From the NCBI GenBank assembly GCA_029262275.1, contig JAJCZS010000007.1, positions 122,785 through 186,784 of the forward strand: 64,000 nt of DNA, given 5' to 3'. This DNA comes from Deltaproteobacteria bacterium. Lineage in GTDB: Bacteria > Desulfobacterota_D > UBA1144 > Nemesobacterales > UBA2774. Of this stretch, positions 1 to 64,000 are shown piece after piece; within the stretch, counting starts at the first letter, position 1, and the number at the start of each line of letters is the position of its first letter. The notes beneath the pieces are model-generated. The model had not been told where the DNA came from. It did not search any database and was given only the letters and a program-made list of their open reading frames with translations. Both the position numbers and the translations under genes were made by a program.

Positions 1-156
1 CAGATTCTCGCCTGGCGTCTTTCCAACCTTTATCCGTCCTGGAATAATCCCATCAACTGAGTCCAAAGACGAAATATTGTGCTCGAGAAATTTTTTAAGG
101 CCTTTTATAATTCCGTGCTCTTGTTTGATTTTGTTCTTTCTGTATTTCATTCCCAT
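1..156 (-). CDS. Partial CDS, DUF2103-like predicted metal-binding protein (N-terminus only)
   Basis: An open frame on the minus strand runs off the left edge of the window and is too short for the ORF track. It begins M-G-M-K-Y-R-K, with ATG at 156 or 150, and contains 'HGIIKGLKKFLE' followed by 'DGIIPGRIKVG'. This pattern of H-x-x-x-x-G-L then I-x-P-G-x-I matches what I recall of the DUF2103 (COG4031) family, whose function is unknown. About 50 residues are visible, so the assignment is tentative. It is divergent from selO, with about 100 nt between the starts. No strong Shine-Dalgarno precedes either ATG. Confidence 0.5.
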   Translation of the reverse strand, partial: MGMKYRKNKIKQEHGIIKGLKKFLEHNISSLDSVDGIIPGRIKVGKTPGENL

Positions 157-257
157 TTTTTGTACTCTGAATAAACACTCTTCTTCTGTGAAACTAATAT
201 ACAATTAATCCATATTGTTTGCTATCAGTTAGGCAATGTTATACTTGCTTTTCGATT

Positions 258-1703
258 ATGGCAAAAATTACTGAACTTAATTTTAAGAATACTTACAGAG
301 GATTGCCTAAGGAGTTTTATGATCTAGTTGGTCCTACTCCCTTTGAGAATCCCCATTTAGTAAGCTTTAATCACGATGCTGCAGAGCTTATAGATCTAGA
401 TCCGGATCAATCAGATGTGCCCGAATTTATACAATATTTCTCAGGCAATGGACTTATTCCGGGTTCAGATCCCCTTGCTATGTATTACACTGGTCACCAG
501 TTCGGGGTCTATAACCCAGATATAGGGGACGGAAGAGCAATACTGCTAGGAGAGGTAAGAAACTCCAAAGGAGAGATTTGGGATCTTCACCTAAAAGGCT
601 CAGGCAGAACAAAGTTCTCAAGAGTTTTTGACGGCAGAGCTGTGTTGAGATCGTGCATAAGGGAGTATCTCTGCAGTGAGGCAATGCATGCGCTTGCTAT
701 TCCTACAACCAGAGCTCTTTGTATCATAGGAAGCGATGAGAAAGTAGAGCGCGAGACAACTGAGATGGGGGCTATGATGGTTAGAATGGCTCCAACCCAC
801 GTGCGTTTTGGCTCGTTTGAAGCATTTCACTATACAGAACGGCCTGATAATGTGAAGCTCCTTGCCGACTATGTTATTAAATACCATTTTCCAGAGTTTA
901 TTGAATCAGATGATAGATACGCGCTATTTTTCTTAGAAGTTGTCAAAAGAACAGCAGAATTAATGGCCCGTTGGCAATCGGTTGGTTTTACACACGGTGT
1001 TATGAATACTGATAACATGTCCATCACGGGGCTCACAATTGACTACGGCCCCTATGGCTTTATGGAGAACTATGATCCAGAATATGTGCCAAATCATTCA
1101 GATAACTTCGGCAGATATTCTTATCAAAACCAACCAGCAATAGCTCTTTGGAATTTAAATAAACTGGCACTTTCTATAACTTCAATTCTGCCTCAGCCTA
1201 AAGATATTTCAGATGAGTTTCGAGATATCTATTCAAGAACCTATGTTGATATTATGAGAAAGAAGCTTGGATTAAAAGAGGCCCACACAGAAGATATTGA
1301 ACTAATAAAAGGGATGATCAATATTTTATCTACACAGAGGGTTGATTATACGATTTTCTTTAGAAGATTAAGCGATATAGGGTCTCAAGATTTATTTTCT
1401 ATGTTTAAAGAAAAGTCTGAGATTCAAAATTGGATGGTTCTCTATAAAAAGAGGCTTCAGGCAGAAAATAGTAATGACGCGGAGCGTAAAAAAGATATGG
1501 ATAGGATAAATCCTAAATTTATTTTACGAAATTACTTAGCTGAGAGTGCAATTAGAAAAGCAGTTGATGAAGCTGACTACTCTGAGATTAATAGACTCCA
1601 TCAAATTTTGAAGGACCCTTTTAGTGAGCAAGTGCAATTTCAGGATTATGCTGAACCTTCTCCCGACTGGGGACGCAATCTAGTTATAAGCTGCTCTTCT
1701 TAA
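258..1703 (+). CDS. selO: SelO family protein adenylyltransferase (YdiU/UPF0061)
   Basis: Protein AMPylase of the pseudokinase-fold SelO family, which transfers AMP from ATP to Ser/Thr/Tyr of target proteins and has been linked to redox control. Family blocks are clear: 'LKGSGRTKFSRVFDGRAV' followed by RSCIREYLCSEAM, 'PTTRAL', 'HGVMNTDNMSITGLTIDYG' with the metal-binding N and D, 'NHSDNFGRYSYQNQP', and the C-terminal 'SCSS' usual in bacterial members. The ORF track begins at 219, but the family start (x-x-L-x-F-x-N-T-Y) fits ATG 258 better, giving 481 aa, close to the usual length. Neither start has a good Shine-Dalgarno. TACAAT at 200-205 could be a -10. It is convergent with the helicase, with only 6 nt between the stop codons. 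Confidence 0.93.
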   Translation: MAKITELNFKNTYRGLPKEFYDLVGPTPFENPHLVSFNHDAAELIDLDPDQSDVPEFIQYFSGNGLIPGSDPLAMYYTGHQFGVYNPDIGDGRAILLGEVRNSKGEIWDLHLKGSGRTKFSRVFDGRAVLRSCIREYLCSEAMHALAIPTTRALCIIGSDEKVERETTEMGAMMVRMAPTHVRFGSFEAFHYTERPDNVKLLADYVIKYHFPEFIESDDRYALFFLEVVKRTAELMARWQSVGFTHGVMNTDNMSITGLTIDYGPYGFMENYDPEYVPNHSDNFGRYSYQNQPAIALWNLNKLALSITSILPQPKDISDEFRDIYSRTYVDIMRKKLGLKEAHTEDIELIKGMINILSTQRVDYTIFFRRLSDIGSQDLFSMFKEKSEIQNWMVLYKKRLQAENSNDAERKKDMDRINPKFILRNYLAESAIRKAVDEADYSEINRLHQILKDPFSEQVQFQDYAEPSPDWGRNLVISCSS

Positions 1704-1709
1704 CCCCAC

Positions 1710-3857
1710 TTAGTTCTCAAGATAGCTTGCTATTATCTTTTTATCACCTACGCTTGGGAAAAATACAGTAACTTTTGCCTCATCACCGGCCCCTTCCACT
1801 TTTTTAATAAGACCTTCTCCAAAAGCCGAGTGATTAACTTTCTGCCCTACTTTGTATCTGCCGGTATAAGTAGGAACTGAATGGGTTTTTGTTTTTGGTT
1901 TGTTTGAAGTTCTTCTAGAGCTATAATTTCTATCCTGAGTGCGATAATCGAAATTCTGCATCTTAATTAACTCAGTTGGCAGCTCGGAAATGAACCTTGA
2001 TGTCACAGTCCCCTGCTGTTTTCCAAAAACCATTCTTCTATTAGCGCTTGCTAGATATAGCTTTTCTTTAGCTCTCGTTAATCCCACATAAAAGAGTCTT
2101 CTTTCTTCCTCTACCTGCCCACTCATGGTGGAATTAAAGTGAGGAAGCAAGTTCTCCTCCATGCCAGCAATAAATACTACAGGGAATTCTAGCCCCTTTG
2201 CTGAGTGAAGAGTCATGAGAGTTACCTGATCTGAATCTTCAGTATAGTTATCCAAATCGCTTGCAAGAGAAACACTGCTTAAGAAATCGTTTAGAGTTGC
2301 CTCTTCCCTTTCTTTCTGAAATTCTACGGCTAGATTTAAGATCTCTCCTACGTTTTCCCTTCTCTCCTCTTCTTTCTCCAACATGTCTAGATATTTGGTT
2401 TTATGGAGTACATGATTGATTAAATCAACTATGTCATCTTTCTCTGGAAACTCTAGTAGTTCGGCAAGTAAATTATTTAGTCTCTCTAATTTGGTTAAAA
2501 CACTGTTTGAAAGAAGTTTGTCTTTAAGCACTAACTGGAGTGCCTCATAAAAAGATACTCCCTTTTCTTGTGCTATCACATCAAGCTTATCAATTGTAAC
2601 TTTTCCTATCCCTCTGGGGGGTACATTTATTATTCGTTTAAGTCCTATTTCATCTAAGGGGTTTGCAATTATTCTAAGGAACGCGAGTATGTCCTTTATC
2701 TCTTTTCTTTTATAAAACTCCGTTCCACCCACTATTTTATATGGAATCGATTTAGCAAGCAGCTCTTCTTCAATCAGCCTAGACTGAGAGTTGGTTCTAA
2801 AGAAAACAGCAATATCTTTGTAAGGATGTCCACTTGTCTTTTTTAAATCCGCTATTTGAGAAGATATATGTCTAGCCTCGTTCTTATCGTCGCTAGCCTC
2901 ATAGTAGTGAATTAGATCACCTTTATCATTTTCAGTGTGCAGATTCTTTTCGTGTCTGTTTTTGTTATGTGTTATGAGCTCATTTGCTGCTCCAAGAATG
3001 GTCTTAGTGGATCTATAGTTTTGCTCAAGCTTAATAATCTTTGACTGAGGAAAGTCTTTCTCAAAGTTTAGGATATTTTTTATATCAGCCCCTCGCCAGC
3101 CGTATATAGACTGATTGTCATCCCCTACTACAAATATGTTCTTATGTTTTCTAGATAGAAGCTCGACAATTTTATACTGAACATAGTTTGTATCTTGATA
3201 CTCGTCTACTAATATATGCTGGAACTGATTCTGATAGTTTTCTAAGACCTCAGGTTGTTTCTCAAATAGTTTGACTGTGAGATGCAGTAAATCCCCAAAA
3301 TCAAGGGCATTGGATTTCCTGATCTCTTCTTCGTATAGTGTATATATTCTTTGTACATTTTTGTCATAGTCCCTTAACTCTGGGGCGTCTGAAGCAAAAC
3401 CTTTATTCTTGGCCCCATCTATTTGAGCTCTAGCAGATTTAGGGCTGATTAACCTATCTCCTATGTTAAGCCTGCCCATGCAATCTTTAATGAGTCTTAA
3501 TTGATCGCTGTCATCATAGATTACAAAATCCCGATTGTATCCTTCCATTTTGTGAATATCGCGCTTGAGGATTCTAAGACACGTTGAATGAAAAGTTCCA
3601 ATCCATACATTTTTAACCTCGTTTTGAGCAATTCGGGACACTCTTTGTTTCATTTCGTTTGCTGCCTTATTCGTGAAAGTTACAGCCAAAATATTATAGG
3701 GTCTAACATTTTGCTCTTCTATTAGATACGCGATTCTCTGTGTGATTATGCGGGTTTTCCCTGAGCCTGCTCCTGCAAGAACAAGCAATGGACCGCCTGA
3801 ATGTGTGACAGCTTCTTGCTGTGAGCTATTTAGATTCTCTTTGGAATTAGATGCCAT
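1710..3857 (-). CDS. pcrA: UvrD/PcrA-type superfamily 1 DNA helicase
   Basis: ATP-dependent 3'-5' DNA helicase of the UvrD/PcrA/Rep group, acting in nucleotide excision and mismatch repair and in clearing recombination intermediates. All SF1A motifs are present: Walker A 'GAGSGKT' (about residues 29-35), Ia 'TFTNKAANEMK', II 'DEYQDT' (218-223), III 'VGDDNQSIYGWRGAD', IV 'NYRST', V 'TLMTLHSAKGLEF' and VI 'GLTRAKEKLYLA'. A basic linker (about 640-670) leads to a C-terminal Tudor-like segment 'VGQKVNHSAFGEGLIKKVEG', characteristic of PcrA rather than Rep. Length 715 aa is typical. AAGGA lies 12 nt before the ATG. The gene is transcribed toward selO and is followed upstream by tRNA-Gln on the same strand. 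Confidence 0.96.
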   Translation of the reverse strand: MASNSKENLNSSQQEAVTHSGGPLLVLAGAGSGKTRIITQRIAYLIEEQNVRPYNILAVTFTNKAANEMKQRVSRIAQNEVKNVWIGTFHSTCLRILKRDIHKMEGYNRDFVIYDDSDQLRLIKDCMGRLNIGDRLISPKSARAQIDGAKNKGFASDAPELRDYDKNVQRIYTLYEEEIRKSNALDFGDLLHLTVKLFEKQPEVLENYQNQFQHILVDEYQDTNYVQYKIVELLSRKHKNIFVVGDDNQSIYGWRGADIKNILNFEKDFPQSKIIKLEQNYRSTKTILGAANELITHNKNRHEKNLHTENDKGDLIHYYEASDDKNEARHISSQIADLKKTSGHPYKDIAVFFRTNSQSRLIEEELLAKSIPYKIVGGTEFYKRKEIKDILAFLRIIANPLDEIGLKRIINVPPRGIGKVTIDKLDVIAQEKGVSFYEALQLVLKDKLLSNSVLTKLERLNNLLAELLEFPEKDDIVDLINHVLHKTKYLDMLEKEEERRENVGEILNLAVEFQKEREEATLNDFLSSVSLASDLDNYTEDSDQVTLMTLHSAKGLEFPVVFIAGMEENLLPHFNSTMSGQVEEERRLFYVGLTRAKEKLYLASANRRMVFGKQQGTVTSRFISELPTELIKMQNFDYRTQDRNYSSRRTSNKPKTKTHSVPTYTGRYKVGQKVNHSAFGEGLIKKVEGAGDEAKVTVFFPSVGDKKIIASYLEN

Positions 3858-3949
3858 ATTATTATAAAATCCTTGTACAAAGATACTATAATCGGGGAAG
3901 AGGAGCTTGAATTGATACCAATTTACTTTTCTAAACCAAGTATTGCTTG

Positions 3950-4023
3950 TGGCTGGGCCGAGAGGATTCGAACCTCTACAACTGGCGTCAAAGGCCAGGG
4001 TCCTACCATTAGACGACGGCCCA
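3950..4023 (-). tRNA. tRNA-Gln (anticodon TTG)
   Basis: Cloverleaf on the minus strand with acceptor TGGGCCG/CGGCCCA, anticodon stem CTGGC/GCCAG enclosing the loop CTTTGAC (anticodon TTG, reads CAA/CAG), T arm AGAGG-TTCGAAT-CCTCT, discriminator G and an encoded CCA (3950-3952). The U1-A72 pair is typical of bacterial tRNA-Gln. It lies upstream of the helicase gene on the same strand. Confidence 0.96.
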
Positions 4024-4128
4024 ACACAAAAAGCAGTGATTATGTTACCAAGATTTTATATTCATAGCAATAAAATTTCTAATATTCATTCGATTTTAGA
4101 ATAAAAATTTCTTTATGTGCGCTTTTAG

Positions 4129-4134
4129 TATAAT
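4129..4134 (+). promoter_or_regulatory. Candidate -10 box for the tRNA-Val/thrS transcript
   Basis: TATAAT lies 54 nt upstream of tRNA-Val, with a predicted transcript start near 4141. No convincing -35 hexamer is seen at 16-18 nt. A TTGACA at 4139-4144 has no matching -10 at normal spacing, so the exact promoter is uncertain. Confidence 0.4.
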
Positions 4135-4146
4135 CTCCTTGACAGG

Positions 4147-4186
4147 TAGTGTTTTATATAAGAAACTTAAGCGTTTTAAAACACTA
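4147..4186 (+). other. 10-bp inverted repeat (leader hairpin) directly before tRNA-Val
   Basis: TAGTGTTTTA (4147-4156) and TAAAACACTA (4177-4186) are perfectly complementary with a 20-nt loop, and the second arm ends 1 nt before the tRNA-Val 5' end. In an RNA starting near 4141 this would be a leader stem stacked against the tRNA. Function unknown: it could steer RNase P processing, or it could be chance in AT-rich DNA. Confidence 0.55.
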
Positions 4187-4187
4187 T

Positions 4188-4262
4188 GAGCGCGTAGCTC
4201 AGGGGTAGAGCGCTTGCTTGACATGCAAGAGGTCGCTGGTTCAAATCCTGCCGTGCTCACCA
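4188..4262 (+). tRNA. tRNA-Val (anticodon GAC)
   Basis: Acceptor GAGCGCG pairs with CGTGCTC (one G-U), D stem is GCTC/GAGC, anticodon stem CTTGC/GCAAG encloses TTGACAT (anticodon GAC, reads GTC/GTT), and CCA is encoded (4260-4262). Oddity: the T stem reads GCTGG/CCTGC, leaving a T-T mismatch at pair 51-63, where GCTGG/CCAGC would be expected. The tRNA ends 14 nt before the thrS ATG on the same strand, so the two are probably co-transcribed. Confidence 0.93.
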
Positions 4263-4276
4263 CGTAAAATAAGAAT

Positions 4277-6211
4277 ATGCCAAATATAAACATTCAGCTC
4301 CCAGATGGGGAAAATAAATCGTATCCAAAAGGAACCACTGTAGGCGAGATTATAGAGTCTATAGGGGCTCAGAACTCAGCAGTCGGAGCCAAAGTAAATG
4401 GAAATTTGGCTGATTTTTATTATGAGTTAGAGTCGGACTCTGATGTAGAGCCTATAAAGGTTAATACTGATGAGGGGCTTTACTTTATAAGACACACAGC
4501 GGCCCACATAATGGCCGAAGCTGTGCAAAGCCTATTTCCTGATGCAAAAGTTACCATAGGGCCTGTTATAGAAAATGGCTTTTATTATGATTTTGAATAC
4601 TCCCGTGGGTTTACTCCTGAGGATCTAGCTGCAATAGAGAAGAAGATGAAGGAGATCGCAGGGCAGAAAAAACCTTTGACCAGAAAGAAAGTCTCAAGGG
4701 AAGACGCGATCCAAATATTTGAGAGTGACGGTGAGAACTACAAAGTTGAAATCGTAAATGATTTACCTTCTGATGAACCCATAACAATATATGATCAAGA
4801 CGGCTGGTATGACCTCTGTCGTGGTCCCCATGCACCTTCAACAGGATTTGTACGGGCATTTAAGCTTCTTAGCTCAGCAGGTGCTTACTGGAGAGGCGAT
4901 GAGAAAAATACAATGCTGCAGAGGATTTATGGCACGGCGTTTTGGGACAGAAAAGAACTCAAGAGTTATCTAGAAAAACTTGAAGAAGCTAAAAAAAGAG
5001 ACCACAGAAAAGTTGGAAAGGAACTGGATCTATTTAGTATTCAGGAAGATATAGGACCCGGGCTTGTATTATGGCATCCAAAGGGTTCAAGAATAAGACG
5101 TGTTATTGAGGATTTTTGGCGTGAGCAGCATGATAAATATGGATATGAGCTTCTCTACACGCCTCATATAGCAAACATTGATCTTTGGAAAACGAGCGGG
5201 CATTTGGAATTTTACAGTGAAAATATGTATCCGCGTATGGAAGTCGACAACACTGAGTATCAGATAAAACCTATGAACTGTCCTTTCCATATAATGATCT
5301 ACAAAACTGATATAAGAAGTTACAGGGATCTTCCACTTAGATGGGCAGAAATAGGAACTGTCTATCGTTATGAGAGGTCAGGTGTACTGCACGGACTTCT
5401 TAGGGTAAGAGGTTTCTCCCAGGACGATGCGCACATATTTTGCAGGCCTGATCAAATAGAGGAAGAAGTTCTAGGAGTTCTAAATTTAACAATTCTATTT
5501 CTAAAGACATTTGGATTTGATGATTATGAAATATATCTTTCCACCCGCCCTGAGAAGTTTGTGGGTGATGAAGAGGTTTGGGATAAAGCCACCGATGCAC
5601 TTAGAAACGCACTAGATAGCAGGGGTTTGGCATATGAGGTAGATGAGGGTGGAGGAGCATTCTACGGACCCAAGATTGACTTAAAAATAAAGGATGTCTT
5701 AGGTAGAGCTTGGCAGTGCTCAACTGTTCAGGTAGATTTTAACCTTCCTGAGAGGTTTGATATGTCATATATAGGAGATGACAATAGTCGTCATCAGCCT
5801 ATAATGATTCACCGTGCAATATTCGGCTCAATGGAAAGGTTCTTTGGGGTGCTCATTGAACACTATGGTGGAGCGTTTCCATTATGGCTAAGTCCTGTTC
5901 AGATGCGTATTGCAACGATTGGCGATGAGCAGGTTGAATATGGTGAGAAGATATATGAAGCTTTGCGGGAAAAAAAGATGAGAGTTGAAAAAGATTTTAG
6001 AAATGAAAAGTTGGGATTCAAAGTTAGAGAAGCTCAGCTTGAAAAGATTCCCTATCTGCTTGTTATAGGGAATAATGAGATGGAATCAGGCACAATAGCG
6101 CCTAGAAAATTGGGAGGAAAAAATTTACCATCTATGACAATTGAAGATTTTTTAAATTCAGTAGAAAATGAACTTGACCCCCAAACATGGCGGGAGGTCG
6201 AACAGAGATAG
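4277..6211 (+). CDS. thrS: Threonyl-tRNA synthetase
   Basis: Class II aminoacyl-tRNA synthetase charging tRNA-Thr. The N-terminal TGS domain (about residues 1-60, 'YPKGTTVGEI') is followed by the second additional/editing domain with 'HTAAHIMAEAVQ' (HxxxH, zinc/editing site) and 'DLCRGPH'. The catalytic core has 'MNCPFHIMIYKT', motif 2 'YRYERSGVLHGLLRVRGF' and motif 3 'HRAIFGSMERFFGVLIEH'. A C-terminal anticodon-binding domain follows. The 644-aa length is standard. There is no Shine-Dalgarno in the 14 nt between the tRNA-Val CCA and the ATG, so tRNA processing would leave a nearly leaderless mRNA. It overlaps infC by 25 nt and heads thrS-infC-rpmI-rplT. Confidence 0.98.
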   Translation: MPNINIQLPDGENKSYPKGTTVGEIIESIGAQNSAVGAKVNGNLADFYYELESDSDVEPIKVNTDEGLYFIRHTAAHIMAEAVQSLFPDAKVTIGPVIENGFYYDFEYSRGFTPEDLAAIEKKMKEIAGQKKPLTRKKVSREDAIQIFESDGENYKVEIVNDLPSDEPITIYDQDGWYDLCRGPHAPSTGFVRAFKLLSSAGAYWRGDEKNTMLQRIYGTAFWDRKELKSYLEKLEEAKKRDHRKVGKELDLFSIQEDIGPGLVLWHPKGSRIRRVIEDFWREQHDKYGYELLYTPHIANIDLWKTSGHLEFYSENMYPRMEVDNTEYQIKPMNCPFHIMIYKTDIRSYRDLPLRWAEIGTVYRYERSGVLHGLLRVRGFSQDDAHIFCRPDQIEEEVLGVLNLTILFLKTFGFDDYEIYLSTRPEKFVGDEEVWDKATDALRNALDSRGLAYEVDEGGGAFYGPKIDLKIKDVLGRAWQCSTVQVDFNLPERFDMSYIGDDNSRHQPIMIHRAIFGSMERFFGVLIEHYGGAFPLWLSPVQMRIATIGDEQVEYGEKIYEALREKKMRVEKDFRNEKLGFKVREAQLEKIPYLLVIGNNEMESGTIAPRKLGGKNLPSMTIEDFLNSVENELDPQTWREVEQR

Positions 6212-6999
6212 CTAGAGTGAAAGGAAGAGGATATAGTAGGAGTAAAGAGCCCGAAGTTAGGATTAACCAGCGAATTAGAGCCAGGGAAGTAAGGCTAGTG
6301 GATACTGATGGAGGACAATTAGGAGTAGTAACAATTAAAGAGGCTCTTGATTTGTCTGAGCAAAGGGGTGTTGATCTTGTAGAGGTCGCGCAAAATGCCA
6401 ATCCTCCAGTTTGTCGGTTAATGGATTACGGAAAGTACAAATATGAATTAAAAAAACAAGCAGCTGCAAAAAAACAGAAATCTCAAACAGTTAAAGAAAT
6501 TAAATTTCGCCCAAATATTGGAGATCATGATCTAGATGTGAAAATAGGTCGCATCAGAGAGTTTTTGGGAGAAGATAATAAAACAAAAATTAGAATATTT
6601 TTTAGAGGCAGAGAGATTGTACACCCGGAGTTAGGGCGAAAGTTGGCCAATAGAATTCTTGAAAGGGTTGCAGATCTTGGAGGTGTCGATATACCTCCAA
6701 AAATGGAAGGCAAAAATTTAATAATGGTGATTACACCAAATAAAAATACTCAAGAGAAAGTTGCACAAAAGAAAATAACTCAAGAGAAGGTTGCAGCAAA
6801 GAAAAATATTCAAGATAAAGTTGTTCAAGAAGAAGTTGCTCAAGAAAAAGTAGTTCAAGAGGAAGTTACTCAAGAAGAAGTAGTTCAAGAGAAAGTAGTT
6901 CAAGAGGAAGTTACTCAAGAAGAAGTAGTTCAAGAGGAAGTTGCTCAAGAGAAAAATACTCAAGGTGGGAAAGAAAATGCCGAAGATGAAAACAAATAG
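6187..6999 (+). CDS. infC: Translation initiation factor IF-3 with repetitive C-terminal extension
   Basis: IF-3 binds the 30S subunit and proofreads start-codon selection. The N domain ('RINQRIRAREVRLVDTDGG') and C domain ('KEIKFRPNIGDHDLDVKIGR', 'FRGREIVHPELG', 'MEGKNLIMVITP') are complete by about residue 187. After this comes an unusual tail of 14 pentapeptides of the type Q-E-E/K-V-A/V/T, then 'GGKENAEDENK'. Length is 270 aa against the usual 170-180. Start unresolved: ATG 6187 lies inside thrS, GTG 6217 is possible, and ATA 6208 sits 9 nt after GGAGGT. Non-AUG starts are known for infC and support autoregulation. The tail overlaps the rpmI start by 23 nt. Confidence 0.95.
   Translation: MAGGRTEIARVKGRGYSRSKEPEVRINQRIRAREVRLVDTDGGQLGVVTIKEALDLSEQRGVDLVEVAQNANPPVCRLMDYGKYKYELKKQAAAKKQKSQTVKEIKFRPNIGDHDLDVKIGRIREFLGEDNKTKIRIFFRGREIVHPELGRKLANRILERVADLGGVDIPPKMEGKNLIMVITPNKNTQEKVAQKKITQEKVAAKKNIQDKVVQEEVAQEKVVQEEVTQEEVVQEKVVQEEVTQEEVVQEEVAQEKNTQGGKENAEDENK
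6192..6210 (+). promoter_or_regulatory. Strong Shine-Dalgarno preceding a possible ATA start of infC
   Basis: GGGAGGT (6192-6198) is followed after 9 nt by the in-frame codon ATA (6208-6210). The ATG at 6187 precedes this Shine-Dalgarno, and GTG 6217 is 18 nt beyond it, too far. infC in other bacteria uses AUU or AUC, so this spacing suggests an AUA start. Confidence 0.5.
6751..6960 (+). repeat. 15-bp tandem repeat (14 units) inside the 3' end of infC
   Basis: Fourteen in-frame 15-nt units encode pentapeptides such as QEKVA, QKKIT, QEEVT and QEEVV. The later units are most alike at DNA level: 6850-6891 and 6895-6936 are identical over 42 nt, showing a 45-bp higher-order duplication. The first units are more diverged. 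This looks like expansion by slippage or unequal exchange under reading-frame selection. Confidence 0.92.
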
Positions 7000-7165
7000 G
7001 AGTGCCGCAAAGAGGTTTAAGCTTACTGGCAGCGGCAAGGTAAAAAGAACAAGAGGTGGAGGACACCACTTGAACGCTAAGAAGGCTAGAAAGCGTAAGA
7101 GAAGGCTTAATGAGAATGTATTTTTAAGCGGTTCTGTTGCTAAAAGAATAAAAACTTATATATAA
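6977..7165 (+). CDS. rpmI: 50S ribosomal protein bL35
   Basis: Small basic ribosomal protein. The track ORF begins at 6941, but the family start is 'MPKMKTNRSAAKRFKLTGSG' at ATG 6977, preceded by AGGTGGGA. That gives 62 aa, the normal length. The internal 'HHLNAKKARKRKRRL' and C-terminal 'RIKTYI' fit bL35. It overlaps the infC tail by 23 nt, so its ribosome-binding site lies within infC coding sequence and translation is likely coupled to IF-3. Confidence 0.96.
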   Translation: MPKMKTNRSAAKRFKLTGSGKVKRTRGGGHHLNAKKARKRKRRLNENVFLSGSVAKRIKTYI

Positions 7166-7194
7166 ATAAGGTCTATAAAGATTAGGAGAAAGAC

Positions 7195-7548
7195 ATGAGA
7201 GTAAAAAGAGGGGTTCCTTCAAGGAAAAGAAGAAAAAGGCTGCTGAAACAGGCCAAAGGTTTTTGGGGTAGAAGAAAAAATAATATCAGAAGAGCCAAAG
7301 AAACTCTTATTCGCGCGTTGGCGTATGCCTATAGAGATAGGCGTCAAAGAAAAAGAGATTTCAGAAGATTGTGGATTGCCAGAATTAATGCAGCTGTAAG
7401 ACCTTATGGTCTCTCCTACAGTAAATTCATGGGTTCTTTAAAGAAGGCAGGAGTGGAGCTTGATAGAAAAGCCCTCTCTGAGATGGCAATTAGGGAGCCT
7501 GAGAGTTTTAAGGCAGTTGTTGATGTTGCTAAGTCAGGCTTAAACTAG
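7195..7548 (+). CDS. rplT: 50S ribosomal protein bL20
   Basis: Assembly-initiating 23S rRNA-binding protein of 117 aa, very basic, with the family start '[23 protein letters not shown]' nearly canonical and '[21 protein letters not shown]' in the middle. AGGAG lies just upstream of the ATG. It is the last gene of thrS-infC-rpmI-rplT. In enterobacteria and Bacillus, L20 or its leader controls this operon, but I see no obvious L20 leader structure here. No clear intrinsic terminator separates it from the convergent gene 55 nt away. Confidence 0.98.
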
Positions 7549-7603
7549 AATCAGCTATTGTAGAAGTTCGTATTTCCCAATTACCAATTCCAAAATAAGA
7601 TAA

Positions 7604-8260
7604 CTAAACTGTGTGCGGGTCATCCTCAAGGGGACAGCCCGTACATATAGGTTTTTGCTTTTTGCAGTGCTCTTTAGCTACCTTTACAATTAGAGCGTGG
7701 TACTCATTAAAAATCTCAACATCATTTTCTAATGAGTCCATGAACAGCTCCTGCATTTCGTTGTAGTTAGTTTGTTCAGGAACAACACCATGTCTTGAAA
7801 ATATTCTGTGTGTATAGGCATCGATTACAAATACCGGCTTGTTAGCGCAGTAGAGAATTATAGAATCAGCGGTCTCAGGCCCTATACCCTTTATCTCTAA
7901 AAGCTTATCTCTGAGCATAGAAGCTTCCTGATCAAACATCTTCTCTAACTCTCCCTCATAATTCTCATATAAGAAGTTGATGAAGTTCTTAATTTTGAGC
8001 GCTTTTTGATTGTAGTAGCCAGAAGACCTAATTAACTGTGCCAGCTCATCCGTCGTTATCAGTCTTAACATTTCAACCGAAATAACATTTAAGTCCTTTA
8101 AGTTTTGGATCGCTTTTTCAACATTTGTCCATGAAGTGTTTTGCGTAAGTATGGCTCCCAAAACACATTCAAGCTCTGAGTCTCCAGGCCACCAGCCTTG
8201 CGGGCCGTATTTTGTATACAGCAGTCTATATATTTTATTTATGCGCTCTGGGATAGTCAT
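7604..8260 (-). CDS. Endonuclease III-related HhH-GPD DNA glycosylase (COG2231-like)
   Basis: Helix-hairpin-helix base-excision glycosylase. The hairpin 'LLEIKGIGPETADSIILY' and the catalytic Asp in 'VFVIDAYTHRIFSRHG' are present. Two canonical Nth features are missing. The lysine of the lyase site (G-x-x-K-T-A in Nth) is replaced by P-E-T-A. The [4Fe-4S] motif C-x6-C-x2-C-x5-C is cut to three Cys ('CKKQKPICTGC'). This suggests a monofunctional glycosylase, perhaps for alkylated bases, like MagIII relatives, but the substrate is unknown. 218 aa. It starts 14 nt after the M48 protease stop, so they are probably co-transcribed. Confidence 0.85.
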   Translation of the reverse strand: MTIPERINKIYRLLYTKYGPQGWWPGDSELECVLGAILTQNTSWTNVEKAIQNLKDLNVISVEMLRLITTDELAQLIRSSGYYNQKALKIKNFINFLYENYEGELEKMFDQEASMLRDKLLEIKGIGPETADSIILYCANKPVFVIDAYTHRIFSRHGVVPEQTNYNEMQELFMDSLENDVEIFNEYHALIVKVAKEHCKKQKPICTGCPLEDDPHTV

Positions 8261-8274
8261 CTGTTTTAATAGAT

Positions 8275-9114
8275 CTAGTTTGTGATCTGATTATTAGGGG
8301 CTTTTGAAGCGCTATTATAATAGGTCATAGCCTCAGGCAGCCACTTTTGTAAATTTTGAATTCTTGTTTGATAACCAGGATGTGTAGATAAAAATTCAGG
8401 AGCCCCCGATTTTCCTTGGGAAGCTGCCTCCATTCTTTGCCAAAATGCTACTGCTTCTCTAGGATCATATCCCGCTTTAGCCATATATATTAGACCAATT
8501 CTATCGGCTTCTGATTCCTGAGAACGACCAAATGGAAGCAGTACCCCAACATTCGCTCCAAGGCCGTATGCCTGCATCACAGCTTCATAAACATATGGAT
8601 CACTCCCGCCCATAGCAGCTCCTATTCCAACTGCTCCAAGTTGCGCGAGAACACTGGTTGAGACTCTCTCGCCTCCATGGCGAGCTGCCACATGAGCAAC
8701 CTCATGAGCCATTACAGTGGCGAGACCCGCATCAGTCTGGGCAACAGGAAGTATGCCTGTATAAACTGCTACCTTACCGCCAGGCAGTGCAAAGGCGTTT
8801 ATTTGCTCATCATCCTCAATTACTTTGAAATCCCAATTATAATTTTGGGTATGTGATACAGCAGCGATTCTTTGACCCACCCTAGTTACTGCATCATTAT
8901 AGCTCTGATTTGTTGACATTGTCTCATTTTTTATTACCTCATTAAAAGCGGTAAGGCCCATCTCATTCTCTTGAGATTGGGTGAGAATAATAAATTGAGA
9001 GCGTCCTGTTACAGGTGCTTTATAGCAAGCAATAATGGAGGAGGTTATTAATAAAAAACTAAATAGAAGTAATAAAAATGTGTGTGGTTTTATTGAAGTT
9101 ATAGTTCTTAACAT
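8275..9114 (-). CDS. M48-family lipoprotein metalloprotease (LoiP/YcaL-like)
   Basis: Zinc metallopeptidase anchored in the outer membrane or periplasm. The N-terminal hydrophobic segment ends in lipobox 'SIIAC', the HExxH site is 'HEVAHVAARH', and the third ligand is the Glu of 'SEADRIGL'. The conserved 'FALPGGKVAVYTGIL' and 'FLSTHPGYQTRI' are present. At 279 aa it has the domain layout of small M48 lipoproteins that degrade misfolded outer-membrane proteins. The track start is GTG 9117, but ATG 9114 with AGGTG 7 nt upstream is preferred. The glycosylase gene follows after 14 nt. Confidence 0.93.
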   Translation of the reverse strand: MLRTITSIKPHTFLLLLFSFLLITSSIIACYKAPVTGRSQFIILTQSQENEMGLTAFNEVIKNETMSTNQSYNDAVTRVGQRIAAVSHTQNYNWDFKVIEDDEQINAFALPGGKVAVYTGILPVAQTDAGLATVMAHEVAHVAARHGGERVSTSVLAQLGAVGIGAAMGGSDPYVYEAVMQAYGLGANVGVLLPFGRSQESEADRIGLIYMAKAGYDPREAVAFWQRMEAASQGKSGAPEFLSTHPGYQTRIQNLQKWLPEAMTYYNSASKAPNNQITN

Positions 9115-9197
9115 CACGAATCACCTGGACTTAAAAAGTAGTTTATATGATTAATATAACTTATTTCTTAGTGATTCTTAACAAAAGATTAGGATCT

Positions 9198-9237
9198 AAG
9201 CTTTTATCTACCGGCGGTGCGTGGTAGATAAAAGCTT
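9198..9237. repeat. 15-bp perfect inverted repeat with 10-nt loop
   Basis: AAGCTTTTATCTACC (9198-9212) pairs perfectly with GGTAGATAAAAGCTT (9223-9237) across a 10-nt loop. It lies 26 nt past the aminotransferase stop and 84 nt before the M48 start, both on the minus strand. No uninterrupted U-tract follows on either strand, so it is not a textbook terminator. A terminator-like or mRNA-end-stabilising stem is the likeliest role. Confidence 0.8.
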
Positions 9238-9263
9238 CTCCCCTTGAGTTTTTAGTCTAAGTC

Positions 9264-10442
9264 TTATTTGCTTAGGTTAGCTTCTTTCATTCTTCTAATA
9301 CCTTCGTCAATGTCCTCATCAGCACAGGCATAGGTTACTCTTATGAATCCTTCTCCCTGGCTTCCAAATGCGGTTCCCGCAACAACAGCGACTCCGGCTT
9401 TCTCAACTAATTGATCTGTATATTCCTGAGATGTAAGCCCAGTGCCTCTAATATCAGCAAAGGCATAAAAAGCTCCATCAGGAGTATCACAGCTAACACC
9501 TGGAACAGTATTTAAGCCTGCAACCATTCTGTCTCTTTTTTGTTTCAGCATGGCATGCTTTTCATGAACCCAGTCTTGGGGTCCTGTGAGTGCAACGTAA
9601 GCAGCTTTTTGAATAAAAGCAGCAACGTTTGTAATACTGTCCTGTAGGAATATTGAGAGTTTATCAATAACAGGGACTGGAGCAACTGCAAAACCAATTC
9701 TCCATCCTGTCATAGCATAAGTTTTTGAGAATGTATCAATAACTAATGATCTCTCAGCCATACCCGGAAGATTGGATATGGATTTATGAGGCTTATCATA
9801 TGTCACATGTGAAAAGATTTCATCTGTGATTACCATTAACTGCGGATTTTTATGAACAAGTTCAGCGATCGCCTCAGGATTTTCAACCAGATGTCCGTTT
9901 GGTCTCTGTGGCGTATTAATGATAAGCAACTTTGTTTTTGGTGTGATCATCGCATCAAGTTTGTCGATGTCAAACTGCCAGTCAGGGTCAGTAAGAGGCG
10001 TGTGATCAATCTCAGCCCTTACATATTTTGCCCACACTTCATCTGGCGGATAACCTGGATTAGGGAATATAACATGGTCTCCTTCCTCCAAGAATGTTAA
10101 TAAAGTCATGGTCAAAGCATGTTTAGCACCTGCTGTGACAATAACCTCTTCTGGTTTTGTAGGTCTTCCGCGACCAGTCATTTCTTCTGCCAGAGCTTCT
10201 CTTAGCTCCGGAAGTCCAGGTCCGGGGTCATACCTAACATAGCCATCTCTGAGTGCCTGCTCAGTGGCGTCTAATACGTGTTGAGGAGTATCAAAGTCGG
10301 GACCCTGATAATCTCCTTTTTCAAAATGAATAATCTTCTGCCCAGTCTTCTTCTCTAAGTCCCGAGCTACTCTCATGCTAGCCCATTGTTTTGGGGGAAC
10401 AAAATGGCTAATCTTTGAACTGAATGGATATGAAACTGACAT
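9264..10442 (-). CDS. Class I/II PLP-dependent aminotransferase
   Basis: Fold-type I aminotransferase (AAT_I family) of 392 aa. The Schiff-base lysine is in 'SKTYAMTGWRIGF', the cofactor Asp and Tyr are in 'VITDEIFSHVTY', and the substrate-carboxylate Arg is probably in 'GFIRVTYA'. The usual N-P-T-G loop, whose Asn touches the PLP O3', reads 'PQRPNG', with Arg where the Asn is expected, which may alter specificity. The substrate cannot be read from sequence. A strong AGGAGG lies 8 nt before the ATG. It follows the TetR gene by 41 nt, so it is probably in the autoregulated TetR operon, and the 9198-9237 hairpin follows. Confidence 0.93.
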   Translation of the reverse strand: MSVSYPFSSKISHFVPPKQWASMRVARDLEKKTGQKIIHFEKGDYQGPDFDTPQHVLDATEQALRDGYVRYDPGPGLPELREALAEEMTGRGRPTKPEEVIVTAGAKHALTMTLLTFLEEGDHVIFPNPGYPPDEVWAKYVRAEIDHTPLTDPDWQFDIDKLDAMITPKTKLLIINTPQRPNGHLVENPEAIAELVHKNPQLMVITDEIFSHVTYDKPHKSISNLPGMAERSLVIDTFSKTYAMTGWRIGFAVAPVPVIDKLSIFLQDSITNVAAFIQKAAYVALTGPQDWVHEKHAMLKQKRDRMVAGLNTVPGVSCDTPDGAFYAFADIRGTGLTSQEYTDQLVEKAGVAVVAGTAFGSQGEGFIRVTYACADEDIDEGIRRMKEANLSK

Positions 10443-10483
10443 TTGAAATACCTCCTATAGATTAATGACTTCTAAAGATGTAC

Positions 10484-11140
10484 TTATAACCCCCTCTCCC
10501 CTAAGGTACTTTCTTTTTGAGAGGTTAAAATACCCTCAGAAATCATTGAAAATACCTCCTCCGCTATTTCTCCCGCAGTCATATCTTTTGGATAATAAGA
10601 CATTACTGATCCCACCAATCCAAAGATAATAAGAGCCATAAGCTCAGTATTTGCAGGTCGAAACGATCCTTCTTTAATACCTTTTTCTAAAATTTTTCTG
10701 TATAATTTGATCCTTCTATGTCTCCAACGCTCTGTGAAATCGAAGTGTTCTCTAATAAGACGAGTTTCATCTCTGGTTAAAATCCGTAGCACGTCCCTAT
10801 TTTGAAAATAGAACTGGAAAATGAGAATAAGAACCTTTTTTAATTTCTGAGGGGCTGGGTCATTTTTTTCTATCTCTTTAACTAGAATTGATTCTATTGT
10901 TTCGTGAGTATGCTCTAAAATTCCGAGATATAAATTCTCTTTGGATTCAAAGTATAGATAGATCGTACCCTTAGCTACTCCAACCTCTTCAGCTATTTGA
11001 TCCATTGTGACATCGTGGTAGGTCTTTTGAGAAAACAGGTTAGCCGCCGCTTTCATAATGTCTTCTTTGCGGCTGTTTGCTCTGCCCCTTTTCTTAGTTG
11101 GGACAGCTTTTTTGTTCATCAGTTTTTGTGGTTTAGCCAT
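10484..11140 (-). CDS. TetR/AcrR-family transcriptional regulator
   Basis: One-component repressor of 218 aa. A lysine-rich N-terminal arm precedes the DNA-binding helix-turn-helix 'VTMDQIAEEVGVAKGTIYLY' followed by FESKENL (about residues 43-70), the family hallmark. The C-terminal helical domain should bind an unknown ligand. It is first in an apparent operon with the aminotransferase. Its own promoter carries a 14-bp palindrome at the predicted transcript start, strongly implying autorepression. Ligand unknown. Confidence 0.95.
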   Translation of the reverse strand: MAKPQKLMNKKAVPTKKRGRANSRKEDIMKAAANLFSQKTYHDVTMDQIAEEVGVAKGTIYLYFESKENLYLGILEHTHETIESILVKEIEKNDPAPQKLKKVLILIFQFYFQNRDVLRILTRDETRLIREHFDFTERWRHRRIKLYRKILEKGIKEGSFRPANTELMALIIFGLVGSVMSYYPKDMTAGEIAEEVFSMISEGILTSQKESTLGERGL

Positions 11141-11167
11141 TTTTTTAACCCATCACGGTTTAATTGA

Positions 11168-11181
11168 ACTGACTAGTCAGT
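11168..11181. promoter_or_regulatory. Palindromic TetR-type operator
   Basis: ACTGACTAGTCAGT is a perfect 14-bp palindrome 27 nt upstream of the tetR-like ATG. TGACTAGTCA cores of this kind are common in AcrR/TetR operators. It covers the predicted +1 region of the promoter at 11189-11217, a position suited to steric autorepression. Confidence 0.8.
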
Positions 11182-11188
11182 CATTGGA

Positions 11189-11217
11189 ATAATATTATAA
11201 CTAAAATTCTTTGTCAA
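11189..11217 (-). promoter_or_regulatory. Sigma-70-type promoter of the TetR/aminotransferase operon
   Basis: On the minus strand, TTGACA (11217-11212), a 17-nt spacer and TATTAT (11194-11189) form a consensus -35 and near-consensus -10 at ideal spacing. The transcript start should fall at about 11182, immediately beside the operator palindrome. Confidence 0.8.
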
Positions 11218-11269
11218 GTATTTTTTTTGCATTCGATAAAATGATTAGGATGTTAATTTTTTGTTGCAA

Positions 11270-11296
11270 TTGAAAAAATCTTAATGATACTATAAT
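11270..11296 (+). promoter_or_regulatory. Candidate promoter of the P460-like lipoprotein gene
   Basis: A perfect -10 TATAAT (11291-11296) has a possible -35 TTGAAA (11270-11275) at a short 15-nt spacer. It lies 28 nt before the ATG and just upstream of GGAGG. The -10 is convincing, the -35 is not. Confidence 0.5.
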
Positions 11297-11324
11297 GATC
11301 ACAAAATAAGTCGGAGGTACACAA

Positions 11325-11780
11325 ATGAAAAGCTTAGCAATACTACTTCTATTAACTGTATCAGTTTCATTTCTATACACAGGTTGCAAGCAAGCAGATG
11401 ATGTTGTTGAAGAATCAGAGCAAACGCATGAGCAGTCTGAAAAAGAGTTTGACGAGAATATATCTAAGAAAGTAGCTCCAGAAGTCTGGGGTCTGATTCA
11501 GACAGAGAATTACAAGCTTAATTGGAAAAACTGGCCTGATAAGAAGGATATATATGTCAATTCAGTAGCCTTTGAAGCAATTGAAAGCCGTGAGACAGAG
11601 TTTCCGGTAGGTTCAACAATAGTTAGGGAAAAATACTCTACCGATGGGAATCTAGAGAAGGTAGCGGTTGCATCTAGAATAGGTGGAAACGAAAAAACCG
11701 ACGGTTGGTTCTCTGCTGATTATACTCCTGATGGAGAATTAATAAGAGTAAACAAGAACGTAGTTAATATAAGGCCATAA
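11325..11780 (+). CDS. Lipoprotein with cytochrome P460-like domain lacking the heme motif
   Basis: Predicted lipoprotein of 151 aa with lipobox 'YTGC' near residue 20, an acidic linker, then a domain with 'DIYVNSVAFEAIE', 'FPVGSTIVREKY' and 'GWFSADYTPDGELI'. This order (Y-V-N-x-x-A, F-P-x-G-x-x-I-V-x-E, W-F-x-x-x-Y-x-P-D-G) resembles the cytochrome P460 family as I recall it. The C-terminal C-x-x-C-H that would attach heme is absent, since the protein stops about 15 residues after 'PDGEL'. So it is either a heme-free relative or a different fold. GGAGG sits 7 nt before the ATG. It stands alone. Confidence 0.6.
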   Translation: MKSLAILLLLTVSVSFLYTGCKQADDVVEESEQTHEQSEKEFDENISKKVAPEVWGLIQTENYKLNWKNWPDKKDIYVNSVAFEAIESRETEFPVGSTIVREKYSTDGNLEKVAVASRIGGNEKTDGWFSADYTPDGELIRVNKNVVNIRP

Positions 11781-11834
11781 CTCTATCCCTATAGTGCCAA
11801 GGAAATGGCATTCTTCTAATTTATAGCTAAAAAT

Positions 11835-11872
11835 GTAGAACTATTCTATTGAGATATATAGAATAGTTCTAC
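11835..11872. repeat. 14-bp perfect inverted repeat with 10-nt loop
   Basis: GTAGAACTATTCTA (11835-11848) and TAGAATAGTTCTAC (11859-11872) are perfect complements separated by 10 nt. It lies 54 nt after the P460-like lipoprotein gene and 92 nt before the ABC gene. No U-tract follows. It shares its architecture, though not its sequence, with the hairpin at 9198-9237. Confidence 0.8.
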
Positions 11873-11941
11873 AAATCCATTCATACCTATTCAGGTATAC
11901 TAGTTTTTCTCTAAATACGGTTAAAAGCAGTGCTAAAATTC

Positions 11942-11947
11942 TATAAT
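11942..11947 (+). promoter_or_regulatory. Candidate -10 box of the ABC half-exporter gene
   Basis: TATAAT lies 17 nt before the ATG at 11965, so the mRNA would carry a leader of roughly 10 nt and no Shine-Dalgarno is seen. The -35 region is weak (TTAAAA at 11921). Confidence 0.45.
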
Positions 11948-11964
11948 ATTGCCAAGTCCGATTC

Positions 11965-13683
11965 ATGAATAATAAGAAAACTATCTTTTCTTTGCTTCTT
12001 AAATATAAATATTCCTTCCTAGCAGGTTTGATTGCTCTAACATTGGTAGATCTATGCCAATTGTCTATACCGCTAATTATAGAAAGGGTGATAGACGCTC
12101 TTACTCTAGAGAATGCTACTATCAGCGATATCTCCAAATATGGTCTTTATATGCTGATCATAGCTATAACCATGTCAGTTTTTAGGTTCTTTTGGAGATA
12201 CTTCATCATGGGTGCTGCCAGAAAGATAGAGCAGTCGCTGAGAAATGAATTTTTTGCCCATCTACAAAGCCTCAATTTTGATTTCTTTTCAGAAAAAAAG
12301 GTTGGTGATCTAATGGCTCACACCGTAAATGATGTTGAGACTCTCAAATTTGCATGTGGACTTGGAGTTTTGGTTGCTTACGACGGAATATTTCTCTTAA
12401 TATTCATTTTTGGAGCGATGTTATATATATCTCCTCAGCTAACTTTGTATGCTTTCATCCCGTTTCCGATACTTGCAGTTGTTATATATATTTTTGGAAG
12501 AATGATCGAGAAGAGGTTTCAAAAGGTACAGGACTCTTTCTCGGAACTCACAGAGAGCGCAAGAGAGTCCATATCGGGAATTAAAGTAGTAAAGGCATTT
12601 GTCAGACAGGACCAAGAGTTAAAGGATTTTGCAGAGTCTAGCGGCAACTACTTAGATAAAAATCTGAGCTTAATAAAAATATGGGGAGTCTATCAACCCA
12701 TTATTACTTTTGCTGCAGCCTCTGCTACAGCAATTTTCTTGTGGCTTGGGGGGATCAAAACAATTACCCTGGACATAACATTGGGGAATTTTGCGGCTAT
12801 TTTGGTTTATTTGACTATGCTCACATGGCCCATGATGGCCATGGGATGGGCGGTCGACATTATAAAAAGAGGAAATGCTTCACTAAACAGAATAAACGCT
12901 GTTTTGGCCAACAAACCAAAATCATTATCAGAGCCACATGCAATAGATCTTGATATAGAAGGGAATATTGAGTTTAGGGATTTATCCTTTTCTTATAATG
13001 GTAATCCGGCGCTTAAGGATGTTTCCTTACAAATACCTATAGGTCATGCAATGGGTATTACAGGGGGTACAGGCTCGGGGAAAAGTACCTTGTTTCATCT
13101 ACTAACCAGAATAGAGGATTCCTCAGATAATTCTATTTTTATTGACGGTGTGGATGTAAATAAGATTAAAAGAAGCAGTCTTAGAAAAAACGTTATATAC
13201 GTACCTCAAGAAACCACTGTATTTAGTGGAACCATAAAAGACAATATATCTTTTATGGATCCTGAGATCACAGATGAGCAAATTGAGAATGCTGCTAAAA
13301 TTACCGAAATATATGATGAAATAATGCAATTCCCAGGAGGCTTTGAAGCAAGGGTAGGTGAGCGGGGTCTTAGTCTCTCAGGTGGGCAGAGACAGAGGAT
13401 TGCATTAGCAAGAGCAATCCTGCTTCAACCCAGGGTTTTAATACTTGATGATGTTTTCTCCTCCCTTGATCTTAAGACAGAGAGTCTTGTCTTGAGAAAT
13501 TTAAGAAGAGAAATGAAAGGCAGCACCTTACTTGCTATCTCAAGCCGTGTTCCTTCAATAAGCGGCTTTGATTCAATTGCTGTTTTTGATGATGGTAGTT
13601 TGGTTGAGCTTGGAGATCATGAAGAACTCATGGCTAAAAAGGGTATATATCATGGTCTATATAAAATTCAGACATTCGAATAG
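11965..13683 (+). CDS. ABC half-exporter, degenerate-site subunit (MdlA/BmrC-like)
   Basis: Type IV ABC exporter half of 572 aa: six TM helices (about 15-300), then an NBD (about 335-572). Walker A 'GGTGSGKST' (367-375), Q-loop 'VPQET' and signature 'LSGGQ' (481-485) are intact. Walker B is 'LILDD', with Asp496 replacing the catalytic Glu, and the switch His is replaced ('ISSR', Ser527). This is the pattern of the degenerate subunit in heterodimeric exporters such as TM287/288 and BmrCD. No partner is adjacent. The protein at 42627-44708 has the complementary defect and is the best candidate. Substrate unknown: lipid or drug export is likely. It is followed at 9 nt by the GGCT gene. Confidence 0.92.
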   Translation: MNNKKTIFSLLLKYKYSFLAGLIALTLVDLCQLSIPLIIERVIDALTLENATISDISKYGLYMLIIAITMSVFRFFWRYFIMGAARKIEQSLRNEFFAHLQSLNFDFFSEKKVGDLMAHTVNDVETLKFACGLGVLVAYDGIFLLIFIFGAMLYISPQLTLYAFIPFPILAVVIYIFGRMIEKRFQKVQDSFSELTESARESISGIKVVKAFVRQDQELKDFAESSGNYLDKNLSLIKIWGVYQPIITFAAASATAIFLWLGGIKTITLDITLGNFAAILVYLTMLTWPMMAMGWAVDIIKRGNASLNRINAVLANKPKSLSEPHAIDLDIEGNIEFRDLSFSYNGNPALKDVSLQIPIGHAMGITGGTGSGKSTLFHLLTRIEDSSDNSIFIDGVDVNKIKRSSLRKNVIYVPQETTVFSGTIKDNISFMDPEITDEQIENAAKITEIYDEIMQFPGGFEARVGERGLSLSGGQRQRIALARAILLQPRVLILDDVFSSLDLKTESLVLRNLRREMKGSTLLAISSRVPSISGFDSIAVFDDGSLVELGDHEELMAKKGIYHGLYKIQTFE

Positions 13684-13692
13684 AATATATCC

Positions 13693-14169
13693 ATGGGTAA
13701 TGTAAAAATAGATAAAAGGACACTGGTCTCTTACTTTGCATACGGCTCCAATATGAACCCTGACAGGATGAGGGAAAGAGAGGTTGTGTTTTATTCTAGA
13801 GAGCTTTTAATACTTTCCGGATGGAGCCTGAAGTTTCATAAGATTACTATTCAACCAAACAAAGGAGCTGCAAACATTGTTCCAGACGAAAGTGGGGCTG
13901 TTCAAGGAATACTCTATAAAGTTACAATGGAAGGTATAAGTAATCTAGATAAGTTCGAGCATTATCCGATAGAATACGACAGAGTATCTCTAAGAGTTCC
14001 ATTTGATGAAGATGATGAGAAGCTGATTCTGACTTATATTGCCCATCCACACAAAACCAGGGAGGGTCTAAAACCATCAAGGTCTTACTTAGAACATTTA
14101 CTTGCTGCAGAGGACATTCTTTCAGAGGATTACTACAATCAACTAAAAGAAGTTGAAACATTGGATTAA
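13693..14169 (+). CDS. Gamma-glutamylcyclotransferase (GGCT/AIG2-like) family protein
   Basis: 158-aa protein of the BtrG/GGCT-like fold. It has the substrate-binding loop 'YFAYGSNMNPDRM' (about residues 14-26) and the presumed catalytic Glu in 'LDKFEHYP'. Family enzymes form 5-oxoproline from gamma-glutamyl amines or peptides, but many members have other or unknown substrates. There is no Shine-Dalgarno. TAGAAT at 13681-13686 overlaps the stop of the ABC gene and lies 6 nt before the ATG, so either coupling to the ABC gene or a leaderless start is possible. Confidence 0.88.
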   Translation: MGNVKIDKRTLVSYFAYGSNMNPDRMREREVVFYSRELLILSGWSLKFHKITIQPNKGAANIVPDESGAVQGILYKVTMEGISNLDKFEHYPIEYDRVSLRVPFDEDDEKLILTYIAHPHKTREGLKPSRSYLEHLLAAEDILSEDYYNQLKEVETLD

Positions 14170-14231
14170 AGTAGTACGTAACCCAATCTTAATGCATATA
14201 AGTTATTCTTTAAGCAGTTTGTAGTGTAATT

Positions 14232-14240
14232 TGGTATAAT
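14232..14240 (+). promoter_or_regulatory. Extended -10 promoter of the pspC-like gene
   Basis: TGGTATAAT is a perfect extended -10 (TGn-TATAAT), 32 nt before the preferred ATG at 14273. No -35 hexamer is evident, consistent with an extended -10 promoter. Confidence 0.6.
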
Positions 14241-14272
14241 TTATTTACTAACCAAATACGGGGGTGTACAAG

Positions 14273-14479
14273 ATGGCTGAGAAAGTAAGAAAGTTATATC
14301 GTTCAAGTCATGATAAGATGGTAGCGGGTATTTGTGGTGGATTGGCGGAAATGATATCAATCGATCCCACCATGGTAAGGCTAGGTGTTGTATTCTTGGG
14401 TCTAATAACAGCTGTTATACCACTAGTTATTGTTTATATAATAGCGTGGATTATCATTCCTGAGGGTGCACAAGAATAG
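14273..14479 (+). CDS. PspC-domain membrane protein
   Basis: Short membrane protein of 68 aa with the PspC signature 'KLYRSSHDKMVAGICGGLAE', then 'DPTMVRLGVVF' and a hydrophobic segment ending 'AWIIIPE'. PspC proteins sense or transmit envelope stress in the phage-shock system. No pspA or pspB lies nearby, so here it is an orphan PspC of unknown partner. The track start is GTG 14264. ATG 14273 with a G-rich Shine-Dalgarno (GGGGG) is preferred. Confidence 0.9.
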   Translation: MAEKVRKLYRSSHDKMVAGICGGLAEMISIDPTMVRLGVVFLGLITAVIPLVIVYIIAWIIIPEGAQE

Positions 14480-14622
14480 TAGTGTTTTGGACATAAGTTT
14501 CTGAAAATTAAATTGGTGTTCTATATGTTTTTTTGGCAAGTAAATTCTGTTGATGATCTTGCTCTCTAGTAGAATTCTTACAAACCAACAGTCAATACGA
14601 CTACATAACAAAGTATATAGGG

Positions 14623-15402
14623 GTGAAAGTGAACTATCTGGAAATAGCTGAGCAAGCAGCAAGAGAAGCAGGAGTAGTCCTTCTAGAGAACCTGGGGAAG
14701 GTTAAAGAGATTGAGTTTAAGGCTAAGAACAGTCTTGTAACTGAAGTGGATAAACTGTCAGAAGAGATAATAATAAACAAGATTAAAAAGAGCTTCCCTT
14801 CACATGATATTTTTGCTGAGGAGTCGGGAAGAGATTCTGAGGATTCTGACCACCTCTGGTTAATAGATCCTATCGACGGTACTACCAACTACGCTCATGC
14901 ATATCCTTTTTTTTCAATATCAATAGCGCTTGAAGTAAACGGTGTGGTAGAAGTTGGATTAGTTTATGACCCTGTAAAAGACGAGATGTTCACAGCGGAG
15001 CTTGCTAAGGGTGCATATCTTAACAACAAACCTATAGAAGTTTCTAAATCATATGCTATTGAGCATTCCCACGTTTGCACTGGGTTTATGCATGAGATCG
15101 AGTGGATGGTAGAGGCAAATATAAAACATTTTGGAAATTTTATAAGACGTGCAAGAGCAGTAAGGCGCGATGGCTCGGCGGCTCTAGATGTTTGTTATGT
15201 AGCGTGCGGTAGATTTGATGGCTTCTGGGAGCTTGGACTTAATCCCTGGGACACCGCAGCAGCGGTGCTGATATTAAAAGAAGCTGGGGGACATATAACT
15301 ACATTCTCTGGCGGTGAATATAGCATCTATATGAAAGAAATACTTGCATCAAATTCAATAGTGCATGATCAAATGATCGAAATTTTAGCGCTCGAGGATT
15401 AA
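14623..15402 (+). CDS. suhB: Inositol-1-monophosphatase family protein
   Basis: Mg2+-dependent phosphatase of the IMPase/SuhB family, 259 aa. Metal ligands lie in 'FAEESG' (Glu), 'WLIDPIDGTTNYAH' (two Asp) and 'NPWDTAAAVLILKEAGG' (Asp). It hydrolyses inositol phosphates and sometimes other sugar phosphates or NADP. SuhB also binds transcription complexes in Escherichia coli, which cannot be inferred here. The start is a GTG at 14623 (or GTG 14629, better spaced from AGGGG). The next gene begins 21 nt after its stop and is probably co-transcribed. Confidence 0.93.
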   Translation: MKVNYLEIAEQAAREAGVVLLENLGKVKEIEFKAKNSLVTEVDKLSEEIIINKIKKSFPSHDIFAEESGRDSEDSDHLWLIDPIDGTTNYAHAYPFFSISIALEVNGVVEVGLVYDPVKDEMFTAELAKGAYLNNKPIEVSKSYAIEHSHVCTGFMHEIEWMVEANIKHFGNFIRRARAVRRDGSAALDVCYVACGRFDGFWELGLNPWDTAAAVLILKEAGGHITTFSGGEYSIYMKEILASNSIVHDQMIEILALED

Positions 15403-15423
15403 ATGACCTATACTGGGAGAAGT

Positions 15424-16452
15424 ATGAAAACTTTTATAGCCGTTCTTACATTTCTGGTTTTTTCAGTCACAGCATTCGCTCAAGATAAAGACCAGTCTAA
15501 ATATTACTATATAGGCAGTATAGGAGACGGTCTTTCTATACAAATGGAGCTTTCATTAGAAGGCAGCGATGTGCAAGGATCTTATTATTATAATAAATAC
15601 GGAACGCCCATAGATTTATCCGGGCAAATAAATTCTAAGGATTCTACAATTACACTGACAGAAAAAGCAGATAAGGGAGAAAGTGGAGGAAAATTTGCAG
15701 GCTCTTTCACTCCAATCGGTGGAGGATTGGGAACAACTATGGAAGGCACATTCTCTAAGTCCGCTAAGCTTCCATTTAAACTTACCAAAGTGGCCAATTA
15801 TGAGTTCTCTGTAATAAAACAAGGTAATTTTAGCGAAGCCAAATGGTCATATCCTAAATTGATATCAAAAAATGAAGTAATACAAAAAATCTCAAACAAA
15901 CTCTACGATAGAATGAAGCCTCAAATAGAGGAATATCAAAAAGATGCTAAAGAAGGTTTCATGGAAGATCTGATTACAAGCACTTGGATATTTAATTATG
16001 ACTACTCTATTGAGTATTACTCAGATGAGCTCTTTAGCTTCACAGGTCTTGTGTATTCGTATACTGGAGGCGCTCATGGTAACACTTATTTTGTATCATC
16101 AAACTATTCAATTAATGAAAAAGATTCAAAGCTATTAGAGTTGTCTGATCTTTTCAAAAAAGATTCAAATTATGTAAAAGTTTTATCTGACTTCATAATC
16201 AAAGATCTCAAAAAGCAAAAAGCGGGCTGGGTTGTAAACGGCGAGATTAAATCTCTTAAGGAAGATGAAATAGGCCCCTTCGCCCTATCTCCAAGGGGAA
16301 TTCAGTTTGCTTTTGCGCCCTATGCAGTTGGACCTTATTCTGATGGGGCATTTTTCGTCACTATAAGCTACTACAAATTAAAAAATATAATAAAAACTGA
16401 TGGGCCACTTGCACATTTCATCAAATCTCGAGAAACTAAAATAGAGCAATGA
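15424..16452 (+). CDS. Secreted DUF3298-type (RsiV/PdaC-like) protein
   Basis: Periplasmic or secreted protein of 342 aa. A signal peptide 'MKTFIAVLTFLVFSVTAFAQ' probably cleaves after A-F-A. A beta-rich N-terminal half ('GSIGDGLSIQMELSLEGS') precedes a DUF4163/DUF3298-type C-terminal half, recognised by 'YTGGAHGNTY' and 'FAFAPYAVGPYSDGAFFVTI'. These modules occur in RsiV anti-sigma factors and PdaC and may bind lysozyme or peptidoglycan. No catalytic residues are recognised. The track start at 15403 is rejected for ATG 15424, which has GGGAGAAG upstream and yields a proper signal peptide. Confidence 0.8.
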   Translation: MKTFIAVLTFLVFSVTAFAQDKDQSKYYYIGSIGDGLSIQMELSLEGSDVQGSYYYNKYGTPIDLSGQINSKDSTITLTEKADKGESGGKFAGSFTPIGGGLGTTMEGTFSKSAKLPFKLTKVANYEFSVIKQGNFSEAKWSYPKLISKNEVIQKISNKLYDRMKPQIEEYQKDAKEGFMEDLITSTWIFNYDYSIEYYSDELFSFTGLVYSYTGGAHGNTYFVSSNYSINEKDSKLLELSDLFKKDSNYVKVLSDFIIKDLKKQKAGWVVNGEIKSLKEDEIGPFALSPRGIQFAFAPYAVGPYSDGAFFVTISYYKLKNIIKTDGPLAHFIKSRETKIEQ

Positions 16453-16463
16453 TTATTTCCGGC

Positions 16464-16469
16464 TATAAT
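16464..16469 (+). promoter_or_regulatory. -10 box 8 nt before the start codon (candidate leaderless transcript)
   Basis: TATAAT ends 8 nt before ATG 16478 and no Shine-Dalgarno lies between, so transcription should start at or next to the A of the ATG. The -35 is weak. Confidence 0.5.
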
Positions 16470-16477
16470 TAGAGACC

Positions 16478-17041
16478 ATGATCTCAGAGCAACTCAAAGA
16501 GCTAATTCGTCCAGCCGTACTCGTACAAAAAATAATTTGGTTTGTTATTGTTGGCTCTATAATTTTTTACATAGGGTTTGTGTATCTATTTCTAGGAGAC
16601 AATAAAGCTTTAACTTCATCTATAGGTGGCTACATAGAGCCTTTGATTTATATTCTAGCGGGGGCTTGTGTACTGGGATCAATATTTTATTACAGATATG
16701 CGCTCTCAGAGAACCAGCTTAGGCAGTTTCTGAATAAGGATATTGATCTTGAACTGCTGGCTAAGAATCCAAAGACAAAAGAAATAGACCAGGTCAAGCT
16801 CAAAAAGTTAAATTCTCTTTCTGAGGGTGAGACCAAAATATATTCTCTTATGTTTGAGCTTCAGAAAATAACAATTTTAACTTTAATACTAAATGAGCTA
16901 ACTATCATATTTGGCTCTGTTTTAGCTTTTGTAAATGATGACGCATCGAAGGTTATACCGTTTGCTATTGGCTCTTTGGTCTTGAGTTTCTGGATGTTCC
17001 CAAAACCTTGGGCATTAATCAATAGAGTTCAGAAGTTGTAG
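16478..17041 (+). CDS. Four-helix membrane protein of unknown function
   Basis: 187-aa protein with two N-terminal hydrophobic helices (about 20-40 and 50-70, ending 'FYYRYALSE'), a charged cytoplasmic segment of about 60 residues, and two further helices (about 125-150 and 155-175). I do not recognise a family. The arrangement of two helix pairs around a charged loop resembles small integral membrane proteins without known function. A TATAAT box sits 8 nt before the ATG, suggesting a leaderless mRNA. It is followed at 28 nt by the FAD monooxygenase, which has its own Shine-Dalgarno. Confidence 0.7.
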   Translation: MISEQLKELIRPAVLVQKIIWFVIVGSIIFYIGFVYLFLGDNKALTSSIGGYIEPLIYILAGACVLGSIFYYRYALSENQLRQFLNKDIDLELLAKNPKTKEIDQVKLKKLNSLSEGETKIYSLMFELQKITILTLILNELTIIFGSVLAFVNDDASKVIPFAIGSLVLSFWMFPKPWALINRVQKL

Positions 17042-17069
17042 GGCAAATTCAATTGCTGTGGAGGATTAA

Positions 17070-18728
17070 ATGCCATCTTCAAAAAGTAGTGATGTTGATG
17101 TACTTGTTGTTGGAGCCGGTCCCACCGGGCTTACAATGGCATGCGAGCTTCTTAGACATGGAATCACACCTAGAATAATAGATAAGGCCCTAGCACCGAC
17201 AGACAAATCTAAGGCTTTTGGAATACATGCCCGAACACTTGAGCTTCTAGATAATATCGGCATTGTGGACACATTTATTAAAGAGGGAAACGCATGTAAC
17301 GCATTTGATATGTACGACTGTGGGGAGCCTTTGACTAGCGTGATGTTCGACAGTATTGAAAGTAAATATCCTTTCGTTCTGATGCTAGCACAGAGCGATA
17401 CAGAGAGAATTCTGCATGAACATCTTGAGAGCTATGGAGTTGAGGTTGAGCGCAACACAGAACTGAAAAAGATAAAGCAGACTGAAAATGGAGTAGTTGC
17501 GACAATAAGGACTCCATATAATTCTACTGAAGAAATACAGTGTAAATATCTAGTAGGTTGTGATGGAGCACATAGCGTAACTAGACATCAGCTAAACTTC
17601 GATTTCAAAGGAGCTCCATATCCAAATTACTGGCTTCTGGCTGATTGTAATATCGATTGGAAATATCCTACTTTTCATCTCTCAATTTTTATTCATCCAA
17701 CAGGAGTAACGGCCTATTTCCCCTTGAGAGAAGATCGAGGACGACTTATGTTTGAGCTTGAGAACTCTCCAATTGATGAAGAGATGGCTCTTCCGGTTAT
17801 AGATGATGTGCACAAGTTAATGGAGGAGAGGGGGATCCAGCACAATGGTCTCTCTGATCCAAACTGGCTTGCATACTTTAAGCTTCATCATAGAATGGTA
17901 GATAAATATAGTGAGGATAGGGTATTTCTGTGTGGAGACGCGGCTCATATCCATAGCCCAATGGGTGGTCAGGGAATGAATACCGGCATACAAGATTCCT
18001 ACAACCTAGCTTGGAAAATGGCCCTTGTTCTCAAAGGCAATTCACCCGAGGCACTATTAGAGAGCTACAACACTGAGAGGCACCGAGTAGGAAAACAAGT
18101 AGTTAATCTTACTGACACAGCTACAAAAATGGCTACTATTCATAATCCAGTGGTAAGTGTAATTAGAAACAAAGTGGTGGGGGTTTTATCTAAAATTACA
18201 CCGGTTCAAGAAAAAATAGTAAGCACTCTAGCACAGCTTGAGTTTCATTATAAAGACAGCCCAATTGTGGAGGAAAGGTGGTTTGAGTCAAAAGAGGTCG
18301 AAGGATATGTTCCACATGGAAATGATCTAAAAGCTGGAGAGAGGTTTAAAGATTACAGTCTTCAAAGTAGGGATGGTAAAAGCACTACTGAGCTATACAA
18401 ATTATTAAAAGGATCAGAACACGAACTCCTTATTTTTACTGGCACCGAGCCCGAAGTTATGGAAATAGATGAGATCTCAAAGATAGTTGAATCTGCTAAA
18501 CAATATGGCGCCCTTATTGAAGCACATTTAATAATTGGCGCTGAAGAAATACCCACTGGGTTGCCTGAAGTGGTTTCCTCTTGGATTGATAACGGGGACA
18601 TGCACAAGGATTTTGGAGCTGCAAAATCTAGTCTCTACCTAATTCGCCCTGACGGCTATATAGCATTTCGTAATCAGCCAGCTAGTGCATCAGATCTAGA
18701 AGAGTATCTAGCAACTATTTTTATTTAA
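17070..18728 (+). CDS. FAD-dependent aromatic monooxygenase (PheA/TfdB-like)
   Basis: Group A flavoprotein hydroxylase of 552 aa. The Rossmann GxGxxG is 'VVGAGPTGL' (about residues 13-21), the DG motif is 'GCDGAHSVTR', the GD motif is 'FLCGDAAHIHSPMGGQGMN', and a C-terminal thioredoxin-like domain ends in 'LYLIRPDGYIAFR'. That layout is typical of PheA/TfdB-type phenol and polyketide hydroxylases using NAD(P)H and O2. Substrate unknown. GGAGG precedes the ATG. The DHA2 exporter follows after 21 nt, so the pair may modify and expel an aromatic compound. Confidence 0.92.
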   Translation: MPSSKSSDVDVLVVGAGPTGLTMACELLRHGITPRIIDKALAPTDKSKAFGIHARTLELLDNIGIVDTFIKEGNACNAFDMYDCGEPLTSVMFDSIESKYPFVLMLAQSDTERILHEHLESYGVEVERNTELKKIKQTENGVVATIRTPYNSTEEIQCKYLVGCDGAHSVTRHQLNFDFKGAPYPNYWLLADCNIDWKYPTFHLSIFIHPTGVTAYFPLREDRGRLMFELENSPIDEEMALPVIDDVHKLMEERGIQHNGLSDPNWLAYFKLHHRMVDKYSEDRVFLCGDAAHIHSPMGGQGMNTGIQDSYNLAWKMALVLKGNSPEALLESYNTERHRVGKQVVNLTDTATKMATIHNPVVSVIRNKVVGVLSKITPVQEKIVSTLAQLEFHYKDSPIVEERWFESKEVEGYVPHGNDLKAGERFKDYSLQSRDGKSTTELYKLLKGSEHELLIFTGTEPEVMEIDEISKIVESAKQYGALIEAHLIIGAEEIPTGLPEVVSSWIDNGDMHKDFGAAKSSLYLIRPDGYIAFRNQPASASDLEEYLATIFI

Positions 18729-18749
18729 CTAGTATCTTGGACAGAGATT

Positions 18750-20111
18750 ATGGAAATACTCATCAACGAGAATAATCGCAAGTGGGTTATCCTTACTATA
18801 GCTAGTTTGGCGTTTGGGCTTATCATGCTTGATGAAACGGTTGTGGCTGTTTCATTGCCTACAATGCAGCATGACCTTTCAATGAGTATTCTGCAGTCTC
18901 ACTGGGTCATCAATTCATACCTTCTAGTTATTGCAGGTTTTATCGCAGTGGGCGGAAAGCTTGGCGATATAATTGGCTATAAAACTTTATTTATAACTGG
19001 AGTTTTAATATTCGGGGTTTTTTCTCTGGCCGCAGGTTTTTCCCAAAATGCTGCCTGGATATTGACTTCTAGGGCTTTGCAGGGATTCGGAGCAGCTATA
19101 ATCTTTCCAGCTTCCATGGCCCTATTAGCACTTACTTTTCCCTCAAACCAAAGGGGTATGGCGATGGGCATATACGGGGCAATTGGCTCATCATGCAGTG
19201 CACTTGGACCGCTCATCGGAGGGTATCTTACTACTGAAGTTTCCTGGCGTTGGATTTTCTGGATTAACTTTCCGATAATTGTACTAATACTTCTCGTCTT
19301 TTTAGCTGTTTGGCGGGAACCATCTTTGAACACACGTAGGCCACGCATTGATGTTTTTGGGCTGATAACTCTAGTTATAGGTATTAGCTCACTCGTTCTT
19401 GCAATAATGCAGGGAGCAGAATGGGGATGGGGCTCAACTACAATCATAGGCCTCTTTATTGCTGCAGCTTTATTTTTAATTATGTTCTATATAATAGAGT
19501 TAGGGGTCAAAGAGCCTTTGATCGAGATTGATTTATTTAGAAATGGCACATTCTCATCTTCAAATCTTGTTATTTTCACGGGTCAGTTTACCAAAATAGC
19601 AGTTATTGTTTTTGGTGCTTTATATTTGCAGCAGATACTAAAGATGGATCCACTAAAAGCTGGGCTAGCACTCTTTCCTGCTTTAGTGCCGATCCCGATT
19701 ATGGCAATTCTTGCTGGAAACGCAACAGATAAATACGGAGCCAGATATCCAGTGCTTGTTGGGCTGCTTCTGGCTGCTGTAGCTCTGTTCCTTATGGGAT
19801 TGACTGCAGGCACGGACAGATACCTATTTCTTGTTCCGACACTTCTACTTTGGGGTATTTCTGTAGCCTGGATGTTCGCCCCTGCATTGGTGGCTGTAAT
19901 GAACTCGGTTCCTATTGAAAAACAGGGTCAGGCGAGCGGAATAGTTTTAACTGCACAAATATTCGGAGCCACAATCGGCTTGGCTATACTTAGTGCTGTA
20001 CTAAACGAACTCCATAGTTTTAGAATTGTATTTATACTAACTTCAGCAGTTGCATTCTTTACATTGGTTCTCGGATGGATTTATTTGGAAAGAAAAAATA
20101 AGACAAGTTAA
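18750..20111 (+). CDS. DHA2-type major facilitator multidrug exporter
   Basis: MFS drug:H+ antiporter of 453 aa with the DHA2 motif D1 'LDETVVAVSLPTMQHDL' in TM1, motif A 'GGKLGDIIGYKTLF' between TM2 and TM3, and motif C-like 'GPLIGGYLTTEVSWRWIFW'. EmrB/QacA relatives have 14 TM helices. This one is at the short end of that range. It is co-directional with, and 21 nt after, the FAD monooxygenase, suggesting export of that enzyme's product or of a shared substrate. No regulator is adjacent. Confidence 0.92.
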   Translation: MEILINENNRKWVILTIASLAFGLIMLDETVVAVSLPTMQHDLSMSILQSHWVINSYLLVIAGFIAVGGKLGDIIGYKTLFITGVLIFGVFSLAAGFSQNAAWILTSRALQGFGAAIIFPASMALLALTFPSNQRGMAMGIYGAIGSSCSALGPLIGGYLTTEVSWRWIFWINFPIIVLILLVFLAVWREPSLNTRRPRIDVFGLITLVIGISSLVLAIMQGAEWGWGSTTIIGLFIAAALFLIMFYIIELGVKEPLIEIDLFRNGTFSSSNLVIFTGQFTKIAVIVFGALYLQQILKMDPLKAGLALFPALVPIPIMAILAGNATDKYGARYPVLVGLLLAAVALFLMGLTAGTDRYLFLVPTLLLWGISVAWMFAPALVAVMNSVPIEKQGQASGIVLTAQIFGATIGLAILSAVLNELHSFRIVFILTSAVAFFTLVLGWIYLERKNKTS

Positions 20112-20181
20112 AACCAGTAATAAATCTCAATATATTAAAAACATGTTTTAAAATGTGCAGCTCGTAGGTAATTTATAATTC

Positions 20182-21273
20182 ATGCTATCAAGTACCGCTA
20201 AATATATAATACTGTTTATAGCTATTTTTGCTGTCCTCTTATTTATTGGCTCTACAAACTTTAACACTCCCAACTCGAACCAATCACATGATCTAACTTA
20301 TAAAGGTGCTGTGCTTGCTCATATACACAGAATAGGTAACGGCTACGGTTCTACTCCTTCAAAAGAGATGCACAAGCATTTAAACGAGATTGGGTATAAC
20401 TTTGTTCAGTTAAATACATTTGCCTATATGTGGGATAGGAAACGCACTAAGGTACATTCGGGAGGCGATCCGTCCATGGCCACACCCTTTGTTGAGAGTG
20501 AGATACAAAACCTACACGAAATGGGTTTTAAGGTGATGCTGAAGCCGCATATTTGGATTGGCGGACACAATTTGGATCCTGACAACTGGAGGAGTAAAAT
20601 AGATTTTGAAGATCCTCTTAAAAGAAGAAAGTGGTTTGATAGTTATACAGAATTTATATTAAGCGAAGCAGAGCTTGCACAAAGAGCGGGGGTTGAGATG
20701 TTAGTCGTCGGCACTGAACTTGTCGGAGTTTCCAAATATACGGATGAATGGGATAAGTTGATTAAGAAAATAAGAGGGGTTTATTCTGGGAAACTTACAT
20801 ATGCAGCCGAGGGTATGAATGCACAAAAGATTGAGTTTTGGGATGATCTGGACTATATCGGAATTGATGCATATTTTCCTTTAAGTGATAAAAATAGTCC
20901 TAGTTTGGAAGAACTGACTCAAGGTTGGACAAAATATGAGTCTGAAATCAGAGCTCTATCTGAAAAATATGATAAGCAGGTTATTTTCACAGAGATTGGA
21001 TTTAAATCTGTAGAAGGAACAGCTATAAAACCTTGGGAGTGGAAACAAGATGGCAAAGTGAGCCAGGAAGACCAGGCACTTGCGTTTGAAGCAACTAGGC
21101 TTGCTTTCAGAGATAAACCTTATCTTGCCGGGGTTTTTGTCTGGAAATACTTCACTGATATGAATAGTTATGAGAGAGGGAATGTGGAGAAGGGTTTTAC
21201 TCCGTATAGAAAAAAAGCGGAGAACGTAATATACGAGTGGTTTGGAATAAATGACAAAGAAGCTGTTAAATAA
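20182..21273 (+). CDS. GH113-like glycoside hydrolase, membrane-anchored
   Basis: Predicted TIM-barrel glycosidase of 363 aa with an N-terminal hydrophobic anchor or signal (about residues 8-24). Candidate catalytic acids are Glu179 in 'VVGTELVG' (end of strand 4) and Glu271 in 'IFTEIGF' (end of strand 7), the clan GH-A layout. Both motifs and the 'KPHIWIGG' strand resemble GH113, a family with beta-mannanases. Substrate is not predictable. The TATAAT at 20174-20179 is only 2 nt from the ATG, too close to drive this start, so the real promoter or start is uncertain. It stands alone between gene blocks. Confidence 0.8.
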   Translation: MLSSTAKYIILFIAIFAVLLFIGSTNFNTPNSNQSHDLTYKGAVLAHIHRIGNGYGSTPSKEMHKHLNEIGYNFVQLNTFAYMWDRKRTKVHSGGDPSMATPFVESEIQNLHEMGFKVMLKPHIWIGGHNLDPDNWRSKIDFEDPLKRRKWFDSYTEFILSEAELAQRAGVEMLVVGTELVGVSKYTDEWDKLIKKIRGVYSGKLTYAAEGMNAQKIEFWDDLDYIGIDAYFPLSDKNSPSLEELTQGWTKYESEIRALSEKYDKQVIFTEIGFKSVEGTAIKPWEWKQDGKVSQEDQALAFEATRLAFRDKPYLAGVFVWKYFTDMNSYERGNVEKGFTPYRKKAENVIYEWFGINDKEAVK

Positions 21274-21284
21274 AATCTTAATAT

Positions 21285-21911
21285 CTAATTAACATAAAGT
21301 ATCCACCCGCTTTCATTGGCCTTTAGAATTCCTGTAAGGGTTACATTTTCCCTCTTAGGATTTTTCTCTATTGAAACCACGTCTTCAAGCGTTCCATGAA
21401 GAGCATAAATTTCACCATCATCTGTTTGTATAAAATGAGCATGTGGCTTAGCTTCGTTGCATGGTCCATCGGCTATCTTTGGTCTTACACTTCCTTCTTT
21501 TTGATTTGGAAATACACACAGTACAGTTCCTGTAACTGTGGTTTTAATTGAATTTTCTTCAAGCTCTAAAGATGGAGTGTAGAGCTGCCAAGCTCTTTGA
21601 TGACCCACGGTCTTGCCTTTAAGTCTAAGTGGAAGCCGGTAGCCCATCCTAGATTTAGAGTTTTGCTTAATTTTTTCTATTTCTTCTTGTGATCCATGTA
21701 GCGAATAGAGGTCACCGTCAACACCAAGGAGGTAAAGTAAACCTGTGCACTCTGTAAATTCTTTTGATACACTAGCCTGTCCCATCTCATCTATTTGAAC
21801 ACATACAAGCTGTCCTCTTACAATTTGCGTATCATCAGTTTGAGCAAAACTGTTTAACGATAGAATTGCTATGGTTACTATGCTAAGACTGAGAACAATT
21901 ATTTTGCGCAT
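21285..21911 (-). CDS. Secreted protein with two tandem ~80-residue repeats, unknown function
   Basis: 208-aa protein with a signal peptide cleaved near 'NSFAQ' (residue 23-24). It consists of two homologous units, about 32-112 and 127-207. Each has a 'G-x-L/V-C-V' strand, a second Cys 18-19 residues later (C37/C55 and C132/C151, probable disulfides), the shared motif 'GDLYSLHGSQEEI' / 'GEIYALHGTLEDV', and a closing 'W-x-L-Y' strand. I do not recognise the family. The fold is probably a small beta-barrel duplicated in tandem. GGAGGT lies 5 nt before the ATG. Confidence 0.8.
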   Translation of the reverse strand: MRKIIVLSLSIVTIAILSLNSFAQTDDTQIVRGQLVCVQIDEMGQASVSKEFTECTGLLYLLGVDGDLYSLHGSQEEIEKIKQNSKSRMGYRLPLRLKGKTVGHQRAWQLYTPSLELEENSIKTTVTGTVLCVFPNQKEGSVRPKIADGPCNEAKPHAHFIQTDDGEIYALHGTLEDVVSIEKNPKRENVTLTGILKANESGWILYVN

Positions 21912-21997
21912 AAGGGACCTCCGCCATAATATTTCGAGTTAACTTAAGACTACACCAAATTAGATACACAATGAAAGGAAAAAGGTTCCGTCTAATC

Positions 21998-22393
21998 CTA
22001 CTTTTTTATTTTTAGTTCAGGAAGAAGCTCATTGATTGAATTTTGAAGAAATTCCCGCTCATGTACTTCGTTGTCGACTACTTCACCATTCCAAACAACT
22101 ATATCAAGATCAATTGTTCTGGGACCGTCTTTGTTTTCTGTCTTTACTCTCCCCATTCTATTTTCCAGATCTTTTAGCCAGAATTTTAAAGATGTAGAGT
22201 CCATTTCCGTTTCAACCAGGAATGCACAATTTAAGAAGTTGTCTTGGTTAGAGCAGCCAATGGGCTCTGTTTCGATTATGGCTGAGGTTTTGATTAAGTT
22301 AAGATGATTAGCTAAAGCGTTTTGTGCTTCTTTTATATTTTGATTGGGATCAATGTTTGATCCGGCCCCAATTACTACCTTATTTAGTTTCAT
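21998..22393 (-). CDS. folK: 2-amino-4-hydroxy-6-hydroxymethyldihydropteridine diphosphokinase
   Basis: HPPK transfers pyrophosphate from ATP to 6-hydroxymethyl-dihydropterin in folate synthesis. The protein has 'VIGAGSNIDPNQNIKEA' at the N-terminus and the HPPK signature 'GPRTIDLDIVVWNG', whose two Asp bind Mg2+. At 131 aa it is shorter than the usual 155-165, with a compact C-terminus. It starts 15 nt after folB and closes the reductase-folB-folK operon. Confidence 0.95.
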   Translation of the reverse strand: MKLNKVVIGAGSNIDPNQNIKEAQNALANHLNLIKTSAIIETEPIGCSNQDNFLNCAFLVETEMDSTSLKFWLKDLENRMGRVKTENKDGPRTIDLDIVVWNGEVVDNEVHEREFLQNSINELLPELKIKK

Positions 22394-22408
22394 AATCTTT
22401 TATGGATA

Positions 22409-22756
22409 CTACCTGCTTTGGGTTTGGGTTACGGATACAGTATCTGTAAAGCGAAGAGCACCTGGTTTATCAACCCTTACACTTGCTTTATCTACCTTCT
22501 CGTTTTCCATTACAATCTTTATCGCATCTCCTGCGATTCTTTCAATCAAATTAAAATCAGTTCCTTCAACCATCTCTATTATTTGCTTTGTGATAGTTTT
22601 ATAGTCAACAGTGTGTTCTATATCGTCAGTTTCTATAGCCTTGGTGCCGTCAAATTCCATCTCTATATTTATTATGACATCCTGCTTTGTCTCTTTTTCC
22701 CAATCGTAAATGCCAACGATTGTTCTGAGCTTTAAATTTTCAATTTTTATTATCAT
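22409..22756 (-). CDS. folB: Dihydroneopterin aldolase
   Basis: FolB cleaves dihydroneopterin to 6-hydroxymethyl-dihydropterin and glycolaldehyde. The 115-aa product has the family pattern 'LRTIVGIYDWEKETKQDV', 'HTVDYKTI', 'NLIERIA' and the C-terminal 'KPGALRFTDTVSVT'. The track ORF starts at 22798 inside the upstream reductase, but the family start M-I-I-K-I-E-N-L at 22756 is preceded by AGGAAG and lies 13 nt past the reductase stop. Confidence 0.95.
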   Translation of the reverse strand: MIIKIENLKLRTIVGIYDWEKETKQDVIINIEMEFDGTKAIETDDIEHTVDYKTITKQIIEMVEGTDFNLIERIAGDAIKIVMENEKVDKASVRVDKPGALRFTDTVSVTQTQSR

Positions 22757-22769
22757 AATTTTTATCTTC

Positions 22770-23483
22770 CTATACGAGGTGCTGACCTCCATCAACAAAA
22801 AGACATTGTCCGGTTACAAATGTATTGTCCAGTATATATTCTACAGCACTGATTATGTAATCCGGATTTCCGGGTTTTTTAAGAGGTGTGTTCTGAGCTA
22901 TTTTCTCTAGATATTCGAGACCCTTATCGGGTGGTGGGAGTATAGGGCCAGGACAGATCCCGTTTACTCTGATTTTAGGACCTAAGTCCTTTGCTGCCAT
23001 TAAAGTAAAATCTCTAAGCGACTTTTTAGTTAAGTTATATGAGAAATGTTTGGTTTCAATTTTGTTAATACGCATATCTAACATGTTGATAATTAACTCT
23101 GCACTATTTTCTTTGCTAAAATCCTGTGAGAGAAAAAATGGGGCTTTGAAGTTAGTATTGAAATCTCTGTCAAAAACTTCCTCAGTTACATCATTAAATG
23201 CAACGTCCTCAAATATTGAGGCACTATTTACCAATATTGCGCATTTAGGAAAAACCTCAAATACTTTAGGAATTAAAGTCCGTACTTGTTTTATATCTGA
23301 AAGATTGGCTTGAAATGTCTCTGCTTTTCTACCTTTAGCTCGGATTAACTCCGCTGTTTCTATAGCTTCTTTGTCTGAGTGGTTGTAATGTACAGCAATA
23401 TCGTACCCTCTTTCAGCCAGACTGAGTGATATTGCTTTTCCTAACCTCTTACCCCCACCAGTTATAAGTGCAGCTTTTCCCAT
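22770..23483 (-). CDS. folM: Pteridine reductase-like SDR (FolM/PTR1 type)
   Basis: Short-chain dehydrogenase of 237 aa. Its N-terminal nucleotide loop is 'TGGGKRLG', the Arg-containing form seen in pteridine reductases. The usual SDR Ser is replaced by Asp136 ('INMLDMRI'), followed 13 residues later by Tyr149 and then Lys153 ('YNLTK'). That D-x12-Y-x3-K spacing matches PTR1 (D181/Y194/K198). With folB and folK immediately downstream, a role in reducing dihydrofolate or dihydromonapterin is likely. Whether it replaces DHFR cannot be judged from the window, since folA and folP are not here. Confidence 0.85.
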   Translation of the reverse strand: MGKAALITGGGKRLGKAISLSLAERGYDIAVHYNHSDKEAIETAELIRAKGRKAETFQANLSDIKQVRTLIPKVFEVFPKCAILVNSASIFEDVAFNDVTEEVFDRDFNTNFKAPFFLSQDFSKENSAELIINMLDMRINKIETKHFSYNLTKKSLRDFTLMAAKDLGPKIRVNGICPGPILPPPDKGLEYLEKIAQNTPLKKPGNPDYIISAVEYILDNTFVTGQCLFVDGGQHLV

Positions 23484-23516
23484 AATGAATCTACGAAACT
23501 ATAAAGTAGTAGCCTG

Positions 23517-23525
23517 ATTATAGCA
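23517..23525 (-). promoter_or_regulatory. Extended -10 promoter of the folM-folB-folK operon
   Basis: On the minus strand TGC-TATAAT (23525-23517) is an extended -10, 34 nt upstream of the reductase ATG at 23483. It sits in the 65-nt gap after the Gdx gene stop. Confidence 0.5.
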
Positions 23526-23548
23526 TAGGTCCTGTTGGCTATTAAATT

Positions 23549-23872
23549 TTACAAAGAGGCAATCTTGAGACCAACTATTCCCATTACTATAAAACCTATG
23601 AATACATACCTTAGCAGACTCGATGGTTCTCCTAATAACCAAATGCCTAAAAAGAATGTTCCAACTGCTCCAATTCCCACCCAAACTGCATATGCAGTAC
23701 CGACTGGAATCTCTCTTTGAGCAAGAAACAAAAAGAAGCCGCTCAATAGAATACTTACTACTGCAAAGGCCGCATATCCGTAGTGTATTCCTCTGTCTGT
23801 CGATGCAAACTTAAGCCCCATGGGCCATCCCCACTCCATGACTCCAGCTATTAGTAGATATATCCATGCCAT
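23549..23872 (-). CDS. gdx: SMR-family guanidinium exporter (Gdx/SugE)
   Basis: Four-TM small multidrug resistance protein of 107 aa. Glu13 is the coupling carboxylate, and Trp16 three residues on (M-E-W-G-W-P-M-G-L-K), together with 'GTAYAVWVGIGAVGT', matches the Gdx subtype that exports guanidinium rather than the EmrE multidrug subtype. AGGAG lies 8 nt before the ATG. No guanidine riboswitch (no ykkC-type fold or paired ACGR loops) is recognisable upstream. It is adjacent to the folate operon but not obviously related to it. Confidence 0.9.
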   Translation of the reverse strand: MAWIYLLIAGVMEWGWPMGLKFASTDRGIHYGYAAFAVVSILLSGFFLFLAQREIPVGTAYAVWVGIGAVGTFFLGIWLLGEPSSLLRYVFIGFIVMGIVGLKIASL

Positions 23873-24059
23873 TTGCTTGATCTCCTGTTGTTCAATTGTT
23901 GATATTAACTTAAATCAAATTACTTATTTTTTCTATAAATAGGCATGAATCTTTTTCATTACCCTCATATCTAATCAAAAAAATCTTAACACTTTATTTA
24001 TTGGGCTTAGTTGGTGTACAATAGTAAATCTAAGCCGGATTTTAAAAAGGGAAAGTCAC

Positions 24060-24845
24060 ATGGCGAGAAGAGCTACCACAAGACGAACCACTAGATCACA
24101 AAGCAAAATTCTGGGAATTGATATTGGTGGGACAGGAATCAAAGCGGCGCCTGTTGATATAGCTAAGGGCGTTTTGATTAAGGAGCGTTTTCGCATAGAT
24201 ACCCCACAGCCTCCTACGCCTAGAGCAATGCTAGAGGTAATCGGTCAACTCATAGAGCACTGGAAGTGGAAAGGGAAAATTGGGTGCGGCTTCCCCGGCG
24301 TTTTAAAACACGGAGTAGTTCACACTGCGGCAAATCTTTCCAGTCAATGGATAGGGATAAATATCCAAGAACAGATAGAGAAAATTTCTTCTTGCCAAGC
24401 TGTGGTTATTAATGATGCAGACAGTGCGGGGCTCGCTGAGATGAAATTCGGCGCTGGTAAGGAATACAACAAGCACGGGGGAGGAGTTGTCATTATGGTA
24501 ACTCTTGGGACCGGTATAGGGACTGCAGTGTTTGTTGATGGTCATCTTGTACACAACACGGAGCTTGGTCATATTGAAATAGACGGTAAAGATGCGGAGA
24601 AACGGGCTGCGGCAAGTGTTAGAGAGCGCAAAAAAATGAGCTGGAAAAAATGGGGCGGCAGAGTTAACACCTATCTTCAAACAATGGAGAAGCTATTGTC
24701 TCCCGATTTGTTTATAATAGGCGGCGGGGTCAGCAAAAAACCGGATAAATTCTTTGAGTATATAGAGCTTAAAGCAAAGATTGTTCCAGCCCAAATGCAT
24801 AATGACGCAGGCATAGTAGGTGCAGCTTTATCTACTGAACTTTAA
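24060..24845 (+). CDS. ppgK: Polyphosphate glucokinase (ROK family)
   Basis: ROK-fold kinase of 261 aa forming glucose 6-phosphate, in this subfamily with inorganic polyphosphate (often also ATP) as donor. ATP/phosphate loop 'DIGGTGIK' (about 20-27), catalytic 'NDADSAG', 'TLGTGIGTA' and the subfamily signature 'ELGHIEIDGKDAEKRAA' are present, as is 'SPDLFIIGGGVSKKPDKF'. ROK repressor HTH and the zinc C-x-C-x4-C motif are absent, as in PpgK. An Arg/Thr-rich N-terminus (residues 1-14) precedes the domain. It lies 279 nt before tkt, co-directional, and supplies substrate to that island. Confidence 0.92.
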   Translation: MARRATTRRTTRSQSKILGIDIGGTGIKAAPVDIAKGVLIKERFRIDTPQPPTPRAMLEVIGQLIEHWKWKGKIGCGFPGVLKHGVVHTAANLSSQWIGINIQEQIEKISSCQAVVINDADSAGLAEMKFGAGKEYNKHGGGVVIMVTLGTGIGTAVFVDGHLVHNTELGHIEIDGKDAEKRAAASVRERKKMSWKKWGGRVNTYLQTMEKLLSPDLFIIGGGVSKKPDKFFEYIELKAKIVPAQMHNDAGIVGAALSTEL

Positions 24846-25124
24846 AGTTTTCTGTATTCTTGAAAAACCAAGCTTGGTATGTGATAATCCCGAGAGGGCA
24901 TAACAATTATCAGGCGGAGTAATTAGCTAATAAATAGAGGTAATTACATTTGTTTCAACAACAGCAACTTCAACTACTCTTCGTAGGTCAAAACATTCAT
25001 GCCAGAGAATTACAAAGAAACTGTATTTATAGTAATCAAACTTTAGTACTTCCTTTGAAAATAATCACTCAACATTCTCGGAATAAGGGTACAACGCAGT
25101 AAACAAAATCTAAGGAGATCGGCG
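24846..25124 (+). other. Intergenic region upstream of tkt
   Basis: 279 nt without a recognisable gene. It contains a 12-bp perfect palindrome ACCAAGCTTGGT at 24867-24878, possibly an operator, and AAGGAG just before the tkt ATG. I see no clear -35/-10 pair, riboswitch or terminator in it. Confidence 0.5.
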
Positions 25125-27164
25125 ATGGCAGCAAAGCCCAAAAAGAAGAAAGACAAGTTAGAGCAATTAATTATTAACACTATCAGGACTCTATCAATGG
25201 ATGCGGTTCAAAAAGCTAATTCAGGACATCCTGGAACCCCAATGTCTATGGCTCCTGTAGCCTATACGATCTGGGATAAGTTTATGAATTTTAATCCCCA
25301 AAATCCTGACTGGCCAAACCGTGACCGTTTTGTTCTATCTGCAGGCCATGCTTCTATGCTCCTATACAGCTTGTTGCATGTGACGGGCTATGATGTTTCA
25401 CTAAATGATATCAAAACTTTCCGCCAGCTTCATAGCAAATGTGCTGGGCATCCCGAATACGGAATGGCTCCAGGTATTGAAACTACCACAGGTCCACTGG
25501 GACAAGGCTATGCGACTTCTGTTGGAATGGCCATTGCTGAGAAGTGGTTGGCAAAGCATTTTAACCGCCCTGGACACAAGATAATCGACTACAGTATTTT
25601 TGCACTAGGAGGAGACGGCTGTATGATGGAGGGAATCTCCAGTGAAGCAGCCTCCCTTGCGGGTCATTTGGGCCTGAGCAATCTTGTGTGGATGTACGAT
25701 AACAATCACATAACCATTGAAGGTCACACAGATCTTGCTTTTAGTGAGGACGTAGCAGCCAGGTTCATGGGCTACAACTGGCATGTACAGCGCGTTGGAG
25801 ACGCAAATAACTTAGAGCTCTTACAAGAAGCGCTTGGTAGAGCAAAAAAGGAGGAAAATCAGCCCTCTTTAATAATAGTAGACAGTGAAATAGGTTTTGG
25901 GAGTCCTAATAAACAGGACACTCCAGCCGCACATGGTGAGCCTCTTGGAGAGGATGAGATTATAAAAACAAAGATTAATTATGGATGGGATCCGAAAAAG
26001 AAATTTTATGTTCCAAACGAAGTAAAAGACTACAGAAAACAAATTCTAAAAAGGGGTAAAAATGACGAGGATAAGTGGAACAAGATATTTTCCAAGTACG
26101 CCTCTAAGTACCCGGATTTAGCTAGACAGTTTGAAATGATGGAAGATCGTAGAATGCCACAAGGCTGGGAGAAGTGCTTACCAACTTTCCCTGCAGACCC
26201 AAAAGGGCCTGCTACCAGAACCTCTAACGGTAAGATACTAAACGCCATTGGTAAGGATATTCCATGGTTACTAGGCGGCGCAGGTGATGTGGGGTCTTCA
26301 ACTAAAACCTACCTAGACGATGCCAGCAGTTTTGAAAAAAACGCCTACGACGGAAGAAATTTCCACTTTGGGATTAGAGAAGCTGCTATGGCGGCGGTGT
26401 CAAACGGTATGGTTCTGAGCAAGCTAAGGGCCTATGCATCATGTTATTTTGTGTTTTCAGATTATCTTAAAGCGCCTCTTCGGCTGTCCTGTTTAATGAA
26501 AAATCCTGTCATTTATATATTTACTCATGATAGTATAGGTCTTGGAGAAGATGGGCCTACTCATCAGCCGATTGAACACCTTGCCGCGCTCAGAGGAGTG
26601 CCCAATCTTGACGTTATAAGGCCTGCTGATGCAAATGAGCTTAGCGTTTTGTGGAAGCATGTTATGGAAGTCAAAGATAGGACTATTGCGTTGATTCTTA
26701 CCCGCCAGAATGTTCCTACCTTCGATAGGAGCAAATATGCTCCTGCCAAGGGAGCTTTGAGAGGTGCCTATATTCTTGCTGACTGTAAAGGGAAGCCCGA
26801 TTTAATACTCATCGGAACGGGGTCTGAGGTTCAGCTGTGTCTGGGCGCATATGAAAGACTTACAAAAGAGGGAGTTAAAGTCCGGGTAGTCAGTATGCCT
26901 TGCTGGGAGCTGTTTGATAAGCAGAGCTCTCAATATCAGGAAAAGGTTTTGCCCGATTCAGTTAGAGCAAGAGTATCTGTTGAAGCCGGAGCCACTTTGG
27001 GATGGCAAAAATATGTTGGGCTTCATGATAAGGGTACGTCGATAGGTGTAGATACTTTCGGAGAATCGGCCCCTATTGCAGATCTGTGGCCTGAGTTTGG
27101 ATTTACAGTTAATAATGTTGCAGCTAAAGCTAGGCAAACTCTTAAGAAAAATAGAAAAAAATAA
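25125..27164 (+). CDS. tkt: Transketolase
   Basis: Thiamine-diphosphate enzyme moving two-carbon ketol units between pentose phosphate and glycolytic sugars. 679 aa, full length. TPP/Mg2+ motif 'GDGCMMEGISSEAASLAG', substrate His in 'NSGHPGTPMSMAP' and 'SAGHASMLLYSLLH', and pyrimidine-domain 'FVFSDYLKAPLRLSCL' and 'DSIGLGEDGPTHQPIEHL' all fit the microbial family. A Lys-rich N-terminal tail (AAKPKKKKDK) precedes the domain. AAGGAG is well placed. It is first in a run of eight co-directional genes, with tal-pgi 42 nt downstream. Confidence 0.97.
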   Translation: MAAKPKKKKDKLEQLIINTIRTLSMDAVQKANSGHPGTPMSMAPVAYTIWDKFMNFNPQNPDWPNRDRFVLSAGHASMLLYSLLHVTGYDVSLNDIKTFRQLHSKCAGHPEYGMAPGIETTTGPLGQGYATSVGMAIAEKWLAKHFNRPGHKIIDYSIFALGGDGCMMEGISSEAASLAGHLGLSNLVWMYDNNHITIEGHTDLAFSEDVAARFMGYNWHVQRVGDANNLELLQEALGRAKKEENQPSLIIVDSEIGFGSPNKQDTPAAHGEPLGEDEIIKTKINYGWDPKKKFYVPNEVKDYRKQILKRGKNDEDKWNKIFSKYASKYPDLARQFEMMEDRRMPQGWEKCLPTFPADPKGPATRTSNGKILNAIGKDIPWLLGGAGDVGSSTKTYLDDASSFEKNAYDGRNFHFGIREAAMAAVSNGMVLSKLRAYASCYFVFSDYLKAPLRLSCLMKNPVIYIFTHDSIGLGEDGPTHQPIEHLAALRGVPNLDVIRPADANELSVLWKHVMEVKDRTIALILTRQNVPTFDRSKYAPAKGALRGAYILADCKGKPDLILIGTGSEVQLCLGAYERLTKEGVKVRVVSMPCWELFDKQSSQYQEKVLPDSVRARVSVEAGATLGWQKYVGLHDKGTSIGVDTFGESAPIADLWPEFGFTVNNVAAKARQTLKKNRKK

Positions 27165-27206
27165 TAACTAGTTATCAAAAAGATAAAACATTTATAGGAG
27201 AACATC

Positions 27207-30035
27207 ATGTCTAAGAACATTAAGGAACTAACCAAGCTGGGACAATCAATTTGGTATGACTACATTAGACGTTCTTTTTTAACTAAGGGAGAACTTAGAG
27301 CTTTAATTGATGAAGGGCTTAGAGGTGAGACTTCAAACCCTTCTATTTTAGAGAAGGCTATTGCCGGTAGTTCCGACTATGATGAAGATTTAACAGCACT
27401 TGTAGAAGAGGATAAATCAGTAAATGAAATATATGAGGCACTAGCACTGAAGGATATTGCTATGGCTGCTGATGATTTTAGAGCTCTTTATGAAGAAACA
27501 GACGGCGGAGATGGGTTTATAAGTTTAGAGGTTAGCCCAACCCTAGCTAACAAAACAAAACAAACGATTAGAGATGCCAAAAGATACTTTGTTGCACTGG
27601 ACAAGCCCAATGTGATGATAAAAATTCCAGCTACTAAAGCGGGTATTCCAGCAATTACAGAGGTAATTGCATCTGGTATCAATGTAAATGTTACGTTGAT
27701 GTTTAGCCTAGATCAGTATAAAGCTGTAGCTGAGGCATATATTAAAGGTCTTGAGAGACTAGCTGAGAATGGTCCTACCGTATTTAAAGGACACACCGTT
27801 GATAAAGTAGCTTCTGTTGCATCCTTTTTTGTGAGCAGGGTAGATAGTGCAGTGGACGCCAAGCTTGATGAAATCGGCAATACTGATCTGAAGGGTAAAA
27901 TTGCTATCGCTAACTCAAAAATAACTTATGAAGAATACAGAAAAGTCTTTAGCGGCCCAAGGTGGAATAAACTTAAAAAATTAGGTGCCAGACCTCAGAG
28001 GGTTCTATGGGCTAGCACTAGTACTAAAAACCCTGCCTATCCTGACACATTGTATGTAGACGAGTTAATTGGGCCAAATACAGTAAATACTGTTCCTCCA
28101 GCCACATATAAGAACTTCAAAGACCATGGAACTCCAAAAACCACGCTTACTAAGGGCGTGAAGCAGGCTCATGCAGATTTAGCAAAACTAAAAAGACTTG
28201 GCATTAAATTAGATGATGTTACTGATTTTCTGCTTAAGGATGGTGTCAAGAAGTTTGCGGCATCCTTTGAGACTTTAATGCAAAGCATTGCCGATAAAAA
28301 GGAGCAGATTACTCAGGGAAAAAAGCCGTATACGGCTAGCTTGGGTAAGCACCAGGCAGCCGTAGATAAGGCGCTTGAAGATATACGCGAGAATAACATA
28401 ATCGAGAAGATCTGGAATTTTGACTATCTGGTTTGGGAGAAGAAATCCACAGAAATAAGTAACCGCCTTGGCTGGCTTCATATACCCGAGGTCATGGCTG
28501 ATGCATTAGCGGGAATAAATGTTGTAGTTAATCAAGTAAGAAAAGAAGGCTATAAAGATTTGCTTCTTTTAGGTATGGGCGGATCAAGTCTTGCAGTTGA
28601 AGTAATAAAGGAAACCTACGGGACTAAGAAAGGCTATCTTAATGTACATGTTCTGGACAGCACTGACCCTGGAATGGTCTTAGAGTATAGACGGAACCTT
28701 GATATGAAAAAAACTCTCTTTGTTGTCTCCACTAAATCAGGTGGTACAGCAGAGACTCTTTCATACATGAAATATTTCTACAACGAGTTGCTAGACGAAG
28801 TTGGTAAAAAAGATGTCGGCAAACACTTTGTAGCAATTACCGACCCTGGTAGTAACTTAGAGAATATTGCCCAGGATTTGAAATTTAGAACTACATTCCT
28901 AAATGATCCAAATATTGGTGGGCGCTACTCTGCGCTATCTTTTGTTGGAATCCCACCTGCAGCTTTTCAGGGTGTTGATGTCCCTCTACTTTTAGAAAGA
29001 GCCATAAAAATGCTTCACAATAACGAAAGCTGCAATTGTGCTGTTGAGGGCGATCACTCAGGCGCGTGGCTTGGAGCAATAATGGGTGAGTTGACCTTGG
29101 CAGGCCACGATAAGGTTACACTTGTAACATCCCCACCTATTCAAGGGTTTGGCTCTTGGGCTGAGCAGTTAATAGCAGAGAGCACAGGAAAGACCGGCAA
29201 AGGAATCCTACCCGTAGACCGAGAGCCTATGGGACCTCCGGAGAATTATGCAAATGACAGACTGTTCGTATATCTCCGACTTGCTGGAGATAGTACATAT
29301 GATAGAAAGGTTAAAGCACTTGAAGAACATGGCCATCCAGTAGTAAGAATTAATTTAGAAGACATTTACGATCTTGGAGGCGAGTTCTTTAGATGGGAAT
29401 TTGCAATAGCTATCGCCGGAAGAATAATTGGAATTCATCCTTTTAATCAGCCTAACGTTGAGGCTGCCAAGATATTGGCTCGCAAGATGATTGTTCAGTA
29501 TCAGGAGAAAGGAAAACTTCCTTATGTAAAACCCACTTTAACAGATAAAGGGATAACCGTTTATTCTGGCTTCAAAGCCAAGAGTGTTGAAGATGCACTT
29601 AAGAAATTCCTTGCCCTTGCTAAAAAAGGTAAGAATGGTGGAAAGGGAAGAAGTTATGTAACCCTACAGGCGTATGTTAAGCCTGATGATAAGACCTATG
29701 AGGCTATGCAGAAATTCCGTAAAAAAGTGCAGGCTAAATATCGCCTAGCTACTACTTCCGGATTTGGTCCACGGTTCTTACATTCAACAGGGCAACTACA
29801 TAAAGGGGATGCCGGTAATGGACTCTTTATACAATTTACTTCCGAGATGCCTGAGGATGCTCCGATTCCAGATGAAGCTGGCAAAAAGGCTTCATCAATG
29901 AGCTTTGGTGTATTGAAGAACGCTCAAGCCCTTGGTGATCGTCAAGCACTTCTCAAAAACAAAAGAAATGTGATAACATTCCACTTAGGTGAAGATGTTG
30001 TAAAAGATATTAACAAATTGACAAGAAGCTTATAG
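27207..30035 (+). CDS. tal-pgi: Bifunctional transaldolase / glucose-6-phosphate isomerase
   Basis: Natural fusion of 942 aa. Residues 1 to about 365 are a class I transaldolase ('ETSNPSILEKAI', Schiff-base Lys in 'VMIKIPATKAG', 'VNVTLMFSLDQY'). About 375-942 is phosphoglucose isomerase ('LLLGMGGSSLAVEVI', 'VVSTKSGGTAETLSY', 'PNIGGRYSALSFVG', 'QLIAESTGKTGKGILPV'). Such fusions occur in several bacterial phyla and couple the two enzymes that return fructose 6-phosphate to glucose 6-phosphate, allowing a cyclic pentose phosphate route. The frame is continuous with no sign of frameshift. AGGAG precedes the ATG. The HAD gene follows at 12 nt. Confidence 0.96.
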   Translation: MSKNIKELTKLGQSIWYDYIRRSFLTKGELRALIDEGLRGETSNPSILEKAIAGSSDYDEDLTALVEEDKSVNEIYEALALKDIAMAADDFRALYEETDGGDGFISLEVSPTLANKTKQTIRDAKRYFVALDKPNVMIKIPATKAGIPAITEVIASGINVNVTLMFSLDQYKAVAEAYIKGLERLAENGPTVFKGHTVDKVASVASFFVSRVDSAVDAKLDEIGNTDLKGKIAIANSKITYEEYRKVFSGPRWNKLKKLGARPQRVLWASTSTKNPAYPDTLYVDELIGPNTVNTVPPATYKNFKDHGTPKTTLTKGVKQAHADLAKLKRLGIKLDDVTDFLLKDGVKKFAASFETLMQSIADKKEQITQGKKPYTASLGKHQAAVDKALEDIRENNIIEKIWNFDYLVWEKKSTEISNRLGWLHIPEVMADALAGINVVVNQVRKEGYKDLLLLGMGGSSLAVEVIKETYGTKKGYLNVHVLDSTDPGMVLEYRRNLDMKKTLFVVSTKSGGTAETLSYMKYFYNELLDEVGKKDVGKHFVAITDPGSNLENIAQDLKFRTTFLNDPNIGGRYSALSFVGIPPAAFQGVDVPLLLERAIKMLHNNESCNCAVEGDHSGAWLGAIMGELTLAGHDKVTLVTSPPIQGFGSWAEQLIAESTGKTGKGILPVDREPMGPPENYANDRLFVYLRLAGDSTYDRKVKALEEHGHPVVRINLEDIYDLGGEFFRWEFAIAIAGRIIGIHPFNQPNVEAAKILARKMIVQYQEKGKLPYVKPTLTDKGITVYSGFKAKSVEDALKKFLALAKKGKNGGKGRSYVTLQAYVKPDDKTYEAMQKFRKKVQAKYRLATTSGFGPRFLHSTGQLHKGDAGNGLFIQFTSEMPEDAPIPDEAGKKASSMSFGVLKNAQALGDRQALLKNKRNVITFHLGEDVVKDINKLTRSL

Positions 30036-30047
30036 AAACTCATACAA

Positions 30048-30803
30048 TTGATTAAAGCAATTATTTTTGATCTAGACGGCACACTTGTGCAGACAGAAGT
30101 TTTAAAGGCAGAGTCTTATGCTAAGGCTGCAGTTGAACTAGATCCTTCTTTGACCGAAGAAAGTGTTGTTGAAGGGTTTAAGGAATTTGTAGGTCTTTCA
30201 CGAAAAGAAGTTGCCAAGGGGCTCCTGAATAAGTTTAACCTAGGGGATCCTGCCTCTAAAAGAATGGCCGAGTTTGATGTTGCAAAACCTTGGCAGGCTT
30301 TTGTCGATATTCGAATGGATGCTTATTTTAAAATGATATCTGATCCCAAAATACTCAAAGAACATTTATGCCCATACAATTTAGCCTTGCTCAAATGGGC
30401 AAGAAGTGAAGGCTACCCAACTGCACTTGGTACTATGTCTCACAGAAGAGAGGCCTACCGCGTACTTGATGTGCTTGATATTAGATCAGAGTTTGATGTA
30501 ATTTCTACTATCCAGGACGTTGAGCACGGCAAACCTGATCCGGAGATATATAATTTGATGTTAGAGGAACTTAGAATCTCAAGCAATGAAGGGGTGGCAG
30601 TGGAGGATTCATCATCGGGAGTTAGAGCGGCCCTTGCTGCAGACGTTAGCTGCATTGCAGTACCTTCCGACTTTACAAGAGTAGGGGTCCATAAATTACC
30701 CCAAGAACCTAATCTGCGTGTTGTGGATAATCTTTCAGATTTGCTTGAGACGGCAAAGAGTTTCATCTCAGAGTTGAACTCAACTAAGGAGACCTCAAAT
30801 TGA
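30048..30803 (+). CDS. HAD-superfamily phosphatase (beta-PGM-like)
   Basis: Haloacid dehalogenase-like hydrolase of 251 aa with motif I 'FDLDGTLVQTE' (D8, D10), motif II Thr/Ser in 'ALGTMSH', Lys in 'VEHGKPDPEIY' and motif IV 'VEDSSSGVRAA'. The helical cap between motifs I and II puts it with beta-phosphoglucomutase or phosphoglycolate-phosphatase types. Substrate unknown, but its place inside the pentose phosphate operon suggests a sugar phosphate. It must start at TTG 30048, because motif I follows at once and no ATG is available. Its stop overlaps the rpiA start as TTGA (30800-30803). Confidence 0.87.
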   Translation: MIKAIIFDLDGTLVQTEVLKAESYAKAAVELDPSLTEESVVEGFKEFVGLSRKEVAKGLLNKFNLGDPASKRMAEFDVAKPWQAFVDIRMDAYFKMISDPKILKEHLCPYNLALLKWARSEGYPTALGTMSHRREAYRVLDVLDIRSEFDVISTIQDVEHGKPDPEIYNLMLEELRISSNEGVAVEDSSSGVRAALAADVSCIAVPSDFTRVGVHKLPQEPNLRVVDNLSDLLETAKSFISELNSTKETSN

Positions 30804-31516
30804 CCTCAAACAACGGAGTTAGCTTGCAGGACCGCTTAAAGAAGGAGGCCGGAATAAGCGCTGTGGATTTTGTAGAGTCGGGGATGATTTTGGGGCTTGG
30901 CACAGGAAGTACTACCCGTTTTGCGCTCGAGGAAATAGGGCGCAGATTTAAAGAGGGGAGATTAAAAGATATAGTAGGAATATGCAGTTCAATTCAGACT
31001 GAAAATAGGGCCAAAGATCTTGGAATTCCAATTACGACTTTTGATGAAAAACAGGAGCTAGATCTTACAATAGACGGAGCAGATGAAGTCGACCCTCAGC
31101 TCAATTTGATTAAAGGCGGAGGCGGAGCGCTCCTTAGAGAAAAAGTTCTGGCTCAATCAAGTAAACGAAATATTATGATTGTGGATGAAAGCAAGCTTTC
31201 CCCAAAACTGGGCACCCACTTTGCGGTACCAATAGAAGTAATCCCCTTTTCGTGGAAGCCCGTATCGGTATTTTTAAAATCACTGGGTGCAGATCCCGTA
31301 CTTAGAATTAAGGATGATGGAGATATTTATACAACGGATCAAGCCAATTATATCTTGGATTCAAATTTTGGTCCTATATCAAATTTAGAAGAGCTAGCGC
31401 AAAAATTAGGTCAAAAAGCTGGTATAGCAGAGTTTGGATTATTTTTAGGAACGGCAACAGAGGTAATAGTTGCTACCTCAAATGGAATAAGATATCAAAA
31501 AAGAAACGATTCATAA
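30800..31516 (+). CDS. rpiA: Ribose-5-phosphate isomerase A
   Basis: Interconverts ribose 5-phosphate and ribulose 5-phosphate. 238 aa with 'GLGTGSTTRFALEEIG' (phosphate loop), 'TIDGADEVDPQLNLIKGGGG' (catalytic Asp and substrate loop) and 'LLREKVLAQSSKRNIMIVDES' cut into the usual order. The start is TTG 30800, overlapping the HAD stop by 4 nt, with AAGGAG 8 nt upstream, so translation is coupled. rpe follows at 15 nt. Confidence 0.96.
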   Translation: MTSNNGVSLQDRLKKEAGISAVDFVESGMILGLGTGSTTRFALEEIGRRFKEGRLKDIVGICSSIQTENRAKDLGIPITTFDEKQELDLTIDGADEVDPQLNLIKGGGGALLREKVLAQSSKRNIMIVDESKLSPKLGTHFAVPIEVIPFSWKPVSVFLKSLGADPVLRIKDDGDIYTTDQANYILDSNFGPISNLEELAQKLGQKAGIAEFGLFLGTATEVIVATSNGIRYQKRNDS

Positions 31517-31531
31517 AGGTAGAGCGTATAT

Positions 31532-32188
31532 ATGATAGTAATAGAACCTTCAATATTATCTGCAGATTTTACAAAATTGGGCGAAGCAGTAATTGATGCT
31601 CAAAACGCAGGCGTGCCAGGAATACAAATTGATGTAATGGATGGGCGTTTTGTTCCTAACATAAATTTTGGCCCTGGAGTTGTAGCGGCGATAAGGCCAA
31701 TTACAGATTTATTCTTGGATGTGCATTTAATGATAGTAGAGCCAGAGAAATACATAGAGGATTTTGTTAAAGCTGGGGCTGATCAGATCATTGTTCATCA
31801 AGAGACCTGTCCTCATTTACACAGAACGCTTCAATCAATAAGGGAGCATGGTATTAAGTCGGGAGTTACCCTAAATCCTGCAACCCCTCCAGATATGATA
31901 GAAGATGTGCTTGAACTCTCAGACTTTGTTCAGGTAATGGGAGTAAACCCGGGTTTTGGCGGGCAAAAGTTTATTCACAGTCAGCTTGATAAGATCAGAA
32001 CTCTAAAATCTATGATTGAGGAGCGTGGGCTCGATGTTCCTATTGGAATTGACGGTGGTGTTGATACTACTACTGCTCCGTTGATTGCTGAGGCAGGAGC
32101 TACTATTTTGATAGCAGGCTCAAGTGTCTACAATAAAAAAGGCTCAGTTAAAGAAAATGTAGAAGCTCTCTTAAAGAGCGTGCAGTAA
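31532..32188 (+). CDS. rpe: Ribulose-phosphate 3-epimerase
   Basis: TIM-barrel epimerase converting ribulose 5-phosphate to xylulose 5-phosphate. 218 aa with 'EPSILSADFTKLGEAV', metal/catalytic residues in 'IDVMDGRFVPNINFGP' and 'DVHLMIVEPE', 'QVMGVNPGFGGQKFI' and 'IGIDGGVDTTTAPLIAEAGA'. All catalytic Asp/His are present. AAGGTAG precedes the ATG. Confidence 0.97.
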   Translation: MIVIEPSILSADFTKLGEAVIDAQNAGVPGIQIDVMDGRFVPNINFGPGVVAAIRPITDLFLDVHLMIVEPEKYIEDFVKAGADQIIVHQETCPHLHRTLQSIREHGIKSGVTLNPATPPDMIEDVLELSDFVQVMGVNPGFGGQKFIHSQLDKIRTLKSMIEERGLDVPIGIDGGVDTTTAPLIAEAGATILIAGSSVYNKKGSVKENVEALLKSVQ

Positions 32189-32261
32189 GATAGAATTGGT
32201 GATATGATAGAAATAGGGTTTATATTTCATAAAACACAAATAACATTTTAAGGAGGGCAGT

Positions 32262-33167
32262 ATGAAAATTGGAATGATTGGTCTTGGAAAAATGGGTGGA
32301 AACATGACGGAGCGCTTGCTTCGTGATAAGCATGAGGTAGTTGTTTACAACCTTACACAAGAGCCTATAGATGAGGCGGCAAAGAAGGGAGCAATACCTG
32401 CAAAATCAGTTGCAGACTTAGTTAAGAAACTTCCTAAGCCTAAGATTGTATGGCTTATGGTTCCTGCTGGTAAACCAGTGGATCAGAACATAAGAGAACT
32501 CAAGAAATATCTAAAAAAAGGCGACATTATAATAGATGGTGGTAATTCTGAGTGGCAGGATTCTCAGAAAAGAGCCAAATCGCTTAAATCAAGCGGCATT
32601 AAATACATAGACTGCGGAGTGAGTGGTGGTGTCTGGGGACTTAAAGAGGGTTACTGTTTAATGTACGGCGGGGATAAAGCAACCTGTGATAAAGCAGAGC
32701 CAATTTTTAAAACTCTTGCTCCTAAGAACGGTTATTTGTACTGCGGAAAAGAGGGTTCAGGTCACTATGTGAAGATGGTTCATAACGGCATTGAATACGG
32801 AATGCTCCAGGCCTATGCTGAAGGCTATGCAGTTCTTCAAAGCTCTGAGTTCGATCTTGATCTCCGTGCTATTAGTAAAGTTTGGCAGTACGGAAGCGTT
32901 ATCCGCTCATGGATACTCGAGCTTGCGGAGAGAGTGTTTAAAGCTGATCCTACACTTGATGATCTTGACCCATATGTATGGGACAGTGGTGAGGGACGTT
33001 GGACGGTAGAAGCAGCATTGCGTCAAAATGTTCCGGCCCCTATTATTACAGCCTCACTTCTTGCAAGGATTGCATCTAGAGATACAGATTCATTCTCTAT
33101 GAAAACTATTGCAGCACTCAGGAATCAGTTCGGCGGCCATGCAGTTAAAAAGAAATCAGACGATTAA
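32262..33167 (+). CDS. gnd: 6-phosphogluconate dehydrogenase (decarboxylating), short form
   Basis: Oxidatively decarboxylates 6-phosphogluconate to ribulose 5-phosphate. At 301 aa it is the short (GntZ/YqeC) type rather than the 470-aa E. coli type. It has 'MIGLGKMGGNMTERL', the substrate motif 'DCGVSGGVWGLKEGYCLMYGG' in two parts and the catalytic Lys in 'HYVKMVHNGIEYGM'. After strand 2 the sequence is Y-N-L-T rather than the N-R-T that grips the NADP 2'-phosphate, so NAD+ use is plausible. A strong AAGGAGGG precedes the ATG. It lies 73 nt after rpe and 45 nt before zwf. Confidence 0.94.
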   Translation: MKIGMIGLGKMGGNMTERLLRDKHEVVVYNLTQEPIDEAAKKGAIPAKSVADLVKKLPKPKIVWLMVPAGKPVDQNIRELKKYLKKGDIIIDGGNSEWQDSQKRAKSLKSSGIKYIDCGVSGGVWGLKEGYCLMYGGDKATCDKAEPIFKTLAPKNGYLYCGKEGSGHYVKMVHNGIEYGMLQAYAEGYAVLQSSEFDLDLRAISKVWQYGSVIRSWILELAERVFKADPTLDDLDPYVWDSGEGRWTVEAALRQNVPAPIITASLLARIASRDTDSFSMKTIAALRNQFGGHAVKKKSDD

Positions 33168-33212
33168 GCCGTTAGAGAGATATGTAAATAATAATTAGTG
33201 AGGGGTGTTTAA

Positions 33213-34748
33213 ATGGCACAAGAGAACAATTGCGTAATTGTTATATTTGGAGCTTCGGGAGATTTAACTAAAAGAAAGTTAATGCCTGCGATATATGCTC
33301 TATATCGTCAGAAACTGCTCCCAAAGAACTTTGCAATATTGGGTACCAGTCGGTCCCCATATTCAGATGAAGCATTCCGCAAAAAAATAGTTAGCGATAT
33401 AAAAACTTATGCCAAGCTTAAAAGGGCAGACCAAAAGGACCTTGTGTCTTTTTCAAAACATCTCTACTATCAGGCTCTTGATGCCACTGATATAAACCAT
33501 TATAAAGGTTTGAAAGATAAATTAGGGACAATTGATAATAAACTTAAGATAGGTGGAAACTATATCTACTACCTCTCAACCTCACCCAGCTTATACACCT
33601 CGATTGCAAATAACCTTGGAAAAACAGGTCTACAGATAGAGGGTGCAAACTCTTCCTGGAAGCGCATAATTGTCGAGAAGCCTTTTGGCAGAGACTTAAA
33701 GTCAGCCAAGGCTTTAAACCGAGATCTTCAAAGCATATTTGATGAGGATCAAATTTACAGAATCGACCATTATCTTGGTAAAGAAACTGTACAGGATATT
33801 TTTGCTCTGCGTTTCGCAAACGGTATCTTCGAACCACTATGGAATAGAAATTATGTAAGCCACGTTGAGATTACTGCTGCTGAATCGATAGGAGTAGAAG
33901 AGCGGGGTGGATACTATGACCATTACGGTGCTATGAGGGATATGATACAAAACCATTTGCTTCAGGTGTTGGGAACAATAGCTATTGAGCCTCCGTCATT
34001 TTTTAATGCAACTGATGTGCGTAATGAAAGCGTGAAGGTTTTTGAATCTCTACGACCCATTAAGACAAGTGAAGTTAAAAAATATGCTGTACAAGGACAG
34101 TACGTTGCATCTAAAATAAAGGGCCAAGAAGTCCTTGGTTACAGGCAAGAAAAAGATGTAGCCCCTGATTCCCGTACCGCTACATTCGTTGCCCTTAAAT
34201 TATATGTAGACAATTGGCGCTGGGGCGATGTGCCGTTTTACATCCGCACCGGGAAATATCTACCTACACGTGTTACAGAAGTTGTAGTTCATTTTAAAAA
34301 GACACCTCATCATTTGTTTACTAAGACAGAGTTATGTGAGGCTACTCCTAATCAGTTGATTATAAGAATTCAGCCCGATGAAGGGATCCTGCTTAAATTG
34401 GGAATGAAAAAACCAGGCGCCGGATTTGATATTAAAGAAGTAGGAATGGATTTTCATTATTCTGATCTTGCTGATGCATATATCCCTGAGGCCTATGAGC
34501 GTCTCATCTTGGACTGCATTTTGGGTGATGCCACTCACTATGCTAGGGCTGATGCTGTTGAGGCATGCTGGAAGTTTGTTGATCCTATACTCAAGGCTTG
34601 GGAACGTAACGATAAGATAAAAATGTACGGCTACCCGGCAGGTACTTGGGGACCACCAGAGGCATCTAAGCTTTTTGGTGATCCTAGCCAAGACTGGCGC
34701 TATCCATGCAAAAACTTATCGAATGATGGTGAGTACTGCGAGCTCTAG
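33213..34748 (+). CDS. zwf: Glucose-6-phosphate 1-dehydrogenase
   Basis: First enzyme of the oxidative pentose phosphate pathway, oxidising glucose 6-phosphate to 6-phosphogluconolactone. 511 aa, normal. Nucleotide loop 'IFGASGDLTKRKLMPA', active-site 'RIDHYLGKETVQDI' with catalytic His, 'RWGDVPFYIRTGKYLP' and 'EAYERLILDCILGDATHY' are all present. Its stop is 1 nt before the preferred pgl ATG, so the two are probably translationally coupled. Confidence 0.97.
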   Translation: MAQENNCVIVIFGASGDLTKRKLMPAIYALYRQKLLPKNFAILGTSRSPYSDEAFRKKIVSDIKTYAKLKRADQKDLVSFSKHLYYQALDATDINHYKGLKDKLGTIDNKLKIGGNYIYYLSTSPSLYTSIANNLGKTGLQIEGANSSWKRIIVEKPFGRDLKSAKALNRDLQSIFDEDQIYRIDHYLGKETVQDIFALRFANGIFEPLWNRNYVSHVEITAAESIGVEERGGYYDHYGAMRDMIQNHLLQVLGTIAIEPPSFFNATDVRNESVKVFESLRPIKTSEVKKYAVQGQYVASKIKGQEVLGYRQEKDVAPDSRTATFVALKLYVDNWRWGDVPFYIRTGKYLPTRVTEVVVHFKKTPHHLFTKTELCEATPNQLIIRIQPDEGILLKLGMKKPGAGFDIKEVGMDFHYSDLADAYIPEAYERLILDCILGDATHYARADAVEACWKFVDPILKAWERNDKIKMYGYPAGTWGPPEASKLFGDPSQDWRYPCKNLSNDGEYCEL

Positions 34749-34749
34749 T

Positions 34750-35487
34750 ATGGAAAAGAAATATTATCTATTTGAAGACGGAGCTCAATTAGCAGCCCAG
34801 CTGGCAGTGGATTTTAAAGAAGCAGTCGATAGCAAGGCTCAATCCAATGAGTTTTTAACAGTCGCCCTTTCAGGCGGGCATACCCCTAAAGCATTTTTTG
34901 AGATACTTGCACAGCCACCATATAAGGATGAGATTTCCTGGGAGAATGTAATGTTCTTTTGGGGTGATGAGCGCTGTGTTCCCCCAGATAATGATGAAAG
35001 TAATTTTAAAATGACTAATGCCGCTTTACTATCACATATAGATATTCCAGAGGGAAACGTTCATAGAGTACTAGGAGAAGACCCTCCGACAAATGAAGCA
35101 CTTAGATACGCAAAGATAATAGAAGAAAATGTTTTAGCCGGTAATAGTGGGTTTCCTGCATTCGACTGGATTTTTCTTGGTATGGGGGACGACGGTCATA
35201 CCGCCTCACTTTTTCCTGGGGCATCTAATCTACAAGAAAATGAGAAGATTTGCGTAGTTGCGCAGCATCCTCAAACTGGTCAGAAAAGAGTCAGCATTAC
35301 TTTTCCAGTTATTAACAATGCTAAAAGAGTATCCTTTCTCGTAGCAGGTGAGGCAAAAGCGCCTGTATTTAAGGAAATATTAGAGAAAGGGGCCTCAGAA
35401 AAACTGTCATATCCAGCCTCAATGGTTGATCCTGAAAACGGCATTTTGGAATGGTACCTAGATAAAGCCGCTGCACCTGAGCTTTAA
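34750..35487 (+). CDS. pgl: 6-phosphogluconolactonase
   Basis: Hydrolyses 6-phosphogluconolactone, linking zwf to gnd. 245 aa with 'VALSGGHTPKAFFEIL', 'FFWGDERCVPPDNDESNF' and 'GMGDDGHTASLFPG'. The track ORF starts at 34675 inside zwf. The start M-E-K-K-Y-Y-L-F at ATG 34750 fits the family, though ATG 34723 or 34726 cannot be excluded, and no strong Shine-Dalgarno is present. It is the last gene of the pentose phosphate island. Confidence 0.95.
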   Translation: MEKKYYLFEDGAQLAAQLAVDFKEAVDSKAQSNEFLTVALSGGHTPKAFFEILAQPPYKDEISWENVMFFWGDERCVPPDNDESNFKMTNAALLSHIDIPEGNVHRVLGEDPPTNEALRYAKIIEENVLAGNSGFPAFDWIFLGMGDDGHTASLFPGASNLQENEKICVVAQHPQTGQKRVSITFPVINNAKRVSFLVAGEAKAPVFKEILEKGASEKLSYPASMVDPENGILEWYLDKAAAPEL

Positions 35488-35558
35488 GCCTTTAACTATA
35501 CTAATTATCCATTTCATTGTAACTTTCTAATCACTACTTTTATTTTCAGAGAACTTAA

Positions 35559-36305
35559 ATGCCTGAATACCTTGATCTACTAATTCTATTTGGAGTAGGG
35601 CTCATTGCCGGCGTGATCAACGTTATGGCCGGTGGCGGTTCTAGTCTTACTTTGCCTGCGCTGATTTTCCTCGGACTAGACAGTGCCACTGCAAACGGTA
35701 CAAATAGGGTTGGAATACTGATACAGAGCCTCTTTGCTACTTTATCATTCCGTAAAGAAAAAATAACCGGCTTAAATTTAGGCCTTAGATTAGCCCTCCT
35801 CACAATTCCAGGGGCTGTACTTGGTGCTTTAATTGCAGTCAGAATCAGTGATAAATGGTTTGAGATAATTCTCGGCGTTGTCATGATTGGGGTCATCATA
35901 TCAATGCTTGTTCCTCAGAGCAAAAATTTGGTTACCACAGCTGAAGGACAGAAAACCTGGCTCATATACCCCATTATGTTTGCAATTGGGTTTTATGGTG
36001 GGTTTGTTCAAGTTGGGGTAGGGCTTCTTATAATGGCAGCTCTTTATCATGTACTTAGAATTAATCTCGTATTTGTAAATATGCATAAAGTTTTCATTAC
36101 TTTGATATTTACAATACCTGCGCTACTTATTTTCATGTGGACAGATAATGTAGACTGGCTCCTGGGGTTAGTCCTCGCAGCCGGAAATGGTCTTGGGGGT
36201 TGGTGGGCTGCAAAAATTTCTGTTAAAGGTGGCGAGAAAGTAATCCGCTACGTTATGATTGTAGCAATCTTCATCATCGCGCTAAAACTATTTGGAGTGT
36301 TTTAA
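35559..36305 (+). CDS. TSUP-family (TauE/SafE) membrane transporter
   Basis: Predicted 7-8 TM permease of 248 aa with the TSUP start 'GLIAGVINVMAGGGSSLTLPAL' in two pieces and the repeat-half counterpart 'FYGGFVQVGVGLLIMAAL'. TauE/SafE proteins move sulfite, sulfoacetate or other small anions. Substrate unknown. It follows pgl by 71 nt with no clear terminator between, so read-through is possible. A second TSUP protein is at 52767-53582. Confidence 0.9.
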   Translation: MPEYLDLLILFGVGLIAGVINVMAGGGSSLTLPALIFLGLDSATANGTNRVGILIQSLFATLSFRKEKITGLNLGLRLALLTIPGAVLGALIAVRISDKWFEIILGVVMIGVIISMLVPQSKNLVTTAEGQKTWLIYPIMFAIGFYGGFVQVGVGLLIMAALYHVLRINLVFVNMHKVFITLIFTIPALLIFMWTDNVDWLLGLVLAAGNGLGGWWAAKISVKGGEKVIRYVMIVAIFIIALKLFGVF

Positions 36306-36315
36306 GAACTTATGT

Positions 36316-36912
36316 CTAATCCCCGTTAAAAACTATAGTTCCAAAACCTGTTCCGCTTGTACCGCCGAATGTAAATCCATCTACTGGCGGTGTAGCAAGA
36401 AAAGTTGAAGTGTAATTTATCTCTACAGGTCCTGTCGCATTTTCAAACTGGCCTGTGCCACCTATGAAAACACCTGTCTGTGTTGTAGTAGATGTGCTAG
36501 TTTCAGGATCGAAGCAGCTAAAGCCGCTGTCCCAATTCCCAAAAATTAACTCACCATTAGAGAAACGCTTTACAAAATGGCCCTGCACTAAAGAGAACTC
36601 GTCCTCGCCAATGTCACAGTTAGCATTTTCTAATACCAATTCAAACTCGTTTAAGCTCTGGATTGCAACGCTCCCAAATGTGCTTGTGCCCAAAAACTGA
36701 CCTAAATTTGCAGGTCTTCCATCACCATTGGTGTCAGTGCTCATAGGACCAGTCTCAAAACTTCCAGAATAAGTCTCGGTAAAATCTATCTCGTTACTTT
36801 GAGCATTGCTGTCATTGTCACAAGAGGTTGCTAAACCAAGCGTAGTAGAAATGCATAAAATGACTGCAATCACTCTCAATAATGAAACCCTCTTTAATGT
36901 AATTTGACTCAT
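36316..36912 (-). CDS. Predicted lipoprotein, barrel-like, unknown function
   Basis: 198-aa exported protein. Hydrophobic segment (about 10-28) ends in lipobox 'LATSC', followed by an acidic Asn/Ser-rich linker. The mature part is Gly/Thr/Phe-rich and beta-like, with two Cys (in 'NANCDIG' and 'GFSCFDP') and 'FIGGTGQFENATGPVEINY'. The G-G-T-G-x-F-x-x-A-x-G pattern recalls allene-oxide-cyclase-like barrels, but this is only a resemblance. GGAGGGG precedes the ATG. It is convergent with the TSUP gene, 10 nt between stops. Confidence 0.75.
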   Translation of the reverse strand: MSQITLKRVSLLRVIAVILCISTTLGLATSCDNDSNAQSNEIDFTETYSGSFETGPMSTDTNGDGRPANLGQFLGTSTFGSVAIQSLNEFELVLENANCDIGEDEFSLVQGHFVKRFSNGELIFGNWDSGFSCFDPETSTSTTTQTGVFIGGTGQFENATGPVEINYTSTFLATPPVDGFTFGGTSGTGFGTIVFNGD

Positions 36913-36947
36913 ATTATCCCCTCCTAGGATTTTTTTTGTTCTATAAA

Positions 36948-38240
36948 TTACCCTACGTGATCATTATAGGTTTCACGTATGACATAAAATACTATAAGCG
37001 AAATTATAGAGGCGGCTATAAGGTAAAAGCTTGGAGCGAGCTTATTTCCAGTAGCATCTATCAAGTATGTTGCAATAAACGGAGCCGTACCCCCAAATAT
37101 CGCAAAGCCTATGTTATAGCCTATGGACAGAGCACTCATACGAATCCTGGCTGGGAAGAGTTCTACCATCATAGCCCCAAACGGTCCAAACACCATAGCC
37201 AGACCAAGTGCGAAGACGCACTGGGCCAATAGATCATATAGGTAATTGTCCAGACCCAGTACTAAGAAGAGGGGATAAGCAAATATAGCTAATATCAACG
37301 ATCCTCCTATTAATATAGGTCTTCTGCCAACTTTATCTGACAAATAACCCATGACTGGGGTTAATATCATTAATACAACCATACTTATGGTGTTAATTTC
37401 AAGAGCGGAAGATAGGAGTAAGTGCGTTTCTGTCGAGAGATAGGTTGTTAGATAGACGAAAATCAAATAGAAATTTATTGAACCTACGCATGTTGCCCCT
37501 ATTACCGTGAGTATTTCTTTCCAGTGATATTTAAATGCATCTTTGATAGGTGTCTTGGCTAACTCACCCGCTTCTTTCATTTTCTTAAAAGCTGGCGATT
37601 CGTCCAACCCTGATCTTAGAAAAAGTCCGATTATACCTATTAGCAATCCAAGTATAAATGGAATCCTCCACCCGAAGCTCTGTACCTGAGCATCGGTCAG
37701 CACATTGGTTATCACAGAAGCTATGGCAGATCCTAAAAGGATGCCTCCTAGTAAGCTAAATACAGTCCAGCTGCTGTAAAAACCTCTTTGAGGAGGGGGA
37801 TGGGGTGCGTTTTCTACAACATATGAAATTGAGCCTGTGAATTCACCACCTACTGATATTCCCTGTATGAGTCTAATAATAGTTAGTAGAATTGGAGCTA
37901 ATATTCCTACAGACTCATAGGTGGGTAAAAAGCCAATTAATGTTGTAGGGACGGCCATCATAACAACTGAGATCTCTAATGCTTTTTTCCTGCCGAGTTT
38001 ATCTCCCAAAATGCCGAATAATACCGATCCGATAGGGCGCATGAGGAAGCCTACGGCAAATATTCCAAAAGTTGCCAGAAGTCCTGTTAATTGATCATCA
38101 GAAGGAAAAAAGAGTTTTGCAATAATAGGTGCGAAAAATCCGTAAAGTGCGAAATCATACCACTCAAGAACGTTTCCTACGCATCCTGCTACTACATTCT
38201 TTACTCTGTATTCAGATTCAGTCCTAGTCCCATTTGACAC
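36948..38240 (-). CDS. MHS-family MFS transporter (ProP/KgtP-like)
   Basis: Metabolite:H+ symporter of 430 aa with 12 TM helices. TM1 has 'NVLEWYDFALYGFFAPI', typical of the MHS group (ProP, KgtP, ShiA). Motif A is 'GILGDKLGRKKALEISV' with the duplicate 'GYLSDKVGRRPILIGG', and 'RLIQGISVGGEFTGS' lies in TM4. It imports compatible solutes or organic acids, exact substrate unknown. The track ORF begins at 38291, but GTG 38240 with GGAGGG 5 nt upstream is clearly the better start. It is divergent from the P-loop kinase. Confidence 0.9.
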   Translation of the reverse strand: MSNGTRTESEYRVKNVVAGCVGNVLEWYDFALYGFFAPIIAKLFFPSDDQLTGLLATFGIFAVGFLMRPIGSVLFGILGDKLGRKKALEISVVMMAVPTTLIGFLPTYESVGILAPILLTIIRLIQGISVGGEFTGSISYVVENAPHPPPQRGFYSSWTVFSLLGGILLGSAIASVITNVLTDAQVQSFGWRIPFILGLLIGIIGLFLRSGLDESPAFKKMKEAGELAKTPIKDAFKYHWKEILTVIGATCVGSINFYLIFVYLTTYLSTETHLLLSSALEINTISMVVLMILTPVMGYLSDKVGRRPILIGGSLILAIFAYPLFLVLGLDNYLYDLLAQCVFALGLAMVFGPFGAMMVELFPARIRMSALSIGYNIGFAIFGGTAPFIATYLIDATGNKLAPSFYLIAASIISLIVFYVIRETYNDHVG

Positions 38241-38354
38241 AACTACCCTCCATAAGCCTAATAATATTTGTATATCATTTACTGGCAGCATGTGTCAACT
38301 GCTAAATTGTTTATTTTTTTGTTGATATTGGTGTACATTAATCGAGAGAGCGGA

Positions 38355-38954
38355 ATGAAATTACCAGAACTAGTTCAAACTATTCTACAAAAGGAAAAGA
38401 AGCATCCCTATGTGATAGCCTTTGAAGGAATGATAGGGAGCGGGAAGAGCTACGAGGCCAATAAGTTGATGGAGGAGTTGGGCAGAAATGCTCAACAAAT
38501 CTCAACCGACTTATTTGTTACTGTTCCTAGGTCTGAATGGGGAAATAGAATAGAAGTACACGATATAGATCTTTCCACCTGGTATGATCTTCAAAAAATT
38601 AAGCAAGCTCTTGAGTCTGCTAAAAAAATGGAGAGGTTCACTGTTGATGGTCTCTATAATCTATCAAATGGTCAGTTTGATGATGAATTGGAAGTTGATG
38701 CAACCGATTGTGATTATTTGATTTTAGAAGGCTTGTTTTCCTGCCACGAAGATTTGGATGGATGGATTGATCTGAGAATCTTTCTCGATGTTCCTCAAGA
38801 AGTTGCTTTAGAGAGAGCACACATGCGAGATGAAACAGTAAGACACCTAGATCACAACAGCTGGCTTCAAAAAAAGGACATATTTTATAACCACTATCTA
38901 CCTTTTATGGAATCCCACAAAAGCAGGGCACATATAATCTTAGATCCAGACTAA
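38355..38954 (+). CDS. P-loop kinase, uridine kinase-like
   Basis: 199-aa nucleoside/nucleotide-kinase-fold protein with Walker A 'GMIGSGKS', a Walker-B-like 'CDYLILEGLFSC' and lid Arg residues in 'ALERAHMRDETVRH'. The 'DYLILEG' and lid pattern are as in uridine kinase and phosphoribulokinase relatives. Substrate unknown. The track start at 38268 would lie in the divergent MHS promoter region. ATG 38355, which follows GAGCGGA, is preferred. It converges with the SDR gene, 1 nt apart. Confidence 0.8.
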   Translation: MKLPELVQTILQKEKKHPYVIAFEGMIGSGKSYEANKLMEELGRNAQQISTDLFVTVPRSEWGNRIEVHDIDLSTWYDLQKIKQALESAKKMERFTVDGLYNLSNGQFDDELEVDATDCDYLILEGLFSCHEDLDGWIDLRIFLDVPQEVALERAHMRDETVRHLDHNSWLQKKDIFYNHYLPFMESHKSRAHIILDPD

Positions 38955-38955
38955 C

Positions 38956-39738
38956 TTATGCTTTGAAATCTGGCTCATCCCTTCCGAGATAAACCGATAA
39001 GGCTCCTCCCTCAACAAATATTGTTTGCCCAGTTATATATTGAGCTTCATCTGAAGCGAACATCAAAGCTGGGGGTACTATATCATCAGGCTGACCCCTT
39101 CTTCCCTCAGGAATACCTTTTGTCATATATTCATCATATTCAGGGTCCGAAGATGACGACATAGGTGTTGCAATCGATCCAGGAGCTATACAGTTTACAG
39201 TTATACCGTCGGGGGCTAGATCAACAGCCATTACTTTTGTAATAATCATTACCCCTGCTTTAGCTGCGTGATAGGCAATAGAGATTGGATGAAAGTCCAT
39301 TACGCCTGCTACTGAACCTATATTAATAATTCTGCCTGTAGATTTCTGCTCGATAACATGTTGAGCAAAATGCTGAGACAAAAAGAATAGCCCTTTTAGG
39401 CTGATATCAATCTGTTTATCCCAGCTATCGGGAGTTACTTCAAAAACTGTTTCTCTCCTTGCATAAGCTGCATCATTTACTAAAATGTCTACTTTTCCAA
39501 AGGTATCAATAGCTTTATGAATTAGTTTAGGATGTGCATCAACATCTCCCACATCCAAAGTATCGTAGATAGCTTCCCCACCCATATCCTTTACTTCTTG
39601 AACCACTTCTATGCATTTATCATCATGAAGAGCCGCAATGACAACCTTTGCCCCCTCTTTTACAAACCCAAGTGTTATCGCACGTCCAATTCCAGAAGAC
39701 CCGCCTGTTATTATTGCTACTTTGTCTTTTAATCTCAT
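38956..39738 (-). CDS. Short-chain dehydrogenase/reductase
   Basis: Classical SDR of 260 aa: cofactor loop 'TGGSSGIGRA', 'NDAAYARR', catalytic Ser in 'INIGSVAGV', Tyr and Lys in 'YHAAKAG', and 'NCIAPGSIATPM'. Asp or Glu is absent after strand 2 ('VVIAALHDDK'), so the cofactor preference is unclear. Substrate unknown: glucose or 3-oxoacyl-type dehydrogenases share these motifs. The track start at GTG 39756 overlaps the Shine-Dalgarno GGAGG. ATG 39738 is preferred. Confidence 0.9.
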   Translation of the reverse strand: MRLKDKVAIITGGSSGIGRAITLGFVKEGAKVVIAALHDDKCIEVVQEVKDMGGEAIYDTLDVGDVDAHPKLIHKAIDTFGKVDILVNDAAYARRETVFEVTPDSWDKQIDISLKGLFFLSQHFAQHVIEQKSTGRIINIGSVAGVMDFHPISIAYHAAKAGVMIITKVMAVDLAPDGITVNCIAPGSIATPMSSSSDPEYDEYMTKGIPEGRRGQPDDIVPPALMFASDEAQYITGQTIFVEGGALSVYLGRDEPDFKA

Positions 39739-39896
39739 AAGATAGTTGTCCTCCACTAAAGTTGATTAAAACTTAACAATCATGTCATTATAATTTAAAC
39801 TTACTGTTGTTTCACAATCTGATGAATACATCATACAAAAATACAATATATAATACAATCAAAGAATTGATTACATTTGTAGCTTTAGGAGATTAG

Positions 39897-40844
39897 ATGC
39901 GAGTAATAGTAGCCAAACCAAGGGGTTTTTGTGCAGGTGTTGATAGAGCGATTGAAATAGTTGAGCGCGCTCTTGAGACTTATGGCGCACCTATATATGT
40001 CCGCCATGCAATTGTTCACAACAAGCGTGTAGTGGAATCTCTCATTGAAAAAGGTGTTAAGTTTGTAGAAGATCTTGATGAAATAGAAGATGAGGGAGCA
40101 AAGGTTATTTTCAGTGCCCATGGTGTAAGCCCAGCAGTTTGGAATGAAGCCAGTGTAAATAACCTAGAGGTGGTCGATGCAGTTTGTCCTCTTGTAACTA
40201 AAGTCCATAACGAAGTTAAACACTATGCTGATCTAGGTTATACAATCATATTAATTGGCCATAGAAACCACGTAGAAGTAATAGGGACAAGCGGCCATGC
40301 TCCTGAAAAAGTAATCATTGTTGAGTCTGTTGAAGAAGCTCAAAAACTTATAGTCCCCGATCCTGATAAAATTGCTTATGTAACACAAACCACGTTAAGT
40401 GTAGATGATACTCGTGATATACTTGCAGCACTTAAAGAAAGATTCCCCAATATAGTAAGCCCGTCTAAGCTTGATATTTGCTATGCTACCCAAAACAGAC
40501 AAGATGCTGTGAAGGCTCTTTCAAAAGAGGCAGATTTCATATTTATTATGGGCTCACCTGAGAGCTCCAACTCTAATAGGTTGGTTGAAGTCGCAAAGGC
40601 AAACGGCGTAGAGAATGCCTATCTAATTGAAGGTGCTCAGAGTCTTGATGGGCATGAATTGAGAGAAGATATGGTGATAGGTCTTAGCTCTGGTGCCTCA
40701 ACCCCTGAGACAGTGGTACTAGAAGTAATAGCTAGACTTAAAGACTTAGGTGCTGACAGCATCGAGGAGCTCGATGGAAAAGAGGAACACACAAGATTCC
40801 CATTTCCTGATACAATCGAGTTCACCTCAGCAACCAGTTCTTAA
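39897..40844 (+). CDS. ispH: 4-hydroxy-3-methylbut-2-enyl diphosphate reductase
   Basis: Last enzyme of the MEP isoprenoid pathway, a [4Fe-4S] protein giving IPP and DMAPP. 315 aa with all three cluster Cys: 'RGFCAGVDRAIEI', 'VDAVCPLVTKVH' and 'DICYATQNRQDA'. Also present are 'HNKRVVESL', 'SAHGVSPAVW' and 'GSPESSNSNRLVEVA'. AGGAG lies 7 nt before the ATG. TATAAT at 39849-39854 may be its -10. The stop is 6 nt from the convergent carbonic anhydrase. Confidence 0.97.
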   Translation: MRVIVAKPRGFCAGVDRAIEIVERALETYGAPIYVRHAIVHNKRVVESLIEKGVKFVEDLDEIEDEGAKVIFSAHGVSPAVWNEASVNNLEVVDAVCPLVTKVHNEVKHYADLGYTIILIGHRNHVEVIGTSGHAPEKVIIVESVEEAQKLIVPDPDKIAYVTQTTLSVDDTRDILAALKERFPNIVSPSKLDICYATQNRQDAVKALSKEADFIFIMGSPESSNSNRLVEVAKANGVENAYLIEGAQSLDGHELREDMVIGLSSGASTPETVVLEVIARLKDLGADSIEELDGKEEHTRFPFPDTIEFTSATSS

Positions 40845-40850
40845 ATAAAA

Positions 40851-41366
40851 TTACCCATCTTTAGTTATCACTTCAGTTAACTCGCCAGTCTTAGTGTCAA
40901 ATAGGTAACCGGAGATTTCAATTTCTTTAGGTACGAGTGGATGGTTTCTTATGTGAGTCACATCATCTTTAACGCTTTCAATTCTATCAGAAATAGAAAG
41001 CCAGTTTATAAATTCACCCTCAGATGAATTCATCTTTTCCTTAAGCAGTTTTGCCATCTCATCTTGAGTAAATCCCTCAAGCCCACATTCTGAATGATGT
41101 ATTACCAACCATACTTTTGTTCCTAAGTGCATAGCAGTAATAATCAGTGAGCGTATTGCGTCATCACTTGCCCTACCACCAGCATTTCTAATTATATTTG
41201 CTTCACCCAAGTTTAAACCTAAAAACTTTAGAGGTTCCAACCGGCAGTCCATACATGTGAGCACTGCAAGGTTCCTTGCAGGAGCTGCAGGCAGGTCTGA
41301 TTTCTCACCGAACTCACTAGAGTATTTACTATTAGCAGCCTTTATCTTATCAATATTATCAGTCAT
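40851..41366 (-). CDS. Beta-class carbonic anhydrase
   Basis: Zinc enzyme hydrating CO2, 171 aa, matching the small Rv1284-like branch. Zinc ligands and the Asp-Arg dyad are in 'VLTCMDCRLEP' and 'VIHHSECGLEGF', and 'NIIRNAGGRASDDAIRSL' is conserved. The last Cys-containing loop is intact, so the enzyme is probably active. GGAGA lies 6 nt before the ATG. It is separated from the GHMP kinase by 45 nt on the same strand. Confidence 0.93.
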   Translation of the reverse strand: MTDNIDKIKAANSKYSSEFGEKSDLPAAPARNLAVLTCMDCRLEPLKFLGLNLGEANIIRNAGGRASDDAIRSLIITAMHLGTKVWLVIHHSECGLEGFTQDEMAKLLKEKMNSSEGEFINWLSISDRIESVKDDVTHIRNHPLVPKEIEISGYLFDTKTGELTEVITKDG

Positions 41367-41411
41367 AAAATTGCTCTCCTGTTGGGTAATAAATATACAG
41401 GATTTAATTTA

Positions 41412-42611
41412 TCATACCATCCTTAGACCTTCATCAGACTTTGCAAAGAACACCTTGGCTTCATCACGGAGTTCAGGAAACTTGCTAGTGTAATTAGCTA
41501 ATATTTCGAGTGCTGAGATTTGAGAGAAATCGTCTCTAACAAATGCTACCACGCAGCCTCCATATCCTCCACCGTTAATAGAAGCCCCAAAAACACCTTC
41601 ATATGTGCTAGTTAACTCAAAGAGTAATTTAGTGTGTCTGCTTTCATTTTCATAATTCTCAAGCGTGCTTTTTGAGGATTGATTCATCAAATTGCCTAAC
41701 TCATTCCAGTTGCCATTATCCCAGGCCTTAATACCTTGTTCCACTCGTGCAACCTCAGAGAAATAATGTGTAGCCCAAGGTTTTAAATCATTAGGAAGTC
41801 TTTTTTGTTGTGCAAAATAAACGTCACTTGGTATGTCCGATAGAATTTTTGGGGATTTTAATCCGCCCATAAGTCCAAGAATGCCTGCAGTTTTCTTGCA
41901 TGCTTCAACTCTAGAGTTAAAACCTGAAGTTGTTAACTCACGACTAAGACCTGTGTATAAAATTAGAATTTTGAATTTCTCACTCGCCTCTTGTTTAGGG
42001 TGCTGAGCTACGGTTTTAGATAAAGTATCGATATATAGCATGCAATTTTTTTTGCCATAGACGATTGAGCTCTGATCTAATATTCCATTTTGCAGTCTCA
42101 AATAGTCATTTTCTATCTTTGAATCCAGATCAACAAGCTTTTCTCTAGATGTATAACAGTTATTTAGATAGGAGAGTGCTCTTAGATAAGAAAGTGCCAC
42201 AGATGCTGAAGAGCTCAGTCCGCTTGCAGGCAAAGAGCCTGATATGACTCCAGTAAACCCATACTCAATGGAGTAGTGCTCTTGAATTACCTTAGCTGCC
42301 CCCATGGCATATCTCCCCCAATCGTCTCGCTTTGGGGTCTTTATATTATCTACACTAAATTCCAGAACTCCTGGGTAGTTAGTGCTGTACAAACGAATCT
42401 TTCTCTCATTATTTGGAATAAAAACTAAGAATGATCCTGCATTTATCGTCATTCCCAATACAGGTCCTCCCTGATGGTCCACATGGGCTCCTAGGGGTGA
42501 AATACGGTATGGAGAGAAGATAATATTTAAATCGGCATCAGAGAATTTCTCGCGCCTCTTTAAATATTCGCTAAGCTGCAAAACTTGATCTTCTAAAGTT
42601 GGGAATTCCAT
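41412..42611 (-). CDS. GHMP kinase of galactokinase/galacturonokinase type
   Basis: 399-aa sugar 1-kinase. The N-terminal substrate motif is 'SPYRISPLGAHVDHQGG' instead of the P-G-R-x-N-x-I-G-E-H of GalK. This form, with H-x-D-H-Q-G-G, is what I recall from plant galacturonokinase. ATP loop 'PASGLSSSAS' and C-terminal 'SINGGGYGGCVVAF' complete the fold. It likely phosphorylates C1 of galactose, galacturonate or a related hexose. Neither uridylyltransferase nor epimerase is nearby, so the route is unknown. It is 15 nt after the ABC exporter gene and probably in its operon. Confidence 0.85.
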   Translation of the reverse strand: MEFPTLEDQVLQLSEYLKRREKFSDADLNIIFSPYRISPLGAHVDHQGGPVLGMTINAGSFLVFIPNNERKIRLYSTNYPGVLEFSVDNIKTPKRDDWGRYAMGAAKVIQEHYSIEYGFTGVISGSLPASGLSSSASVALSYLRALSYLNNCYTSREKLVDLDSKIENDYLRLQNGILDQSSIVYGKKNCMLYIDTLSKTVAQHPKQEASEKFKILILYTGLSRELTTSGFNSRVEACKKTAGILGLMGGLKSPKILSDIPSDVYFAQQKRLPNDLKPWATHYFSEVARVEQGIKAWDNGNWNELGNLMNQSSKSTLENYENESRHTKLLFELTSTYEGVFGASINGGGYGGCVVAFVRDDFSQISALEILANYTSKFPELRDEAKVFFAKSDEGLRMV

Positions 42612-42626
42612 ATTATATTTATCGTC

Positions 42627-44708
42627 TTATAAATTTGTTAAAGAGGAAAAACGGCGAATCTCATTTTGCAGGTTATATAGATTAAAATAAATCCCTTTTT
42701 GAGCTAACAGCGAAGAATGAGTTCCCGATTCTGAGATTTCACCTTTATGAATTACAAGTATTCTGTCAGCTTCCCTTACGTTTGAGAGTCTATGGGCGAT
42801 TACTAGAGTCGTAGTGTCGCCCCCGTTGTCTCTTATGGTCTCCTGAATTTGTTTTTCAATATTAGCATCAATGTTTGAAGTGGCTTCGTCTAGAATCATA
42901 AACTTTGTTTTCTTAGAGAATACTTGGCTAATTGCAACTAGCTGTTTTTCCCCAGAAGATATCGAGCTTCTGTCACTCTGGGCGAGCCTGCCCATATTTC
43001 TTAGAGACGGCATGTCGTATCCACTCTCTTGATCGCCGTCGGATACATTCTTGCCAAATAAAAACAAGTCTTGAAACACTGCAGAGATATTTTCTCTTAA
43101 GAAGTCAGGGCTATAGTCTGTGATATTGATTCCGTCTAATAAAATTTCCCCTTTCTGAGCCTCGTAGAATCTCAGTATTAAATTAACAACCGTTGTTTTT
43201 CCTGATCCTGTAAGTCCTACCAAGGCCACAGTCTCTCCTGGGTTTAATTTAAAAGACACGTCTTTTAAAACCCATTCTTTATCATCGTACGAGAACCAAA
43301 CATTTTTAAATTCTAGCTCCCCTTTAATTTCTCCTTCTTTTTTTCCGACGCTATCTTCGGGAGTGGCATGCGAGAGCTCATATAAATTCTCGCTAGCTGC
43401 GGCTGCAGATTGAAAGATATTATATTTCTCCGCAAGCTCCATTATGGGTCTAAATAGGAGTCTCACATAGTACAGGTAGGCGATCAAAGCGCCCAGGGTT
43501 AAATCAAAGCTCAATACGTTTAAACCCCCGTACCAGAGAATAAACGCAACGGTGAAAACACTTGTAAACTCAATAAAAGGTCTAAATGTGGCATAGACCC
43601 AGAGCTGATCCATATTAGCCTTATAGTTCTCGCTATTTACCCCTTTGAACTTCTCATAGTTTTCTATCTCTTTGTTGTATAGTTTTATGAGAATAATTCC
43701 CCTGACACTCTCTTGAACAAAGGCGTTTAGCTTTGCAATTGATGTTCTGACGTCTCTATATACGGTTTTGAGTTTCATTCTAAAAAGACTAGCAAAAATA
43801 AGCATGAGCAAAGTCAATATGAATACAAAGACTGTAAGCTTTTTGTTCATGTAAAACATGACTACAAAAACTCCGATCACGACAAGTATGTCTTTAAAAA
43901 ACTGCACCATCACGGATGTATACATTTCATTTATAGCATTTATGTCATTTGTCACCCTTGTAGAGAGTCTTCCAACAGGATTTTTATCAAAAAAGGACTG
44001 GGGCAGTCTCATTATATGAGAAAACACAGTAACCCTCATTCCATGCATTATCTTATGCCCTGAATAGTTTAGAAGGTATGTGTACATCGAGCTGAATATA
44101 AATATTCCCAGTAGGCAAAGAAATAATATTGCCGCAAATCTGACAACATGGCTTATTTCATCAGATCGAAGAACTAGAAGATCTCCCCTGCTGAGCTCAC
44201 TTAAAGACGAGTAACTTATGTAGTCGTAATTACCTGTTTTTTTAAATATGCTTTGATTATTAGCAACAATCTCATTTACTTTCTGATAATTCTCTTTAGT
44301 TAGATCACTTTGATTTATTGCCAGATACCTCTCATTAGATACAAGGCCCAGTTTTTCTAAGTTGTGTCTGTCATCGTTATCTATCTCAGACATGTCGATT
44401 AAATATGAGCCGTCTTCAAGTGATAGAACTAAGGAAGGATATTGCTCTTTAATATCCAGGATTAATTTCTTTTGGGCCTCGTTGTCGGGCAGCTGCGCAA
44501 TTCTCCAGGAAGGGTAGATATATTTATCTACTGCCAGTTTAGCAATATAAGGCACCGTTAGCTCAAGCGCTGCGGTGACGATCATAAATATCAGAGCCAA
44601 AAACATAAATGTTCGATAAGGCCCTGTGTAGCTGTATAGCCATTTTATGATTTTTAAATCATAAGTCTTTTTGTCTTTTTTTGCTTCCTCATTATCCATT
44701 AATGCCAA
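42627..44708 (-). CDS. ABC half-exporter, catalytic-site subunit with degenerate signature (MdlB/BmrD-like)
   Basis: ABC exporter half of 693 aa, longer than usual. Between TM1 (about 33-60) and TM2 (about 190-212) is a soluble, probably periplasmic insert of some 120 residues. The NBD has Walker A 'GLTGSGKTT' (498-506), Q546, consensus Walker B 'MILDEAT' with Glu608, and switch His639 ('IAHRLS'). Its signature is 'SSGEK' instead of L-S-G-G-Q, and the Q-loop-to-signature distance is 39 residues, against 57 in the exporter at 11965. These defects complement those of that protein. GHMP kinase follows at 15 nt. Substrate unknown. Confidence 0.9.
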   Translation of the reverse strand: MALMDNEEAKKDKKTYDLKIIKWLYSYTGPYRTFMFLALIFMIVTAALELTVPYIAKLAVDKYIYPSWRIAQLPDNEAQKKLILDIKEQYPSLVLSLEDGSYLIDMSEIDNDDRHNLEKLGLVSNERYLAINQSDLTKENYQKVNEIVANNQSIFKKTGNYDYISYSSLSELSRGDLLVLRSDEISHVVRFAAILFLCLLGIFIFSSMYTYLLNYSGHKIMHGMRVTVFSHIMRLPQSFFDKNPVGRLSTRVTNDINAINEMYTSVMVQFFKDILVVIGVFVVMFYMNKKLTVFVFILTLLMLIFASLFRMKLKTVYRDVRTSIAKLNAFVQESVRGIILIKLYNKEIENYEKFKGVNSENYKANMDQLWVYATFRPFIEFTSVFTVAFILWYGGLNVLSFDLTLGALIAYLYYVRLLFRPIMELAEKYNIFQSAAAASENLYELSHATPEDSVGKKEGEIKGELEFKNVWFSYDDKEWVLKDVSFKLNPGETVALVGLTGSGKTTVVNLILRFYEAQKGEILLDGINITDYSPDFLRENISAVFQDLFLFGKNVSDGDQESGYDMPSLRNMGRLAQSDRSSISSGEKQLVAISQVFSKKTKFMILDEATSNIDANIEKQIQETIRDNGGDTTTLVIAHRLSNVREADRILVIHKGEISESGTHSSLLAQKGIYFNLYNLQNEIRRFSSLTNL

Positions 44709-44878
44709 GGTCTATATGCTCCTGAATTTTGAATATGATTTTATTCAATAATCCGTTCTTTCTATAAGTATAATCTTTTTGCAGAATTGTATAGGTTTTC
44801 AGTTTTAGATAATATTAAGTTTATTTACTGATTGTAAAAAATCAAAAACATTATCTATATGAACTAAGGAGACACCAG

Positions 44879-45181
44879 ATGATAAAGCACATAGTAATGT
44901 GGAGGCTAAAAGACACAGCCGCAGGAGCTACTAAAGAAGAAAATGCACTTAAATTAAAAGAAAGGCTTGAAGCATTGGTAGATGTAATAGATACCCTACA
45001 CGTAGCTGAAGTTGGAATTAATTATAATCCTTCTGATGCCGCGTTTGATGTTATTTTATATTCCGAGTTCGATAACAAAGAGGGCCTAGAGACTTATCAA
45101 AACCATCCGGAACATTTGAAAATAGTAGATTTTGTTGGAGAGATTAGAACAGATAGAGCAGTGGTCGATTACGAAGTTTGA
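44879..45181 (+). CDS. Dabb (stress-responsive A/B barrel) domain protein
   Basis: 100-aa protein with the Dabb start 'MIKHIVMWRLKD' and the closing 'YQNHPEHLKIVDFV', forming a dimeric ferredoxin-like barrel. Family members range from plant stress proteins to olivetolic acid cyclase, and most bacterial ones are uncharacterised. AAGGAG lies 8 nt before the ATG. It is a single gene between divergent ABC and convergent tsaD neighbours. Confidence 0.88.
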   Translation: MIKHIVMWRLKDTAAGATKEENALKLKERLEALVDVIDTLHVAEVGINYNPSDAAFDVILYSEFDNKEGLETYQNHPEHLKIVDFVGEIRTDRAVVDYEV

Positions 45182-45193
45182 GGCAGTTTTCAC

Positions 45194-46234
45194 TTAGGCG
45201 TTTTTAGCTTGTCCGCCTCGTCCCCGTCCGTATTTGGGTCTCGAAGTAGAAAAAGGAGTGATGCCGAGTTCTGATGTATCTCCTTTTTGAAACATAAAGC
45301 CGCCAAGGGAACCTATCATCGCAGCATTATCTGTGCAATATTTAGGAGACGGTATATATACAGAAACACCCTCTTTTTCTAGCTCTTCTTTGGATAACTC
45401 TCTAAGCCTGGAGTTGCATGCAACCCCGCCTGCTATAACAACCGAGTTAACGTCATTTTGTTTTGCAGCAATGATGGTCTTTTTAACCAGAGTTTCAACA
45501 ATTGCCTCCTGGTAACTTGCACATATGTCTTGAAGCTCTTCTTGGTTAGGATCTGGGTGCTTTCTAAGATAGTAAACCACCGATGTTTTTACTCCGCTAA
45601 AGCTAAAATCAAGAGTGGATGAGTTCATAAATGGCCTTGGAAAAGGGATTGCTTCACGGTTGCCTTTCTTTGCCAACTTATCTATTTCAATACCACCTGG
45701 ATAAGGAAGACCCAAAACTTTTGCGGCCTTATCAAATGCTTCTCCTGCAGCGTCGTCTCTTGTTTTCCCCAGCATTTCAAATTCTGTATAGCTACTTACA
45801 AGATATAGGCTTGTATGCCCACCTGAAACAACCAGTCCTACGAATGGAAATGAGATCTCGTGCTCTAAATGGATAGCAGACATGTGGGCTTGAAGATGGT
45901 TTACACCAATTAGCGGTACCCCTAGAGCAAAAGCCATGGCTTTTGCAGTTGAGAGTCCAACCATCAAAGCGCCTATGAGACCCGGCCCATTTGTTACGGC
46001 AACTCCGTCGATATCTTCTTTCGATACGCCAGCTTCTTTTATTGCCTTATCTATTACTGGCATTATAAGCTCAACATGTTTTCTGGAGGCAATCTCCGGT
46101 ACAACCCCTCCGTATTCCTTATGAATATCAATCTGTGATGCAACAATGTTAGAGCGTACTTTTGTTCCATCTTCTATAATTGCAGCAGATGTTTCATCAC
46201 ATGATGATTCTATGGCAAGTAAAGTTAGTGACAT
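45194..46234 (-). CDS. tsaD: tRNA N6-adenosine threonylcarbamoyltransferase
   Basis: Universal enzyme (Kae1/Gcp) making t6A37 in ANN-decoding tRNAs, working with TsaB, TsaC and TsaE. 346 aa with 'LAIESSCDETSAAI', metal-binding H-x-x-x-H in 'HLQAHMSAIHLEH', 'VSGGHTSLY', 'DFSFSGVKTSV' and 'GGVACNSRLR'. The track start is at 46276, but M-S-L-T-L-L-A-I-E-S-S-C at ATG 46234 is the family start. It converges with the Dabb gene 12 nt away and diverges from thiC. Confidence 0.96.
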   Translation of the reverse strand: MSLTLLAIESSCDETSAAIIEDGTKVRSNIVASQIDIHKEYGGVVPEIASRKHVELIMPVIDKAIKEAGVSKEDIDGVAVTNGPGLIGALMVGLSTAKAMAFALGVPLIGVNHLQAHMSAIHLEHEISFPFVGLVVSGGHTSLYLVSSYTEFEMLGKTRDDAAGEAFDKAAKVLGLPYPGGIEIDKLAKKGNREAIPFPRPFMNSSTLDFSFSGVKTSVVYYLRKHPDPNQEELQDICASYQEAIVETLVKKTIIAAKQNDVNSVVIAGGVACNSRLRELSKEELEKEGVSVYIPSPKYCTDNAAMIGSLGGFMFQKGDTSELGITPFSTSRPKYGRGRGGQAKNA

Positions 46235-46300
46235 TCTATCTATTTTACTAGACTTGCTCACATTCACAACTATCACGACTATTGCAACAATAAGATGAGA

Positions 46301-46329
46301 TTGCGCTTTTCTCTCAATACTTTTATACT
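46301..46329 (+). promoter_or_regulatory. Candidate promoter of thiC
   Basis: TTGCGC (46301-46306), a 17-nt spacer and TATACT (46324-46329) predict a transcript start near 46336 and a leader of about 60 nt. That is too short for a TPP riboswitch, and no THI-box sequence (CTGAGA) is present. Confidence 0.55.
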
Positions 46330-46353
46330 ATGAGTAGTTTAGTTGTTAATTGA

Positions 46354-48303
<1,950 letters not shown>

Positions 48304-48360
48304 TTTTATAAATATATATATCTGAAATATTACCTCTAATAATCTTCTCAGGAGAAATTC

Positions 48361-49359
48361 ATGAGCAACCAGACTTTTACTGCATACGTAGTTGATGAAG
48401 TTGAAAAAGGTGTATTTGAAAGAAATATAAAAGAGAGAACAATGGATGATCTGCCCGAGGGCAACGTTGTGGTTAGAGTTCATTATTCCTCTCTCAATTA
48501 CAAGGACGCACTATCAGCTACAGGGAATAAAGGCGTTACGAGAAACTTCCCACATTCTCCTGGAGTTGACGCATCCGGTGTAATAGAGGAGAGCTCTGAT
48601 GATAGATTTTCTCCCGGTCAGGAGGTCATAGTTCACGGCTATGACTTAGGATGTAATACATCCGGTGGTTTTAGTGAATATATCAGAGTACCTGCAGATT
48701 GGGTGGTTCCTATGCCTGAAGGATTGTCACTTAGGGAAAGCATGATATTTGGTACTGCAGGATATACAGCTGCGTATTCAGTACAAAGGCTTGAAGAGTT
48801 TGGTGTTACACCAGAGAAAGGAGAGGTGCTTGTTACAGGAGCAACAGGAGGGGTAGGTAGTGTTGCTGTAGCCATTTTAGCTAAGGCTGGCTACAACGTA
48901 GTAGCTTCAACGGGCAAGACAGACCAGGCTCAATTCTTATTGGACCTAGGAGCAAAAGAGGTGATTAGTAGAGATGACGCGACGGATGATTCAGGAAGAC
49001 CTCTTCTAAAAGGCAGGTGGTCGGGTGTGGTTGATACCGTGGGTGGTGAGATTTTGGCAACTGCTATCAAATCTACAAATCCAAGAGGTATTGTTACTTG
49101 TTGTGGAAATGTAGCTTCGGCTGATCTCCCCATAAATGTATTTCCCTTTATATTAAGAGGTGTTTCATTAGTTGGAATTGATTCCCAAGACTCTCCCATG
49201 GAGCAAAGGCAGAAGATTTGGCAGAGAATGGCATCTGATTGGAAAATTGATACTCTAGAAGATCTAACTACTGAGATAACTCTCCAAGAGCTTGATACTA
49301 ATATCGAACTTATACTTAAAGGCGGCCAAAAGGGTAGAGTTCTTGTAAATCTTTCTTAA
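48361..49359 (+). CDS. acuI: YhdH/AcuI-family NADPH-dependent oxidoreductase
   Basis: Zinc-independent medium-chain reductase of 332 aa, matching YhdH/YhfP/AcuI (acrylyl-CoA reductase type). It has 'YSSLNYKDALSATGNKGVTR', 'FPHSPGVDASGVI', 'FGTAGYTAAYSV', nucleotide loop 'VTGATGGVGSVAV' and 'GVVDTVGGEILA'. AcuI reduces toxic acrylyl-CoA to propionyl-CoA, notably in DMSP users, but housekeeping paralogs are common and the substrate is not certain. AGGAG lies 7 nt before the ATG. Confidence 0.9.
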   Translation: MSNQTFTAYVVDEVEKGVFERNIKERTMDDLPEGNVVVRVHYSSLNYKDALSATGNKGVTRNFPHSPGVDASGVIEESSDDRFSPGQEVIVHGYDLGCNTSGGFSEYIRVPADWVVPMPEGLSLRESMIFGTAGYTAAYSVQRLEEFGVTPEKGEVLVTGATGGVGSVAVAILAKAGYNVVASTGKTDQAQFLLDLGAKEVISRDDATDDSGRPLLKGRWSGVVDTVGGEILATAIKSTNPRGIVTCCGNVASADLPINVFPFILRGVSLVGIDSQDSPMEQRQKIWQRMASDWKIDTLEDLTTEITLQELDTNIELILKGGQKGRVLVNLS

Positions 49360-49557
49360 TAGGATATTGCCTAACAATTGGGCTTTACGTGCTTATTTTT
49401 TACGCTCCTTAACCAATTCTCTGTTCAAACAAGAAAGACCTTTATATGTTTACATTGCATAATTTGTTGCCTGAAATCATTGTAACCTTCCCAAATAGCT
49501 GAATTTATTTGCCATTACTTATTTTTCTTTAACTCGACTCCCTTCTACTCTGATAAG
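49360..49557 (+). other. Intergenic region upstream of the amtB sigma-54 promoter
   Basis: About 200 nt without a gene. It should hold enhancer (NtrC-type) sites for the sigma-54 promoter, but I found no clear TGCAC-N-GTGCA dyad by eye. Confidence 0.4.
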
Positions 49558-49573
49558 TGGCATTACTATTGCA
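49558..49573 (+). promoter_or_regulatory. Sigma-54 (RpoN) promoter of amtB
   Basis: TGGCAT-TACTA-TTGCA matches the -24/-12 consensus TGGCAY-N5-TTGCA at every fixed position, with GG and GC correctly spaced. Predicted +1 is near 49584, 25 nt before the amtB ATG. It fits nitrogen-limited expression. Confidence 0.85.
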
Positions 49574-49608
49574 ATTATAGTAATTACACAAAAGGAGGTA
49601 TTGGAGAT

Positions 49609-50928
49609 ATGTTAAAATTAGCCCCTAAAGGGATTTTTCTGTCCCTTTTATCAATTTTACTATTTGTTCCCACATTAGCTTTTGCTCAAGATGGACTAGA
49701 CACCGGAGATACAACCTGGATCATGGTATCCAGTGCTCTTGTATTGTTTATGATGATTCCCGGCTTAGCACTTTTCTATGGCGGTCTTGTTGGAAAGAAG
49801 AATGTGCTCTCAGTATTGATGCAGTGTTTTATGATTACTGCGGTTGTCACTGTAATCTGGACAGTAATTGGTTACAGTCTCACATTTGATACGGTAGGCA
49901 TGGTTCCAGGAGAATGGAATATTCATGCTTTTGTAGGAGGTCTTAACAAAACTTTCTTAGGCGGTATTACCCCTGACACCCTATCTGGAAGCATCCCAGA
50001 GTTAGTATTCTTTATTTTTCAGCTAACATTTGCAATTATTACACCTGGACTTTTCGTTGGTGCATTTGCTGAGAGAATGAAATTCTCGGCGGTCGTATGG
50101 TTTGTCATACTTTGGGTGATCCTTGTCTACTTCCCGATTGCACATATGGTATGGGGAGGCGAGGGATCGTTCCTTGGTGACATGGGTGTGATCGATTTCG
50201 CAGGAGGAATCGTAGTTCATATAACAGCCGGTATGGCGGCACTAGTTGCAGCTGTTATGGTGGGTAGGAGAAAAGGTTATCCACTTCCTACACCACCTCA
50301 TAATATGACCATGACTCTTACCGGAACAGCCATGCTATGGGTTGGCTGGTTTGGGTTTAATGGTGGTAGTGCTCTTGCGGCTAATGGACAGGCTGCTATG
50401 GCTATAGTAGTCACTCAGATTTCACCATCTGTAGCTGCTCTTACTTGGATAGCTATTGAGTGGTTGAAAAATGGTAAGCCAAGTGCTCTTGGTTTTGCTA
50501 CAGGTGCAATTGCCGGCCTTGCAGCAATTACTCCTGCCTCAGGAACTGTAGGCCCAATTGGAGCAATCGCAATAGGTTTCGCCGCTGCTATCTTGGCATA
50601 CGTAGCCGCAACATGGCTCAAGTATCAGTTCAAATACGATGATGCGCTCGATGTTGTAGGTGTTCACGGTGTAGGAGGATTTGTCGGTATCATACTTGTT
50701 TCCTTCTTTGCTTCAGCCGCTTTGGGCGGAAGTGTCGTGGACTTAGATATTCCCGGTCAGCTTAAAGTACAGGCATTTGGCGCTTTCTTCACCATCGTCT
50801 ACGCGGGAATAATCTCTTTTGTTATTTTAAAGCTAATCGATGTATTTGTTGGACTTAGGGTTACTGATGAGGAAGAGGTCCAAGGACTCGACTACTCAGA
50901 CCATGGTGAGTCAGGATACGATATCTAG
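49609..50928 (+). CDS. amtB: Ammonium transporter
   Basis: Amt/Rh channel of 439 aa conducting ammonia or ammonium. A signal peptide (about 1-27, ending 'TLAFAQDG') precedes 11 TM helices. The conserved 'LALFYGGLVGKKNVLSVLMQ', 'GGIVVHITAGMAALVAA' and 'VVGVHGVGGFVGIIL' contain the twin pore His. 'GWFGFNGGSALAANG' is also typical. AAGGAGG precedes the ATG and a sigma-54 promoter lies 36-51 nt upstream. No PII gene is adjacent, although the PII-modifying glnD is 6.5 kb downstream. A strong terminator follows. Confidence 0.97.
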   Translation: MLKLAPKGIFLSLLSILLFVPTLAFAQDGLDTGDTTWIMVSSALVLFMMIPGLALFYGGLVGKKNVLSVLMQCFMITAVVTVIWTVIGYSLTFDTVGMVPGEWNIHAFVGGLNKTFLGGITPDTLSGSIPELVFFIFQLTFAIITPGLFVGAFAERMKFSAVVWFVILWVILVYFPIAHMVWGGEGSFLGDMGVIDFAGGIVVHITAGMAALVAAVMVGRRKGYPLPTPPHNMTMTLTGTAMLWVGWFGFNGGSALAANGQAAMAIVVTQISPSVAALTWIAIEWLKNGKPSALGFATGAIAGLAAITPASGTVGPIGAIAIGFAAAILAYVAATWLKYQFKYDDALDVVGVHGVGGFVGIILVSFFASAALGGSVVDLDIPGQLKVQAFGAFFTIVYAGIISFVILKLIDVFVGLRVTDEEEVQGLDYSDHGESGYDI

Positions 50929-50965
50929 TTCACTTTTATAGTAAGTAAATCTAATAAAAACTCTC

Positions 50966-50995
50966 AAGGGGCAGTTAATATGCTGCCCCTTTTTT
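50966..50995 (+). terminator. Rho-independent terminator of amtB
   Basis: AAGGGGCAG (50966-50974) and CTGCCCCTT (50983-50991) form a 9-bp stem with an 8-nt loop, followed by a T-run. It is the clearest intrinsic terminator in the window. Confidence 0.95.
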
Positions 50996-51029
50996 ATAAC
51001 GACACTGACACTATTTAATTTCCCTTAAC

Positions 51030-51057
51030 TTGAAAATTGATATTTTGATCTTATGAT
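51030..51057 (+). promoter_or_regulatory. Promoter of arfB, leaderless geometry
   Basis: TTGAAA (51030-51035), a 16-nt spacer and TATGAT (51052-51057), with the arfB ATG only 8 nt after the -10. Transcription should start at or within 1-2 nt of the A of ATG. No Shine-Dalgarno is present. Confidence 0.6.
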
Positions 51058-51065
51058 TGAATACA

Positions 51066-51491
51066 ATGATTCAAGTCACACCTGAAATATCTATAGATGA
51101 GAATGAGATTGAGCTTGACTTTATAAGATCCTCAGGGCCTGGGGGTCAAAATGTAAATAAAGTCTCTACAGCGGTGCAGCTTAAGTTCGATATAAGTGCT
51201 TCTCCTAATCTTGCGCCAGCAGTAAAAAAGAGATTGTTAAATTTAGCCGGCAGCAAGGTGACCAAAGAGAATATATTAATTATCGAGGCCTCTGCCTTTA
51301 GGTCCCAAGAAAAAAACCGAGGTGATGCTCTCTCCCGTTTGATCGATCTAATCCAAAGAGCGTCTAAAAAACCAAAGCCAAGACATAAGACAAAACCAAC
51401 TTTTGCATCAAAACGAAAGCGACTTGAATCAAAAAAGCATAAGGGGAAGGTAAAGAAAATGAGGCGCACCCCCCCAGTAACAGATGAATGA
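51066..51491 (+). CDS. arfB: Alternative ribosome-rescue factor ArfB (YaeJ)
   Basis: Codon-independent peptidyl-tRNA hydrolase that frees ribosomes stalled without a stop codon. 141 aa with the GGQ loop 'RSSGPGGQNVNKVSTAV', the release-factor domain (to about residue 105) and a Lys/Arg-rich tail that enters the empty mRNA channel. No codon-recognition domain is present, which separates it from RF1/RF2. The track start is TTG 51057. ATG 51066 fits both the family and the leaderless promoter. The gene stands alone after the amtB terminator. Confidence 0.93.
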   Translation: MIQVTPEISIDENEIELDFIRSSGPGGQNVNKVSTAVQLKFDISASPNLAPAVKKRLLNLAGSKVTKENILIIEASAFRSQEKNRGDALSRLIDLIQRASKKPKPRHKTKPTFASKRKRLESKKHKGKVKKMRRTPPVTDE

Positions 51492-51546
51492 TAAAAACAT
51501 TTGATTAGGTTAGGCGGGCTGGTAGACTACCGTCACAAATTTTGCT

Positions 51547-51768
51547 ATGACCAAAGATAATAACAACCAACAGACTTGTCGTTGCGGTTACACAAGAGAC
51601 CACCCATGGATAGTGCCTAAACCAAGCTATTCTTTTTGGGGTTGGATTCTTGTTGGCACAGGTATAAGCCATCCTCCGAACGAAGTCAAATTTGAATGTG
51701 ATAAGTGTGGTGAGGTCTTTGAGAGGATCACGGATCCCGTTCTTTTAAAAAACCATTCCTACAAGTAG
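51547..51768 (+). CDS. Small zinc-ribbon-like protein, unknown function
   Basis: 73-aa protein with two Cys pairs, C-R-C near residue 11-13 and C-D-K-C-G near 51-55, spaced as for one zinc site. A middle segment 'YSFWGWILVGTGISHPP' is hydrophobic and aromatic. I do not recognise a family. It could be a small metal-binding or redox protein. No Shine-Dalgarno precedes the ATG. Codon use looks like the neighbours and the frame is bounded on both sides by clear gaps, which supports a real gene. Confidence 0.65.
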   Translation: MTKDNNNQQTCRCGYTRDHPWIVPKPSYSFWGWILVGTGISHPPNEVKFECDKCGEVFERITDPVLLKNHSYK

Positions 51769-51839
51769 TTTCTCAACTTTTTCTAACAATTCGTATATAG
51801 TAATTATCAATTATCTCATGTTTGGAGTAAATATTTCCT

Positions 51840-52751
51840 ATGCGTCAGAAACTCATGACAATAAGTATGGCTTTGATTATTGTTCTATTTCTATCCTCCT
51901 GTAGCACTAGATGTATTTCTGTAACTGATGAGGAGCTTGAAGTTATCGGCCAGCTCATCTTCATTAATGAAGGTGCTGGAAAAGTGGAGAACCTCACAAC
52001 CTGGAATGAGGGTGAGGAGTTTGCCTCAATGGGAATAGGCCATTTTATATGGTATCCAGAAGGTAAGCAGTACAGGTTCTATGAAATTTTTCCTGTTGTT
52101 TATGAGTTTATTAAATCTAACGGTGGTGTACCTCCTAAGTGGATGGAAGAGATGGCATCCTTTGATCTCCCTTGGGACTCGCGGGAACAGTTTTACAGTC
52201 AATTCCAAACCCCAAAGATGCATTCTCTAAGAGAATTTTTGTTAGAAACAATCCCACAGCAATCGCTCTTTATGGCAGGCCGCTTAGAGGACAGTTTGCC
52301 TAAAATACTAGAAGCAGCACCTCCAGCGCAGCGTGAACACATCAAAAAGCAATTTTACCGAGTAGCTAACTCACCAATGGGAATGTACGTGTTAATAGAC
52401 TACGTAAACTTCAAAGGAGAAGGCACTCTTGAGACAGAGCGCTATAACGGGCTGGGCTGGGGACTTCTTCAAATCCTACAAGGTATGAATGGAACACAGC
52501 AAGGCATGCCTGCTCTTGAAGAATTTGCTGCGGGTGCAGAGAGGGTATTGCTTAGACGTGTAGACAACTCTCCTCCGGAGAGGGGCGAGAAAAGGTGGAT
52601 CCCAGGTTGGAAAAACAGGATTAAAACATACACATCACCAGAGATTATTTCCTACTATAATTCTGACAATTCTACCAATGAAACTGGCTACGGAAATCTA
52701 AAAGAAGTAATGAATGAAATCTATAGAGATTTGGTATGTAGCCAGACTTGA
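51840..52751 (+). CDS. Lipoprotein with lysozyme-like features, putative
   Basis: 303-aa exported protein with lipobox 'LFLSSCS' (Cys at about 21). The N-terminal domain has 'IFINEGAGKVENLTTWNEGE' then 'FASMGIGHFIWYPEG'. A Glu followed by a G-I-G-H strand resembles the active region of GH24-like lysozymes, so a peptidoglycan-related role is suspected, not shown. The rest is helical with 'RYNGLGWGLLQILQGM' and a conserved-looking 'W-I-P-G-W-K-N-R-I' near the C-terminus. TTGGAG lies upstream. TSUP follows at 15 nt. Confidence 0.65.
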   Translation: MRQKLMTISMALIIVLFLSSCSTRCISVTDEELEVIGQLIFINEGAGKVENLTTWNEGEEFASMGIGHFIWYPEGKQYRFYEIFPVVYEFIKSNGGVPPKWMEEMASFDLPWDSREQFYSQFQTPKMHSLREFLLETIPQQSLFMAGRLEDSLPKILEAAPPAQREHIKKQFYRVANSPMGMYVLIDYVNFKGEGTLETERYNGLGWGLLQILQGMNGTQQGMPALEEFAAGAERVLLRRVDNSPPERGEKRWIPGWKNRIKTYTSPEIISYYNSDNSTNETGYGNLKEVMNEIYRDLVCSQT

Positions 52752-52766
52752 TCTAATATATCATCC

Positions 52767-53582
52767 ATGGAATTTTCCTGGGTTACCTATGTAATTAGCC
52801 TCTTGGCTGCGGGCGTGTTTTCAGGTTTTATAGCCGGCCTTTTTGGAGTAGGCGGAGGCATTGTCCGCATACCCATATTTTTATTCCTCTTCCCACTGTT
52901 TGGAATTCACTCGGACGTTCTTATGCATATGGCAGCTGGAACATCGCTTATGCTAGCTCTTCCCTCGTCAATTATGGCTTCTCATGCTCAGTATAAAGCA
53001 GGTAATCTGGATCTGAATTTTCTAAAGGGATGGGTTCCAGCACTCGTGGTAGGAGTTGTTCTTGGTATATTCGTGATGCGCTATGTCTCAAGCCATTTTT
53101 TGGAGCAGGTGTTTGCAATAGTTATTCTTATTATTTCCATACAGATGTTTTTTACAAGTAGTGAATTCAAAGTCACAAAAGAATTTCCGGGTTTTATTAT
53201 GAAATCTCTCTCAGCATTCTTTATAGGAGTTCTTTCAACTATTATGGGGCTCACAGGGGGCACATTTACCACCCCAGTGCTGACTGCATATGGATACTCA
53301 ATTCACCGCTCTATAGCTGTTGCAACTGCGGGAGGATTCTTTATTAGTATTTTTGGCACAGGGGGTTCTATAATTAATGGTCTTGGGATATATGGCCGGC
53401 CTGGGTTTTCCATAGGGTACGTAGATTTAACTGCTGTGCTTGTTATGATAATTCCAATAATCATTATGGCCCCACAAGGGGTGAGGCTTGCTAATCATCT
53501 CAGCAAAGGAAGGCTCAGAAAAATATTTTCAATTTTCTTGTTTATCGTAGCTTTAGATATGATAAGGGGTCTTTATTTTTAA
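52767..53582 (+). CDS. TSUP-family (TauE/SafE) membrane transporter
   Basis: 271-aa permease with about eight TM helices. It has the TSUP repeat pair 'GFIAGLFGVGGGIVRIPIFL' and 'STIMGLTGGTFTTPVLTAYG', each ending a Gly-rich loop. It presumably moves sulfite, sulfoacetate or related anions, substrate unknown. It is co-directional with the lipoprotein upstream (15 nt) and yqgF downstream (15 nt), so these may share a transcript. It differs clearly from the TSUP protein at 35559. Confidence 0.9.
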   Translation: MEFSWVTYVISLLAAGVFSGFIAGLFGVGGGIVRIPIFLFLFPLFGIHSDVLMHMAAGTSLMLALPSSIMASHAQYKAGNLDLNFLKGWVPALVVGVVLGIFVMRYVSSHFLEQVFAIVILIISIQMFFTSSEFKVTKEFPGFIMKSLSAFFIGVLSTIMGLTGGTFTTPVLTAYGYSIHRSIAVATAGGFFISIFGTGGSIINGLGIYGRPGFSIGYVDLTAVLVMIIPIIIMAPQGVRLANHLSKGRLRKIFSIFLFIVALDMIRGLYF

Positions 53583-53597
53583 TAACGGCAAAATAAA

Positions 53598-54011
53598 ATG
53601 CGAACACTAGCACTTGATGTAGGGACAAAAACAATTGGTATTGCGGTAAGTGATGAGCTTGGGATTACGGCTAACGGAATTACCACAATACAAAGAAAAG
53701 GTCTTAAGTATGATCTTAGTGAGCTCCGCACTTTAATAGATGAATACAAACCTGGGGAGATAGTGGTGGGAGTTCCATATCAAATGGACGGGAGTGTTAG
53801 TGAGAGAGGCAATCAGATTCTAAAGTTCTCAAAGAAAGTAGGTGAGGTTTTTTCATTGCCCATTATCCATTGGGATGAGAGTTTCTCTACCGTCAATGCA
53901 GAGAAAAAACTAATCCAAGCTGATCTCAGCAGGAAGAAAAGAAAAAAGGTAATAGATAAGATGGCAGCTGTTTTTATACTTCAGGAATACCTTGAGTCAA
54001 AGAGATACTAA
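53598..54011 (+). CDS. yqgF: YqgF/RuvX-type RNase H-fold nuclease
   Basis: 137-aa RNase H-fold protein, the expected size. Catalytic Asp/Glu fall in 'LALDVGTKTIGIAVSD', 'IVVGVPYQMDGSVSERG' and 'HWDESFSTVNAEK', and 'DKMAAVFILQEYL' closes the fold. YqgF is involved in maturation of 16S rRNA ends and may act as a Holliday junction resolvase. The Shine-Dalgarno is weak. The alpha/beta hydrolase follows 18 nt after. Confidence 0.95.
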   Translation: MRTLALDVGTKTIGIAVSDELGITANGITTIQRKGLKYDLSELRTLIDEYKPGEIVVGVPYQMDGSVSERGNQILKFSKKVGEVFSLPIIHWDESFSTVNAEKKLIQADLSRKKRKKVIDKMAAVFILQEYLESKRY

Positions 54012-54029
54012 ACCCGGAGAGGAAGAGTC

Positions 54030-54821
54030 ATGCCCTATGCTAATGTAAATGGAGTAAGTCTATATTATGAAATCTATGGAAACGGGGATCCTGTTGTTCT
54101 TATAGAAGGGCTAGGGAGCCAGCTTCAAAGTTGGGCAACCCAAGTGCCTATATACTCAGAGCATTATAAAGTTGTGGTGTTTGATAACAGGGGGGCAGGT
54201 AAATCGGATAAACCTGAGGCCGGTTATTCAACTCAAGATATGGCACAAGACACAGCTTCCTTAATGGATGAGCTTGGGATAGAGAGCGCTCATATTGTAG
54301 GAAAATCAATGGGTGGAATGATTGGGCAGTGGTTAGCTATAAATCACCCAGAGAAAGTCCAAAAACTTGTCATGGGCTGCTCCTCAGCTTCTCGTGATGA
54401 GGTTGGAAATGAAATACTCAGAATGGGAAGGGAGATTGCCACTAATTCAGGCCCAAAAGCAGTGTGGCTCATGTCTCTTTATCTAGGATATACAAGAGAG
54501 TATATTGAAGAAAATTTAGGAACCATTAAAAATGCTATGAAAACTGTACCTGATGATCCAGAGGCGCTTAAGGGTTATTTAGGGCAGAGTTTTGCTGTCG
54601 AAGGACATAATACGGTCTCGAAACTACCTCAAATTGAGTCTCCTACTCTGGTAATGTTGGGGGAGACTGATTTGATAGCGTCTCCTAAACGTTCACAGCA
54701 ACTATCGGAGCTAATTCCTAATTCACAGCTAAAAATATTTCCTAAAGTCGGTCATGGGTTCTGGAGGGAGAGGCAGCGCGAAGTGGACGATCTTGTATTA
54801 GGTTTTCTTCTAAACGACTGA
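54030..54821 (+). CDS. Alpha/beta hydrolase
   Basis: 263-aa serine hydrolase with oxyanion 'IEGLGSQLQSW', 'VVFDNRGAGKSDKP', nucleophile Ser93 in 'GKSMGG', acid Asp in 'LGETDLIA' and His in 'KVGHGFW'. The order and size are those of the 3-oxoadipate enol-lactonase / MhpC-like group, but the substrate is not predictable. GGAGAGGAAG precedes the ATG. It converges with the Lon-N gene, 1 nt between stops. Confidence 0.92.
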   Translation: MPYANVNGVSLYYEIYGNGDPVVLIEGLGSQLQSWATQVPIYSEHYKVVVFDNRGAGKSDKPEAGYSTQDMAQDTASLMDELGIESAHIVGKSMGGMIGQWLAINHPEKVQKLVMGCSSASRDEVGNEILRMGREIATNSGPKAVWLMSLYLGYTREYIEENLGTIKNAMKTVPDDPEALKGYLGQSFAVEGHNTVSKLPQIESPTLVMLGETDLIASPKRSQQLSELIPNSQLKIFPKVGHGFWRERQREVDDLVLGFLLND

Positions 54822-54822
54822 T

Positions 54823-55524
54823 TTAATTAAGATTTCTCTTGTCCACTATCTCACTTCTTTTCTGTGATGTAATGGATATCATCTCAAGTCTGGATTTAAG
54901 GTCATTAATAATAAATTCAGCCCTTTTCTGCACGTCCATTTCTTCAAGAAGCACCTGTTTATCAAAAACGTTAGGAAAAATCATACTGGCCAATGCATCG
55001 GTCAAGTTCTCAAGAGGAAGCTTTGTGTTTACATTAATTCTGTGGGATTTTTGCTTCTCATCTAAATATAAATTCCACTTTTGTACCAACTCTTCTATTT
55101 CACTTCTAAATGTTTCATTGCTAGAGCTATAAACATTATCCATAATGCTTACCCGAGCCATTCTGTAAGGTAAATCCTCTACTATTTCTAGTATTTTGGC
55201 TCTTTTTAATCCGTATAAAACAATATTTATTTTACCGTCTTCAAGTACCTCAGAGCTTACTATTCTCCCCATACCGATCACGTCATAAACCTCCGGGTTT
55301 CCATAATAATCACTTTCCCAGCCAGGTTTTAGAAGCGCCATTCCTATAATTTTCTCACTATCCAATGAGTTGTTTATCATTTCTTTATATCTTGGTTCAA
55401 AAATGTGTAGAGGTAGAAGTGTGTTTGGAAAAAACACTACCGAGGAGAGAGGAAAGAGTGGAACTAATCCTGAAAAATCCTCAAGGTTTGCAACATCTTT
55501 TAAATCTAGTTCTGGTAGTTCCAT
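54823..55524 (-). CDS. LON substrate-binding domain (PUA-like) protein
   Basis: 233-aa stand-alone Lon N-terminal domain without ATPase or protease parts. It starts 'LVPLFPLSSVVFFPNTLLPLHIFEPRYKEM' in two pieces, followed by 'IGMALLKPGW', 'GMGRIVSSE', 'LYGLKRAKILEIV', and a helical C-terminus 'LPLENLTDALASMIF'. Such proteins are widespread and thought to bind unfolded substrates, but function is not established. No strong Shine-Dalgarno is seen. Confidence 0.92.
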   Translation of the reverse strand: MELPELDLKDVANLEDFSGLVPLFPLSSVVFFPNTLLPLHIFEPRYKEMINNSLDSEKIIGMALLKPGWESDYYGNPEVYDVIGMGRIVSSEVLEDGKINIVLYGLKRAKILEIVEDLPYRMARVSIMDNVYSSSNETFRSEIEELVQKWNLYLDEKQKSHRINVNTKLPLENLTDALASMIFPNVFDKQVLLEEMDVQKRAEFIINDLKSRLEMISITSQKRSEIVDKRNLN

Positions 55525-55668
55525 AAGTTAAATCCCGGTTATTTGAATTTTAAATTAGTATAGCATACGGAATGTATATTGGATTCACATCTGTTTCCCC
55601 TCTTGAATCCTTTTTGGGTAGATTGTTCTCTAAGTTAATAAATAGCTTACTTTCTCAAGGGGGTTAAA

Positions 55669-56010
55669 ATGAGCAAAGCGATTGTTTTAAATGACCAGAA
55701 TTTTGAAAATGAGGTTCTTAATTCCCAAACTCCTGTCCTAGTGGACTTTTGGGCAGAGTGGTGCGGGCCATGTAGAGCTCTTGCGCCTGTTATTGAAGAG
55801 ATTGCTGAGGATTATGATGGCAAAATCAAAGTAGGCAAGCTAAATGTTGATGAAAACCCTGGAGCCCCGTCAGCTTACGAGATTAGGAGCATACCTACTC
55901 TCATAGTATTTAAAGATGGAGCTATCGTAGATAGAGTTGTAGGAGCGCTTCCTAAAAATCAAATCACGGATTTGGTTGATACAGCTCTAGAGCTTCAGAA
56001 AACCGGATAG
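55669..56010 (+). CDS. trxA: Thioredoxin
   Basis: General disulfide reductase of 113 aa, with 'VLVDFWAEWCGPCRALAP' containing the W-C-G-P-C active site, the buried Asp in 'DFWAEWC' and the cis-Pro in 'IRSIPTLIVFK'. It is cytoplasmic: no signal peptide. AAGGGGG lies 6 nt before the ATG. A hairpin terminator follows, so it is probably a monocistronic unit. Confidence 0.97.
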   Translation: MSKAIVLNDQNFENEVLNSQTPVLVDFWAEWCGPCRALAPVIEEIAEDYDGKIKVGKLNVDENPGAPSAYEIRSIPTLIVFKDGAIVDRVVGALPKNQITDLVDTALELQKTG

Positions 56011-56042
56011 TTTGCTATAACAACCTAAAAATAAATCCTCTG

Positions 56043-56104
56043 GGGGAAATTTTAGTTTTTTATTTTAGATTGAATAAGAAAATAAAGTTTCCCCTTTTCT
56101 TTTA
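56043..56104 (+). terminator. Rho-independent terminator downstream of trxA
   Basis: GGGGAAA (56043-56049) pairs with TTTCCCC (56088-56094), and inner arms TTTATTTT/AAAATAAA extend the stem around an AT-rich loop. CTTTTCTTTT-like sequence follows. The long AT-rich stem makes exact pairing uncertain. Confidence 0.7.
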
Positions 56105-56138
56105 GAGCTCTAACTCCATTTAAATATTCTCCCTTTGT

Positions 56139-56167
56139 TTGAACCGTATTACCCATTCGGTTAGAAT
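56139..56167 (+). promoter_or_regulatory. Promoter of the PduO gene, leaderless geometry
   Basis: TTGAAC (56139-56144), a 17-nt spacer and TAGAAT (56162-56167), with ATG 6 nt after the -10 and no Shine-Dalgarno. The predicted +1 coincides with the start codon. No cobalamin riboswitch is present. Confidence 0.6.
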
Positions 56168-56173
56168 TTCAGC

Positions 56174-56731
56174 ATGGCTAAAACCAGAATAACAAAAGTC
56201 TATACGAAAACAGGCGATAAAGGTCTTACCTCCCTAGTTGGCGGAGAGAGGGTCAGTAAAGCATCGCTTAGGGTCGATTCATACGGTGATGTAGATGAAT
56301 TAAACGCTGTGCTTGGCATAATTCGCTCTCAAGGAATCGACAGTGAGATTAATAGCTTGATAATCACTATACAAAACGACCTCTTTATCATGGGTGCGGA
56401 TTTAGCGAGCCCGCCTGATATAGAAGTTCCCAGGGTGACTCAAGAAAGTATAAGTAACTTAGAGCAGGCGATAGATAAATTCTTAGAGGAGCTTGAGCCC
56501 CTTAAAGAATTTATTCTACCAAGCGGCGATACTTCCGGATCTTACCTCCATTTTGGAAGAACTGTTTCTAGAAGGGCTGAGAGGAAAGTTGTGAAATTGA
56601 TGGAAGAGCAGGAGATTGGGGATAATGTTCTTATCTATCTAAACCGTCTTTCCGATTTGCTTTTTGTAATGGCAAGAGTACAAAACCAAAGAAATGATTT
56701 CACAGAAACATTCGTAGATTTTAAGAAATAA
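56174..56731 (+). CDS. pduO: PduO-type ATP:cob(I)alamin adenosyltransferase
   Basis: Makes adenosylcobalamin from cob(I)alamin and ATP. 185 aa with the N-terminal ATP-binding 'YTKTGDKGLTSLVGGERV' and 'RVDSYGDVDELNAVLG', and the C-terminal 'FGRTVSRRAERKVVKL' whose Arg residues bind ATP. The protein is a trimer in this family. It implies a B12-dependent enzyme elsewhere in the genome. It is followed at 31 nt by the O-methyltransferase. Confidence 0.95.
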   Translation: MAKTRITKVYTKTGDKGLTSLVGGERVSKASLRVDSYGDVDELNAVLGIIRSQGIDSEINSLIITIQNDLFIMGADLASPPDIEVPRVTQESISNLEQAIDKFLEELEPLKEFILPSGDTSGSYLHFGRTVSRRAERKVVKLMEEQEIGDNVLIYLNRLSDLLFVMARVQNQRNDFTETFVDFKK

Positions 56732-56762
56732 AGAGAGCGTACACAAAATAGATACAGATATA

Positions 56763-57380
56763 GTGAATCCCAAAATTGATGCTTATTTGGACACTCTTGT
56801 ATCCGGTGAAGATGGTCTAATCTCCGAGATGGAAGAGTTGGCAAGGGAGCAGAGTATCCCGATTGTTGGACGGCAAGTTGGTAGTTTTTTATATCAGCTT
56901 GCGATTACTATAAATGCTAAAAGGATTTTTGAGCTAGGCTCTGCTTTTGGTTATTCAGCATATTGGTTTGCAAAAGCTGTTGGCAAAGAGGGTCAAGTAT
57001 ATTTCACTGATTTGTCAAAAGATAATATAGTCTTAGCTCGAGATTTTATAGGGCGCATGGGTCTTGAGGATATTATAAACATTAACTTTGGAGACGGATC
57101 TGTGATCTTGGATGAGACCGCGGGAGAGTTTGATATTATTTTTAATGATATGGAGAAAGAAGATTATCCGCATGTAATAGATAAGGCATATAGCAAGCTT
57201 AGATCAGGCGGTTTGTTTATTACAGATAATGTTCTATGGCATGGTAGAGTGATATCTGAGGATAAGTCTCCTGCCACTGAGGGTGTAAGAAAATTTACTG
57301 AGCTTCTTATGTCGCACAAGGGTTTTTATACCACGATCGTGCCAATGAGGGATGGACTGTCCATCAGTGTGAAATTGTAA
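56763..57380 (+). CDS. O-methyltransferase (COMT-like, SAM-dependent)
   Basis: 205-aa family 3 O-methyltransferase. SAM motif I is 'IFELGSAFGYSAYWFAKA', the acidic loop is 'VYFTDLSKDN', and the metal-binding region is 'IFNDMEKEDYPHVIDKAYSK' (D replaces the usual F-I-D in part). 'GLFITDNVLWHGRV' matches the class that methylates catechol-type hydroxyls with a divalent metal. Substrate unknown. The only usable start is GTG 56763, with no Shine-Dalgarno. glnD starts 15 nt after its stop. Confidence 0.9.
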   Translation: MNPKIDAYLDTLVSGEDGLISEMEELAREQSIPIVGRQVGSFLYQLAITINAKRIFELGSAFGYSAYWFAKAVGKEGQVYFTDLSKDNIVLARDFIGRMGLEDIININFGDGSVILDETAGEFDIIFNDMEKEDYPHVIDKAYSKLRSGGLFITDNVLWHGRVISEDKSPATEGVRKFTELLMSHKGFYTTIVPMRDGLSISVKL

Positions 57381-57395
57381 TTTAGTCGGTGAAAA

Positions 57396-60053
57396 ATGAA
57401 TAAGCCAGATAACTTAGCAATAGATACAACCGAGTCGAGTAAAGATATTAAGCTCAGACTAATACGTAAAGAAAATGAGCTAAGAGAGCTCCATACCAAA
57501 AAAGCCAAGCGTGATAGAGCCTTATCCGGAAGCATGCTTGCTAAAAAACGAGCCGAAATAATTGATAAATTAATAAAGCAGGCCATTGTACAGCAAGGGT
57601 ATAAAGATCTTAAGAATGTAGCTTTACTTGCTATTGGTGGTTACGGAAGAAACGAGCTATGTCCTTATTCCGATATAGATTTGATGTTTCTCTATAAACC
57701 ACGTAATAAGGCTTTTGCAAAAGAAGTTACTGAGAAACTTCTTTACCTTCTCTGGGATTTAAATCTAGATATTGGCCATTCTGTCAGGACTATTGATGAA
57801 TGCCTGGAACTTTGTGTAGATGAAGATGCAGATACCACTATATTAACATCTGTTTTAGACAGCAGATTTCTTTTTGGCGACAAAGATCTTTATCAGGATT
57901 TTGACAAGAGGCTTTTTAACGAATTGCTTCCTTCTTATTCATCTAAATTTATTCAGAAAAAGATTGAAGAGAATGAAGAGAGAATAAATAGATTTGGAAG
58001 GTCAATTTATCTTATCGAGCCCAATGTAAAAGAAGGGGAAGGGGGTCTAAGGGACATAAACTATGCCCTATGGATAGCACAGGCCAGGTATAAGGTTAAG
58101 AGCTTTGAAGAGCTTCTTCCTAAGGGAATTTTGCTCGAAAAAGACCTTAAAGTCTTTGAAAAAGGTCTCAATTTTCTTCTCCTCATTAGATCTGAGTTGC
58201 ACTATCTTTCTCAAAGAAGGGAAGATCGCTTGGGCTTTGAGTTCCAGGAAAAGATCGCCAAGTTTTTAGGATTCAGAGATGCAGAACTTCCTGCTGTTGA
58301 AAGGTTTATGAAGATTTATTATCTAAGAGCGCATGATATAAGAGAGCAATCCAGAACACTTATTGAGAAATGTTTGGCTGGGCAAGGAGTAAAAACCCGT
58401 GGCCCCAAAACTACATATCTCGAGCATGAATTTATTATTAAATCCGGAATGCTATCAGTATCTAATTCCAATGTTTTTAATAACGATCCCGCTAACTTAA
58501 TGAGGGCTTTTGAGTTTGCTGACAAACATGGTATTCGAATGAGCACATATCTTGTTGATTTAATTAGGGAAAATGTAAGCCGTACTGCTATTGATGATAG
58601 TGTTAGAACGAACCCTGATTTTAATGCTTCATTCCTTCGGATTCTTAGAAAAGGTAAGAACGTTGCTGACACACTTTTTGAAATGAATCGTCTTAAGCTC
58701 CTGGGTTATTTTATTCCAGAGTTTGGCAAAATAGTTTGTATGGTGCAGCACGATGCTTACCACGTCTACACCGTTGATGTTCACTCCATATTTATGGTGA
58801 GGGAGATAGAGAATCTTCTGAATTATACACATGAAGAGGAATTTCCACTATTAACTAAAACTGCAGAGTCTCTGATGAAAAAGCATGTACTTTATCTGGC
58901 GTGTCTTTTTCATGATATGGGAAAGGGCGAGGGAAGAAACCATTCTCAGAAGGGTGCGGCCATGATCCCAGGTATATCTAAACGGATGGGTTTATCTAAA
59001 GAGGATAGTGAACAGCTGGAATTTTTGGTAAAGCATCACTTAATAATGACACATTTCTCACAAAGGCGAGACATCCATGACTATAGCATGATTGTAAGAT
59101 TTGCAAGATCGGTAAAAACTCTGGAAACATTGTCTTTGCTCTATCTTCTCACTTTTGCAGATGTCAGATCTGTTGGCCCTGACGTGTGGACAAACTGGAA
59201 AGGAATGTTACTTAAAGAGCTTTATATAAGAACAGCCAAGGTGCTTCAGGAAGGTGGAGAATTTAAGAAAGAGGAGCCTAAGGACAGACTTAAAAGAGTA
59301 ACTGAGGAAGTAATAAAAATTCTAGGAAGGAAAGTAACCAAAACTAATGTCAGAAGCATTCTTTCTAAAATGCCTGATTCATACTTCATGGGATTTTCTC
59401 CGCGTAAGATATCGAGCCATGTTGAATTTATAGACAAATCAAAGGGAGTGATAGGATTCGATTTGTCATTTTATCCTAATCAGGAGTTCGATGAGCTTAC
59501 AATCTGGGGGAAGAATGTACGGGGAATTTTCTCAAGACTTTGCGGAGTTATTAGAGCCAGTGGTTTTAATATTCTAGGGGCCAGAATTGCGACAAGGAAA
59601 GATGGAAGAATCTTGGATGTTTTTTATGTAAATAGCTTAGGCAAATCAAGTGGCGGAGAAGATGAGCTTTGCAAGAAGCTAGACACTAATCTAAAAGGGG
59701 TATTGTCAGGAAAACTTGATTTGGAAAAGCTGGTTGCACGAAGAAAAAAAGACAGATCGCATTATCGCAAAAAGGTTCCTCAATATCCAACACGAATAGA
59801 AGTGGACAATGAAGCCTCAGACCAAGCCACTGTAATTGACATCTATACATATGATAGGGCTGGACTACTCTATGATATTACGAAAACAATGAGTGAGCTT
59901 AAACTATCAATAGAATATGCAAAAGTTTCTACAAAAGTAGATCAGGTTGTCGATGCTTTCTACGTTTTAGATAGTAAGGGAAAGAAAGTTACTGATAAAG
60001 AAAGAATCGAAGATATAAAAGCAGCCATATTTAACTCCATATCCAATGGATGA
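57396..60053 (+). CDS. glnD: Bifunctional PII uridylyltransferase/uridylyl-removing enzyme
   Basis: Central nitrogen sensor that uridylylates PII when glutamine is low and removes UMP when it is high. 885 aa with nucleotidyltransferase motif 'GGYGRNELCPYSDIDLMFLY' (81-100), an HD domain containing 'LACLFHDMGKGEGRNHSQKG' (about 495-515) and two C-terminal ACT domains (about 690-770 and 805-885, 'TVIDIYTYDRAGLLYDIT') that sense glutamine. All domains are intact. No glnB, glnK or glnA is in the window. Together with the sigma-54 amtB promoter it indicates a standard Ntr system. Confidence 0.96.
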   Translation: MNKPDNLAIDTTESSKDIKLRLIRKENELRELHTKKAKRDRALSGSMLAKKRAEIIDKLIKQAIVQQGYKDLKNVALLAIGGYGRNELCPYSDIDLMFLYKPRNKAFAKEVTEKLLYLLWDLNLDIGHSVRTIDECLELCVDEDADTTILTSVLDSRFLFGDKDLYQDFDKRLFNELLPSYSSKFIQKKIEENEERINRFGRSIYLIEPNVKEGEGGLRDINYALWIAQARYKVKSFEELLPKGILLEKDLKVFEKGLNFLLLIRSELHYLSQRREDRLGFEFQEKIAKFLGFRDAELPAVERFMKIYYLRAHDIREQSRTLIEKCLAGQGVKTRGPKTTYLEHEFIIKSGMLSVSNSNVFNNDPANLMRAFEFADKHGIRMSTYLVDLIRENVSRTAIDDSVRTNPDFNASFLRILRKGKNVADTLFEMNRLKLLGYFIPEFGKIVCMVQHDAYHVYTVDVHSIFMVREIENLLNYTHEEEFPLLTKTAESLMKKHVLYLACLFHDMGKGEGRNHSQKGAAMIPGISKRMGLSKEDSEQLEFLVKHHLIMTHFSQRRDIHDYSMIVRFARSVKTLETLSLLYLLTFADVRSVGPDVWTNWKGMLLKELYIRTAKVLQEGGEFKKEEPKDRLKRVTEEVIKILGRKVTKTNVRSILSKMPDSYFMGFSPRKISSHVEFIDKSKGVIGFDLSFYPNQEFDELTIWGKNVRGIFSRLCGVIRASGFNILGARIATRKDGRILDVFYVNSLGKSSGGEDELCKKLDTNLKGVLSGKLDLEKLVARRKKDRSHYRKKVPQYPTRIEVDNEASDQATVIDIYTYDRAGLLYDITKTMSELKLSIEYAKVSTKVDQVVDAFYVLDSKGKKVTDKERIEDIKAAIFNSISNG

Positions 60054-60054
60054 G

Positions 60055-60084
60055 TTGTTTCCTTTAGTCCATATTACCTATACT
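60055..60084 (+). promoter_or_regulatory. Candidate promoter of nadB-nadC-nadA
   Basis: TTGTTT (60055-60060), an 18-nt spacer and TATACT (60079-60084) lie 9 nt before the nadB ATG at 60094, with no Shine-Dalgarno between. Predicted leader is 0-3 nt. Confidence 0.5.
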
Positions 60085-60093
60085 CTACTATAA

Positions 60094-61692
60094 ATGAATA
60101 ATAAGATGAAGACCGAAATTCATACAGATTTTTTAATCATCGGCAGTGGTCTTGCCGGTCTCTATGCTGCACTATATGCATCTAAATTTGGTGCCGTCAT
60201 ATTGCTGACCAAGTCCACAATTGAAGAGAGTAATTCATTTTGGGCTCAAGGGGGTATTGCCGCTGCAATGGATCCTGAAGACTCTACCTGGTTTCATATT
60301 GAAGATACATTAAGAGCCGGAAGAGGACTTTGCAACAGAGAAGCCGTAGAGATACTTGTTGAGGAAGGCAGGGACCGGGTTATAGATATGATGGAACTTG
60401 GCATGGAGTTCGATACAGGTGATAGAGGGCTTGAGCTAGGTCTTGAAGGTGGGCATACAAAAAGACGTGTTCTTCATGCAGGAGGCACCTCAACAGGAAG
60501 AGAAATGGTCAGGTTTTTGATCGCTGCTGTCGAAAATAATCCCTCCATTACCAAGTACGAAAATACAGGTGTTGTTAAATTTCTATCCGACAATGATAGA
60601 TGCTTTGGTGCAGTGGCAATGGATCAAGATTATAATTCAAATATAATACTCTCCAAATCTACAATACTTGCTACAGGAGGAGCCTCCGCGCTTTATAAAA
60701 GAACAACAAACCCAAAAGGATCGGTTGGAGAAGGGATAGCCTTAGCCTATCAGGCAGGTGCTGAGATAACAGATATGGAGTTTGTGCAGTTCCATCCTAC
60801 AGCTTTTTATAGTGAAGGGGGGGAGAGTTTTTTAATTAGTGAAGCACTAAGGGGGGAGGGTGCATATCTTCTAAACAGCGAAGGGAAAAGGTTCATGACT
60901 GAGTATAGTGAATATTCGGAGCTTGCCCCAAGAGATGTTGTCTCCCGCTCTATATTCTCTGAGATGAATAAATTTGGAGACAATAATGTTTATTTAGACT
61001 TAAGACATATAGAATCTGACTACATAATAAACAGATTCTCAAACATCTATAATTTCTGCTTGAATTACGGTGTTGATATTACTAAAGATTTAATCCCAGT
61101 AGCACCTGCTGCCCACTATACAATAGGTGGGGTGAAAACAGGGCTTTATGGGGAGACCAATATAAAAGGCTTGTTTGCGTGTGGAGAGGTTGCTAGCACG
61201 GGGGTGCATGGGGCCAACAGGCTTGCCAGCAACTCACTTCTTGAGTGTGTAGTTTTTGCACGGCGGGCAGTAGACGGTGCCTTGCAAAGCTCGGATGATG
61301 AATACAATAATTTTTATAATCCCAAAGAGTTATATGCACAAGAAATGGAGCTTGAATATTCAGAGTCACAATCAAACTCGCTATCTGAAATAAAGCGAGA
61401 AGTCTCGCAGATTCTAAATAGTGATGTAGGTATTGTGAGAACTAAAGGCGGAGTTTTAAGGGCTATTAAAAATATAGAAAACATTTCGAAATCTATAGAG
61501 GAATTCTCTGGATACTATAGACTTAAGCTCAATATGGCTCTAGATGTCTCACTTTTAATTGCAAAATTTGCTCTAATTAGGGAAGAGTCAAGGGGTGTGC
61601 ATATAAGGCAAGATCACCCGGGTGAGAATAAGGACTGGGAAAAACACATAGTTGTTAAAAAGGGAGAAGAATCTACGTTTGCACCTTTGTAA
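60094..61692 (+). CDS. nadB: L-aspartate oxidase
   Basis: FAD enzyme oxidising L-aspartate to iminoaspartate, the first step of de novo NAD synthesis. 532 aa with 'LIIGSGLAGLYAALYAS' (FAD loop), 'SFWAQGGIAAAMDPEDS', 'GGHTKRRVLHAGG', 'FVQFHPTAFY', 'SEALRGEGAYLLNSEGKRF' and 'GEVASTGVHGANRLASNSLLE', the conserved substrate Arg and His blocks that separate it from succinate dehydrogenase. It is first of nadB-nadC-nadA, with nadC 12 nt downstream. No NadR or NrtR site was recognised upstream. Confidence 0.97.
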   Translation: MNNKMKTEIHTDFLIIGSGLAGLYAALYASKFGAVILLTKSTIEESNSFWAQGGIAAAMDPEDSTWFHIEDTLRAGRGLCNREAVEILVEEGRDRVIDMMELGMEFDTGDRGLELGLEGGHTKRRVLHAGGTSTGREMVRFLIAAVENNPSITKYENTGVVKFLSDNDRCFGAVAMDQDYNSNIILSKSTILATGGASALYKRTTNPKGSVGEGIALAYQAGAEITDMEFVQFHPTAFYSEGGESFLISEALRGEGAYLLNSEGKRFMTEYSEYSELAPRDVVSRSIFSEMNKFGDNNVYLDLRHIESDYIINRFSNIYNFCLNYGVDITKDLIPVAPAAHYTIGGVKTGLYGETNIKGLFACGEVASTGVHGANRLASNSLLECVVFARRAVDGALQSSDDEYNNFYNPKELYAQEMELEYSESQSNSLSEIKREVSQILNSDVGIVRTKGGVLRAIKNIENISKSIEEFSGYYRLKLNMALDVSLLIAKFALIREESRGVHIRQDHPGENKDWEKHIVVKKGEESTFAPL

Positions 61693-61704
61693 ATTAATAT
61701 AACC

Positions 61705-62550
61705 ATGAAAGATATTGAAATGAACTGGGATGAGATTGATCCAATAATAGAAGGGTTCCTCAAAGAGGACATAGGCCCTGGTGACATTACTACAGATGCA
61801 ATTTTTTCTTCAGACGATTTATGTGAAGCTCGTATAATTGCCAAGGAAAATGGTGTTATTGCAGGGATTGATGTTGCAAAAAGACTATTTCAGAAATTAG
61901 ATGGAAATGTATCTTTTCCTCACAGCATAAATGAGGGTGATTATGTAGAGTCTGGTCAGGAAATTCTAAGAATCAAAGCGTTAGTCCGTACTGTGCTTTC
62001 AGGAGAGCGCCTGGCTCTCAATTTACTTCAAAGAATGTCGGGCATAGCTACTGCTACATCAAGATATGTAGAGGCGCTTAAGGGCTATCATACAAAGATT
62101 TTAGACACAAGGAAAACAGTGCCCGGACTTAGAATCTTAGATAAATATGCTGTATTGGCAGGAGGGGGGCAGAATCACAGATTTGGTCTCTATGATGCAG
62201 TTCTAATTAAAGATAACCATATAAATTCTGCTGGCAGCATCAAAAATGCCGTAAGTTTGGTGCGTAGTAAGTATGGAGATAAATTTAAAATAGAAGTTGA
62301 AACTTCAAGCCTGGATGAGGTCAAAGAGGCACTTGATTCAGGAGTTGATATTATTATGCTGGATAATATGACTACCTCTATGATGAAGGAAGCTGTTTTG
62401 GTTGTAGACGGGCGAGCTCTTACAGAAGCATCTGGAGGCATTACTTTAGAAGGCCTCTCGGAGATCGCAGAGACTGGAGTTGATTATATATCTGTTGGTG
62501 CTTTAACCCACTCTGTCCAAGCCCTGGACATATCCCTCTATATGGTATAA
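61705..62550 (+). CDS. nadC: Nicotinate-nucleotide pyrophosphorylase (carboxylating)
   Basis: Quinolinate phosphoribosyltransferase, converting quinolinate and PRPP to nicotinate mononucleotide. 281 aa, normal size, with 'LKEDIGPGDITTDAIF', 'SGERLALNLLQRMSGIAT' and 'DTRKTVPGLRILDKYAVLAG' as the substrate-binding Arg/Lys blocks, and 'LIKDNHINSAGSI', 'VDIIMLDNMT' and 'EASGGITLEGL' as the phosphate site. It lies between nadB and nadA in one operon. No Shine-Dalgarno precedes its ATG. Confidence 0.97.
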   Translation: MKDIEMNWDEIDPIIEGFLKEDIGPGDITTDAIFSSDDLCEARIIAKENGVIAGIDVAKRLFQKLDGNVSFPHSINEGDYVESGQEILRIKALVRTVLSGERLALNLLQRMSGIATATSRYVEALKGYHTKILDTRKTVPGLRILDKYAVLAGGGQNHRFGLYDAVLIKDNHINSAGSIKNAVSLVRSKYGDKFKIEVETSSLDEVKEALDSGVDIIMLDNMTTSMMKEAVLVVDGRALTEASGGITLEGLSEIAETGVDYISVGALTHSVQALDISLYMV

Positions 62551-62599
62551 TTACCCCCCTTAACTTATACGGATTAATGTATATATTAAGAGTAAGACG

Positions 62600-63568
62600 A
62601 TGAATGATACAATGAAGCTTGAAGAAGAAATTAAGAGGCTAAAGAAAGAAAAAAACGCTGTGATTTTAGCCCATAATTATCAACTACCCGAAGTTCAAGA
62701 CATAGCGGACTTCACAGGGGATTCTCTTGCCCTCTCACAGGAAGCTGCTGATACTGAGGCAGATATCATTGTTTTTTGCGGCGTCCATTTTATGGCAGAG
62801 ACGGCGTCTATAATATCTCCTGATAAAAAGGTGCTTATCCCTGATGAGAAAGCCGGATGTTCACTAGCTGATACAATTAATGCTGAGCAATTAAAGAGTT
62901 GGAAGAAAGAAAACCCGAACTCCGTAGTAGTCTCCTATGTTAATACAACTGCTGAAGTGAAAGCGCTTAGTGATTATTGCTGTACTTCTGCAAATGCAGT
63001 TCATATTGTGAACTCAATTCCTGAAGATAAAGAAATACTATTTCTTCCTGATATGTTTTTGGGTGCCTATGCTGCTAAGGTAACTGGCCGAAAAATAGAT
63101 ATATGGCCAGGAGAGTGCCACGTTCATGCTGGAATTAGAAAACAGGATCTAGATGATATGCAGCACACACATCCGGAGGCTGAAATGATAGTACATCCCG
63201 AGTGTGGATGCACTACTAATTTACTCTATCAAGCCGAGAATGGTGCTTCTACAAACGGCAATGGCAATGGAAATGGTCACATCAAGTTTCTCTCAACCGG
63301 AGGAATGCTTAAGCATGCTAAAGAGTCTCCATCTAAAGAATTTATTATAGCTACGGAAACGGGCATGTTGCACAGGCTTAGAAAAGATAACCCGGATAAA
63401 GTTTTTCATCCAGCAAGAGAGAGTGCTGTTTGTAAATATATGAAAATGATTACCCTTCCAAAGGTGTTACGATCTCTTGAAGAAGAGATTGTTGAGGTTA
63501 AAGTTCCATTAGATATTGCACTACAAGCCAAGAAATCGATTGACCGAATGCTAGAGATAACTAGCTAA
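62600..63568 (+). CDS. nadA: Quinolinate synthase
   Basis: [4Fe-4S] enzyme condensing iminoaspartate with dihydroxyacetone phosphate. 322 aa with the cluster Cys in 'VFCGVHFMAETASI', 'VHPECGC' and 'ESAVCKYMK', and 'GDSLALSQEAA' and 'LIPDEKAGCSLAD' conserved. Oddity: 'STNGNGNGNGH' is a Gly-Asn dipeptide run in a loop after the second Cys, encoded by a short AATGGC-type repeat. The stop overlaps that of the convergent ggt gene by 4 nt (63565-63568). Confidence 0.96.
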   Translation: MNDTMKLEEEIKRLKKEKNAVILAHNYQLPEVQDIADFTGDSLALSQEAADTEADIIVFCGVHFMAETASIISPDKKVLIPDEKAGCSLADTINAEQLKSWKKENPNSVVVSYVNTTAEVKALSDYCCTSANAVHIVNSIPEDKEILFLPDMFLGAYAAKVTGRKIDIWPGECHVHAGIRKQDLDDMQHTHPEAEMIVHPECGCTTNLLYQAENGASTNGNGNGNGHIKFLSTGGMLKHAKESPSKEFIIATETGMLHRLRKDNPDKVFHPARESAVCKYMKMITLPKVLRSLEEEIVEVKVPLDIALQAKKSIDRMLEITS

Positions 63569-64000
63569 TACCCTGCTGTTAAACCCCCAGGCCTTCTTGG
63601 GTCTGAAGCCCCGTACATATATTCCCCTTTTTTCATAATGCTCTCAGCGACGCCAATAGTTGAGCCTACTTCAACTCTATATCCCATGTCGGTTAGGATT
63701 TTTATCGTATCCCCACTTAATCCTCTCTCAACCATTAGTACATCAGGCAGCCATTGGTGGTGTACCCTTACGGCATTTGTAGCCTCAGCAATGTTCATAT
63801 CAAAATCAATAACATTAACTATTATCTGAAGCACAGTAGTGATGATTCTGCTTCCCCCAGGGCTTCCGGTAATTAGATAAGGTTTCCCATCTTTCATAAC
63901 AATAGTAGGGCTCATAGAGCTGAGCATTCTTTTCTCTGGCTCTATTGAATTAAGTTTGCCGCCTACAAGACCGTAGGCATTTGGTACACCAGGTTTTGCA
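63565..64000 (-). CDS. ggt: Partial gamma-glutamyltranspeptidase (C-terminal part)
   Basis: C-terminal region of a GGT, about 145 residues, entering from the right edge. The track stops at M-L-S-S, but the frame continues beyond it as 'KPGVPNAYGLVGGKLNSIEP' to the window end. It shows the family blocks 'MLSSMSPTIVMKDG' (oxyanion Ser-Ser), 'GSPGGSRIITTVLQIIVNVI' and 'ASDPRRPGGLTAGY' at the C-terminus. The nucleophile Thr and the signal peptide lie outside the window. It hydrolyses or transfers gamma-glutamyl groups of glutathione in the periplasm. Confidence 0.93.
   Translation of the reverse strand, partial: AKPGVPNAYGLVGGKLNSIEPEKRMLSSMSPTIVMKDGKPYLITGSPGGSRIITTVLQIIVNVIDFDMNIAEATNAVRVHHQWLPDVLMVERGLSGDTIKILTDMGYRVEVGSTIGVAESIMKKGEYMYGASDPRRPGGLTAGY

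Follow-up and report, generated by a model that had tools for sequence, protein, structure and literature searches.

Two half-transporter genes lying 29 kb apart in the window (the whole 64,000-nucleotide stretch analysed here), hereafter subunits A and B, very probably encode the partner subunits of a single heterodimeric type IV ABC exporter like BmrCD, TmrAB and TM287/288, whose ancestral A-B(-kinase) run was broken once at the base of the window's family (rough probability, 0.88). A first-pass annotation of the window had proposed such a split heterodimer, and the idea gained support from comparative and modelling results, including an orthologue of B adjoining A in relatives, the lack of any other exporter half in the genome, the trees and the predicted folds. 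The reading is based on sequences, gene order, orthology, conservation and predicted folds, from which we infer the physical dimer, the roles of its ATP sites and their coupling. The more novel feature is the reduced catalytic NBD of subunit B.

Complementary defects in two half-exporters

Both A and B matched PF00664 and PF00005 above the curated cut-offs in profile searches, A by a wide margin. The features of subunit A are as follows.

11965-13683, plus strand: subunit A, degenerate half-exporter (572 aa ORF) with TMD and complete NBD, BmrC/TmrB/TM287-like (domains, motifs, conservation, folds)
13063-13089, plus strand: Walker A of A, GGTGSGKST, residues 367-375 (alignment)
13351-13395, plus strand: X-loop and consensus signature of A, RVGERG-LSLSGGQRQ, residues 463-477, A's share of the consensus ATP site (conservation)
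13438-13470, plus strand: Walker B and D-loop of A, LILDDVFSSLD, residues 492-502, with Asp496 at the catalytic Glu position (alignment, conservation)
13543-13545, plus strand: Ser527 of A at the switch His position (alignment, conservation)

A retains an intact Walker A, Q-loop, X-loop (VGERG) and LSGGQ signature. The two defects that had been read from its sequence, a Walker B ending in L-D-D rather than D-E and a serine for the switch His, were both confirmed by alignment, with Asp496 replacing the catalytic Glu (L-I-L-D495-D496) and Ser527 the His (A-I-S526-S527-R). Given that all 39 Dadabacteria orthologues carry D-D at residues 495/496 and that position 527 is Ser in 31, Asn in seven and Leu in one, never His, these defects are not a matter of chance; the switch His is kept in 55 of 57 outgroup A proteins. 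The gene downstream of A is, as annotated earlier, a GGCT gene (13693-14169, GGCT/AIG2-like, PF06094). It does not adjoin A in G007 or G011, and we rejected it as a functional partner, regarding it as an incidental neighbour.

The second exporter half, with the complementary defect, lies about 29 kb away as had been reported, and it combines an SSGEK signature with Glu608 and His639. The ORF caller placed its start at a TTG (44708), with an ATG at 44699 as the alternative start.

42627-44708, minus strand: subunit B, catalytic half-exporter, TMD with extracytoplasmic insert and reduced NBD, TmrA/BmrD/TM288-like (domains, motifs, folds)
44169-44513, minus strand: about 115 aa inserted between TM helices 1 and 2 of B, residues 66-180, positioned like the BmrD extracellular domain (secondary structure of the model; BmrD among the top folds)
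43191-43217, minus strand: Walker A of B, GLTGSGKTT, residues 498-506 (Lys invariant in 38 of 38)
42966-43070, minus strand: residues 547-581 of B, a short low-confidence remnant at the expected place of the helical subdomain and X-loop (Q-loop-to-signature length; pLDDT under 50)
42942-42965, minus strand: non-consensus signature of B, SISSGEKQ, residues 582-589, B's share of the degenerate site (alignment, conservation)
42885-42887, minus strand: catalytic Glu608 of B (invariant in 38 of 38)
42792-42794, minus strand: switch His639 of B (invariant in 38 of 38)
41412-42611, minus strand: galactokinase-like GHMP kinase, the next gene after B and, in sister families, the last of an A-B-kinase run of three (domain search, gene order)

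The insert is missing from the 1-Mb family f8, where B measures 542-575 aa.

Operonic order in relatives and the split in the window's family

The class comparison covered all 58 Dadabacteria genomes, with about 60 loci read, plus a further set from other phyla. In loci with both genes complete, A was followed directly by B in all seven other class families sampled, and the same order was found in outgroup loci of Desulfobacterota, Hydrothermota, WOR-3, Eisenbacteria and Clostridia. Where operonic, the genes share a strand and are separated usually by a few tens of bases, up to about 200; in one draft (G028), A is cut at the contig start and a short ORF lies in the A-B gap. The search of relatives for a different partner adjoining A, which according to the earlier annotation would have refuted the pairing, therefore returned the orthologue of B.

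Within the class, the split of A and B is confined to the window's family, which comprises 16 genomes of five genera. The three long assemblies place them 28.9 kb (the window, G000), about 33 kb (G007) and about 38 kb (G009) apart, in the same opposed orientation and with largely conserved intervening gene order. Each gene was seen among other genes, its partner not adjoining, in 13 family genomes, and because these are independent assemblies from five genera, an assembly artefact was rejected. The split family formed one clade in both the A and the B tree (SH-aLRT 98 and 99), and this monophyly is consistent with a single split event.

The direction of the rearrangement can be read from a landmark block.

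25125-36305, plus strand: transketolase / transaldolase-PGI / ribose-5-P isomerase / TauE, next to kinase-B-A in sister families but flanked by A and B in the window

Families f6 and f7 have transketolase, transaldolase/PGI, ribose-5-phosphate isomerase and TauE in that order, followed on the other strand by the kinase or an unknown gene, B and A, and in family f5 the A-B pair lies near the same transketolase block. In the window, B and the kinase (41412-44708, minus strand) follow the block in the ancestral orientation, and A lies across it at 11965 (plus strand). This order shows that A moved while B and the kinase stayed. A tblastn search for a remnant of A at the old site beside B returned none, except a paralogous match inside B itself. 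At its new site, A is preceded by a lipoprotein-like gene and a divergent TetR/FadR-like regulator (10484-11780), an order common to many family members, and given this conserved arrangement A may have come under new control.

A second split of the same pair was found in family f13 of another phylum (that of G060), in which families f11 and f12 keep the operon. The two genes lie on different contigs with unrelated flanks at L233, L234 and L236-L239 (G063, G067, G070) and about 5 kb apart at L235 (G064). This split appears to be independent, so that splitting of A and B would be unusual but recurrent. Gene adjacency has served as a hallmark for recognising heterodimers of this type (PMC4997860); the genes of the window's family are not adjacent, and adjacency is a practical search criterion rather than a structural requirement.

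Conservation, trees and predicted folds

The residues expected to form the consensus ATP site are nearly invariant across the class in both proteins. In B, the A-loop Tyr, Walker A Lys, Q-loop Gln, Asp-Glu and switch His are invariant (38/38), as are the X-loop GER and the signature Ser, second Gly and Gln of A (39/39), with two or three exceptions at two further signature positions. The degenerate site has drifted: A has lost the A-loop Tyr in six cases, the Q-loop Gln in two and the switch His in all, and signature positions of B vary. Both genes are under strong purifying selection, with dN/dS of about 0.03-0.04 where calculable, a rough value since synonymous sites are near saturation. The A and B trees gave correlated distances, with coefficients of 0.97 in the split family and 0.98 across 47 taxa, and none of 2000 permutations within the class reached the observed correlation; such a correlation reflects both interaction and the species history that the two genes share.

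Single-chain AlphaFold models of the two subunits, built from alignments of 43-44 sequences (pTM 0.65 and 0.56), were compared with the PDB using Foldseek. The top 11 matches of the A model were BmrC, TmrB or TM287, and the top 30 of the B model were TmrA, BmrD, TM288 or the MsRv1273c/72c B chain. The pair has several features expected of a heterodimeric exporter, namely two TMD plus NBD halves, a half without Glu and His but with a consensus signature, a partner with Glu, His and a non-consensus signature, and the folds of two different subunits.

Many relatives in the superfamily function as homodimers, which counts against the heterodimer reading. A and B could each form homodimers, B being an active pump and A a near-inactive ATP-binding or regulatory protein, as might be supposed from their separation in the window's family and from the presence in B of its own catalytic Glu and His. 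However, the genes are adjacent in all other class families, the complementary defects are held class-wide, the folds match two different subunits of heterodimers, and in a homodimer of B both sites would combine a non-consensus signature with a missing helical subdomain. We therefore consider separate homodimers very unlikely and retain the A-B heterodimer.

Reduced helical subdomain in the catalytic NBD

In type IV exporters, the signature is normally presented by the helical subdomain of the NBD, which also provides one half of the socket that receives the partner's coupling helix. Most of this subdomain, X-loop included, is missing from B throughout the Dadabacteria class, a feature that had gone unremarked in the earlier annotation. 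The interval from the Q-loop Gln to the signature Ser is short in every Dadabacteria B protein compared (38 of 38, 15-39 residues) and longer in all outgroup B proteins (56 of 56, 56-63 residues); it is 56-58 in all 96 A proteins, 57-58 in six canonical exporters and 56-57 in the measurable B proteins of a second phylum, one of which was read as 68 by the automatic pattern. The genome's other ABC ATPases offer a poor control through their Walker A-to-signature distances, as ABC-F proteins differ in the part between Walker A and the Q-loop. The reduction, seen at loci including L044 and L058, is strongest in families f5 (about 15 residues) and f8 (about 22). In the model of the window's B, residues 547-581 (pLDDT under 50) run straight into the signature helix, where the A model has three extra helices. 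Given that the reduction is common to the operonic families, it preceded the A/B split. A full-text literature search of limited scope found no precedent for an ABC transporter NBD without a helical subdomain, which is weak evidence. Because a complete helical subdomain and X-loop are found in A and not in B, the pair is classed as a variant rather than an ordinary member of the heterodimeric exporters. The signature residues Ser584 and Gly586 are invariant among Dadabacteria B proteins, and it follows that the B signature probably still contacts ATP despite the loss.

The missing subdomain might instead mark B as a decaying gene, and residues 547-581 do vary (mean pN 0.22, against 0.10 over the full protein) and have no structure in the predicted fold. 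Such decay is highly improbable given the full-length open frames in the 38 genomes read from eight families, the invariant Glu, His, Walker A Lys, Q-loop Gln and A-loop Tyr, the purifying selection on the gene and its retention in genomes of 0.8-1.1 Mb.

Genome content and co-occurrence

The window's genome (2.48 Mb, 97.5% complete) encodes exactly two PF00664 proteins, A and B, which answers the earlier call to look for another exporter half elsewhere in the genome. The co-occurrence analysis proposed alongside it found both halves in 53 of the 58 class genomes. Four genomes, all drafts of 59-83% completeness, have a single half. One genome of family f4 (G026, 94% complete) has neither. Retention of both A and B in the 0.8-1.1 Mb genomes argues for a core function of the pair.

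Eleven of the 16 family genomes (e.g., G002, G005, G007, and G009; loci L063, L064, and L065 of G007, G009, and G002) also carry a third, canonical exporter of about 600 aa (LDEATS, LSGGQ), which could have become the present partner of A in the family. There is only a slim chance of such an exchange, as this exporter is absent from the window's genome and from three congeners that are at least 90% complete (G001, G003, G004), and the A-B distance correlation inside the family remains as high as given above.

LpxC and LptF/G were absent from all 58 Dadabacteria genomes in searches that found both in the E. coli, Caulobacter and Bacteroides controls, and these searches gave no indication that the class makes lipid A or transports LPS. 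A role of the pair as the lineage's MsbA, a lipid A/LOS flippase, is barely credible and was rejected because the class lacks LpxC and LptF/G; several genomes yielded no type IV exporter besides the pair, but its MsbA scores of 366 and 348 bits fall far below the curated cut-off of 602 bits.

Proposed mechanism and substrate

One hydrolysing and one ATP-holding site are established for the BmrCD and TM287/288 family (PMC7756269, PMC9541285), and by analogy we infer the same division in A-B. The consensus site would be formed by Walker A, Glu608 and His639 of B with the LSGGQ of A and would hydrolyse ATP, and the degenerate site, formed by Walker A, Asp496 and Ser527 of A with the SSGEK of B, would hold ATP at most. 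The degenerate side in Dadabacteria has eroded past the usual point substitutions, B being without most of its helical subdomain. This loss would touch both the degenerate site and one coupling interface, and ATP-driven movement would pass mainly via the complete NBD of A, so that the pump should be unusually one-sided. On balance, we favour a class-wide ABC exporter whose catalytic subunit has shed the helical subdomain and X-loop of its NBD; if it is active, the full subdomain would be dispensable on the degenerate side, and the pump would be a natural one-sided machine with a complete coupling socket in one NBD alone.

The genes around the pair offer a tentative clue to its substrate. The galactokinase-like GHMP kinase follows the A-B pair in several f4 genomes and in f7, and a gene resembling a sugar-1-phosphate nucleotidyltransferase follows it in several f1 and f4 genomes, though not directly in the window. 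In relatives, L047:4537-6545 and L075:6035-8004 show B followed by the kinase and the nucleotidyltransferase-like gene. From these neighbours, our best guess, held with low confidence, is a lipid-linked, sugar-linked or glycoconjugate substrate.

Implications

The degenerate ATP site of asymmetric ABC pumps has been reviewed (PMC7756269). The Dadabacteria proteins bear on its purpose and on how much of each NBD coupling needs. They form a natural series: catalytic residues, the switch His and the opposing NBD's helical subdomain disappear from the degenerate side, residues of the consensus site persist, and the proteins thus provide ready-made test constructs. The split heterodimer, which is well supported, also indicates that searches by gene adjacency (as in PMC4997860) miss real pairs.

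Comparison with known systems

BmrCD (YheI/YheH) of Bacillus subtilis resembles A-B in combining a degenerate with a catalytic half, in carrying an insert between TM1 and TM2 of the catalytic half, and in being among the best folds for both subunits. It differs in that the A-B genes are 29 kb apart, most of the B helical subdomain is missing and the switch position of A is occupied by Ser. In the comparison with TmrAB of Thermus thermophilus, TmrA was the best structural and sequence match of B, and TmrB was among the best of A; TmrA keeps the stretch that B lacks, with 42 residues in the alignment where B has 23. Both chains of TM287/288 of Thermotoga maritima also match A-B, and its subunits divide the defects in the same way. 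The helical subdomain of TM288 is complete, and the TM287 and TM288 genes are adjacent, with consecutive gene numbers. PatAB of Streptococcus pneumoniae is likewise a degenerate heterodimer, with Asp and Gln in PatA and a non-consensus signature in PatB (PMC9541285), and the patA and patB genes are not directly adjacent, one degenerate transposase gene lying between them (PMC4432121). PatAB is thus a non-adjacent degenerate pair like A-B, although a single transposase remnant separates its genes, whereas 29 kb and dozens of genes separate those of the window.
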